Below, piece after piece: positions 1-36,858 of a stretch of 36,858 bases of DNA (positions are counted from its first letter, which is position 1; each line of letters begins with the position of its first letter). The notes beneath the pieces are model-generated. The model was not told the DNA's origin. It worked only from the letters and a program-made list of their open reading frames with translations, and did not search any database. This DNA comes from a virus, in the IMG/VR virus record IMGVR_UViG_3300045971_000265, positions 1 to 36,858 of that record. One strand, given 5' to 3'. A program made the position numbers and the translations under genes.

Positions 1-406
1 TGGCGGGCACGTCTGCTGGGGTCGAGTCGCCCAAGCAGTAGCATACCAGCGGGTTCACCTTGCCGTTCAGCGTGCCGAGGTAGTAGATGACCGCATAGCG
101 CCATGCTGCTATGGAGCCGCCTGCGGCGGTCCACACCTGCGCGGCTGCTGTGAACTTTACCGTGCCCGTGGTCTGGTTCAAAACCACAGAGGCCAGCGTC
201 GCGCCGCCGGTGGTATACCCAGTACCGCCCGCGATTTCGTTCGCCGACAGAGTCGCCCAGACCTCATCGGTCGTCGGGGCAGGGGTCCATGCGCTGGACA
301 CCAGCGCGAGCCGGTAGTTGGCCGAACCCGTCTTCAGGAGAGCGGTCGCACCCTCCAGCATGTTAAGTTTTGCCAGATTGGGGAAAATAAATGCGCCTGC
401 TGCCAT
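1..406 (-). CDS. Putative virion structural protein (3' end cut by window edge)
   Basis: An open frame of 135 codons starts at ATG 404-406 and runs off the left edge without a stop. A Shine-Dalgarno GGAGAC lies a few bases upstream (411-416), in the 18-base gap after the preceding gene. The N-terminus begins MAAGAFIFPNLAK. Next come a YRLALV strand, a TDEVWATL segment and a YTTGGATL turn, then WRYAVIYYLG. This layout (a short lead, Y-x-LALx, then a T-x-GE/NE-x-x-G-x-x-Y-x-x-GG loop) is also seen in the neighbouring gene at 425-826, so the two look like divergent paralogues. Its place just after the portal gene in the late block suggests a virion protein, possibly a head decoration or fibre-type protein. 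That function is inferred from position and fold pattern only. Confidence 0.75.
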   Translation of the reverse strand, partial: MAAGAFIFPNLAKLNMLEGATALLKTGSANYRLALVSSAWTPAPTTDEVWATLSANEIAGGTGYTTGGATLASVVLNQTTGTVKFTAAAQVWTAAGGSIAAWRYAVIYYLGTLNGKVNPLVCYCLGDSTPADVPA

Positions 407-424
407 GAAAGTCTCCTAAAAATG

Positions 425-826
425 TTACTCAATCCAGAACAAATCGCCCATCAGAACCTTGAAATTACCGTTTGTAGAGGTGATTTTCTCTGCAAATTCG
501 ATGATTCCGACGGCTAAATTGTCCTTGGAAGCGTTGTAGATCATGCCTCCGAGGGCCGAAATTGACGCGTTTGGGATGATTACGTCCCTAGAAAAGCCCA
601 AATTGGCCTTCGTTCCGGTCAAATTCACCGCGTAGCCACTCAAAACAACCCCGCCTTTGGGGTAATTTTGCCCTTTTACCTCGCCGGCGGTCGTAAAAAC
701 GTCCGTAAGCGGGGAAATTGTAGCGCTTTCGTCGTACAAGGCCAACTTATACGTGTCAGACGGCTGGTGGACGCCCAACATGAAGTCGCGCTTGGCGCTT
801 GCGCACAATCCAGAGGTGATGGCCAT
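425..826 (-). CDS. Putative virion structural protein, 133 aa
   Basis: The ATG at 824-826 shares one base with the portal stop (TAATG), and a good AGGAG ribosome site sits inside the end of the portal gene, so translation is probably coupled to portal. The protein has a YKLALYDESAT strand, an FTTAGEVKGQNYPKGGVVLSGYAVN loop region (broken here as FTTAGEV / GQNYPKGG) and a GGMIYN motif. Small phage virion proteins with this Y-K-LALY...TxAGEV...GG pattern are common next to portal and capsid genes, but their exact role is rarely known. It resembles the next gene downstream (1-406). No signal peptide or membrane segment is visible. Confidence 0.8.
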   Translation of the reverse strand: MAITSGLCASAKRDFMLGVHQPSDTYKLALYDESATISPLTDVFTTAGEVKGQNYPKGGVVLSGYAVNLTGTKANLGFSRDVIIPNASISALGGMIYNASKDNLAVGIIEFAEKITSTNGNFKVLMGDLFWIE

Positions 827-3129
827 TACGCACCACTCCTCATCGGACTAAAGTTGTCGGTTATGGGCTGCCCACCGGTGGTTTGACCCGACGAACTCAT
901 GGTTTGTGGCCCAGAGCCGCCCCCGGGGGGTGGCATACCACCCATCGGCACCCCTTGGCCCATCATGTGCTGTTGTTTGTCGAGCACCGTCATGCCAAGC
1001 ATCTCGCCGTTGGGCCCGCGCTCCACGGTAACCTCCTGTGCAGGCGCCAGAGACATCTTCATCTGGAAGTCCTGCTGGGCTTTCTGCGCAGCGGCTGCGG
1101 CCTGCTGTTGCTGGAACACGCGCGCCCGGATGACCTCGGCCGGCGGCACCAGCTTGTCGGTGTCCATATCCAGCTGCTTGGCTGTCTGGCGCAGGATAGC
1201 CGCGATGGCCTCCTCCCCGACGATCTGGTTGACCACCGGGTTGGTGAGCGCCAGTTGCAGGAACTCGTTCATGCGCTGCTGCTGGTTTTCCTTGACGATG
1301 AGGCTGTTGGCCCCACGCGCGATCACCTGCACATCACCCTTCAGGTCAGGGTCGTCGCCGTAGCGCATGTTGTAGAAATACAGCCGCTCGATCAGGGGCT
1401 GGAGCACGTTCTGGTCCACGTTGGCGATCACGTGTTTGATGGCCTTGCCGGCGTTGTTCATCAGCATGCTCATGCCCGATGAGGTGCGAAGCGCGCCGCT
1501 GCCCGTAGCATCGCCCGACATGTAGCGCGGGATGCCGGTGTGCTCATCAGCCAAGCCGGAGAAGAACGTATAAATCTGCATCAGCTCGCCGCTGATCATG
1601 GGTGGCGCGAAGAAACTGATGGGAGCCGCGGAGCTGCCGTACGGGTCGCTCGTGGTCTGCCAAATCTTCCACGGGTACATCTGTGTGATGTCCTCGCCGT
1701 TGGGCAGGCGGTCCACGTTGACCTGAGTCTGCGGACCCGACGCGATACCCATGTTGTTTGCGATGGCCCGGGCCGCCACGTTGCACTGGGTCTGCACATC
1801 CTCGCACAGGTCAGTGACGCCGTTGCCCCAGAACACCCCGGGAATCTCCTCGTAGGATGTCTTGAAGTATGGCTTGCGTCCCAGCGGGTCAGGGTTGAGC
1901 GTGCTCTTGATGACCCATGAGCCGATCAACCACACCTCGCAGTTGTATTCCTTTGTGGGCTCGGGCACGGACTGCTCGTCCATCCCCCACTCGATGAGCA
2001 TCTTTCCCTGTACGGAACCCCAGTACTGGATGGCGTCGATCGTCACCTCTGGGTTGCTCATGATCATGGCGTTGGATTTACCCTCCGCCAGTGCCTTGGC
2101 GCTGTCGATGTACAGCCACTCGTGCAACCCGCCGCGCCCGTGCTCGTCCAGCACCGCCTTGATGGCCACGTCGCTGTAGCCCTCGACGCCGATGAGCTGG
2201 TTGAGCTGCCCGCGGGTCAGGCGGTGGCGCTCGATGAAGTAGCCGTCCTCAATGCCCGTGCTGTGCGGCGCCGGGTAGGCCATGAATGGATCAACACGCT
2301 CCCACTCCAACGTCAGCTTGTCAGCGACCTGTAAGTCATACCCGCCCTGCTGGTTGGGCGCCCATGCCATGCTCGGCTTGTTGCGCACCACCGGGCCCTT
2401 CATGAACGCGCTGGGGAATGTGACCAAGTCCTCGATGAACCCGGAGAATGCTGCTGAGAACCCGCCTTCAGCCAGCTGGTCCTCCATCTTTGTTTCCATG
2501 CGCTCGCACATCTCCTGCGAGCGGGAGCGGGCGTTTGCTATGACCCGGTCCTTGACGTACTGCATGATCCGCTCTTGATCCTGCGGCGTGGGCTGCTGGC
2601 CTGTGGCCTGCGCGGTCTGCTGCACCTCCATCTGCGACATCTGCTGTATCGCCTGCATGATGCCCGGGGGCATCTCTGGCAGTGGGGTGGGGGAGATTGT
2701 CCAAGGCTTGTCCTTGGCAGTGCCGAGCGTCACGTCGCGTATCCAGCTGGCCGCCGAGCGGCACTTGTTACTGGTGAGCATCATGTAAATCTCACTGCCG
2801 CCCATCTTGCGGATGTCGCCCAGCACGTTGCTGTCGTACACCCCGCGGCGCTGGTTCATGGCCTTGAGCAGGCGCTCCTCAACTTGTGTGGTTCGCTTGG
2901 CGTTCCAAGCTGCTGACCAACATGTACGTACATGCGCAGCAAGTCCTTGCACGATGGGTGAGTTGTTTGCGGTGGTAGCAGCAGCACGTTCACGGGCCAT
3001 GATCTGCGCCATGGATTCCATGGGCACCATGCCGTATGCGTGTGGGACGATCGAAGGATCAGTGGCCGTAGGCTGCGCGAACGCCGGTGGCGTGGGCAGG
3101 GACGTGTCCCCCATCAGCCCGGTGCTCAT
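826..3129 (-). CDS. Portal protein, 767 aa
   Basis: The protein forms the dodecameric ring at the capsid vertex through which DNA is packaged and ejected. The call rests on length, position directly after the terminase genes, and content. A long helical N-terminal half holds a Met/Gln-rich insert (about 170-210) and the stretch ENMETK-like helices before FSAAFSGFIEDLVTFPSA. A central part carries WERVDPFMAYPAP and EEIPGVFWGNGVTDL. A C-terminal helical stem (QNVLQPLIERLYFYNMRY) leads into a Gln/Ala-rich then Gly/Met/Pro-rich tail. This matches the large portals of podovirus-type phages. The frame has a stop seven codons upstream of the ATG, so the start is secure, but there is no strong ribosome site. 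A 9-codon ORF ends in an ATGA overlap with this start (see findings). Transcription probably begins at the promoter at 3185-3212. Confidence 0.88.
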   Translation of the reverse strand: MSTGLMGDTSLPTPPAFAQPTATDPSIVPHAYGMVPMESMAQIMARERAAATTANNSPIVQGLAAHVRTCWSAAWNAKRTTQVEERLLKAMNQRRGVYDSNVLGDIRKMGGSEIYMMLTSNKCRSAASWIRDVTLGTAKDKPWTISPTPLPEMPPGIMQAIQQMSQMEVQQTAQATGQQPTPQDQERIMQYVKDRVIANARSRSQEMCERMETKMEDQLAEGGFSAAFSGFIEDLVTFPSAFMKGPVVRNKPSMAWAPNQQGGYDLQVADKLTLEWERVDPFMAYPAPHSTGIEDGYFIERHRLTRGQLNQLIGVEGYSDVAIKAVLDEHGRGGLHEWLYIDSAKALAEGKSNAMIMSNPEVTIDAIQYWGSVQGKMLIEWGMDEQSVPEPTKEYNCEVWLIGSWVIKSTLNPDPLGRKPYFKTSYEEIPGVFWGNGVTDLCEDVQTQCNVAARAIANNMGIASGPQTQVNVDRLPNGEDITQMYPWKIWQTTSDPYGSSAAPISFFAPPMISGELMQIYTFFSGLADEHTGIPRYMSGDATGSGALRTSSGMSMLMNNAGKAIKHVIANVDQNVLQPLIERLYFYNMRYGDDPDLKGDVQVIARGANSLIVKENQQQRMNEFLQLALTNPVVNQIVGEEAIAAILRQTAKQLDMDTDKLVPPAEVIRARVFQQQQAAAAAQKAQQDFQMKMSLAPAQEVTVERGPNGEMLGMTVLDKQQHMMGQGVPMGGMPPPGGGSGPQTMSSSGQTTGGQPITDNFSPMRSGA

Positions 3130-3184
3130 GCCGGAATCCCAGAAATCTTATCCATACGAGGCACATCCTTGTAACGGTTGTGGG

Positions 3185-3212
3185 AATATACCATAAAAAA
3201 ATCCCGGGTCAA
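3185..3212 (-). promoter_or_regulatory. Sigma-70-type promoter for portal, nested in a terminator
   Basis: On the minus strand the -35 box is TTGACC (3212-3207), the spacer is 16 bases and the -10 box is TATATT (3190-3185). An extended -10 TG precedes it (TGG-TATATT). Each hexamer matches consensus at five of six positions. Transcription would start near 3178, about 50 bases before the portal ATG. The -35 box lies in the loop and descending arm of the terminator hairpin at 3195-3221, and the T-run forms the spacer. Confidence 0.65.
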
Positions 3213-3221
3213 GCCCGGGAT
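3195..3221 (-). terminator. Rho-independent terminator after terL
   Basis: On the minus strand the stem ATCCCGGG / CCCGGGAT has a 5-base loop (CTTGA) and is followed by a run of T. It sits 42 bases past the terL stop and before the portal gene, so it ends or attenuates the terminase transcript. The reverse strand lacks a T-run after the stem, so it acts in the minus direction only. Confidence 0.8.
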
Positions 3222-3262
3222 AACAGGGAGGTCTACAGGCACAACATACAAACTGCAGTGTA

Positions 3263-4714
3263 TCACGCCCACGCGAACGGCGCGGCTTTTATCTCACGTT
3301 TCTGGCTCACGGGGGTGCCGAACAGTGTCCCGCCATCTGCGTGCAAACATAAGTACTGCAGGGCATCCACGATGTCGGCGTAGGGGTGGGACTTCTCGGG
3401 CTTCTCCTCCCGCTCCCCCTTCGTGTTGAATTTATACCGGTACTTTGTGCGCAGGGCGATGATCAGGTCCACACATGCGGGGTCGATCAGGAAGGCAGAT
3501 TTACCGTCCACGTTACGTACCATGAATGACTCAACGGCCGATATACGTGGTGCAATGTTGTTTGTCTTGGCCGGGCGCACCGCGAACCCTTGGTGGACCA
3601 GCATGTCCCGCACCGATCGCTCATCGCTTTCTCTGGCCATGCCCGCCGGGTCGATCACGATGGCGATCGTCTGACCCGCATACTTGCTGGCAAGCAGTGG
3701 CTTGAGGTCTTCCTGCATGAACCGCAGTGGCCCCTTGTCCATGGAGTACAGCGCGTCGTAGACCAGCAGGCGCCCACCGAACGCCGTCTGGCCAATGACC
3801 GCCGCCGGGTTGAGCCCGGTGCAGTCGAACCCCACAATGATGGGGCTGGCGCTGACCCGGTTAGGGATGAGAGGAGCCTTCGCCACGTGTATGGCTGCGT
3901 TGAAACAGCGGAACACCGGCTGCCCTTGGAGTGACTTGCCGAACTTGCCATGGATGAACACGTCCACCCAGTCTTGGTCGTTGGCGTGCAGCTCTGCCAA
4001 GTTCTCGTAGTACCCCGCGTCCAGCAGGTGTACCCAGTCCGCTTCGGGGCTCAGGCCGCTGGGCTGGATTGTGACGTGCATGTTGGCAGGTGGATCGGAG
4101 AGCAGCGTCTCCCACCATGAGTCGGATTCTGGTGGGTTGCTCATCCCCCAGAGCTTCTTCATCGAGACGCCGTTGTCATCCACGCATCCGCCGATCGGGT
4201 TCCCTTTTTCATCGACGCCCCACTTCGCCTGTGGGGGAACCAGTACCTTGTCAGGGTAACGTCCGACCCGCCCGGCAAGAGCCTCGTAAATATCTGGGTG
4301 AACTTCTTTGAATTCGTCGATAACCCCAAAGGAAAGCTGCAGTGATAACAGACGACGTACATCGTTGGCGTCGTCCAGTCCGCGGAATAAGACTTCACAG
4401 GATACATCTCCCCACTCCAGTTGAAACGCAGAATCTGTCTTGCGGAGCAAGCCAGCCGTGCCGTCAGGGAACCACTTCAGAAAGTCCTTGATCGTCGTGT
4501 CCCACAACATTTGCCTTGTGTTGCGCACAACAACGCAGCGGGACCGTCGTATCCCATCCGAGCAGGGCGCCATACGTGACGCCTCGTAGGCGATTTTCAT
4601 CAGGCCGGCAGTTGTCTTGGTCGACCCGTACGGTCCGACGGCAAAAGACGCAAAAGCTGAGGACAGGAAGAACGGTGTCAGTGAGCCCGGGGGTGTGAAG
4701 TTTAATGTTGTCAT
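3263..4714 (-). CDS. terL: Terminase large subunit, 483 aa
   Basis: This is the packaging motor: an N-terminal ATPase that drives DNA into the prohead and a C-terminal RNase H-like nuclease that cuts concatemers. The P-loop is at residues 27-35 (GPYGSTKTT, Lys33), with Thr in place of the usual Gly before the Lys. Walker B is VIDE (Asp133, catalytic Glu134). Nuclease-domain acidic residues are visible at VGFDCTG (Asp297) and VIDPAG (Asp355), and the C-terminal HPYADIVDALQYL holds a further Asp. The length is typical of phage large terminases. The start overlaps the small-subunit stop by four bases (ATGA), so the two are translated together. The gene is followed by a strong terminator. Confidence 0.92.
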   Translation of the reverse strand: MTTLNFTPPGSLTPFFLSSAFASFAVGPYGSTKTTAGLMKIAYEASRMAPCSDGIRRSRCVVVRNTRQMLWDTTIKDFLKWFPDGTAGLLRKTDSAFQLEWGDVSCEVLFRGLDDANDVRRLLSLQLSFGVIDEFKEVHPDIYEALAGRVGRYPDKVLVPPQAKWGVDEKGNPIGGCVDDNGVSMKKLWGMSNPPESDSWWETLLSDPPANMHVTIQPSGLSPEADWVHLLDAGYYENLAELHANDQDWVDVFIHGKFGKSLQGQPVFRCFNAAIHVAKAPLIPNRVSASPIIVGFDCTGLNPAAVIGQTAFGGRLLVYDALYSMDKGPLRFMQEDLKPLLASKYAGQTIAIVIDPAGMARESDERSVRDMLVHQGFAVRPAKTNNIAPRISAVESFMVRNVDGKSAFLIDPACVDLIIALRTKYRYKFNTKGEREEKPEKSHPYADIVDALQYLCLHADGGTLFGTPVSQKREIKAAPFAWA

Positions 4715-5349
4715 TCGTACGCGTCGTCACCATGGTCGTGGGCCGTATCTAATTCTGGAAACACATCTGCCATGGTGAGCAGGCTCTCGGCAGAACGCAC
4801 GGAGGTAATCACATTGGCGTCTTCGATTTCGGCGTCGTCGGCTATGACGGGCGTGGGCTTGGCGGCTGGCGCGTTGAACGTCATCGTCATGGATGACGCT
4901 GGTGCTGCCTCGATGACCCGCGCCGCAGGGGCGACAATTCCACCGGGTATGTTGAACGTAATGTGGAACCCGGTACCCACGGCTACGTCGGTGGCTGTCT
5001 TGGCCGCGAGACCACTCCACGTCACAAGGTTCTCCACCGCCTTCACGCGCGCCGCGGCCGGCACGTCTGTGTCCCGTGTCATGGCGTACATGTGCTGGAT
5101 GGCGTCCTCCGCCAAGATGCGGCACTTCGCTGCGAACGAGAACCCGTTTTCTTTCAGCTCGTGCGTGAATGCGGTGACGTACTTCTTGAACACGCCATCA
5201 TTCAGGTAAGAGTCAAAGTCGCTGGGGGCTATGTTCTCACGGAGCAGCACCTCATCAATGGGGTCTTCAGGACCGGCACGGTTACGGGCAACTGCCATGG
5301 CCAGCGCGCGGAGATGATCGTCGTGGGTTATCAGGTCGTGGGTGGACAT
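4711..5349 (-). CDS. terS: Terminase small subunit (probable), 212 aa
   Basis: This probably recognises the packaging site on phage DNA and hands it to the large subunit. The evidence is its position directly before terL with a 4-base ATGA overlap, the right size, and a helical N-terminal half. The segment AAKCRILAEDAIQHMYAMTRDTD followed by AAARVKAVENLVTWSGL (split here) resembles the terS-type repeat in which small helices end in NLV-x-WxGL. The C-terminal third is acidic and low in structure, suited to contact with TerL. No clear ribosome site precedes ATG 5347-5349 and no better in-frame start was found. A perfect TATAAT (minus strand, 5412-5407) lies 58 bases upstream but lacks a recognisable -35 box. 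Confidence 0.75.
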   Translation of the reverse strand: MSTHDLITHDDHLRALAMAVARNRAGPEDPIDEVLLRENIAPSDFDSYLNDGVFKKYVTAFTHELKENGFSFAAKCRILAEDAIQHMYAMTRDTDVPAAARVKAVENLVTWSGLAAKTATDVAVGTGFHITFNIPGGIVAPAARVIEAAPASSMTMTFNAPAAKPTPVIADDAEIEDANVITSVRSAESLLTMADVFPELDTAHDHGDDAYE

Positions 5350-5559
5350 ATTGTGGACATTTGCATATTGGGAGGATATAGGAAATCGGGGGCGGGGGGT
5401 ACTGGGATTATATACAGGACGTGAAATTTTGGGCCGGAAAATTTTGGAAGTAGATGCGCGTATATGGGCTACGTGTTAGAACTCAAAAAATCAGCCTTGT
5501 GGTGAGAGGAGGAGATACGAAGGGTGGGGGGCGTCGAGCCACTGGCCCCACCCCCTCCC

Positions 5560-5633
5560 CTACTATCACGCCTGCCCTTGACATACGGGCTGCTATGGTA
5601 TATGTAGCACGCAAGCGTTGACTACTATCACGC
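5560..5633 (+). repeat. ACTACTATCACGC repeat pair, upstream copy; includes long direct repeat 5561-5593
   Basis: CTACTATCACGC at 5560-5571 and ACTACTATCACGC at 5621-5633. The 33 bases at 5561-5593 recur at 6531-6563 with 26 of 33 identical. The downstream block again carries a second ACTACTATCACGC. The two blocks flank the 229-residue gene at 5755-6444. Confidence 0.75.
5578..5604 (+). promoter_or_regulatory. Possible sigma-70 promoter
   Basis: A perfect -35 box TTGACA (5578-5583) is followed after 15 bases by TATATG (5599-5604) with an extended TG before it. The string TATGGTATAT is shared with the portal promoter on the other strand. The spacer is short, so strength is uncertain. Confidence 0.4.
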
Positions 5634-5640
5634 GCCGGGC

Positions 5641-5656
5641 TAATTTTGCAAAATTA
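5641..5656 (+). repeat. 16-base palindrome TAATTTTGCAAAATTA, copy 1
   Basis: This perfect palindrome lies between the TTGACT at 5618-5623 (where it would cover the -10 position) and the strong promoter at 5660-5688, ending 3 bases before that -35 box. That placement would suit an operator or an UP-like element. Confidence 0.9.
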
Positions 5657-5659
5657 AGG

Positions 5660-5688
5660 TTGACTCCAGCCCGTATACGTGCCATAAT
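5660..5688 (+). promoter_or_regulatory. Sigma-70-type promoter of the first early gene
   Basis: The promoter is TTGACT (5660-5665), a 17-base spacer, then CATAAT (5683-5688). The same layout, TTGACT-17-YAYAATG, occurs at 7291 and 8494. The spacer contains GCCCGTATACGT, a 12-mer that recurs exactly at 6979-6990 and as its first 10 bases at 7268-7277. A start near 5695 would put a small hairpin at the 5' end of the RNA. Confidence 0.7.
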
Positions 5689-5696
5689 GTAGGCAT

Positions 5697-5734
5697 ACAT
5701 CGAGTGATGTGTACCCGACTAGCCGGATAGCTAG
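5697..5734 (+). promoter_or_regulatory. Structured 5' leader, two small hairpins
   Basis: ACATC-GAGT-GATGT (5697-5710) sits at the predicted RNA 5' end. CTAGC-CGGATA-GCTAG (5719-5734) lies just before the TTAGGAG ribosome site (5742-5748) of the gene at 5755. The first could protect the transcript and the second could tune ribosome access. Neither is followed by a T-run, so they are not terminators. Confidence 0.4.
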
Positions 5735-5754
5735 GGTTTACTTAGGAGTTCAAA

Positions 5755-6444
5755 ATGAACGCAAAGACTGAAGGTGTAGTGGCTGTAGTGGTGGCAAACG
5801 TGGCCGTGGTATCCAAAATTGAAGGCGCAAACGCAAGCGCAAAGACTGCAGACACACTGGCACGCGAAGCGGCGACACTGGCGGACGCGTCTGACTACCT
5901 TGATATGGTTGATCTCGGGAAACGTCTTGACGCTATCCTTGCGCTTTATATGTCGGTGCTCACGCACAAAGCTGTGAAAGAGTCGTTTTCGGCCGCGCTC
6001 GCTATCCTTGTAGCGGACAAGCCCGTGCGCATCGAAGCGTCCGCAAAGACTGAAGCCGCAAACGGAAAGCTGACATTCAAGGCGCCGGAAGTGCTGGCGC
6101 CCGTGGCCGAAAAGAATGAAGTCGCCACGGCCGATAAGTCAATCACCACGCTAGAGCCCGGCGATGCCGTCATGCGCCTTGCGGCCGATACCATGAAGGC
6201 GGCCGCCACGGCAGCACGCAACACCATCGGCCGTGGCCGTGCGCAAGGTGGCGGCCGCAAGACCACGAAGGCGACGGAACGCGCGCCCTTCGCTGATGAA
6301 CTGGTCGCACATCTGGCGGACAAGGCGCTCGGGTTTGCGGTTGTCACCATCATCGAAACCGCGGCCAAAAACGACGCAGACTTGAAAGAACGCATCTTCA
6401 CCATGGCTATCAACCTTGGCGCGAAGCTGACGATCAAGAAGTAA
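5755..6444 (+). CDS. Unknown alanine-rich basic protein, 229 aa
   Basis: I do not recognise this family. It has a good ribosome site (TTAGGAG, 6 bases before ATG), a strong promoter upstream and a strong terminator downstream, so it is a single-gene unit and probably highly expressed early. The first 100 residues are Ala/Val/Lys-rich and helical (TLAREAATLADASDYLDMVD, LGKRLDAILALYMSVLTHKA), followed by a Pro/Ala/Lys linker. A basic Gly/Arg patch near 175-195 (GRGRAQGGGRK) could bind nucleic acid, and a helical C-terminus ends in LTIKK. No catalytic motif is seen. The stop TAA is also the first three bases of a palindrome copy. Possible roles, all unproven, are an abundant DNA-binding or host-takeover protein. 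Confidence 0.85.
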   Translation: MNAKTEGVVAVVVANVAVVSKIEGANASAKTADTLAREAATLADASDYLDMVDLGKRLDAILALYMSVLTHKAVKESFSAALAILVADKPVRIEASAKTEAANGKLTFKAPEVLAPVAEKNEVATADKSITTLEPGDAVMRLAADTMKAAATAARNTIGRGRAQGGGRKTTKATERAPFADELVAHLADKALGFAVVTIIETAAKNDADLKERIFTMAINLGAKLTIKK

Positions 6445-6457
6445 TTTTGCAAAATTA
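6442..6457 (+). repeat. 16-base palindrome, copy 2
   Basis: Identical TAATTTTGCAAAATTA. Its first three bases are the stop codon of the gene at 5755-6444, and it ends 28 bases before the terminator stem. Confidence 0.9.
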
Positions 6458-6485
6458 AGGGTCCGCGCAAGCGGCCCTCCCATCC

Positions 6486-6515
6486 AGCCCATGGCTTGCG
6501 CCATGGGCTTTTTTT
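6486..6515 (+). terminator. Rho-independent terminator
   Basis: The stem AGCCCATGGC / GCCATGGGCT has loop TTGC and is followed by a run of T through 6515. This ends the transcript of the 229-residue gene. The plus strand has the T-run, while the minus strand has none of comparable length next to the stem. Confidence 0.88.
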
Positions 6516-6528
6516 CCGCCCCGGGTTT

Positions 6529-6577
6529 ACTACTATCATGCCCGCCCCGAACATCCGGGCAGCAACTACTATCACGC
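6529..6577 (+). repeat. ACTACTATCAYGC repeat pair, downstream copy; includes long direct repeat 6531-6563
   Basis: ACTACTATCATGC at 6529-6541 and ACTACTATCACGC at 6565-6577. The 33 bases 6531-6563 match 5561-5593 at 26 positions. The TTGACA of the upstream copy reads CGAACA here, so this copy has no -35 box. Confidence 0.75.
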
Positions 6578-6612
6578 AGGCGCGGGCGCGCGTACGTGGG
6601 GAGCACACGTTG

Positions 6613-6637
6613 TGTGTATGTGGGCTGGTAGCAAATT
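6613..6637 (+). repeat. Imperfect direct repeat with 6675-6699
   Basis: Twenty-one of 25 bases match the block at 6675-6699. The second block runs into palindrome copy 3, while the first is followed by a degraded A/T sequence in the same place (about 6632-6652). This suggests a decayed palindrome copy or a duplication of its surroundings. Confidence 0.6.
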
Positions 6638-6694
6638 AGTCAGTAAATTAGTTGGTGTAAGAAATCTCTACTGGTGTGTATATGTGCTGGAAGC

Positions 6695-6710
6695 TAATTT
6701 TGCAAAATTA
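6695..6710 (+). repeat. 16-base palindrome, copy 3
   Basis: Identical palindrome in the middle of the non-coding region, preceded by GC and followed by AAGG as in copies 1 and 2. Confidence 0.9.
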
Positions 6711-7290
6711 AGGTGGGTGCGAAACGTGCTATAGAAAAGGTAGCAAAATCTGCACCAATTAGATGAAGAAATTCGGCGTGGTTAAGCCAAAGTTCACTAT
6801 GAATATGATAGCAGCTTTTTGGGCTGACTAACGACAAAACCCGTGGGAACCCGCATGGATGCTGGAGACGGTGCTACAAATACAATAGAATAGATAGAAT
6901 AGTTAATTAGTTAAAATAAAATACAGAAAAGTTAAATCAGTGTTTTAGTAGCCCATATATGTGTACGTACTTCTTCCTGCCCGTATACGTATTCATCCCT
7001 TCCCCTCTATAACTCTCTCTCTACCAAAAAAACTTGTCTATTTGACTAATTGTTTGTAACAGCCTTATAAATCAACGACTTACAAATCCCATTTCATAAT
7101 GCGATGCTAAAATTTCAACTAAACGGCCCAAAACCCCTAAAACCTCCCTTACACCAACTAATTTTTCAACTATTTTACTGCCGTTCCTGACCCATTCCTT
7201 ACAATACTTACAATACTTACACCATCTATCAAACATCTATTTACCCGTTTGCTCTTTTTTGCGCGTGGCCCGTATACCCATAACTAGCCA

Positions 7291-7319
7291 TTGACTCTGG
7301 CCCCTATCTGTGTTACAAT
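7291..7319 (+). promoter_or_regulatory. Sigma-70-type promoter for genes from 7440
   Basis: TTGACT (7291-7296), 17-base spacer, TACAAT (7314-7319). Downstream bases (TATTCGGGTGGGAGAG) closely match those after the promoter at 8494, so the promoter and start of the leader are duplicated. GCCCGTATAC lies at 7268-7277, 13 bases before the -35 box. Confidence 0.75.
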
Positions 7320-7382
7320 GTGTATTCGGGTGGGAGAGTGCCTGTGACTTTTGTTGTCCCTTGCTGCTCTGGCCCCCGATGC

Positions 7383-7398
7383 TAATTTTGCAAAATTA
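7383..7398 (+). repeat. 16-base palindrome, copy 4
   Basis: Identical palindrome, here inside the transcribed leader between the promoter at 7291 and the ATG at 7440. It is the only copy followed by G rather than A. Confidence 0.9.
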
Positions 7399-7439
7399 GT
7401 GCTCCATCTTCCTGCCAACTTATTTACTAGGAGTTCATC

Positions 7440-7706
7440 ATGAACACAAAGCCCTCTCGCCCATCTTCCCACCCATATATTGTGTGGCTCTCACGCAAGC
7501 TGGCTGACCCCACCCTTGCTGCTCACACTACGCCACAACATATCCGCCACGAGTGGACTACGTTGATGCACGCCAAGCCCAGCCGCGCCACCAACCAACG
7601 CGCAGCGTTGTCGTCACCCCGTGCTGCCCTGCCGACCCGCACCCATCACCCTGTGCCGGTCTGGGCTGACTTCCAAGACACCACATCCCTGCCCCCATCC
7701 AACTAA
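7440..7706 (+). CDS. Unknown small protein, 88 aa
   Basis: Not recognised. It has a clear ribosome site (TAGGAG, 7 bases before ATG). The stretch from TTTACT through the ATGAAC start (7423-7445) nearly repeats that of the gene at 5755 (5737-5760). The protein is rich in Pro, His, Thr and Arg, with a WLSRKLADPTLAAHTTPQHI segment and a Pro-rich tail ending PPSN, so it may be partly disordered. It is the first gene of a unit with 7728-8468, 21 bases downstream. Confidence 0.7.
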   Translation: MNTKPSRPSSHPYIVWLSRKLADPTLAAHTTPQHIRHEWTTLMHAKPSRATNQRAALSSPRAALPTRTHHPVPVWADFQDTTSLPPSN

Positions 7707-7727
7707 GGACCCCCAAGGAGCACCACT

Positions 7728-8468
7728 ATGGCCTACGAAACCGCTAACACTACCCGCTACGCTATGGGCGCGTTCAAGCCCCACACCAACCGCAAGCCAC
7801 TGGCGCACATGCCGACCACACCCAAGCCGCGCAAGTATGCAGACATATATGATCTGTGCAGCGCCATGGTGCGCAGTCTGGCCAACACCAACCTGCCGCC
7901 ACGCGCCGGCTATTGTGGGCGAACCACATTCACCCATACCAAGTTCTACTCTTACACCACATGTGTGGCGCAGTATCACCCTGCCCTGTCCCTGTGGATG
8001 TTTGACAATACTGCATACGGCCCCACAACCGCGGGTCATCTGGATGCCCTGCGCAACGCCATCCGTCGTCGCTTCGTTGCGCCCAACATCATGCACCTGC
8101 CTGATGTGGCTAATCCGGCGGGGCATGCCAACATGCACCACACCATCCACTCGATGTACACCAGCCTGCTGGCTGTGAACAATAAACGATACCACCTGCC
8201 ACGGCGGGTTTTCAGTGCAGACCACGCCACCCGCATGCTGGGCACCACACGCCAGCTGCTCGACATGAGGGAGGCGCAGGTGGGTGACTCCGGTGAGCCT
8301 GTCCTCTACGAACAGGATGCCGACATGTTCGACCTGTGTGTCTACGCCATCGAGGGCTCCTCGTGTGCATCCGAGTGCAGCGCCACCGGTGGTCATCCTG
8401 ACCCTATGGCTAAGCTGCTGCGCGACTCTATGCTGCGCACCACTGCTGAGATGGAGTTGGCGAAATGA
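7728..8468 (+). CDS. Unknown protein, 246 aa
   Basis: Not recognised. It has a strong AAGGAG ribosome site 8 bases before the ATG. The N-terminus is Thr/Pro/Lys-rich; a central part has aromatic and His residues (HPALSLWMFDNTAYGP, MHHTIHSMYTSLL); a Cys pair lies near the C-terminus (SSCASEC); the tail is helical. No known catalytic signature is visible. Codon use matches the neighbours. The long open frame on the opposite strand over the same bases is a shadow with no ribosome site. Confidence 0.75.
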   Translation: MAYETANTTRYAMGAFKPHTNRKPLAHMPTTPKPRKYADIYDLCSAMVRSLANTNLPPRAGYCGRTTFTHTKFYSYTTCVAQYHPALSLWMFDNTAYGPTTAGHLDALRNAIRRRFVAPNIMHLPDVANPAGHANMHHTIHSMYTSLLAVNNKRYHLPRRVFSADHATRMLGTTRQLLDMREAQVGDSGEPVLYEQDADMFDLCVYAIEGSSCASECSATGGHPDPMAKLLRDSMLRTTAEMELAK

Positions 8469-8493
8469 GCTGGCTCGATGCGCCCTGACAGGC

Positions 8494-8522
8494 TTGACTT
8501 AGTGGCACGTATCTGTTACAAT
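8494..8522 (+). promoter_or_regulatory. Sigma-70-type promoter for 8587 and probably the MoxR-vWA module
   Basis: TTGACT (8494-8499), 17-base spacer, TACAAT (8517-8522), identical in both boxes to the promoter at 7291. The predicted start near 8529 lies past the ATG at 8521, which rules that ATG out as a start codon. Confidence 0.75.
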
Positions 8523-8530
8523 GGGTGTTC

Positions 8531-8552
8531 GGTGGGAGAGCAACCTCTCACC
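8531..8552 (+). promoter_or_regulatory. Hairpin at predicted RNA 5' end
   Basis: GGTG-GG-AGAG / CTCTCACC pairs as two 4-base stems with a GG bulge and loop CAAC. It begins within a base or two of the predicted transcript start, a position that often protects phage mRNA from 5'-end decay. No T-run follows. Confidence 0.45.
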
Positions 8553-8586
8553 GTTCACTGACTTACTTTTACTGAAAGACTTACTC

Positions 8587-8793
8587 ATGGACCGCAAACT
8601 ATTTTTCGTAGTGACCACGAACGAGCACGGCAGCAAGCAGTGCACCATCGTGGCTGCACCCACTGCGTTCGACGCCACCGACGCTGTGGTGGACGACACC
8701 TGCACGCTACAGCGCGTGGCTGAGCTGACCGTTGCCGACATTGACGACCACTATTCTGGCGTCGCCCCGCTGATTTCCCCTGATTCTTTCTAA
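8587..8793 (+). CDS. Unknown small protein, 68 aa
   Basis: Not recognised. The start at ATG 8587 was chosen because the longer frame opens inside the -10 box at 8521, before the predicted transcript start. The ribosome site is weak (GAAAG, about 9 bases upstream). The protein starts MDRKLFFVVTTNEHGSK and continues with an APTAFDATDAVVDDTCTL segment. It is acidic, with no membrane segment. The 31-base gap to the next gene contains palindrome copy 5. Confidence 0.65.
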   Translation: MDRKLFFVVTTNEHGSKQCTIVAAPTAFDATDAVVDDTCTLQRVAELTVADIDDHYSGVAPLISPDSF

Positions 8794-8797
8794 CTGT

Positions 8798-8813
8798 TAA
8801 TTTTGCAAAATTA
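8798..8813 (+). repeat. 16-base palindrome, copy 5
   Basis: Identical palindrome ending directly at the AAGGAG ribosome site of the gene at 8825. It marks the left border of the MoxR-vWA module. Confidence 0.9.
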
Positions 8814-8824
8814 AGGAGCTACAA

Positions 8825-9994
8825 ATGGCACTCAAAGATTTCGCCCTCAAGGTATCACTCACGGTGCGTAAGCCTCAGCTTACTGCCAAGGATGACAAGG
8901 CCACCAACGACGCAGAGGTGGCCAACAACGCGCACAACGCTGGTGCGTATCGCAAGGAGCTGTATCCCAAAGCCCTTCTCGCTGGCATACAGGAGGCAGA
9001 GTCTGCCGCCCGTAGCTTTCTGGCACGGCGCTCTATCGAGGGGGTTATCCCGTCGGTCAAGTTCATGGAGTTCGCCAATGACTTCGCTAAATACGAACTC
9101 AGCTTCAATCAGGCTGTGACCGTGTTTATGCAGAACTACAGCAACGTGCTGATCGCTGCGCAGCAAAGCCAAGGCGCCATGTTCGACGCCAACCTGTACC
9201 CTGACATGGCATCGCTGCGGGCACGCTTCTCTTGGGAGGTCAACTATGAGCCCATCACGGACCATTCACTGTTCGGCCAGATACTTGGGCAGATGGAGGC
9301 ACCTGCTGCTGCGCAGCTTACTGCGTCGATTACCCGGCAGATGGCTGCGGAGCAGGACTCCATCACATCCACGGCAATCAACCGCCTGAAAGAAGTTGTT
9401 GCCCACATGGCTGTGGCTGTGACACGCCCTGACCGTGTAGTGACTGCAAAGAACGGTGCGCTGGAGAAACGCCCGCCTATCTTCCGCGCATCCATGGTGG
9501 AGAATATTGTGGAGATTACTGGCTTGCTCGAACAATACTCTGCCGCCCTGCCCGCTAACCTGTCAGCACTGGTGACTCAAGCCAAGGTGCTGACCACACA
9601 CAAGGCAGAGACGTTGCGCGATGACCCCGACATGCGCAAGACGATGGGCGAGAATGCCAAGGCGCTGCTGGCTGACATTGACGTGTTGATGGGGTATTCC
9701 CCGCCGGTGATTACTGTCATCGCACCGACCACCCCTGCCCCTGTGCCCACCGACCCGGCGATGCAGATGGAGCTGCTGCCCGAGCCGCCCGCTGAGATTA
9801 TCCTGACCCCTGATCCCATCCCTGTGGAGGAGAAGGTGGCTGTGTTGTCTGCGCTGGATGAGCTGGAGGCCAAGATCACCAACGCCACCGGCTTGCCCAC
9901 AACCCCTGTGCCCAAGGCATGGGTAGAGAAGAAGGCGCCCAAGGAATACGACATGGGTGGTTTGTTTGCAGCACTTGACGAGATGGAGGATTAA
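8825..9994 (+). CDS. DUF3150-like protein, 389 aa, first gene of MoxR-vWA module
   Basis: The first 300 residues resemble the DUF3150 family of unknown function: an early AYRKELYPKAL segment, then the paired helices KFMEFANDFAKYELSFNQAVTVFMQNY, given here only as KFMEFANDFAKYEL and FNQAVTVFMQNYSNVL. The motif NLYPDMASLRARFSWEV follows, and then a long helical part with Lys and Ala. Residues about 295-350 are a Pro/Thr-rich linker, and the C-terminus ends in a short acidic helix (GGLFAALDEMED). Phage proteins of this type tend to sit with a MoxR ATPase and a vWA protein, as here (10288 and 12339). It may be the substrate adaptor or the scaffold of that pair; this role is inferred. A strong AAGGAG ribosome site precedes the ATG. 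Confidence 0.65.
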   Translation: MALKDFALKVSLTVRKPQLTAKDDKATNDAEVANNAHNAGAYRKELYPKALLAGIQEAESAARSFLARRSIEGVIPSVKFMEFANDFAKYELSFNQAVTVFMQNYSNVLIAAQQSQGAMFDANLYPDMASLRARFSWEVNYEPITDHSLFGQILGQMEAPAAAQLTASITRQMAAEQDSITSTAINRLKEVVAHMAVAVTRPDRVVTAKNGALEKRPPIFRASMVENIVEITGLLEQYSAALPANLSALVTQAKVLTTHKAETLRDDPDMRKTMGENAKALLADIDVLMGYSPPVITVIAPTTPAPVPTDPAMQMELLPEPPAEIILTPDPIPVEEKVAVLSALDELEAKITNATGLPTTPVPKAWVEKKAPKEYDMGGLFAALDEMED

Positions 9995-10231
9995 ATGGCA
10001 ACTAAACCCAACAACACCGCGCCGATAGCACTGGTGCTGGTTGATGGGCAGTGGATGCTGCCCTTGGAGGATGGCATACAGCTGGTGCGCCTGCTGGCCA
10101 TGGCTGTGCCGATACAGCGTGACTATGTCTCTGGAGTTGGGTATCAGCCCAAGTTCTCCAAGCAGACCAAGGATTACACGATCACGCCTGTTACGGTCGC
10201 ACAGCTTGCGGCAATGAGTCTTGAAGATTAG
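9995..10231 (+). CDS. Unknown small protein, 78 aa
   Basis: The ATG follows the previous stop without a gap (TAAATG) and has a GGAGG site 4 bases before that stop, so it is co-translated with the DUF3150-like gene. It carries ALVLVDGQWMLPLEDGIQLVRLLAMAVP and a SGVGYQPKFSKQ-like segment. The beta-strand, helix order suggests a compact domain, but I do not recognise it. The next 56 bases (10232-10287) are T-rich and hold a weak ATTGA-TTTTG-TCAAT inverted repeat, no promoter and no clear terminator. Confidence 0.7.
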   Translation: MATKPNNTAPIALVLVDGQWMLPLEDGIQLVRLLAMAVPIQRDYVSGVGYQPKFSKQTKDYTITPVTVAQLAAMSLED

Positions 10232-10287
10232 GATTGATTTTGTCAATGTGTTAGTTTTTTGTTGGTACTTTTTAACTGGAGATAGAA

Positions 10288-11304
10288 ATGCGTATTGGTC
10301 ATATTGTTCCCCTTACCGTGAAGCGTTACCTGAACGAGGCAACGCGCAAGCGTGCCATGTTCCTCAAGGGCAAGTCTGGCATCGGCAAGTCCGACTGCGT
10401 GAAGCAGGCCAGCAAGCTGCTGTCCGAGCACATCCCCAACTGGCAAGGCGTGATCGACATTCGCCTGAGTCAGAAGGAACCCACCGACCTGTGTGGCCTG
10501 CCCTATGTGGACGATGGCAAGACGTACTACGCCAAGCCCTCGTTCATGCCAGAGGAAGGCACATGCGGGATCATCCTGTTCGATGAGATTACATCGGCTC
10601 CACCTGCTGTGCAGGCTGCCAGCTACCAGTACATCTTGGATCGCTGCTTGGGTGAGCATCGCATCCCTGATGGCTGGATGGTGATGGCTGCGGGCAATCT
10701 CACATCTGATCGTGGCGTCACATTCCAGATCGCTGCGCCACTACTGAACCGTATGTGTGAGATTGAGGTGGTGACTGTGCTGGATGACTTCATCAACCAC
10801 GCCATTCCTGCAGGTCTCAAGCCTGAGATTGCATCGTTCTTGAAGGACCGCCCTGAGTTCTTGCACAAGTTCGAGGGCAAGGGTGTGATCGAGCCGTTCC
10901 CTAGCCCACGCTCATGGTTCGCTGTGGGTGACACCATGGACTTGGACCTGCGCCCAGAGGATCGCATCGAGGTGTTCAAGGGTGACATCGGCTATGAAGC
11001 TGCCACCACCTTCGAGGTACACCTGCGGTTCTGGGAGACACTGCCACGTCTGGACGACATACTGGCTGGCAGGCCCACCACCATCCCCAAGGATGTGCAG
11101 GTGCAGTACGCCATCGTGATGGGCATCGCTGCTCGTGTCGATGCCAAGACCTTCGACAACGCATGGAAGGTGCTGGAGCATCTGCCCAAGGAGCTGCAGA
11201 CACTGTGTGTGAAGCTGGCGTACAAGCGTGACAAGGGCTTGGTAGCATCGCCATCGTTCACGGCATGGGCCACTGCGAATCAGGCAGCCTTTAAGCGGGC
11301 ATAA
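10288..11304 (+). CDS. MoxR-type AAA+ ATPase, 338 aa
   Basis: This is an ATP-driven remodelling enzyme of the AAA+ class. Walker A is GKSGIGKS (28-35), Walker B is IILFDE (95-100), the sensor 1 region is AAGNLTSDR (Asn137) and the arginine finger is in LLNRM (Arg155). The QAASYQYILDRCLGEHRIPDGW stretch (split here as QAASYQYILDR and LGEHRIPDGW) is the typical MoxR loop before sensor 1. MoxR proteins usually pair with a vWA-domain partner encoded close by, and such a partner is found at 12339. The ribosome site is GGAG, 8 bases before the ATG. The role in the phage is unknown; metal insertion, complex assembly or disassembly, or interference with a host system are all possible. Confidence 0.9.
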   Translation: MRIGHIVPLTVKRYLNEATRKRAMFLKGKSGIGKSDCVKQASKLLSEHIPNWQGVIDIRLSQKEPTDLCGLPYVDDGKTYYAKPSFMPEEGTCGIILFDEITSAPPAVQAASYQYILDRCLGEHRIPDGWMVMAAGNLTSDRGVTFQIAAPLLNRMCEIEVVTVLDDFINHAIPAGLKPEIASFLKDRPEFLHKFEGKGVIEPFPSPRSWFAVGDTMDLDLRPEDRIEVFKGDIGYEAATTFEVHLRFWETLPRLDDILAGRPTTIPKDVQVQYAIVMGIAARVDAKTFDNAWKVLEHLPKELQTLCVKLAYKRDKGLVASPSFTAWATANQAAFKRA

Positions 11305-11305
11305 C

Positions 11306-11551
11306 GTGGCGCGCAAGATGCACTGGGAGCATACCCACAAGGGGCTTGCTGCTGTGTACGACACTCGCACTAGCCAAGGGATGCGTGGGTCACAGATAGT
11401 CACTTCTATCTTTGCCCGCATCATGCCCAAGGAGTGCGGGGCTTACTACCTGATTGTGACAAACGATTGGGGCCGCACCAACATACGGGCGGAGACTGAG
11501 GCCCAAGGCAAGGCGATTGTTGAGGCAATGTGGGCGTTAGAGAATCACTAA
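11306..11551 (+). CDS. Unknown small protein, 81 aa
   Basis: It starts one base after the ATPase stop, at GTG 11306; an ATG at 11318 is an alternative. Neither start has a clear ribosome site, so translation may depend on coupling. The protein (MHWEHTHKGLAAVYDTRT, then ARIMPKECGAYYLIVTNDWG, ending with a helix) looks like a small alpha/beta domain. No known family was recognised. Being inside the module, it may act with the ATPase. Confidence 0.6.
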   Translation: MARKMHWEHTHKGLAAVYDTRTSQGMRGSQIVTSIFARIMPKECGAYYLIVTNDWGRTNIRAETEAQGKAIVEAMWALENH

Positions 11552-11571
11552 CTTATAGACTGGAGAGCGAC

Positions 11572-12312
11572 ATGAGAAGAACCAAGGATGTGGCAGAGGG
11601 CTTGCGCTACTGCCCGGAGAACAATAACCGGCATGGTGACTGGATCACTAACTGGGACAATGGCGTGAGGTACGTTAACCCGTGCGGGGGCATCGACGTG
11701 CTTGAGTCGGGTGTCATACACCTGACCTCTGCCGGAGACCGCAACGTGGACCTGCGCAACGCATGGCGTGACCGCTACGGCATTGACGTGATCAACATTG
11801 ACATCGACCGGCTCCCTGCCAAGATGTACGCGCCCAACTCAAACAAGGCCATACCTAAGAACGCGCTGCTGCAGACGCAGTTCTTGGTGGACCACGAGAC
11901 CGGCAGAGTGCTGGCCTTGAACCAACAACGTGGCCCCCTCCCCTACGCATACTGGCTGCACCCCGGCGCGCCAGCCAACACAGACGAGCAGCTGACGACA
12001 CGTGAGCGCAACCTGACGCGAGAGAAGGAGTGGAATGCAAAGTTCGCCCACGACATACTGATCGGCAGGGGCATCTGCGCGTTGAACAGCCACCATGAGA
12101 ATGCGCGGAACCACAGCGAGGTGAGCGGTACGTTAACGGCTTGGCTGAGAGGTACTGTCACGACGGACTGCATGCATGTGCGGTACCAGCAAGCTCTCGC
12201 GTTTGCCATGGAGCTGGGGTCATGGACTGATGAGTTTCGCAGCGCGACGGCAGACTTCAAAGAGTACAACTACTTGTGCTTGAAGCCGGATACATATACA
12301 CTGTGGGCTTGA
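11572..12312 (+). CDS. Unknown protein, 246 aa
   Basis: ATG 11572 was chosen over an in-frame ATG at 11530 because GGAG sits 8 bases before it and the earlier ATG lies inside the previous gene. The protein has NINID-type strands (DVINIDIDRLPAKMYAP), a Gln/Arg turn (VLALNQQRGPLPYAYWLHPG), a charged helix (TTRERNLTREKEWNAKFAHD) and aromatic residues at the end. Two Cys-Ala or Cys-Met sites show no metal pattern. I do not recognise it. It lies between the ATPase and the vWA gene and is the largest unknown of the module. Confidence 0.75.
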   Translation: MRRTKDVAEGLRYCPENNNRHGDWITNWDNGVRYVNPCGGIDVLESGVIHLTSAGDRNVDLRNAWRDRYGIDVINIDIDRLPAKMYAPNSNKAIPKNALLQTQFLVDHETGRVLALNQQRGPLPYAYWLHPGAPANTDEQLTTRERNLTREKEWNAKFAHDILIGRGICALNSHHENARNHSEVSGTLTAWLRGTVTTDCMHVRYQQALAFAMELGSWTDEFRSATADFKEYNYLCLKPDTYTLWA

Positions 12313-12338
12313 GATAACTGATTGACTAGGAGAACGAT

Positions 12339-13589
12339 ATGGAATCGCTTGAACTGAGACTTGAGACTAGCGCATCGAAGGTGTCACTGCGCGTGCCCTT
12401 CATCATGGCCGCTACCGGCCGGCTGCCACGGCAGGTCGTGGAAGACCCGCACATGACTGCCTGCACCAACGGGCAGTGGTTTCGCTTCGGCCGCAAATGG
12501 GTTGAGGAGAACGTGGTCGATGACGAGGAGCTGTTTGGCCTTGACCTGCACGAGCGCATGCATGTGGTGCTGATGCACATGTGGCGTCGTGAGGGCCGTG
12601 ACATGGGTATCTGGAATGTGGCCAACGATGCGATCATCAACGCCACCATCATCGCCATGGGGTACAAGCTGCCCAAGGGTGGTGTGCACATCCCATGGGT
12701 CAATGACCAGATGGGTTCGGAGGAGGTATACCAGAAGCTGATGGAGGAGATGAAGAACCAGCCCAAGCCACAACCCGGCAAGGGCGGCAAGGGCGACGGC
12801 CAAGGCCAAGGTTCCCCCGGCGATGCTGATGGTGAAGGTGAGCCCGGCGACAGCAAGGGCAACGGCTCCGGCAAGCCCAAGCACGACAAGTACCGCGACG
12901 GTGGATGGGGCGGCACTGGCGATCTTGAGGACGCACCAGACGACGCGTCCGTGGCTGACATGGAGGCAACCATACGTGCTGCTGCCCAGATGGCGCGTGA
13001 CTGTGGCGATGGCTCCTCGCTGGTCAATCGCATCCTTGGTACTACCCCCAAGGCAACGGTGAACTGGAAGGACGAGGTACGCGCTGCGCTGACATCATCG
13101 GCACGCGATGACTTCTCATTCCGTCGCCTCTCGCGTCGGTTCATTGGCCGTGGTATGTACATGCCGTCGCTGCGCTCGGATGCCATGGGCGGACTGCTGA
13201 TTGGGTTCGACACATCGGGCTCCATGAGCAAGGAAGATTGCGACCAAGTAGCTGGTGAGATACAAGGCATAGTCGATGACCTGTCGCCCGATTGGGTTGA
13301 GGTTGTGTACTGTGACTCCACCATCACAAGCGTGCAGCGGTTCGACAAGGGTGATGAGCTGATGCTGGTCCCAACGGGTGGCGGCGGCACGGCGTTCCTG
13401 CCGGTGTTCAAGCACGCTGACAAGCTGAATGAGCAGGGTGACAAGGTAGCGGCCCTGATCTATCTGACCGACATGGAAGGCAATCTGAAGGAGCTGGATG
13501 AGCCTGAGTTCCCTGTGGTGTGGGGCTGCGTGTATCAGCATCGTGACATGACCGCGCCATTCGGCTCGGTGGTGAAGGTGGTTGTATGA
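12339..13589 (+). CDS. DUF2201/vWA protein, metallopeptidase-like, 416 aa
   Basis: The N-terminal part is of the DUF2201 putative metallopeptidase type: LDLHERMHVVLMHMWRRE holds an HExxH motif at 71-75, followed by WNVANDAIINATI. A Gly/Lys/Asp/Pro-rich linker (about 140-200) leads to a C-terminal vWA domain with MIDAS motif DTSGS (291-295), the second MIDAS Thr in GGGGTAF (Thr351) and LTDME (Asp378). vWA proteins of this type work with MoxR ATPases; here the ATPase is two genes upstream. Whether the HExxH cuts peptide bonds is unknown. The ribosome site is AGGAG, 7 bases before the ATG. Confidence 0.85.
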   Translation: MESLELRLETSASKVSLRVPFIMAATGRLPRQVVEDPHMTACTNGQWFRFGRKWVEENVVDDEELFGLDLHERMHVVLMHMWRREGRDMGIWNVANDAIINATIIAMGYKLPKGGVHIPWVNDQMGSEEVYQKLMEEMKNQPKPQPGKGGKGDGQGQGSPGDADGEGEPGDSKGNGSGKPKHDKYRDGGWGGTGDLEDAPDDASVADMEATIRAAAQMARDCGDGSSLVNRILGTTPKATVNWKDEVRAALTSSARDDFSFRRLSRRFIGRGMYMPSLRSDAMGGLLIGFDTSGSMSKEDCDQVAGEIQGIVDDLSPDWVEVVYCDSTITSVQRFDKGDELMLVPTGGGGTAFLPVFKHADKLNEQGDKVAALIYLTDMEGNLKELDEPEFPVVWGCVYQHRDMTAPFGSVVKVVV

Positions 13590-13684
13590 GCAGCACATAC
13601 CCACAGACCATGCCCATGCACAACGGCGCGCTCACATCTGCGGCACAGGCGTATGACAATGCCAACCCCAAGCCGCCGAACTAA
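13586..13684 (+). CDS. Small protein, 32 aa, coupled to the vWA gene
   Basis: It overlaps the vWA stop by four bases (ATGA) and ends on the TAA that opens palindrome copy 6. The sequence (MSSTYPQTMPMHN..., ending ANPKPPN) has an AAQAYDNANP segment like small acidic/Pro-ended phage proteins. Being so short, it is supported only by the exact overlap at its start and by filling the gap to the palindrome. Confidence 0.5.
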   Translation: MSSTYPQTMPMHNGALTSAAQAYDNANPKPPN

Positions 13685-13697
13685 TTTTGCAAAATTA
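13682..13697 (+). repeat. 16-base palindrome, copy 6
   Basis: Identical palindrome. It begins at the stop codon of the 32-residue ORF and ends 13 bases before the ATG at 13711, just ahead of its GGAG site. It marks the right border of the MoxR-vWA module, and no further copy follows. Confidence 0.9.
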
Positions 13698-13710
13698 ACT
13701 GGAGAAAACT

Positions 13711-13977
13711 ATGGCTGCTGACTATGAAGTAATTGACCGACTCAAACGCATCGAGACAAAACTCGTGCGGTTTGCAGAGGAGCTGGGCATCGACACCGAT
13801 GTGACCAGAGATTGGATCACGGTAGATGAACCCAACAAGGTAATCTATCTGTCGACCATGGGGCGTTCACTCGCCGTGATGAAGATTGAGGCCAAGCGCA
13901 GGGGCGCCACCAGCAAGCTGACTTACGACGTGGTGCACAAGGGTAACGTGGTGGCAACACTGACGTTGGACGAGTAA
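13711..13977 (+). CDS. Unknown small protein, 88 aa
   Basis: Good GGAG site 8 bases before the ATG. A helix (VIDRLKRIETKLVRFAEELG) is followed by four predicted strands (WITVDEPNKVIYLSTM, SLAVMKIEAKR, KLTYDVVHKG, NVVATLTLDE), a compact alpha-beta domain. No known family was recognised. It is the first gene after the last palindrome, so it may open a new transcription unit, though no promoter is seen. Confidence 0.75.
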   Translation: MAADYEVIDRLKRIETKLVRFAEELGIDTDVTRDWITVDEPNKVIYLSTMGRSLAVMKIEAKRRGATSKLTYDVVHKGNVVATLTLDE

Positions 13978-13993
13978 ACATTACTGTCATCGT

Positions 13994-14007
13994 GGCGGGC
14001 AACCGCC
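13994..14007 (+). other. RNA hairpin with GCAA tetraloop before 14029
   Basis: GGCGG-GCAA-CCGCC forms a 5-pair stem closed by a GNRA-type loop, in the 51-base gap between genes. No T-run follows, so it is not a simple terminator. It could stabilise the mRNA or mark a cleavage point. Confidence 0.4.
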
Positions 14008-14028
14008 CACTTACATACTGGAGAAGAA

Positions 14029-14226
14029 ATGAAATCACAGCACAACAACCTTAACAGCAACAGCTCCGTGATGGTGAGCTGGACGCGCCCACTGCTGGAG
14101 AAATTCCGGGTGGAGTATGAAGCTGCCATACGTGCCGAGAAGGACACGTTCCTGTTCAACGACCACGGGTATACGGTGGGCTACGCCCGCTACCTGATCC
14201 AATTTCTTGACGGAGACTTGGCATGA
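14029..14226 (+). CDS. Unknown small protein, 65 aa
   Basis: Ribosome site GGAG 7 bases before the ATG. The protein has an Asn/Ser-rich start, then helices SWTRPLLEKFRVEYEAAIRA and ARYLIQFLDG. It is the first of the chain of small genes linked by ATGA overlaps; the next start overlaps its stop by four bases. Function unknown. Confidence 0.7.
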   Translation: MKSQHNNLNSNSSVMVSWTRPLLEKFRVEYEAAIRAEKDTFLFNDHGYTVGYARYLIQFLDGDLA

Positions 14227-14417
14227 TGCATACCTTCCGTAAACTGTTCCGTAAACCATCCCCCCTTGAGCGGGCTATGCGCGAGTTGGGGGACATTGAG
14301 CATTCGCTTCTGGATGTTGACGCAGAGATTACGTGGGCACAGAAGCGCAAGGAGTACTACCTTGCACGCAAGGAATCTCTGCGGGCGTATGTGTACGTTG
14401 TGGGAGACGCGAAATGA
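14223..14417 (+). CDS. Unknown small protein, 64 aa, coiled-coil-like
   Basis: It starts in an ATGA overlap (14223) and ends in one (14414-14417). The N-terminus is basic (HTFRKLFRKPSPLE), then a heptad-like helix (LGDIEHSLLDVDAEITWAQKR, KEYYLARKESL). It is probably a small helical protein that pairs with itself or a partner; no family recognised. Confidence 0.7.
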   Translation: MMHTFRKLFRKPSPLERAMRELGDIEHSLLDVDAEITWAQKRKEYYLARKESLRAYVYVVGDAK

Positions 14418-14542
14418 CTGACAACAATGAGCCGTACACGGTCCTACATCGTATCGTGGACGCAGTCTTCAACTTCCTGACGGCGGTGGGCGTGATCGCC
14501 TTCGCTGGCATCGCCGGGTATCTGTGGAGCAAGTACCTATGA
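14414..14542 (+). CDS. Small membrane protein, 42 aa
   Basis: Start by ATGA overlap at 14414. The first 14 residues are polar, followed by one clear membrane segment (about 18-39, FNFLTAVGVIAFAGIAGYLW) and a short SKYL tail. One-segment membrane proteins of this size in phages include holin-like and superinfection proteins, but nothing here fixes the role, and no endolysin is nearby. Confidence 0.65.
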   Translation: MTDNNEPYTVLHRIVDAVFNFLTAVGVIAFAGIAGYLWSKYL

Positions 14543-14607
14543 AACTGCAATGGCAACCAACCGAATGGGGACGCGCCCGTGTAACTGCGCGGTGGGTGCG
14601 GGTATGA
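14539..14607 (+). CDS. Mini-ORF, 22 aa, ATGA-coupled at both ends
   Basis: It begins in an ATGA overlap with the membrane protein and ends in an ATGA overlap with the next gene. The peptide is Trp/Arg/Val-rich (MKLQWQPTEWGRARV...). It may be a real peptide or may serve only to carry ribosomes from one gene to the next. Confidence 0.45.
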   Translation: MKLQWQPTEWGRARVTARWVRV

Positions 14608-14942
14608 GCAAAGTAAAAGAAGCAACGATGCGTTTAAGCACTTCTATCCAAGAAGGGTACGACCTGCTTGAAGAGTTTCAGTATCAGTACAAACGCTTTG
14701 AAGAAATGCTACGGGAGTTACCTGCGTCTAGAAAGAACGAGAAAGCGGAGGCAACCAAACTGATGCAGGAACTTGCCGCGCACAGCAGAGACTTAAAGCA
14801 GGAGATCAAGAACGCAAACGCCATCTTCCAGAGCATCAATGGGCACATTGCATGGAAAGCCGCTGTACGGGATTGCTTTGGCGAAGAAGGTCTACAGAAA
14901 TGTTACGACTACTTTGAAGATGAACGGGAGAAACAAGAATGA
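14604..14942 (+). CDS. Unknown helical protein, 112 aa
   Basis: ATG 14604 overlaps the stop of the mini-ORF (ATGA). An in-frame ATG at 14550 would add residues that do not resemble the rest and has no ribosome site. The protein is almost all helix with charged heptads (LEEFQYQYKRFEEMLREL, AEATKLMQELAAHSRDLKQE), then FQSINGHIAWKAAVRDCFG. A coiled-coil dimer is likely. Function unknown. Confidence 0.7.
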   Translation: MSKVKEATMRLSTSIQEGYDLLEEFQYQYKRFEEMLRELPASRKNEKAEATKLMQELAAHSRDLKQEIKNANAIFQSINGHIAWKAAVRDCFGEEGLQKCYDYFEDEREKQE

Positions 14943-15202
14943 CCGTACCACTACCAGAGCCGCACTTCTACACGCCCTTCACCGCAAATGGTAAGCGTGT
15001 AGATCACCCATACCACTTCACTACTGAACTCCAAGCATACGGCGCTGCGTGTCGTGCTGCTGCGCTGGAGGAAGCTGCGAAGGCGTGTGAGGAAGAAGCG
15101 TGGCGACTTAAATCAATCGCAGTCTCTCAACAGAGTGCGGCAACAAACTGTAAATCCATCGGTCTGTCCGTAGCGTCAGACAAGATAAGGAGGATGAAAT
15201 GA
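14939..15202 (+). CDS. Unknown small phage protein, 87 aa
   Basis: ATGA overlap at both ends. The segment AYGAACRAAALEEAAKACEE is a pattern seen in many short hypothetical proteins of phages and prophages of Gram-negative hosts, with aromatic residues before it (PHFYTPFTANGK, HPYHFTTE). The role of these proteins is not known. Confidence 0.75.
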   Translation: MTVPLPEPHFYTPFTANGKRVDHPYHFTTELQAYGAACRAAALEEAAKACEEEAWRLKSIAVSQQSAATNCKSIGLSVASDKIRRMK

Positions 15203-15591
15203 CCGAAGCCGAACGACTGTCAAGAGCACTTGAGGTGCTGTACTGCACGACAACAGCGGCAAAAGAAGCAGCCGCACTGATCCGTAGCCAAGCAGCGGAG
15301 ATTGAAGCTCTGCAAGGGCAGTTGCGAGTAAAGGCGAAGCCCGGCGCGTTTGAAGACCTGCAAGCGGAGAACGAAGCGCTGCGCGTCAACGTGGCGCTCA
15401 AGAACGGGCAAGTCACTGCACTGCAAGACGAAGCCAATGATCTGCGCGTCAGCAATGACAAGCTGGTTGCGATGCTGAAATGCGTAGAGACAAACCTGTC
15501 TAAGAGCATGAGCAAGAGCATACAAAGACTGCAGGCTAGGCAGATAGCAGAAGTTTTGCATGACGCCGCTATCAAAGGAGAACCCACATGA
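15199..15591 (+). CDS. Unknown coiled-coil protein, 130 aa
   Basis: ATGA overlap at both ends. It is predicted nearly all helix with leucine heptads between about 30 and 95 (EALQGQLRVK, LQAENEALRVNVALKNGQVT, LQDEANDLRV). It is probably an elongated dimer. Function unknown. Confidence 0.72.
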   Translation: MTEAERLSRALEVLYCTTTAAKEAAALIRSQAAEIEALQGQLRVKAKPGAFEDLQAENEALRVNVALKNGQVTALQDEANDLRVSNDKLVAMLKCVETNLSKSMSKSIQRLQARQIAEVLHDAAIKGEPT

Positions 15592-15641
15592 AAAACGTAG
15601 CTGAACTTGAAATATATGGGGAGTTTGCAAATGAACGATAG
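15588..15641 (+). CDS. Mini-ORF, 17 aa
   Basis: It has a strong AAAGGAG site, an ATGA overlap with the previous gene, and ends 11 bases inside the next gene. The peptide is MKNVAELEIYGEFANER. The strong ribosome site without a large product suggests a ribosome-loading leader for the gene at 15631, or an unknown micropeptide. Confidence 0.45.
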   Translation: MKNVAELEIYGEFANER

Positions 15642-16095
15642 AGAAGTATTTGAAGCGTGGAACAACCAACTGGCCGACCCACTCAGCCTACGTGGAGAGG
15701 CTACTGCATGGAATGCTTGGCAAGCCGCCCTCGCGCAGCAGAAGGAAGCGCAGACACTGAACTACACAGAATCAGACTGCCTGAAATCTGAAGCTAGGTG
15801 GGAAGCGCAGCAAGAGCCTGTCGGCAAGGTGCTGGAAGTCGCAGACGATGGAAGTTTTCAGGCTGGATTCTTTGTGAACTTGCCGTATGGGACGTTGCTC
15901 TACGCAGCACCGCAGCTAGACGATTCGCCTTTCTCGGAAGAAGCGTTTGAAATCCTTCAAGGGAAAGTTCGGAAGCTGGAAACCGTGCTGCGGATGGCGT
16001 TGGAAGCTCTTGATGACACCCGGTATGTGAGCAAATACACGCACATCATTGCCGCCATCGCCGCGATTCGTGAACAACTTGGAGAAACGAAATGA
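15631..16095 (+). CDS. Unknown phage protein, 154 aa
   Basis: ATG 15631 was chosen because GGGGAG lies about 9 bases upstream; an in-frame TTG at 15607 lies further upstream without support. The N-terminus (REVFEAWNNQLADP, TAWNAWQAALA) and the middle (GTLLYAAPQ) follow the pattern of common hypothetical proteins of Gram-negative phages, in which a W-x-AW-x-A helix is followed by PVG..V and LYAAP. The C-terminal helix (IIAAIAAIREQLG) is also typical. The biochemical role is unknown. Confidence 0.78.
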   Translation: MNDREVFEAWNNQLADPLSLRGEATAWNAWQAALAQQKEAQTLNYTESDCLKSEARWEAQQEPVGKVLEVADDGSFQAGFFVNLPYGTLLYAAPQLDDSPFSEEAFEILQGKVRKLETVLRMALEALDDTRYVSKYTHIIAAIAAIREQLGETK

Positions 16096-16361
16096 ACGTA
16101 CGTATTAACGCCGCAGCCCGCGCGCTGTGCACCGCATTCTCAAAAGACTTCGGCAACGAAGTCGACAACTGGAAGACATACCAGAAGCTGTTCATCAGCG
16201 ACGCAAAGACTGCCCTTGATGCCGCTGACAAGATTGACGGTGCGTTCGCCAAGGCGCAGGCATCGCTGCTGGAAGCCAGCCTGATGAAGCGCATCGAAGA
16301 TCAGGACAGGATGCTGGTCGAGTACCGGCGTCGTTACGGAGTACTGGGGGTAACACAATGA
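16092..16361 (+). CDS. Unknown small protein, 89 aa
   Basis: ATGA overlap at both ends. Helical throughout: AARALCTAFSKDFG, TYQKLFISDAKTALDAAD, LLEASLMKRIEDQDRML. Basic C-terminus. Not recognised. Confidence 0.7.
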   Translation: MNVRINAAARALCTAFSKDFGNEVDNWKTYQKLFISDAKTALDAADKIDGAFAKAQASLLEASLMKRIEDQDRMLVEYRRRYGVLGVTQ

Positions 16362-16645
16362 CAATCAAACGACGCTGCGGGGCGTGCGGGATATTACTGC
16401 CGCTAACTGAGTTCTACGCAGACCAACTGCGGTACACCACCGCTGCCAAGTGCAAGGTCTGCTACAACAACAAACGCAAGCTCAAGCGGTTGGCGGTGGA
16501 GCCACCGACGCCCGTGACGCCGGCCCGCATGCCTGAAAACCCATGGGAGACTCTGGGTGCTGACCGTCGCCCTAACTGGGGCGGGCCATCGTATCGGGAG
16601 ACTGTACTCAGTCCGACATTTCAGAGTGTGACCGACAAAATATAG
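16358..16645 (+). CDS. Zinc-ribbon protein, 95 aa
   Basis: ATGA overlap at the start. Two CxxC knuckles 23 residues apart (CGAC near 8-11 and CKVC near 32-35) with LTEFYADQ between them match the phage zinc ribbon of the type C-x-x-C...FY...C-x-x-C. The basic patch NNKRKLKR follows and may touch nucleic acid. The C-terminal half is Pro/Trp-rich and less ordered. The role is unknown; a regulator or nuclease accessory is possible. Confidence 0.75.
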   Translation: MTIKRRCGACGILLPLTEFYADQLRYTTAAKCKVCYNNKRKLKRLAVEPPTPVTPARMPENPWETLGADRRPNWGGPSYRETVLSPTFQSVTDKI

Positions 16646-16653
16646 GAGGGGAT

Positions 16654-16839
16654 ATGCCCGAAGAAGACAGACCAAAATTTTCTACGTGGACGCGCTCAGA
16701 CCTTGAAGATTGGTGCGAGGTAGCGTACACTATTGTTCAGCGGCAACAAGATGCCCTCATGGCGATGCAACGCGAACTTAAAGACTGTCAAGAACGTAGA
16801 GCGATGCTGCACAACCAACTTACTGACGATTGGAAATAA
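16654..16839 (+). CDS. Unknown helical protein, 61 aa
   Basis: Strong AGGAGG site before the ATG, 8 bases after the previous stop. One long helix with Gln/Arg/Leu (LEDWCEVAYTIVQRQQDALM, MQRELKDCQERRAMLHNQL). Probably a coiled coil. Function unknown. Confidence 0.68.
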   Translation: MPEEDRPKFSTWTRSDLEDWCEVAYTIVQRQQDALMAMQRELKDCQERRAMLHNQLTDDWK

Positions 16840-16841
16840 TC

Positions 16842-17081
16842 ATGGAAATCCGCATAGACAAAGACAAGCATGACCGCATGGTGCGGGACATGCTGATGCT
16901 GGTGCGCGGCGCGCATCCGGCAGAGATTGTGCTGGCACTGGGCGAGGCCATTGGCCGCGTCATTGCTGAGGTGGCTGGCTCCGACGTGGTGAAGACCCAG
17001 CTGGTTAACGTGGCTGTGAAGCAGATGGCAACAGCTATCGAGCACGCCCCCCGCAACGAGTCTGGAATCTTGCTGCCATGA
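16842..17081 (+). CDS. Unknown small protein, 79 aa
   Basis: ATG 16842 follows the previous stop by two bases; an in-frame TTG at 16830 lies inside the previous gene. The protein is helical, with an acidic-basic start (MEIRIDKDKHDRMVRDMLML) and two amphipathic helices. Function unknown. The next gene overlaps by ATGA. Confidence 0.7.
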   Translation: MEIRIDKDKHDRMVRDMLMLVRGAHPAEIVLALGEAIGRVIAEVAGSDVVKTQLVNVAVKQMATAIEHAPRNESGILLP

Positions 17082-17479
17082 ACCGCCTAACCGACATCTT
17101 TAAGTCCGCTACACAGGTGCGCAACGAGGCACAGGAAGCGGCCAACGCAAACATGCGCGCGCAGATGGACGCCATGAACATAGCGGGCTCGTCGGTCTAC
17201 AACTCCGCTGCCGCTAGTGTCCTTGGGTCTCCCTACCAGAACGTGTACGTTGGAGGTGGAGGTGGAGGTGGGACGGCCGGGAGCATGGACCTGCGCATCC
17301 GTGGCGGGCGCAAGTGCGGCAAAGGGCGGGTCACCGTAACTCTGCGTGAGATTGACAACGGCTACGTACTGGAGCACCAAGAGCACGCTGGCGATGACCC
17401 CAAGCTGGTGTTCTGCAAAGACCTTGAGGACGCCGGGAAACAACTTATTGGCGTGTATGCACGCTACCAGATGGAGTGA
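17078..17479 (+). CDS. Unknown protein with glycine hinge, 133 aa
   Basis: ATGA overlap at the start. The N-terminal half is helical (FKSATQVRNEAQEAANANMR). A GGA-GGT repeat in the DNA (about 17252-17271) encodes a run of seven glycines as a hinge. The C-terminal half is a predicted beta domain (MDLRIRGGRKCGKGRVTVTL, NGYVLEHQEHAG). Two domains joined by a flexible linker; function unknown. Confidence 0.72.
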   Translation: MNRLTDIFKSATQVRNEAQEAANANMRAQMDAMNIAGSSVYNSAAASVLGSPYQNVYVGGGGGGGTAGSMDLRIRGGRKCGKGRVTVTLREIDNGYVLEHQEHAGDDPKLVFCKDLEDAGKQLIGVYARYQME

Positions 17480-17743
17480 ATGATGAGAACAACCTCAGAA
17501 ATTATTAACGTGAACAACGCGAACGCAGTTCAAGTCGGTGGTGACCACTATCGCAGCAAGAAGGTGCAGCCATGGGAAGCCATGGAATCCTGCATGAGCC
17601 GCGAAGAATTCGTTGGCTACCTGCGTGGCAACATCATCAAGTACACCATGCGCTGCAACGACAAGGGTGGCATTGAGGACTTGAAGAAGGCACAGCACTA
17701 CTTGGCGAAGCTGCTTGAGGTACTGTCATGCCCGCAAGCGTAG
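17480..17743 (+). CDS. DUF3310 family protein, 87 aa
   Basis: The signature QVGGDHY (18-24), then QPWE (30-33) and YLRGNIIKYTMRCNDKGG with DLKKAQHYLAKL is the DUF3310 domain, common in phages of many hosts and sometimes labelled nucleotide kinase without proof. A role in nucleotide or DNA metabolism is suggested by its neighbours. Ribosome site GGAG just before the ATG. The next gene starts 16 bases inside its end. Confidence 0.88.
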   Translation: MMRTTSEIINVNNANAVQVGGDHYRSKKVQPWEAMESCMSREEFVGYLRGNIIKYTMRCNDKGGIEDLKKAQHYLAKLLEVLSCPQA

Positions 17744-17904
17744 AGTTCCGAATCATTACGATACGCAACGGGTATATCCTGATGCCAATAATGCATCAGG
17801 GCGAGCTGACCGCTTGGGATAAAGCGGTGTACTTCGCTACGCCACAAGACCTCTCCACCGCGATGGGTGTGGAGCTGATTAAACAAGTGCTGGAGGCACC
17901 ATGA
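17728..17904 (+). CDS. Unknown small protein, 58 aa
   Basis: It starts inside the DUF3310 gene and ends in an ATGA overlap with the next gene, filling an otherwise empty gap. The sequence (MPASVEFRIITIRNGYIL..., ELTAWDKAVYFATPQDLS) has two strands and a helix, like small phage proteins that begin with a beta strand ending NGY-x-L. Function unknown. Confidence 0.68.
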   Translation: MPASVEFRIITIRNGYILMPIMHQGELTAWDKAVYFATPQDLSTAMGVELIKQVLEAP

Positions 17905-18512
17905 AACCCGGGGTAGCGCCGGGACCGGGGCAGCTCCGGCCAATCGGACTGCTGGGGGAAAGCCCATACAGACTGTGCCCGGTGCCAGACCCGGTAGATG
18001 AGGACGCGTTTGACGAAGATGTGTACAGCAGCGTGCAGTTCGTGCTGCAGACAGGGCGAGTGTATGTAGAGGGTATATCACACAGTGTTATACAAGAGCA
18101 GCATCGCTACGACTACACGCGAGCAGATGCACAGAGATTCCGCGCGGAACTAGCGGATAAGGAGCGAGCATGGGGAGCACGTCGCGCGGAACGAGCCGCT
18201 GATCTGCGTATGCAGAGCGCCGCTGACGCGGGTATGCAGGCAGATATAGACAGTGACCTAATTCGCAAACGAAACATTCTAAAGGCGGTCAAAGTCTATA
18301 TAGATAGCACGCTTGGGGTTCTGTGGCGTAAGTCCGCGGCAGGACGCTCCATATACATAGTCGCTAGAACTACCAGCGCTACGGCATACCTACGACAGCA
18401 ATCGTACACAAGACACACTATAGAACTGAAATTTGTTGGTGTTGACGAGCTGCGCGCCGACGTAGATGACGCACAAATAAAGCTTTGTGAAATACTGAAC
18501 GAGGAAAAATAA
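17901..18512 (+). CDS. Unknown protein, 203 aa
   Basis: ATGA overlap with the previous stop and a GGAGG site 6 bases upstream. The first 45 residues are Pro/Gly-rich, followed by an acidic stretch (DPVDEDAFDEDVYSS), a charged helical part (AELADKERAWGARRAERAAD) and a C-terminal alpha-beta part ending in EILNEEK. Codon use is less GC-rich than neighbours in the last third. It ends one base inside the polymerase start (TAATG), so it is coupled to polymerase translation. Not recognised. Confidence 0.75.
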   Translation: MKPGVAPGPGQLRPIGLLGESPYRLCPVPDPVDEDAFDEDVYSSVQFVLQTGRVYVEGISHSVIQEQHRYDYTRADAQRFRAELADKERAWGARRAERAADLRMQSAADAGMQADIDSDLIRKRNILKAVKVYIDSTLGVLWRKSAAGRSIYIVARTTSATAYLRQQSYTRHTIELKFVGVDELRADVDDAQIKLCEILNEEK

Positions 18513-20362
18513 TGAAACAAATAACCGCAGACTTTGAGTCGTACTACGACCCCACTTACTCACTGACCAAGATGCAAACAGATGCCTACGTGCTATCTGA
18601 TCTATATCAGACCATGGGTGTTGCCGTGAAAGTGGACGACGGGGTTACCCACTGGTTTACCGGCACAGAGGAGGAGACCAGCGACTTCCTGCACGAATTC
18701 GACTGGAAGAATTCCGCCGTGATGTGCCACCACACCCTGTTCGACGGGTTCATCTTCGCCCAGCGGTTTGGTATCAAGCCCAAGCTGTGGATGGACACCA
18801 AGAGCATGGCTACCGTTCTCTACCCGTATCTGCGCTCGTACTCGCTGGCCAATCTGGCCAAGACGTTCGGGCTGCAGGACAAGGGTGATGCTGTCGTGAC
18901 CATGATAGGCCGTCGCCGTGAGTCGATGAATCCGATCGAAGCACATGACTACGGTGAATATTGCATCAACGATGTGGAGATTACCTACCTGTTGGGCAAG
19001 AAGATGCTGCCGTACATGCCGGCGCTGGAGCTGCGTCTGATCGACATGACTGTGCGCATGTTCACTGAGCCCGTGTTTGTGGGTGATGTGCCCCTGCTGG
19101 AGAAGCTGTACGCCGACGAGCAGGCCCGCAAGATAGCCATCATGGCGCTGGCGGGCACGGACAAAGAGACCATCATGTCCAACGACAAGTTTGCCAAGGC
19201 GCTCGAACAGCTGGGCGTGGTGCCACCCAAGAAACTCTCTGCCAAGACCGGCAAGGAGTCATGGGCGTTTGCCAAGACAGATGAGGCGTTCACCGCGCTG
19301 CTGGAGCATGAGGACTCTGACGTGCAGGCGCTGGTAGCCGCACGCCTTGGTGTCAAGACCACCATCGCAGAGACCCGTGCGCTGAAGATGCTGGAGACCG
19401 CGCGCCGTGGCAAGCTGCCCGTGTACCTCAACTACTGGGGCGCCAAGACTACTGGCCGGTATTCTGGGGGTAACTACATCAACTGGCAGAATCTGCCCGC
19501 CCGCGGGCCGTCTGCTGGCATGCGCAGGGCCATTGGCGTCTCGCCCGGGCACGTCATGGTGGTGGGTGACTCATCCAACATCGAGCTGCGGGTGGCCATG
19601 GCCGCTTCGATGCAGGACGATTTGATCGCGCTCATCCTTGCTGGTGAAGACCTGTACTGTAACTTTGCCACAAAGATGTTCGGCCGGATCATAACCAAGG
19701 CAGACAAGAAAGAGCGTCTGCTGGGCAAGATCGCCATGCTGTCCCTGCAGTACGGCGCTGGGTGGCGCAAGTTCAAAGAGATGGTGCGCCAGCAGTCAGG
19801 CGATGTGCTGAGCGACGAGAACGCTGAAGGCATCGTGAACCTGTACCGCCGCGTGCACCACAAGGTTGTGGACATGTGGGCCCGGTTTGACAATGTCATC
19901 CTGCCAGAGATTTTCAACGGCAACCAGAACCTGATCACGGTTGAGGAGCATGCATGGTGCCTGTGCACCGGGCTTGGCTACGGTGTGGCTGGTGGCCCCG
20001 GCGTAGCGTATCTAGACCTGCGTCGTGAGTCCGTGACTGACAAGTACGGTCGCCCCGGCGAGCAGTGGGTCTACACCATGGGCAGCAAGACTGTGAAGCT
20101 GTATGGCGGCAAGGCGTTTGAGAACTACTGCCAGCACGTGGCCCGGCAAATTGTGATGTGGCAGACCGCGCGCATCAACCACCGCTACCCCGTTGCACTG
20201 TCGGTGCACGACGAGGCCGTATGTGTGGTGCGTGAAGAAGAACGTGATGCGTGCGTGGCGTACATGACCGAGTGCTTGAACATGGCGCCGCCATGGTGCG
20301 CTGGGACAATCCCGCTGGCCTGCGAAGTGCACTCCGGGTACAACTATGAGGAGGCAAAGTAA
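18512..20362 (+). CDS. DNA polymerase, family A, with 3'-5' exonuclease domain, 616 aa
   Basis: The replicative polymerase of the phage. The N-terminal proofreading exonuclease has Exo I ADFES (Asp7, Glu9), Exo II HHTLFDG (Asp78) and Exo III YCINDVEITY (Asp154). The polymerase domain has TGRYSGG...INWQNLPARG, motif A GDSSNIELR (Asp353; the usual DYSQIELR reads DSSNIELR), motif B RLLGKIAMLSLQYG (Arg402, Lys406, Tyr414) and motif C HDE (566-568). There is no 5'-3' exonuclease domain. Phage family A polymerases of this size are common in podovirus-like phages that use separate helicase-primase proteins, as here (25021). The start shares one base with the previous stop (TAATG). Confidence 0.95.
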   Translation: MKQITADFESYYDPTYSLTKMQTDAYVLSDLYQTMGVAVKVDDGVTHWFTGTEEETSDFLHEFDWKNSAVMCHHTLFDGFIFAQRFGIKPKLWMDTKSMATVLYPYLRSYSLANLAKTFGLQDKGDAVVTMIGRRRESMNPIEAHDYGEYCINDVEITYLLGKKMLPYMPALELRLIDMTVRMFTEPVFVGDVPLLEKLYADEQARKIAIMALAGTDKETIMSNDKFAKALEQLGVVPPKKLSAKTGKESWAFAKTDEAFTALLEHEDSDVQALVAARLGVKTTIAETRALKMLETARRGKLPVYLNYWGAKTTGRYSGGNYINWQNLPARGPSAGMRRAIGVSPGHVMVVGDSSNIELRVAMAASMQDDLIALILAGEDLYCNFATKMFGRIITKADKKERLLGKIAMLSLQYGAGWRKFKEMVRQQSGDVLSDENAEGIVNLYRRVHHKVVDMWARFDNVILPEIFNGNQNLITVEEHAWCLCTGLGYGVAGGPGVAYLDLRRESVTDKYGRPGEQWVYTMGSKTVKLYGGKAFENYCQHVARQIVMWQTARINHRYPVALSVHDEAVCVVREEERDACVAYMTECLNMAPPWCAGTIPLACEVHSGYNYEEAK

Positions 20363-20613
20363 TGGCTATCGTAGGTAGAACCCCCCACAATTTCGACGGG
20401 GTGTCGCTGCACCACCTCGCGGACATCTTCAGCGACTCGCACGTCGTGGGCATCGCCATCCGCTGCAGGGACGGCACTGTGAAGCTGGAAGTGCCCCGGG
20501 TGCTGTGGCCTACTGAGCACGACGGCCCCAGCGAGTCCAAGCAGCAGGTGCTGGCTGCGCTGCACACACAGATCATCAACCAGATAGCAATCATATCTTT
20601 GGAGGATAAATGA
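20362..20613 (+). CDS. Unknown small protein, 83 aa
   Basis: TAATG overlap with the polymerase stop, with GGAGG upstream in the polymerase end. Strand-rich middle (HVVGIAIRCRDGTVKLEV), a tail helix (ESKQQVLAALHTQIINQIA). The next gene starts in an ATGA overlap. Being between the polymerase and a nuclease it may be a replication accessory; not recognised. Confidence 0.72.
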   Translation: MAIVGRTPHNFDGVSLHHLADIFSDSHVVGIAIRCRDGTVKLEVPRVLWPTEHDGPSESKQQVLAALHTQIINQIAIISLEDK

Positions 20614-21317
20614 CCACTAAACTCATGCCGCTGTCGTACAGCCGACTAAGCACTTTTGAATCTTGCCCACAAAAATTTGATTACTTATATGTCACCAAAA
20701 ACATCAAGGATTCGGACAACGAGTTCACCATCTATGGGACACGTGTTCATGACGCGCTGGAGACCTACGGCAAAGCCGCAGCTACTAGCAGTGACGCTGC
20801 GCAAGCCGTCATCGCCCTTGCGGACGCAACGCCAGATGTTACAAAACACTACCCGCTTGTTGACCGAATCATTCGCCTTGGGGGTACCCAGCTTTTTGAG
20901 CATCAGATGGCAATCAATCGTAGCAAGCAACCTTGCGGATGGTTTGCATCAGACGTATGGATCAGAGGAATCGCGGACGTTCTTGTGGTCAACGGCGTTC
21001 GAGCATGGTGTCTTGATTGGAAGACAGGAAAGCCTAAAGACAATCCTACCCAGCTACAGCTATTCGCTGCATTAGTATTCGCGCACTACCCCGAAGTGCA
21101 GGAAGTCACAACATCCTTTATATGGCTGAATCATGACGACGTTACGAATGCCGTTTACAAACGATCAATGGAGTCTCATCTATGGCTGGCACTCGAACCA
21201 CGATTCGTACGAGTTCAAGACGCAGTTGATGGCGGCGTTTTCAAGACAAAGCCGAGTGGTCTATGCCCGTACTGCCCTGCCAAAGGAATCTGTGCAGACG
21301 CAAGACTCAGGAGATGA
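20610..21317 (+). CDS. RecB/Cas4-like PD-(D/E)XK nuclease, 235 aa
   Basis: A predicted DNA exonuclease of the PD-(D/E)XK superfamily. Motifs: YSRLSTFESCPQKF (Cys19), GTRVH (His47), FEHQ (Glu97), GIADV (Asp123), LDWKTGK (Asp136, Lys138) and QLQLFAAL (Gln148). Four cysteines, Cys19 plus CPYCPAKGIC (219, 222, 228), fit the iron-sulphur cluster of Cas4 and AddB-type nucleases. It probably works in recombination or end processing with the SNF2 helicase and the ssDNA-binding protein downstream. ATGA start overlap. Its codon use is somewhat less GC-rich than the polymerase, hinting at separate acquisition. Confidence 0.88.
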   Translation: MTTKLMPLSYSRLSTFESCPQKFDYLYVTKNIKDSDNEFTIYGTRVHDALETYGKAAATSSDAAQAVIALADATPDVTKHYPLVDRIIRLGGTQLFEHQMAINRSKQPCGWFASDVWIRGIADVLVVNGVRAWCLDWKTGKPKDNPTQLQLFAALVFAHYPEVQEVTTSFIWLNHDDVTNAVYKRSMESHLWLALEPRFVRVQDAVDGGVFKTKPSGLCPYCPAKGICADARLRR

Positions 21318-21318
21318 T

Positions 21319-21741
21319 ATGAAAGGAAACCACAAACACGGTCAGTCGAAGAAGGGCAGCGTGACCAAGATATACATGGTATGGCTGGCTATGCGCAAGC
21401 GCTGTACCAACTCGAATGACCCGAGCTACCCCCGGTACGGCGGACGGGGCATTGGCGTAGACCCCCGCTGGGATAACTTCGAGTTGTTTCTGGAGGATAT
21501 GGGTATGCCGCCAGAGGGTACATCCCTCGATCGCATCGACAACAGCGGACCATACTCCCCTAGCAACTGCCGCTGGGTTACTGAGTCAGAGCAGCACCGC
21601 AATACCCGCAGAAACTTGTGGGTCACGGTGGACGGCGTCACGCGCATAGCACAGGACTGGGCCGCAGCGCTAGGAGTTAGCCGTCAGACAATCTACAACC
21701 GCGTAAGAAGGGGGCAATATGTCGCTACCAAGCATGCGTAA
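21319..21741 (+). CDS. HNH-like (possible homing) endonuclease with HTH tail, 140 aa
   Basis: ATG 21319 has GGAG close upstream and lies just after the nuclease stop; a longer frame reaches back into that gene. The core IYMVWLAMRKRCTN, RYGGRGIGVDPRWDNFELF, then SLDRIDNSGPYSPSNCRWVT resembles HNH-type phage endonucleases in which the first H-containing motif reads DRIDN in place of DHID. The C-terminal IAQDWAAALGVSRQTIYNRV is a helix-turn-helix of the type that follows homing endonucleases. A stand-alone homing enzyme inserted between replication genes is the likeliest reading. Whether it is active is unclear because the usual His is replaced. Confidence 0.75.
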   Translation: MKGNHKHGQSKKGSVTKIYMVWLAMRKRCTNSNDPSYPRYGGRGIGVDPRWDNFELFLEDMGMPPEGTSLDRIDNSGPYSPSNCRWVTESEQHRNTRRNLWVTVDGVTRIAQDWAAALGVSRQTIYNRVRRGQYVATKHA

Positions 21742-22045
21742 GGAGGGGGATGTGAAAACAGAAGTGAAGCGCGTGTTAGCGACGTACGGTGACAAGGTGT
21801 GGTGGTTCATGCCAGTGCCCACGGGATTTGGTGTGCAGGGCGTGCCCGACTTCGTATGCAGTTTACGCGGCCGCTTCGTCGGCATTGAAACCAAGTTTGG
21901 CTCCAATGGCCTGACCAAGTTTCAGATCAAGCAGATGGATGCAATCATCAAGACCGGCGGCATGCACATGGTAATCAACGAGCACAACGTGAAAGACCTG
22001 ACTGCTGTCATCGACGGCATCATGGCACTGGAGGATTCGGAGTAA
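21719..22045 (+). CDS. VRR-NUC-type nuclease, 108 aa
   Basis: A small PD-(D/E)XK nuclease: VKTEVKRVLATYGDKVWWF, then GVPDF (Asp44) and GIETKFG (Glu57, Lys59), and KFQIKQMDAI. VRR-NUC proteins in phages often sit beside an SNF2 helicase as here. ATG 21719 overlaps the previous gene by 23 bases; ATG 21734 and GTG 21752 (the latter with AGGAGG 5 bases before it) are alternatives. The EGDVK segment is usual at the start of these proteins, which favours one of the two ATGs. Confidence 0.85.
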   Translation: MSLPSMRKEGDVKTEVKRVLATYGDKVWWFMPVPTGFGVQGVPDFVCSLRGRFVGIETKFGSNGLTKFQIKQMDAIIKTGGMHMVINEHNVKDLTAVIDGIMALEDSE

Positions 22046-23595
22046 TGCTAGTTCTACCTGACAAACATTTGCTGGTCATCGACACCGACGCATACGCGCA
22101 GGTGAAGGCGGCCATACCCCACTCCAAGAGTTTCATGCACGAGGGCAATCAGCTTGTGGCGCTGCACCATGGCCCGGAAGAATCCATCGTGTTGAAAAAC
22201 ATTGGACTCAAGATACCTGAACCCATCAGGCACTACTACGCATGGCCCGGGCGCTTCAAGCCCATGGATCACCAGAAGGATACCTCTGCGTTCCTGTCCA
22301 TGAACCGCAAGGCACTGTGTCTCAACGCGCCGGGTACTGGCAAGACGATCAGTGCGCTGTGGGCCGCAGACTATCTGCTGGAGGCCGGAGTCGTCCACAG
22401 GATTCTAATTATTGCGCCGCTGTCCACAGTGAACGTGGTGTGGGGCCGTGAGATATACCACCACCTGCCACACCGCAGCTTGGATGTAGTTGTGGGCAGT
22501 CGTGAGAAGCGCATCGAGCTGCTGGCCAAGAAGGCGCAGTACTGCATCATCAACCACGATGGCTTCACAAACATGGCTGCGCATCTGTCGGACTTTGACC
22601 TTGTCATCTATGACGAGGCCACTGCGCTGAAGACCCCGGGGTCGCAGCGGTACCGCCTGTTTGCCAAGTGGTGCGCAGCACACAACCCATGGCTGTGGAT
22701 GCTCACCGGCACACCAATCTCGCAGTCTCCTGTGGACGCATGGACGCTGGCCCGGCTGGTGAACTCGCCCACTGTGCCACGCAGCTTCACAGCATTTCGT
22801 GATGCCGTGATGAACAAGGTGACTACGTTCAAGTGGGTGCCACGCAGTGACGCGCTGGAGACATGCAAGAAGGTGTTGCAGCCTTCGATCAGGTTCAGTC
22901 TTGACGAGTGCATGGACCTGCCGCAGACAAACTATGTGGGCCGTCAGTGTGCCATGTCCAAGCCGCAAGAGAAGGCGTTCAAGGACATGCAGGACCACAG
23001 CATTGTCATGTTCAAGAACAAGGACGTGACTGCTGCGAACGCTGCTGTGACGCTCGGAAAACTTTTGCAAATTTGTTGCGGTGTTTTGTATGGAAATGAC
23101 AAAGAACGTATTGCGGTAGACGCCACACCGCGCTATAATGCACTTACTGAACTGATAGATGAGATAGGCGACAAGGTAATAATTTTCTGCCCGCTGCGGG
23201 GCGTACAGGACTGGCTCTACAACGAGCTGTCTAAGCAAGGGTACGACGTAGCGACTGTGCATGGTGATGTGTCGAAAGCAGATCGCAATACGATCTTCAG
23301 CGACTTCCAGAACACAGAGAAAATTAGAGTGTTGTTGGCACACCCCAAGGTGGCGGCCCACGGGCTGACCCTGACGAGAGCGAAGGACATTATCTGGTTT
23401 GCGCCTATCTACAGTCTCGAAAGTTATGAACAAGCCTGCGCTCGTATCCGTCGCCTGACTACATCAGGCAAGACAACGGTGTGGCACTTGTATGCAACCA
23501 AGTTTGAAGCGGAGTTATATCGTAGACTTCGCCTCAAGCAGAGAGTCCTGACAGACTTTCTGAAGCTCGTTTCGGGCATAAATGACGATCAGTGA
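22045..23595 (+). CDS. SNF2-family helicase/translocase, 516 aa
   Basis: An ATP-driven DNA translocase of superfamily 2. Motif I is LNAPGTGKT (Lys100), motif II is YDEAT (Asp190, Glu191), motif III is LTGTP (220-224), and the second lobe has VHGDVSKADR, HPKVAAHGLTLT and YEQACARIRR (motif VI). The length matches the short phage SNF2 proteins that lack extra domains. It may remodel forks or recombination intermediates along with the nucleases upstream and the ssDNA-binding protein downstream. The start shares one base with the previous stop (TAATG). Confidence 0.92.
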   Translation: MLVLPDKHLLVIDTDAYAQVKAAIPHSKSFMHEGNQLVALHHGPEESIVLKNIGLKIPEPIRHYYAWPGRFKPMDHQKDTSAFLSMNRKALCLNAPGTGKTISALWAADYLLEAGVVHRILIIAPLSTVNVVWGREIYHHLPHRSLDVVVGSREKRIELLAKKAQYCIINHDGFTNMAAHLSDFDLVIYDEATALKTPGSQRYRLFAKWCAAHNPWLWMLTGTPISQSPVDAWTLARLVNSPTVPRSFTAFRDAVMNKVTTFKWVPRSDALETCKKVLQPSIRFSLDECMDLPQTNYVGRQCAMSKPQEKAFKDMQDHSIVMFKNKDVTAANAAVTLGKLLQICCGVLYGNDKERIAVDATPRYNALTELIDEIGDKVIIFCPLRGVQDWLYNELSKQGYDVATVHGDVSKADRNTIFSDFQNTEKIRVLLAHPKVAAHGLTLTRAKDIIWFAPIYSLESYEQACARIRRLTTSGKTTVWHLYATKFEAELYRRLRLKQRVLTDFLKLVSGINDDQ

Positions 23596-23628
23596 AAGAT
23601 GTGAAACAAACGTAATTGGAGAATACTT

Positions 23629-24018
23629 ATGAACTATGAACAAGCGGCTGCCAAGTACACGGAACTCCGTGACAAGAATGCAGCGATCGACAAGAAGGCC
23701 AAGGAAGAAAAGGCCAAGAACACCAGCATCATGGAAGACATTGCTGCGTGGTTCGCCATCAAGGCGCAGGAGGAAGGATTGAAGACCGTGCCGACTACCG
23801 TCGGGACTGCGTACTGGTCCACACACCACAGCGCTACCACCGCTGAGCCAACCGTATTCAAGCAGTTCGTTATCGACAACGCACTGTGGGACTTGCTCGA
23901 AACACGTCCTGCCAAAACCGCCGTGAAAAGTTATGTTGAGGGGCACGGCGTCCCACCACCCGGTGTGAATTACTCCTCGATTCAAGTGTTCAATCTTCGT
24001 GCCAACCATAAGGAATAG
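23629..24018 (+). CDS. Unknown protein, 129 aa, partner of the ssDNA-binding-like gene
   Basis: Ribosome site GGAG 8 bases before the ATG. The N-terminus is a Lys/Glu/Ala-rich helix (KYTELRDKNAAIDKKAKEEK), then an aromatic-rich part (AAWFAIKAQEEGLKTVPTTV, GTAYWSTHHSATT). The C-terminus carries GHGVPPPGVNYSS. Short phage proteins with this layout tend to sit directly before the ssDNA-binding-type gene; the function is not established. The next ATG is two bases after its stop. Confidence 0.78.
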   Translation: MNYEQAAAKYTELRDKNAAIDKKAKEEKAKNTSIMEDIAAWFAIKAQEEGLKTVPTTVGTAYWSTHHSATTAEPTVFKQFVIDNALWDLLETRPAKTAVKSYVEGHGVPPPGVNYSSIQVFNLRANHKE

Positions 24019-24020
24019 TC

Positions 24021-24938
24021 ATGGCCACAACCGCAGTAACCCAAGTCCCCGCACACATCGCGGCCCGTATCGCAGCACGTAATGCTGGTACTCTCGCGCC
24101 TAGCGCAACCATGGCCGCCATCATCAGCGGCGACGGCTATAACTTCCCCAAGATCAGCATCCGTGCAGGACGCTATCGGTTGGTGGAGGACGGTGTTGAG
24201 ACCCCTGTGGGCATCAACCTCGACGTGGTGATCGTGGGTGCCAACCCCAAGGTCTCCAAGATGTTCTACGCCAAGGCGTATGACGGCAGCGCAGACGGCG
24301 TGCGCCCTGACTGCTTCTCCAACGACGGCATCACACCAGACAAGTCTATCGACTCTCCTGTCGCTAACGGCTGCGCCAACTGCCCACATAACGTGCTGGG
24401 CTCCAAGGTCACCCCGTCTGGCGCCAAGAGCAAGCTGTGCGCGGACCAGCGCCATCTGGCTGTGGTACCTGCTGCTGATCCCAACAAGGTCTACGGTCTG
24501 ACGGTGTCGGTGGGCTCGATGAAGAACATGCGCGAATACTTCAAGGAGCTGCAGAACTTCGGTGCCATCCCTGAAGAAATCGTGACCGAGCTGGGCTTCG
24601 ATGACAAGGTGTCTTTCCCCAAGATTACCTTCACCAAAAAGGGCTTCGCACCAGAGAACGCGCTGGCCAAGCTGGATGAGCTGGCGCAGAGCGACGATGT
24701 GAAGGAGGTAGTGCGAATGATTCCTCCTCGCAATGCGAACCCGGCACTTGCTGCTCCTGCTGCGAAGGCCGCTATCGCCGCTCCGGCCGCACCCAAGGCG
24801 CCTCCTGTGGACGATGCGTATGAGGAAGAACCTGCCGCTCCGGCGCCTGCGGAACCCAAAGTTACAAAGCCAAAAGCTGCACCTGTGAAAGCATCCAGTG
24901 AGTTGGAGAGTAAACTGGACAGCCTTTTTGGCGAGTAA
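24021..24938 (+). CDS. Probable ssDNA-binding protein with zinc site and acidic tail, 305 aa
   Basis: Residues 36-230 form the folded part, with strands and four cysteines at 98, 118, 121 and 140 (DCFSNDG, GCANCPHN, SKLCAD) that could bind one zinc. Residues about 240-290 are Ala/Pro/Lys/Glu-rich linker. The end ELESKLDSLFGE is acidic with a terminal Phe-Gly-Glu, like the C-terminal tips of SSB and phage gp2.5-type proteins that contact polymerase and helicase. Position between helicase and primase fits. I infer ssDNA binding from these traits rather than from a family match. It is followed by a terminator, so it ends a transcript. Confidence 0.6.
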   Translation: MATTAVTQVPAHIAARIAARNAGTLAPSATMAAIISGDGYNFPKISIRAGRYRLVEDGVETPVGINLDVVIVGANPKVSKMFYAKAYDGSADGVRPDCFSNDGITPDKSIDSPVANGCANCPHNVLGSKVTPSGAKSKLCADQRHLAVVPAADPNKVYGLTVSVGSMKNMREYFKELQNFGAIPEEIVTELGFDDKVSFPKITFTKKGFAPENALAKLDELAQSDDVKEVVRMIPPRNANPALAAPAAKAAIAAPAAPKAPPVDDAYEEEPAAPAPAEPKVTKPKAAPVKASSELESKLDSLFGE

Positions 24939-24962
24939 TAGAATGTCTGTGCGCTAACGCAC

Positions 24963-24998
24963 AGCCCCATACCGTCGCGGGGTGGTATGGGGCTTTTT
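24963..24998 (+). terminator. Rho-independent terminator after the ssDNA-binding-like gene
   Basis: Stem AGCCCCATACC / GGTATGGGGCT, loop of 10 bases, then TTTTT. It lies 24 bases after the stop at 24938. It covers the earliest possible GTG of the next gene (24982), which therefore cannot be its main start. Since the primase gene follows at once, read-through must be partial or a promoter must lie close by; none is clear. Confidence 0.85.
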
Positions 24999-25020
24999 CA
25001 ACAACACGGAGAATTTACTG

Positions 25021-28000
25021 GTGGACACAAAAACATTTCTTACCCGTGTATCCGCAGCACTCGATGACGTTGTAGTTTGTCTCTGGAAGCCAGACCCAAC
25101 CGGAAATTCCAAGACTGGAATCTTCTGGAACAGGGGCTCGTTCAGTGACTTTGACGATGCCACTGCTGCCATACAGATGTGGGACAAAGACCCAGAGTGG
25201 ACGGTGTATTTTTCGGTGGCGCGCATGGCCAACAATGCATACACCAAGCCTGATGGGAAGACGGCTTACCGGCGCGTCAAGGACTGCGCCACGTGGTTCA
25301 AGGCAATCTGCTTTGACCTAGATATTGGAGGTAAGTATGCAACGCAACGTGAAGGGTATGCAGCAGTTGCTGCAGCGGTACAGTCGATGGGTTTACCCGA
25401 GCCTATGGTTGTCAGTTCTGGTCGTGGCCTGCATTACTATTGGCCTTTGGACACGGCCCTTGACCGCACGAATTGGGAGAGAGTGTCCATTGGTCTCCGT
25501 GTCGCTCTCGCTGAGCACGGAGTCGAAATCGACACCTCAAAAATTCACGATGCGTCCATGGTTCTGCGCCCAGTCGGAACGTCCCACAAGAAGCAGGTAC
25601 CATGGAAAACCGTCGGTCTGATTGAAGACACCCCGGGCGGCATTGACTACCACATAGCCGAGCTGGAGACCCCGCTGGCACAGTGGATCAATCAGGCACC
25701 AGCCAAGTCAGCTACCAAACCCCGTCAGAGCGCAGTCAGCTCTGCCATACTTAAAAACTGCAACCTCAATATCCCGGTCCTAGGCAAGAAGTGCTTGCAA
25801 CTGGCGGCATTACTGTCATCAGGTGGCGAGTTTGACGCCAACGGCAAGCATGTGTCTGAGCCCTTGTGGCGCGCGTCGCTTGGTATTGCCGCCTATGGCG
25901 TCGACCAAGAAGCTGCCATGATGCTGTTGAGCAGCAAGCACCCCGATTTCGACCATGCGGCCAATATGGCCAAGATGGCGTCGTGGACTGCGGCCCCAAC
26001 GAGCTGTGGTGAATTCGACAAGCACTGCCCCGGTGTGTGCGGCGGCTGCGCCTACAAGGGTGTGGCGTCCCCCGGCTCCCTCAATGAGGAGGTGGTTGCG
26101 CCCGTGGCGACCCCCACGGCGACCGTGGCTGCGTCAGCAGGACTGACCCCTGCCAACACCATGCCCCCGGACTATTACGTCTCCAACGGGGCTATTTTCA
26201 AGGACGTGGAGAAAGATACCAAGACGGTTGATGCTGCTGGCAAGCCCATCATTGTCACCACACTGGTCAAGACACTGGTCTGCCCCTACGAAATCCACGT
26301 GCTGGCTATGTACCACGACGTGTGGGGCCCGCGCGCGGTGGCTAGCACCAAGGCAACCGCGACCATCTCTGTGAAGTACCCCATGGACGGGGTTGTTGAG
26401 CATGAGATACCTATCGCTGCCATCACCAATGGCGGCAAAGACATGTCCACCTACCTAGGGGACAAGCAGATTTTCATATCCTCAGCGGCCACTGCTGAAC
26501 TCACACGGACTTATCTCATGAACTACTTGGCACGCGTGCAATCCCTGATGCCTTCTGGTGTAGACTTTGGTCACTTCGGTTGGCAAGAGGATGGCTCTTT
26601 CCTGTGTGGGCACACGCTCATTGGCAGCCCCACGTCCAACCTGATGCACCGCTTGAAGGACACAGCCAAACAATACTCTGGTGTTATTCAGCCCTTCGGA
26701 AACCGCGATCAATGGGCCGATCTTACCAAGGTGGTTGATGAGCCGGGTGGTGAGTACCTAGGTGTAAGTCTTTTGACAGCCTGCATCGGTGCGCTGGGTA
26801 ACGTATCGGGTGCGGGCACGCCGATTGTTTCGTTCGTATCGACTGCTGGCGGCAACGGCAAGACACTGGCCCTGCGCTTTGGCAACTCTGCCTTCATGAG
26901 CGCCAGCGACGAGCATCTGTTCAACCCACGGGACACACTGAACAACCTGTTCCACCGTCTGGGCGTGTTGGGTGATCTGTCAGGCTCCATGGACGAGTAC
27001 ACCACCATCCCTGACCCGCTCATGGCCGCCAATCTGGCCTACGAAATCAGCAGCGGTCGTGAGAAGCAGCGCCTGAACAAGGAAGGTGTAGCCCGTACAC
27101 CAGAGAAATGGCGCGCTCCTATGCGCCTGACGGCCAACCGCAGCTTGCTGGACATGTTCGACCAAGCCCAGTCACAGGACGAGCCGCTGCGCATGCGTAC
27201 GCTGGAGTTCACTCTGAAGAACCGTGACTTCGTTGACGCCCATGGCCGTCACATCCACAACACACTGGGCGAGACCTACGGCCACGCGATGCCTGCAATC
27301 ATTGAAGCCATCATCGACATGGGCGGCAAAGAGCTTGTGTGGAAGAACGGCTTCGTGGCATACAACAAGAAATTCAAGGAGCTGTTCAAGTCAGAAGAAC
27401 GCTTCCGTTACAACACCATCATCCTGTGCTACATCGTGGGCATGATTGGCCGCAAGGTGGGTGTGTTCCGCTTCGACATTGAGCGCATCGTCAACTTCAT
27501 GATAGCCGAGATGATCGCCAGCCGGGATTACAACTTGGCCGTCAAGCAGGATGCCGTGGACATCATCGGTCAGTTCATGCAGGAGCATAACCACCAGCTC
27601 ATCGTCTCCCGTCGTGAGGTGGGCAAGCCAGAGCAGGTGCAGTTTCCTGTGCCAGATGTGGCCTGCATGCGCATGGAAGTCATCTACGACGCCAAGAACG
27701 CAGTGCTGCCGGGCAGCACACTGGCAATCAACAACACGATCTTCAAGGCGTGGCTGCGTCGCACTCGGGACAGTCTGGGGCGTATGACCACTGAGCTGGA
27801 GGAGATGAAGGCGCTGGCCGAGACCAACCACCGGGTCACGATCTACAAGGGCTGCCAGAAGCAGAACCCGGGCCAAGCGTTCTGCCTGATCCTAGACCTG
27901 ACCCACCCCCGCATGGCAGCAGTGCTCAGCGGCCGACCCATCGCGCTCACATCCCCAGCAGCGGCAGTCTTGAGCACCAACACCGGCCTGCAGCACGCAT

Positions 28001-28044
28001 CCGGCGCCCAGTTGATGGCTGCTATTTCATCCCAGCAGATTTAG
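25021..28044 (+). CDS. Primase-helicase with AEP-type N-terminus and DUF927-type C-terminus, 1007 aa
   Basis: GTG 25021 was chosen because GGAG lies 9 bases before it; the open frame reaches GTG 24982 but that is inside a terminator stem. N-terminal primase: FDLDIG (Asp99, Asp101), SSGRGLHYYW (132-141) and RPVGTSHKK (183-191), the three motifs of archaeo-eukaryotic primases. A cysteine cluster (about 327-345, CGEFDKHCPGVCGGC) may bind zinc. The helicase part has a P-loop-like STAGGNGKT (607-615, Thr in place of the first Gly) and a DUF927-type body with LGDLSGSMDE and TANRSLLDMF. It would prime and unwind DNA for the polymerase at 18512. It ends 23 bases inside the convergent HNH gene. Confidence 0.88.
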   Translation: MDTKTFLTRVSAALDDVVVCLWKPDPTGNSKTGIFWNRGSFSDFDDATAAIQMWDKDPEWTVYFSVARMANNAYTKPDGKTAYRRVKDCATWFKAICFDLDIGGKYATQREGYAAVAAAVQSMGLPEPMVVSSGRGLHYYWPLDTALDRTNWERVSIGLRVALAEHGVEIDTSKIHDASMVLRPVGTSHKKQVPWKTVGLIEDTPGGIDYHIAELETPLAQWINQAPAKSATKPRQSAVSSAILKNCNLNIPVLGKKCLQLAALLSSGGEFDANGKHVSEPLWRASLGIAAYGVDQEAAMMLLSSKHPDFDHAANMAKMASWTAAPTSCGEFDKHCPGVCGGCAYKGVASPGSLNEEVVAPVATPTATVAASAGLTPANTMPPDYYVSNGAIFKDVEKDTKTVDAAGKPIIVTTLVKTLVCPYEIHVLAMYHDVWGPRAVASTKATATISVKYPMDGVVEHEIPIAAITNGGKDMSTYLGDKQIFISSAATAELTRTYLMNYLARVQSLMPSGVDFGHFGWQEDGSFLCGHTLIGSPTSNLMHRLKDTAKQYSGVIQPFGNRDQWADLTKVVDEPGGEYLGVSLLTACIGALGNVSGAGTPIVSFVSTAGGNGKTLALRFGNSAFMSASDEHLFNPRDTLNNLFHRLGVLGDLSGSMDEYTTIPDPLMAANLAYEISSGREKQRLNKEGVARTPEKWRAPMRLTANRSLLDMFDQAQSQDEPLRMRTLEFTLKNRDFVDAHGRHIHNTLGETYGHAMPAIIEAIIDMGGKELVWKNGFVAYNKKFKELFKSEERFRYNTIILCYIVGMIGRKVGVFRFDIERIVNFMIAEMIASRDYNLAVKQDAVDIIGQFMQEHNHQLIVSRREVGKPEQVQFPVPDVACMRMEVIYDAKNAVLPGSTLAINNTIFKAWLRRTRDSLGRMTTELEEMKALAETNHRVTIYKGCQKQNPGQAFCLILDLTHPRMAAVLSGRPIALTSPAAAVLSTNTGLQHASGAQLMAAISSQQI

Positions 28045-28276
28045 TGCGGGCATACGAGCGGTTCTTGCTTGCAGGGATCGCTCGCAGGTTACTACGCGCC
28101 AGCGGGTTACCGCCCTTTACCAGCGGCTTGATGTGGTCTACATCCTTGCCGTCCCCCTTGTGCACTATCCCGGCCTTAGCCATCTCCCGGCGGGCCTGAT
28201 TGCGCTCAGAGCGTTTGTGAATCTGGTCGGGGCTCGACTGGTACCGAGCGTATTCCTGTGCGTAGTTACGTGCCAT
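28022..28276 (-). CDS. HNH endonuclease, 84 aa
   Basis: The motif VDHIKPLVKGG (Asp47, His48), SNLRAI (Asn63) and KNRS (Asn72) is a full HNH signature. A basic N-terminal helix (IHKRSERNQARREMA) would contact DNA. The start overlaps the stop of the 2042-residue gene by one base (TAATG), with AAGGAAG upstream. HNH enzymes in the late block often help genome packaging; a homing role is the other option. It converges with the primase gene by a 23-base overlap with no terminator between. Confidence 0.88.
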   Translation of the reverse strand: MARNYAQEYARYQSSPDQIHKRSERNQARREMAKAGIVHKGDGKDVDHIKPLVKGGNPLARSNLRAIPASKNRSYARTKSAGMK

Positions 28277-31200
28277 TACAGGTTCTTCCTTAGTTCAGTT
28301 AGCTTCGCATCCCTGCGGGCTTCAAGCGCCTTGACGGCGGCAAGACTATCCGCCCGGGGTATCTTACCAAGATTGGCCGCGCGCTTGGCGTTGCTTATAT
28401 CTTGGTCGAACGCGCGTTTGGTGCGGTTTATCTCCAGCTCCAGACTCTTGGCGGTTTCCGCGTTGTCTACAGCCGATACGGGGGCAAGTAGTTTGCGCGT
28501 GGCTACCACAGCAGTGTCCTGCCCATGGCCCAACAACCCGGGCTTGCTCTCGAACGTCTTGTGGTTCACCAGCGGAGGGGTGAACTGCTCGGCCATGCGC
28601 AGCGCACGGGTTCCGATCTTATCCGCGGTGTTGTCGGTCTCTTTGTTGAGCGGCTTGCCGAGATATGGGTCGTACCCAAACGCGTACATCATCGCCGTTG
28701 TAAACGGGTTGTTCGGTGTGACGGCCGACGGCATAGAGTTCCATCCAAGGAACCCGTTCGGGGCGTCGGAGAACTCTAGCGGGGACGGCATAAACCACTT
28801 GGCTGCGTCAAAGTACACGTCGTTGCCATTGTGCTTTCCAACATTCCACGACTTGTTTGCACCGAACCACGTCTTACTATCCTTGTGCGCGCGGGCGCGC
28901 TTCTTCTCATCATCAGGTCCGCCGTTCATAGCGGTAAATGCCCCGGACACCATGGCGTACCCCATCGCCAACGACGCTATTTTCCACGGCTCGTGCTTAG
29001 CGATGTGAGCCAGCAATCCACCCATGGCGAACGGCCACGACGCGAACGGCAGCGGCCCCTTGCGCAGCAGGTTAAGCAGACGTGAGTCGTTGTCGTAGTT
29101 GAGGAACTTGTGCGTAGCCGCAGCCCCAGCGTTTGACTCCATGTCCGCTTTGGACAGGTGAGCCTCATCCCGCTGTTGCCGAGCCATCTCCGTCATAAAC
29201 GCCGCTAGTCGGAATGCGTTGTCCCCCGCTCCATATACTTCCTGCATAAAGTCGTCTGCGCGCTTGCCCTTCTTGGCGGCCAGCGCAGCGATCTTCTCCG
29301 CTAGGTGGCTCTCATACCCAGCCCAGTGGCGTAGCGTAGCAAGCATGCCGGGGCTCGCCGACTCGGTCTGCGCGGCCATGCCTTCATACATGATCTGCTT
29401 GACTTCGTGGGTAGCCCAATCACCGACGGTGGCCCCAGAATGGAAGAAGGCGGCCATGATGGCATGCTCGTCCTTGGACAGCTTGCCCATGCCGGTTGAG
29501 TACCGGATATAAAGCCCCAGCGCATCCTTCACAGACGCGATAGGAATGTTGTTGAGGTACGCCAGTGTCACGTTGCCCATGATGTTAGTGACGTGTGTCG
29601 GTGGGTTGTACACCGTCTTCATCTTCTTGAACGTGGACAGCAGCGAGTTGTACGCCCGCAAGTCCGATGCTGCCGTGCGGGTCACTGCGTCCTGCAGCCT
29701 AGACCATACTGGCCCTTCAACTATCTTACCCGCCAGATCGCCGTAGGCATCTGTTTTTGGAGCCTGCACCCAGTTCCCCGGCTTACGGTTCTCCCACTGC
29801 ATGGGGGCACTGCTGTTGTCAGGGTCAGACATGTCAGAGATAAACACGTCTGCTTTGTTTGGGTCCGACTTTTGCAGATGCGCCAGCAGCGCTTCCTTGT
29901 CCTCGAACACCCGGTTCTCCTTAGCCCCTACGCTGGATATGTCCCGTACCAGCTTGCGCGTGGCTACAGCATTGGACAGGATAGACACCGTGTTGAGGAA
30001 AGATGTGGCGACCACGTCTGTCTCGCGTCCCTTGGCTTTTGGGTCAGCCATGACGCTCTGCACCGTGTCTACCTTGCGGAAACGCAGCCCGTCGCCTTGG
30101 CCTTCGGGCATAGCCACTGCCTCTTTCACGCGGTATTGCTCCAGCTTATTGGGCACCGACTCACCCACACTGGCGTCAGGCTTGAACCCAGCCAGTTCGG
30201 ACTCGTGCACCATACGGTGCACGGCCTTGGGCGCTGCGCTCTTGCTGGCGTACGTTGGGTAGAACCTACCCCGCACGCTACGCTCGCCGCTGGGCGTCAT
30301 GGGGGCTATAACAAATTTGCCGCCGCCATCATCTGACAGCGCTATATCCACAGTGGCGCGGTCTAGTTTGCCCTCGCGGGCCCCCAGCGCAGAGCCTTGA
30401 ATCTCGCGCGCGTGCAGCGCGTATGTAAGCATTTCAGACGGCAGCAAACCCTCGAAGCGCTGGGCCACTTCAGGCTTAGACGCCGCGATCATATTCGTTA
30501 TGGCCTCGTGGGCAGCCACAATACGGTGCTGTACGTTTTCGTGCAGGTCGGTCGTGGCCGTGCCCTTGTCCTTGGCGTAGGCGTCCATGAAGTCCATAGC
30601 CTTTATAACTTCGGCTTGGTCTACGTGGGCCATCCACTCACCCAGCTTAGAAGCTGCCGTAACGGCCGCGTTTCGCTCGCGCTTGTAGACCTCCACCGCC
30701 TTGGCCATCTTCTCCGACACCGGCACATCGGCGCTTACCCACCCGACGAACGCAGCTAGGTTGGGGGAGAACTTCTCTAGCCCTTCGTACGATTTCTTGG
30801 CCCACGCATCCATCTTCTGCATGGTAGGGCGATCCCCGGCATACATACCCGGCAGCATAGCCGCAAATATGCGCTCGCCTATTGCCTTGGTGGGGGCGTA
30901 CTTCTCGCCGTACTTAACTTCCGGCACCTGTATCACGCCGTTGACCGGAGCAGACACGGCTTGTGCGTGGAACACGCCGTCCAGTTCTGGCTGGCGCTCC
31001 ATGGCCATGCCCGCCTTGGCCGTGATGAACTCAGCATCTGTAGCGTGGGCTACTGGGCGCGAGCCAATCAGTGTGTGCGACATATTGATGAACTGGGACA
31101 GCGCCTTTTCTTCAGCGAACGGCAGCCCCAGCATCATGCGAATCTGGCGCACAAACTTGGTAAGCATGTTGCCCATGGCGCTCACAACAGTTTCGTTCTT

Positions 31201-34200
31201 GGACGCGCCCATGCGCTCCATAGCGCTGCGGAAATCTTCGTGGGTAAGCCCATAAGACACGAACTCATGCACCCCCTTCTTGGGGTCAGCGAGGTCCGCC
31301 ATTGCTTTGTCGCCAAGCGCCGTACGCACATCTTCAAACGCCTTGGTCTTGAGGGTCTTTAGAACCTCCTTGCGCAGCGCATCGAGCCCGCGGACCAGTG
31401 CTGTGTCCTTACCGGCGTGGATAATCCCGCCGACAACGGCGTGCAATATCTCGTGGAGCACAACCTCATTGCTGTGCCCGTCCATGCCTATGTGTATTGT
31501 GGCCCGCCCGTTGGCAAACTCCGTCAAGCCCAACTTAGTGGGCGGGGTAGTCTTTGTCTCGGACAGTGACCTCTCTCCGCCTCTGCCAAACTTGTGGTTC
31601 TCGTTATAGAACTCCATCGTAGGCGGAGCAATCCCATTAGCGGCTGCGCGCTTCATAGCGGAGTTCAGCACGGACGCCAGCCGACGTACGAAGGCGTTGT
31701 GCACCCCACCGTGCATCATGTACTGCAGTACAGCTTCAGCGCCTCCAGCATACTTTAGCTTGGTCTTCCCACGATACCCGCCAGACGCCGTGAACCCGTG
31801 AATATACGCATCGGCTAGTTTGCTCTCTTTGAAGTCGCCCAGCTCCCTGCGCTCCCGAATGTCTTTGCTGGTAGTGCCGTGCAGCGGTTTGTCTTTAGCC
31901 AGATACCCCAGCTGCCAATCACTGTGGTGGATGCTGAATCGGGTGGACTCGCTAGATTGATTTCCGCCTTCGGCCTGACTTCCGCCAATAGACTTTGGCC
32001 CTTTGAGGTAGTCCTGCGCCTTGCTAATATTGGCGTGGCCGACAAGCTGTTCCAGCTTGCTCATCTCTGACACTAGCTTGTTGCCGTTCTCCGTTAGCCG
32101 TATATGGAGTTCGTCATCGGCGCCTTCAATCTTGGCCCGCTGGTCCCCCTTGGTAGAGCTGCCCAGCTCGTCAATCAGTGCCTCGCGGCGCTTAGTCAGG
32201 TTGTGGATAGCCTCTATGTGATTAACAACTGTGTCACGAATGCCACCCAGCCCCTTGGTGATTGGGTTGTCGTAGTCGCCTTTGATGGCCGGCATCAGCG
32301 CCTTGGCAACGACTTCGTCTTCTTTGCCCATGAACGCTTTGCGCTTCACAGGCTTGGTCTTGGTGCCAGCGCTTAAATCTTCGAGCGAGGAAGTTTTGGT
32401 ATCCCCGGTATCTTCACTGACAGCTGCTTTACCTTGGGTATCTTGTCCGGTGCTGGGGCGGCCAGCTTCGGCGGTCTTCCCCCCATTGGCATCGCGGGCT
32501 TGCGTATCGACCCCGACACTTCCTTCGGCTGCCCCTTGCTCATCCCCCGCAGGTATGGTTTCACGATTGGCATCTTGGCTCCTGTCTACATCTAAGGTTG
32601 GTTTGGGCGGGTTCAGGCGATCCGCGCGCACTTGTTCAGCGGTGCGGTTGCTGCCGTCTTCCTGACCGATATGCTCCCGTATCTGCGTGGCAATACGCTC
32701 CGACTCAGTAGCTGTAGCCAGCATCTTGTCAGCAGCTGCTTGGGCTTCGTCGCGCTGGGCCTCCAGCTCGGCCCGGGTCTTCTTGGAGGCCCGCTTGGAC
32801 AGGGCGTCCAGACGTTGCTGCGCAGTTTTCGCCGCCGCTGCGGGGGCTTCCGACTGAGCGCGCAAGTCCACTGCCGTCGCCTCGTGGGTGTCGGCGGTCT
32901 TGTGCATCTCCTCAACTGGGTCTGGCTTGGCCACAGGCTCGGGCGCTGGGCGCTCCGGCGGTGCCGTCGTCACTTCTGGGGTTGTGATGTCGGCTTCTGT
33001 GTCGCCATACATGCCACGGCGCGCCAGCTCCTCGCGCTGCGCGTTTATCCGGTCGGTGTACACATTGCTGCGCCCCGACGCCCGGCCCTGCTCGAAGGTG
33101 CTCTGGACGGCATCAAACTCCTCGTGGGGGACGACGTTGTTGTCGCGGGCACTGCGTTCAGCTGCCGTGTCGTACAGCTCTCGCGCCGTTGGCGTGTGCC
33201 TGCGCAAGTTGAACATTGGCCCCATCATGGCGCCACCAACAGCAGCGCCAATGCCCGCGCTCTCGGCACCTTCGGTCAGGTCTTCCTTACCTGCGCCGTA
33301 GTTCTGCCACATGGCCCCGGCGTATCCCAGCGGGTATCCCTGCAACGCCTGAGACGCCGACGCGCCACTGAGCCGGCCTGCGGTGTCCAGCATCGTTTGC
33401 GTGCGAGATAGCGCCGCTGGGCGGGCCGCAGCCAGCAAGTCCATAGCCTCGTGCGTAGCGATGGGGGTCAGCACACGTCCGCCCGCCATAGCCGTTGCGG
33501 GGGTCTCCAACCCCAGCTTATTTGCCAGCTTGCCGCCAGCGGCCATAAACGCAGCATCAGTAGCTCCGCGCCCCATAGCCGCCCATGCTTGGCGCTCTTG
33601 GTCTGGGGCGTCGGGAGAGACGCCAGCCATCTGGGCACCAGCCGATACCGCCCCTTGCCCGACACCGCCCATAACGCCGGGCGCCCATGAGCCCATGGCT
33701 CCGGCAGCACGCAGGCCGTACGCCGTTGCCTGCAGCCCTTTAGTAACTGCCCCGCCAGCAAGCAGGCTAGGCACGGTCTCAACCACCCCGCCAATACCAG
33801 CCCGTGGGTTTCCAACGTGCGCGCCGACCTTCTCCATGAAGGTAGCATTGGGGTCTTGGGTTACAGCGTCTATCGCTGCCTGCGACGCTTGGCGTTCAGG
33901 CGAGTAGTTACGGGTCTGGGCTTCTGCCCAGTTGTCAGGATGTACACCGGTAGCGTCAGCCAAAAACTCCCCGGCCCGTGCCATGGGGCGGTACCCCGTG
34001 GTGGCTGCTATCGGCAGATCAATAAGCCCGCCTACGGCGCCCGGCAGCTTGGCAATGCCGCGCTTCACGTCCGTGATTGAGTCCTTCAGGAAGTTGTCGT
34101 TCTGGTCTGGGTTGCTGGGGGCTGGGCCATGCACCCAGCCGACCTTGGTGTTAAGGCGCGCAGGGGCGTTCTCGTGCACCCAGCCGACCTTGGTAGTGGG

Positions 34201-34404
34201 GGCCATCCCGCCACCGCCGCCATACATACGGGTGTGGAAGTCTTCCAGCGCAGCGCGCTGAATGGAGTTGCCACCCCGGGACATCTCAGCCTCCAGCTCC
34301 CGGCGCATCTCTGGGTTCTCCAGATCGTACCGGTAGTCCCGGTCGGCTTCGGCGGGGCTCATCATAAGCCCTCGCAAATTGCTCTCATTTGCGTAGTTAG
34401 CCAT
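28276..34404 (-). CDS. Giant virion-associated protein with zincin-like motif, 2042 aa
   Basis: Very long late protein of the kind carried inside the head and ejected with DNA in podovirus-like phages. In order: a tandem 15-residue repeat (TKVGWVH twice, about 70-100); Gly/Ala-rich hydrophobic stretches (about 185-400) that could insert in a membrane; a coiled coil (about 500-580); an HExxH motif in VVLHEILHAVVGG (about 982-986) that fits a zinc peptidase; a conserved-looking NPPTHVTNIMGNV segment (about 1597-1610); and a hydrophobic part near 1780-1826. The multi-domain layout resembles phage polyvalent proteins. The peptidase could cut the host cell wall or virion proteins; this is inferred. 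The upstream AGGA site is 6 bases before the ATG. Confidence 0.85.
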   Translation of the reverse strand: MANYANESNLRGLMMSPAEADRDYRYDLENPEMRRELEAEMSRGGNSIQRAALEDFHTRMYGGGGGMAPTTKVGWVHENAPARLNTKVGWVHGPAPSNPDQNDNFLKDSITDVKRGIAKLPGAVGGLIDLPIAATTGYRPMARAGEFLADATGVHPDNWAEAQTRNYSPERQASQAAIDAVTQDPNATFMEKVGAHVGNPRAGIGGVVETVPSLLAGGAVTKGLQATAYGLRAAGAMGSWAPGVMGGVGQGAVSAGAQMAGVSPDAPDQERQAWAAMGRGATDAAFMAAGGKLANKLGLETPATAMAGGRVLTPIATHEAMDLLAAARPAALSRTQTMLDTAGRLSGASASQALQGYPLGYAGAMWQNYGAGKEDLTEGAESAGIGAAVGGAMMGPMFNLRRHTPTARELYDTAAERSARDNNVVPHEEFDAVQSTFEQGRASGRSNVYTDRINAQREELARRGMYGDTEADITTPEVTTAPPERPAPEPVAKPDPVEEMHKTADTHEATAVDLRAQSEAPAAAAKTAQQRLDALSKRASKKTRAELEAQRDEAQAAADKMLATATESERIATQIREHIGQEDGSNRTAEQVRADRLNPPKPTLDVDRSQDANRETIPAGDEQGAAEGSVGVDTQARDANGGKTAEAGRPSTGQDTQGKAAVSEDTGDTKTSSLEDLSAGTKTKPVKRKAFMGKEDEVVAKALMPAIKGDYDNPITKGLGGIRDTVVNHIEAIHNLTKRREALIDELGSSTKGDQRAKIEGADDELHIRLTENGNKLVSEMSKLEQLVGHANISKAQDYLKGPKSIGGSQAEGGNQSSESTRFSIHHSDWQLGYLAKDKPLHGTTSKDIRERRELGDFKESKLADAYIHGFTASGGYRGKTKLKYAGGAEAVLQYMMHGGVHNAFVRRLASVLNSAMKRAAANGIAPPTMEFYNENHKFGRGGERSLSETKTTPPTKLGLTEFANGRATIHIGMDGHSNEVVLHEILHAVVGGIIHAGKDTALVRGLDALRKEVLKTLKTKAFEDVRTALGDKAMADLADPKKGVHEFVSYGLTHEDFRSAMERMGASKNETVVSAMGNMLTKFVRQIRMMLGLPFAEEKALSQFINMSHTLIGSRPVAHATDAEFITAKAGMAMERQPELDGVFHAQAVSAPVNGVIQVPEVKYGEKYAPTKAIGERIFAAMLPGMYAGDRPTMQKMDAWAKKSYEGLEKFSPNLAAFVGWVSADVPVSEKMAKAVEVYKRERNAAVTAASKLGEWMAHVDQAEVIKAMDFMDAYAKDKGTATTDLHENVQHRIVAAHEAITNMIAASKPEVAQRFEGLLPSEMLTYALHAREIQGSALGAREGKLDRATVDIALSDDGGGKFVIAPMTPSGERSVRGRFYPTYASKSAAPKAVHRMVHESELAGFKPDASVGESVPNKLEQYRVKEAVAMPEGQGDGLRFRKVDTVQSVMADPKAKGRETDVVATSFLNTVSILSNAVATRKLVRDISSVGAKENRVFEDKEALLAHLQKSDPNKADVFISDMSDPDNSSAPMQWENRKPGNWVQAPKTDAYGDLAGKIVEGPVWSRLQDAVTRTAASDLRAYNSLLSTFKKMKTVYNPPTHVTNIMGNVTLAYLNNIPIASVKDALGLYIRYSTGMGKLSKDEHAIMAAFFHSGATVGDWATHEVKQIMYEGMAAQTESASPGMLATLRHWAGYESHLAEKIAALAAKKGKRADDFMQEVYGAGDNAFRLAAFMTEMARQQRDEAHLSKADMESNAGAAATHKFLNYDNDSRLLNLLRKGPLPFASWPFAMGGLLAHIAKHEPWKIASLAMGYAMVSGAFTAMNGGPDDEKKRARAHKDSKTWFGANKSWNVGKHNGNDVYFDAAKWFMPSPLEFSDAPNGFLGWNSMPSAVTPNNPFTTAMMYAFGYDPYLGKPLNKETDNTADKIGTRALRMAEQFTPPLVNHKTFESKPGLLGHGQDTAVVATRKLLAPVSAVDNAETAKSLELEINRTKRAFDQDISNAKRAANLGKIPRADSLAAVKALEARRDAKLTELRKNL
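34130..34194 (-). repeat. 20-base direct repeat inside the giant protein gene
   Basis: TGCACCCAGCCGACCTTGGT occurs at 34130-34149 and at 34175-34194, 45 bases apart. It encodes TKVGWVH twice in a 15-residue tandem unit. In-frame spacing means copy number could change by recombination without breaking the gene. Confidence 0.9.
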
Positions 34405-34416
34405 GGGCGTCCTAAG

Positions 34417-35934
34417 TTATCGACGGGTAGGGTGTGTTGCAGCCCAGTCTGCTTGCCGTTGGCGTTGCTCCAGCCCTATACGACGAATCTCGGCTTGCCG
34501 GTCGGCTTCTCGCTGTGCTTGCGCTTGAGCTTCCGCGCGCTGCTCTACTGCTCGCTGCTCCGCCAGTTCTGCTGAACGGCTGCGGTCTGATTTTGGTCCT
34601 GCGTGCAAAAGCTGTTTCTGCGTGGGCTGCAGCCCCACCACCGGCTTCGTGCTCGTTGGTGGTTTGCCAGAATCGGTATGCCCCGGTACGGTAGCCAACG
34701 CTTCTGCCCGGGTCTTATACGGCTTGTTGTCAGCACCCACGAACGCGGGCTGGGGCGGCTGCCCCTCCTCAAACACATACATGCTCTGGGCGCCGGGCGG
34801 TGGAGCGCCGCCACTCTCCCCACCAGATGCCGGAGAGAGCCCGGAAGCGCGGGCCACTATGCTGTCCAAGTACGCCGACTGCTCATCCCACGCCTTACCA
34901 GCGGAGTCGTCGTTCGGCATGATCCAGTTCTTAACGACAGGGGGACGTGGGCCCAGCTCTAGCCGTCTTTGAAGTATCTGCTTGTTCATTTCGGGGTCCA
35001 TCGACGCTTTGCCTGCCCCACTGGGGCTACGCCCAGTACCATTCTGGTAGTTGTACGCGCCGCGCGCCAACTCCAGCTGGTCCTTGTACCGGGTGGCGTT
35101 TATGTCGTGATACCGCGTGGCCTCTTTCGCTTTTTCTTCCTCCAAGAACTGCTTGTGGGTCTCCGCGTACGGCTGCATCTGGATTGACAGCTCGCGGCTG
35201 TTCTGGGTCTTGTGCTCCCGGCTACCGTCCGGGTGGATGATGTCGTATTCATAGTCGTATGTGGGCATCTTGTGCCCGCCAACATCTACCTCCCGCATCG
35301 TTTTCTTCACGGTTGCCGGGTCGATCTTCATTTCGCCAGAGGCGTTCAGCGCCTGCACCATACCATTGACATCGCCGGAGCGCATGAACGGCAGGGCGGT
35401 CAGCACCCCCTCAGAGGCGAGACGCTTGGCCATATCCATGTGCATAGCCTGCGCTTGCATGCCAGATACGTCAGCGTTGTTGCGCTGGGTCTGCAGGGCC
35501 AGTGCGTCGCCCGGGCGCCCTTGCGCCGACATGAGTCCTTGCTGGCGAGCCGCGGCAGCGGCTGGGGAGTCGTACGCTTTGCGAGCCGCTGCGGCAGCAC
35601 TCTGTGTGTCGTAGTTCTGGCCGTTGACGTTGTAGCTGCGCTGGGCAAGCCCCGGCCCCATCTCGCCATCGGCTAGAGGCGCCTCCGTCTCTGGGCCTTC
35701 CGAGTATGTGGCTGGAGCAGCAGCCTGCCCTAGCGCCTCGCGCTCGCGCTTGGCCCGGTCGAACTCAGACACCCGCAGGTCATACAGGTGGTTGTTCTGC
35801 TGATCCTGCAGCCCTTTTTGGACGCGGTCCCGAGCAGTCTGCTCACGGTCCAGCACGAGCTGGCGCCGGGCCAGCTCAGCATCACGGCCTTCGTTGTACC
35901 CAGCGTAGCCTGCGGCCAATCCTTGAAAGTCCAT
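34417..35934 (-). CDS. Virion internal-type protein, 505 aa
   Basis: Starts MDFQGLAAGYAGYNEGRDAE and continues with long charged helices (RRQLVLDREQTARDRVQK, KREREALGQAAAP), then Ala/Gln-rich segments, a beta part (MPTYDYEYDIIHPDGSRE) and a Glu/Arg/Gln-rich C-terminal helix. Such proteins commonly sit next to giant ejection proteins in the late block, so an internal virion or DNA-ejection role is likely. The ribosome site AAGGAA is 5 bases before the ATG; only 12 bases separate it from the 2042-residue gene. Confidence 0.75.
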   Translation of the reverse strand: MDFQGLAAGYAGYNEGRDAELARRQLVLDREQTARDRVQKGLQDQQNNHLYDLRVSEFDRAKREREALGQAAAPATYSEGPETEAPLADGEMGPGLAQRSYNVNGQNYDTQSAAAAARKAYDSPAAAAARQQGLMSAQGRPGDALALQTQRNNADVSGMQAQAMHMDMAKRLASEGVLTALPFMRSGDVNGMVQALNASGEMKIDPATVKKTMREVDVGGHKMPTYDYEYDIIHPDGSREHKTQNSRELSIQMQPYAETHKQFLEEEKAKEATRYHDINATRYKDQLELARGAYNYQNGTGRSPSGAGKASMDPEMNKQILQRRLELGPRPPVVKNWIMPNDDSAGKAWDEQSAYLDSIVARASGLSPASGGESGGAPPPGAQSMYVFEEGQPPQPAFVGADNKPYKTRAEALATVPGHTDSGKPPTSTKPVVGLQPTQKQLLHAGPKSDRSRSAELAEQRAVEQRAEAQAQAQREADRQAEIRRIGLEQRQRQADWAATHPTRR

Positions 35935-35944
35935 GATATTTCCT

Positions 35945-36858
35945 TTACGAACTCATATATTCTGGGGAGTACTGCACCGCACCGGGCTCAGAGTACCCGA
36001 AGCTGCCACCGCCCGTGCTGCCGCCAAACATATTGCCACCCATATTGCCGAACTGGGTCATCAGCCCGCCAAACATATTGCCTGCAGCCCGACCAACACC
36101 AGCACCGTAGTTCTGCGCGTTGTAGAACGAGTTCGCCTGCGTGTTGCCAAGGTTCTGGTACCCAGCGGCGGCGTTGCCGTACGCACTGCTCATAGCTCCG
36201 TTAGCGCTGTTCTGCAGCCCATACGCGCCGATGCCGTTGTTGACCGATGAGTTGCCAGCCTGCAGCTGCAGCCCGGCCTGCGTGGCTTGGTTGCCGATCA
36301 TCCCCTTGCCCAGCGCGACGGCGTCCATCCGGCGGGAGTAGCCCTGCAGCTCTGCCTTGCCACGGGCGCTGTTGGCGGCTTGCGCCAGACCCCCGGCGTT
36401 GGCCAGAGACAGCTGGTTCTCCATGGCCATGGCCCGGCCAGAGCTAGGGTTAACCCCCATACGCTGCTGGGAGCGCATAGTCTGCCCACGAGCGACATTA
36501 AAACCCTGCTGGGCGTCGGCCTGTGCTTCCTGTGCCATACGGTTCTGGTTGCCTTGGGAGTCGTAGTTCTGCGCGTCGCTCAGCATGCGGTCCTCAGCTC
36601 CTTGGAACCTGCGCCCCCGGGCGATCTGTTCGTCCTGCAAGCCGTTGTATTTGATGCGGTCTTCGCGCTGCCATCCCGCCATTTCCTTGGCGGAGTCGTA
36701 CGCCTGCTGGCGGTAGCCAGAGCCGTCGTTATATACCTGCTTGTCGAAGTTCAGCCGGTCGTTCGTGGCCTGCTCCTGCGATGCGATCGCGCGGGAGTTG
36801 GCGTCAGATGCCTGACTCGATGCTTGCCGTGATGCGGCCGAGCCGATGAGGGAGCTAC
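35945..36858 (-). CDS. Virion internal-type protein (5' end cut by window edge)
   Basis: The frame stays open from the stop at 35945-35947 to the right edge, 304 codons, so the ATG at 36682 is internal and not the start. The sequence is Gln/Ala/Asn-rich and helical (SSQASDANSRAIASQEQATN, ARGKAELQGYSRRMDAVALG), with a Gly/Asn/Phe-rich C-terminal tail (AGNMFGGLMTQFGNMGGNMF). A Gln/Ala helical body followed by a Gly-rich end is common in small internal virion proteins of podoviruses. The next gene starts 10 bases after its stop. Confidence 0.75.
   Translation of the reverse strand, partial: SSLIGSAASRQASSQASDANSRAIASQEQATNDRLNFDKQVYNDGSGYRQQAYDSAKEMAGWQREDRIKYNGLQDEQIARGRRFQGAEDRMLSDAQNYDSQGNQNRMAQEAQADAQQGFNVARGQTMRSQQRMGVNPSSGRAMAMENQLSLANAGGLAQAANSARGKAELQGYSRRMDAVALGKGMIGNQATQAGLQLQAGNSSVNNGIGAYGLQNSANGAMSSAYGNAAAGYQNLGNTQANSFYNAQNYGAGVGRAAGNMFGGLMTQFGNMGGNMFGGSTGGGSFGYSEPGAVQYSPEYMSS

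Follow-up and report, generated by a model that had tools for sequence, protein, structure and literature searches.

Pairs of a MoxR ATPase and a vWA protein are already known from phages, both N4-like and jumbo, and from the archaeal virus ATV (PMC4193335; PMC7824862; PMC4124505). In the N4-like phages (Schitoviridae) the pair is gp24-gp25, a MoxR ATPase followed by a DUF2201-vWA protein, and it is encoded ahead of the DNA polymerase. These are core genes of the N4-like phages with middle expression in N4 (PMC4193335). Jumbo phages of group 2.2 encode MoxR and a metallopeptidase-vWA fusion, which are proposed to act as chaperone and cochaperone in virion assembly (PMC7824862). In ATV the MoxR protein p618 is a virion component that binds the vWA protein p892 as well as virion proteins; partner proteins stimulate its ATPase and the link to tail development is experimental (PMC4124505). 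The ATV system has no peptidase domain (PMC7824862).

The cellular systems midasin, NorQ-NorD, CbbQ-CbbO and RavA-ViaA all couple an AAA+ ring to a substrate-gripping MIDAS or vWA domain. Ternary MoxR-vWA systems occur in conflict systems, where VMAP or a beta-propeller is the third component and effector domains are added (PMC7159879). A further arrangement is found on plasmids of Burkholderiales, in which MoxR, DUF3150 and VWA genes are adjacent on one strand. A text search for DUF3150, limited to open-access papers, gave no paper, and no published function was found for this cassette.

The locus described here adds a DUF3150-like gene to a viral MoxR-vWA pair. It lies on a stretch of viral DNA of 36,858 bases with a G+C content of 57%, which was analysed as a whole and is called the window (Table 1). 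From about 5.6 kb rightward the gene layout suggests an early region, and it is followed, besides the genes listed, by a PD-(D/E)XK nuclease and a primase/helicase-like protein. The cluster is in this early region, ahead of the DNA polymerase and helicase and on the strand opposite to portal and terminase. The label 'early' is read from gene position, and the corresponding timing is presumed. A 2042-aa protein (28276-34404), examined as a candidate for the giant virion RNA polymerase of Schitoviridae, gave no family match. Pfam scans of the window proteins, which covered the small ORFs in part, gave no match to ThiF or ParB, neighbours in PRTRC cassettes; no Rfam family was found in the window, and a nucleotide search of phage records gave no match. 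E-values of weak matches are single-search values throughout.

Table 1. Positions and basis of the features of the window.
Feature	Position	Strand	Basis or remark
Window	IMGVR_UViG_3300045971_000265, positions 1 to 36,858		virus record in IMG/VR
Portal (SU10-type) and terminase genes	left part of window	-	
Palindrome TAATTTTGCAAAATTA	5641..5656		further copy
Palindrome TAATTTTGCAAAATTA	6442..6457		further copy; its TAA terminates ORF 5755-6444
Palindrome TAATTTTGCAAAATTA	6695..6710		further copy
Palindrome TAATTTTGCAAAATTA	7383..7398		further copy
Palindrome TAATTTTGCAAAATTA, 16 bp	8798..8813		exact copy, before DUF3150-like gene
DUF3150-like protein, 389 aa	8825..9994	+	homologs, PF11348 match of a relative, fold match
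Conserved 78-aa protein, encoded between DUF3150-like protein and MoxR	9995..10231	+	HMM, PHROG
MoxR/midasin-type AAA+ ATPase, 338 aa	10288..11304	+	Pfam, PHROGs, PDB profile matches
Conserved 81-aa protein, encoded between MoxR and vWA protein	11306..11551	+	HMM
260-aa ORF, window-specific insertion	11530..12312	+	no homolog
DUF2201 metallopeptidase-like domain (HExxH) and vWA domain, 416 aa	12339..13589	+	Pfam, alignment, fold match
32-aa ORF, overlaps vWA stop codon	13586..13684	+	gene order in G001
Palindrome TAATTTTGCAAAATTA	13682..13697		before 88-aa gene; its TAA terminates the 32-aa ORF
Conserved 88-aa protein	13711..13977	+	position 3' of vWA in relatives
DNA polymerase A	18512-20362		3' of early region
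SNF2-type helicase	22045-23595		3' of early region

A preliminary description of the window had placed seven ORFs between 8798 and 13697, and all seven are present there on the plus strand. It recognised a MoxR AAA+ ATPase among them, an assignment upheld by matches to Pfam AAA_5 (E 3e-6, 27.7 bits against a cut-off of 22) and to PHROG 1297 ('ATPase', E 9e-74). The Walker A (GxxGxGKS) and Walker B (DE) motifs are intact in the window protein and present in nearly all viral homologs. We assign the protein to MoxR from these AAA+ core motifs and the adjoining vWA partner gene. A profile made with its relatives matched midasin most closely in the PDB (E 6e-41) and also matched CbbQ/NorQ; RavA was not among its 60 best PDB matches. 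The C-terminal LARA/triple-helical domain of RavA is absent from the Pfam matches of the 338-aa protein. Judged by its family, the protein would form a ring ATPase.

The partner had been described as a DUF2201/vWA protein with HExxH and MIDAS motifs, as the searches bear out. Both DUF2201_N (E 2e-28, 100 bits, cut-off 23.2) and DUF2201 (E 8e-21, 75 bits, cut-off 26.4) pass their Pfam cut-offs. The HExxH occupies residues 71-75 and the MIDAS is complete (D291-x-S293-x-S295, T351, D378); the two motifs are invariant in a 12-member alignment of proteins from phages and plasmids. The predicted structure of the vWA part matches the fold of vWA domains that include the midasin MIDAS and NorD. HExxH is retained in the window and in 35/35 full-length viral homologs and is missing in 5 of the 43 bacterial ones, and the MIDAS DxSxS is retained in all viral and bacterial homologs compared. 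Since HExxH is lost in some and MIDAS in none, the comparison suggests that MIDAS is the indispensable site and that peptidase activity is optional. The HExxH domain is a putative metallopeptidase. This architecture matches that of the group 2.2 jumbo phages. PHROG 1314, labelled 'HNH endonuclease' and so copied into many phage records, is corrected here to the DUF2201 metallopeptidase-vWA family.

The closest solved structures to the window proteins are of the midasin, NorQ-NorD and CbbQ-CbbO kinds. Unlike the window cluster, these systems and RavA-ViaA have known cellular targets, are fused or two-component, and have no DUF3150 partner.

The DUF3150 assignment stands by way of relatives and not for the window protein itself. 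The latter has no match to PF11348 at E 1 (gathering score 24.9 bits) and is therefore named DUF3150-like; its homology to DUF3150 holds through intermediate sequences only. Residues 1-289 are conserved and about 42% identical to 293-aa homologs in the related viruses G001 and G002. The C-terminal 100 or so residues are window-specific and largely of low confidence in the AlphaFold model. The G001 homolog, 43% identical, matches PF11348 with E 1.8e-4 and 21.3 bits, below the cut-off of 24.9, and as a query it retrieves plasmid genes, one of them annotated DUF3150. The homolog L115, which came from the bacterial scan, reaches 47.3 bits and passes the cut-off. AlphaFold predicts a largely helical window protein with a strand element at the N-terminus (pLDDT 79). 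Among viral folds the model comes closest to a protein named DUF3150, with 42% identity, and a PDB fold search gave no match with E < 0.1.

Further ORFs had been placed in one run with these genes, between two palindromes, and here the outcome is divided. The 78-aa and 81-aa proteins are conserved. An HMM of 78-aa homologs from 22 viral loci matches the window protein (E 6e-10), which also matches PHROG 4367 (E 1e-4), and an HMM of 81-aa homologs from relatives does likewise (E 1e-4), with the family found in 33 loci. The other two ORFs drop out. For the 260-aa ORF, searches of Pfam, PHROGs, PADLOC and NCBIfam, tblastn against phages and comparison with the related loci all gave no match. The 32-aa ORF is probably not a module gene; in G001 only about 25 nt separate the vWA gene from the 88-aa gene, which leaves no room for it. 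The 88-aa gene lies directly 3' of the vWA gene in 35 relatives and is a cluster member despite its position beyond the palindrome at 13682.

Scanning IMG/VR, with loci taken as 8 kb either side and the broad alignments A3 and A4 left out for their excessive diversity, gave 39 related viral loci with homologs of the DUF3150-like protein, a count that like the other locus counts depends on profile thresholds. DUF3150, MoxR and vWA genes have identical order on one strand in the window and 36 of these loci. The cyanophage MinM2 carries the three within 4.5 kb. Each of the 11 cultured phages inspected has MoxR with a vWA gene after it on the same strand. Co-occurrence in other phages, which the preliminary description had set as one of its tests, is therefore confirmed.

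A bacterial scan (one genome per species, three plasmid DUF3150 proteins as queries) gave 63 loci. The order MoxR, DUF3150, vWA on one strand is found in 43 of them, and two further loci without MoxR have a contig edge 137 bases upstream of DUF3150. A VirB4 homolog of a T4SS lies within 8 kb in 38 of these 45 nearer loci, which are mostly from Burkholderiales, and a PRTRC gene in nine. Among annotated plasmids the triad is present in four, in two of them beside T4SS genes. In the 18 more distant loci (Planctomycetota, Deltaproteobacteria and others) a vWA gene of this kind is absent; upstream of DUF3150 most of them carry an AAA gene, whose product was an ordinary AAA protein in 3/3 tested. 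The cassette of the Burkholderiales plasmids thus differs from the window cluster in its gene order and in its T4SS or PRTRC neighbours, and its ATPases mostly have DD, not DE, as Walker B. Wherever all three genes are present (80 loci) they share one strand, and the order is fixed within each of the two element groups: DUF3150-MoxR-vWA in viruses versus MoxR-DUF3150-vWA in bacteria. A three-gene unit shared by phages and conjugation-gene neighbourhoods appears to be new, as judged from the open-access literature (subscription papers were outside the scope).

Most of the phage pairs inspected lack a detectable third gene. Among the 11 cultured phages DUF3150 was detectable only in MinM2. Unlike in the window, profile HMMs found no DUF3150 near the pair in the N4-like phages LUZ7 and nACB1 or in the large phages PA5oct, Munch, Phosso and G, and found none in phiFa, CRP-7, S-TIM5 and CR9. 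The absence from N4-like, jumbo and other pair-bearing phages inspected means that DUF3150 is not universally required. The MoxR of LUZ7 is 28% identical to that of the window. The ATV system resembles the window in having a viral MoxR ATPase with a vWA partner and further partners, and differs in its archaeal host and in that DUF3150 is unreported. In the trees the window groups with its relatives (support 100/100); in that of MoxR the pair-only CRP-7 clusters with two triad systems, MinM2 and a plasmid (support 100/99). Because triad and pair-only systems are intermixed, the triad is not one clean lineage; DUF3150 was gained or lost more than once, or was missed in some.

The two palindromes that had been read as brackets of the module are exact at 8798-8813 and 13682-13697. 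As module ends they do not hold. The window has six exact copies and no near-misses, all within 5.6-13.7 kb, where chance would give 0.01. A related palindrome, TAATCCC-RY-GGGATTA, occurs in 38 of the 39 related viral loci (L046 is the exception, without any) at 209 sites with distinct surroundings. It lies near the start of DUF3150 in 35/39 loci, of MoxR in 36/38 and of vWA in 30/36, and all ten sites of G001 (58.9 kb) are within its first 9.2 kb. We rejected the palindromes as module boundaries or mobile-element ends, since relatives have the element before individual genes and before early genes generally. The simplest reading of these patterns is a putative binding site of a dimeric early-gene regulator, whose specificity would differ between the window virus and its relatives. 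The supposed bracket would then be two neighbouring putative regulatory sites.

Every window copy differs from the relatives' palindrome by a change of CCC to TTT in both halves. Set against each other, the versions read TAATCCCRYGGGATTA versus TAATTTTGCAAAATTA. The centre of the relatives' 209 sites is exclusively purine-pyrimidine (AC 89, AT 54, GT 49, GC 17), and an A immediately before or a T immediately after the palindrome is almost never seen. At 96 of these sites the ORF before the palindrome uses its TAA as stop codon. IMG/VR scans with the core of the window's palindrome gave only a single match per contig, which we read as chance, and found no other virus with several copies.

Two other readings of the palindrome were considered. 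An RNA hairpin is disfavoured: several variants would break the stem, and all four purine-pyrimidine centres occur, as expected for independently varying half-sites TAATCCCR. The excess of AC over GT (89 to 49) leaves room for one. A sigma-70 promoter is less likely: the sites show no aligned -35 or -10 at fixed distance, and promoter-like sites are no more frequent than chance.

We propose that the cluster encodes an early-made remodelling machine of the MoxR/midasin type, with a third dedicated subunit, that acts inside the cell, and we hold this to be probable by a modest measure. The preliminary description had suggested a MoxR-vWA pair acting in protein remodelling, with a possible peptidase and unknown partners, and the present results support such a pair, its putative metallopeptidase domain and a conserved third partner. 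That the virus may use it to attack or protect a large complex was a conjecture of the same description. Its remark that a role in phage is not established still applies to the target; the pair itself was known, as set out above. The triad would probably be made before the virion proteins, from an early region with a repeated palindromic putative regulator site. The DUF2201-vWA protein would dock on the MoxR ring and grip an acidic ligand of the substrate through its MIDAS metal site, a step modelled on midasin, NorQ-NorD and RavA-ViaA. ATP hydrolysis would pull on or dissociate the bound substrate complex, by an analogy that includes ATV p618-p892, and the HExxH domain may cleave or hold the substrate. 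The DUF3150-like protein would most likely be a third subunit or target adaptor because of its strict linkage to MoxR and vWA in 80/80 loci and two gene orders; physical linkage alone is no proof of a complex. Since the triad also lies beside bacterial conjugation genes, its target is more likely an intracellular complex that mobile DNA meets on entry or during replication than a part of the virion. These conjugation-side copies and the early position favour an intracellular target without proving it.

It is doubtful, with a real chance of being right, that the pair instead serves virion assembly or maturation by folding, assembling or proteolytically processing structural proteins. This role has been proposed for the matching metallopeptidase-vWA fusion of group 2.2 jumbo phages (PMC7824862), and it is shown in part for ATV, where p618 is in the virion and binds p892 and virion proteins (PMC4124505). 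The S-TIM5 pair is located among structural genes, and in phage RPP1 a structural module is close to gp24/25 (PMC4193335). The record of the PA5oct MoxR homolog carries an ESI-MS/MS note, which may indicate virion association. The triad, however, is also found next to T4SS genes and in plasmids, neither of which forms a virion; in the window it lies in the early region by replication genes, on the other strand from portal and terminase, and gp24/25 of N4 are middle genes (PMC4193335).

A counter-defence or host-takeover machine, which would dismantle a complex of the host standing in the way of incoming DNA, is a special case of the three-part remodelling machine and overlaps with it. We consider this version unlikely. 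Its occurrence in both phages and conjugation-gene-bearing contigs, its early position and the presence of MoxR-vWA ternary systems in conflict systems (PMC7159879) agree with such a role, but a PADLOC search gave one marginal match only (E 0.009), no known anti-defence genes were recognised near the triad, and there is no target candidate. Pfam scans of the window found no VMAP, beta-propeller or effector domains, and bpMoxR reached E 0.028 in a relative, below the cut-off. That the genes are independent and held together by shared regulation or co-transfer, with DUF3150 playing no part in MoxR-vWA, is quite improbable: DUF3150 is indeed absent from pair-only phages and found with other AAA proteins, and each gene in the relatives usually has its own upstream palindrome, but the three are on one strand in every triad locus, in two orders in two element groups, and DUF3150 has an AAA+ gene nearby even in loci that lack vWA.

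A broader extension of the remodelling machine is offered tentatively and is rather unlikely in its full form. DUF3150 would define a ternary AAA+ machine of phages and conjugative elements, whose common target would be a complex of the host that any incoming DNA encounters, such as a barrier of defence or replication; here it would be under a dimeric regulator with a 16-bp operator whose core has changed jointly at the six sites.

MoxR-vWA pairs are core genes in N4-like phages and are present in many jumbo phages. That a conserved third gene accompanies the pair both in phages and next to conjugation genes restricts the search to a target common to the two. It offers DUF3150 as a testable candidate for a third subunit, for which conjugative plasmids offer laboratory systems that need no phage culture.

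The early region of the window carries, besides its 16-bp palindrome, a second motif, (A)ACTACTATCAY, which is non-palindromic and found on the coding strand only. In 485 kb of sequence from the related viral loci, 136 copies lie on the plus strand and none on the minus strand; permuted 8-mers average 4.9. Copies are often spaced 9-36 bases apart and often lie close to where the palindromes begin. Their role may be that of origin repeats, or of an early promoter or regulator array.

Features of the window and their positions
Feature	Position	Strand	Remark
(A)ACTACTATCAY motif	5561, 5623, 6531, 6567	+	also in relatives L021-L059
Palindrome copies	5641-13697		
260-aa ORF	11530-12312	+	insertion between the 81-aa gene and the vWA gene
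2042-aa protein	28276-34404	-	Pfam and PHROG searched

The palindrome itself has identical ends (TAAT...ATTA) in the window and, with one exception, in every related locus, whereas the core of each half reads TTT in the window and CCC in the relatives. A changed core with conserved ends is as expected if a putative operator and its regulator had changed jointly.

The 2042-aa protein has no match in Pfam or PHROG; its relative in the 58.9-kb virus G001 (2328 aa) shares only 29% identity across approximately 800 residues. No homolog of the 260-aa ORF was present in any collection searched. The 'HNH endonuclease' label of PHROG 1314 is wrong, as the family is DUF2201 metallopeptidase-vWA, and this label has spread to many annotated phage genomes (including L013, L014 and L138).

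The viral MoxR ATPases retain DE in Walker B, unlike most of the bacterial triads (L060-L104), where 37 of 42 have DD. This substitution may make ATP hydrolysis slow or regulated in the bacterial enzymes. The more distant bacterial DUF3150 genes (L105-L122) mostly have an AAA gene upstream, an ordinary AAA (PF00004) ATPase in the three tested, and helicase or methyltransferase genes nearby, and no vWA gene was found at these loci. Because the distant copies follow an ordinary AAA ATPase without a vWA gene, DUF3150 may partner AAA+ proteins more generally.
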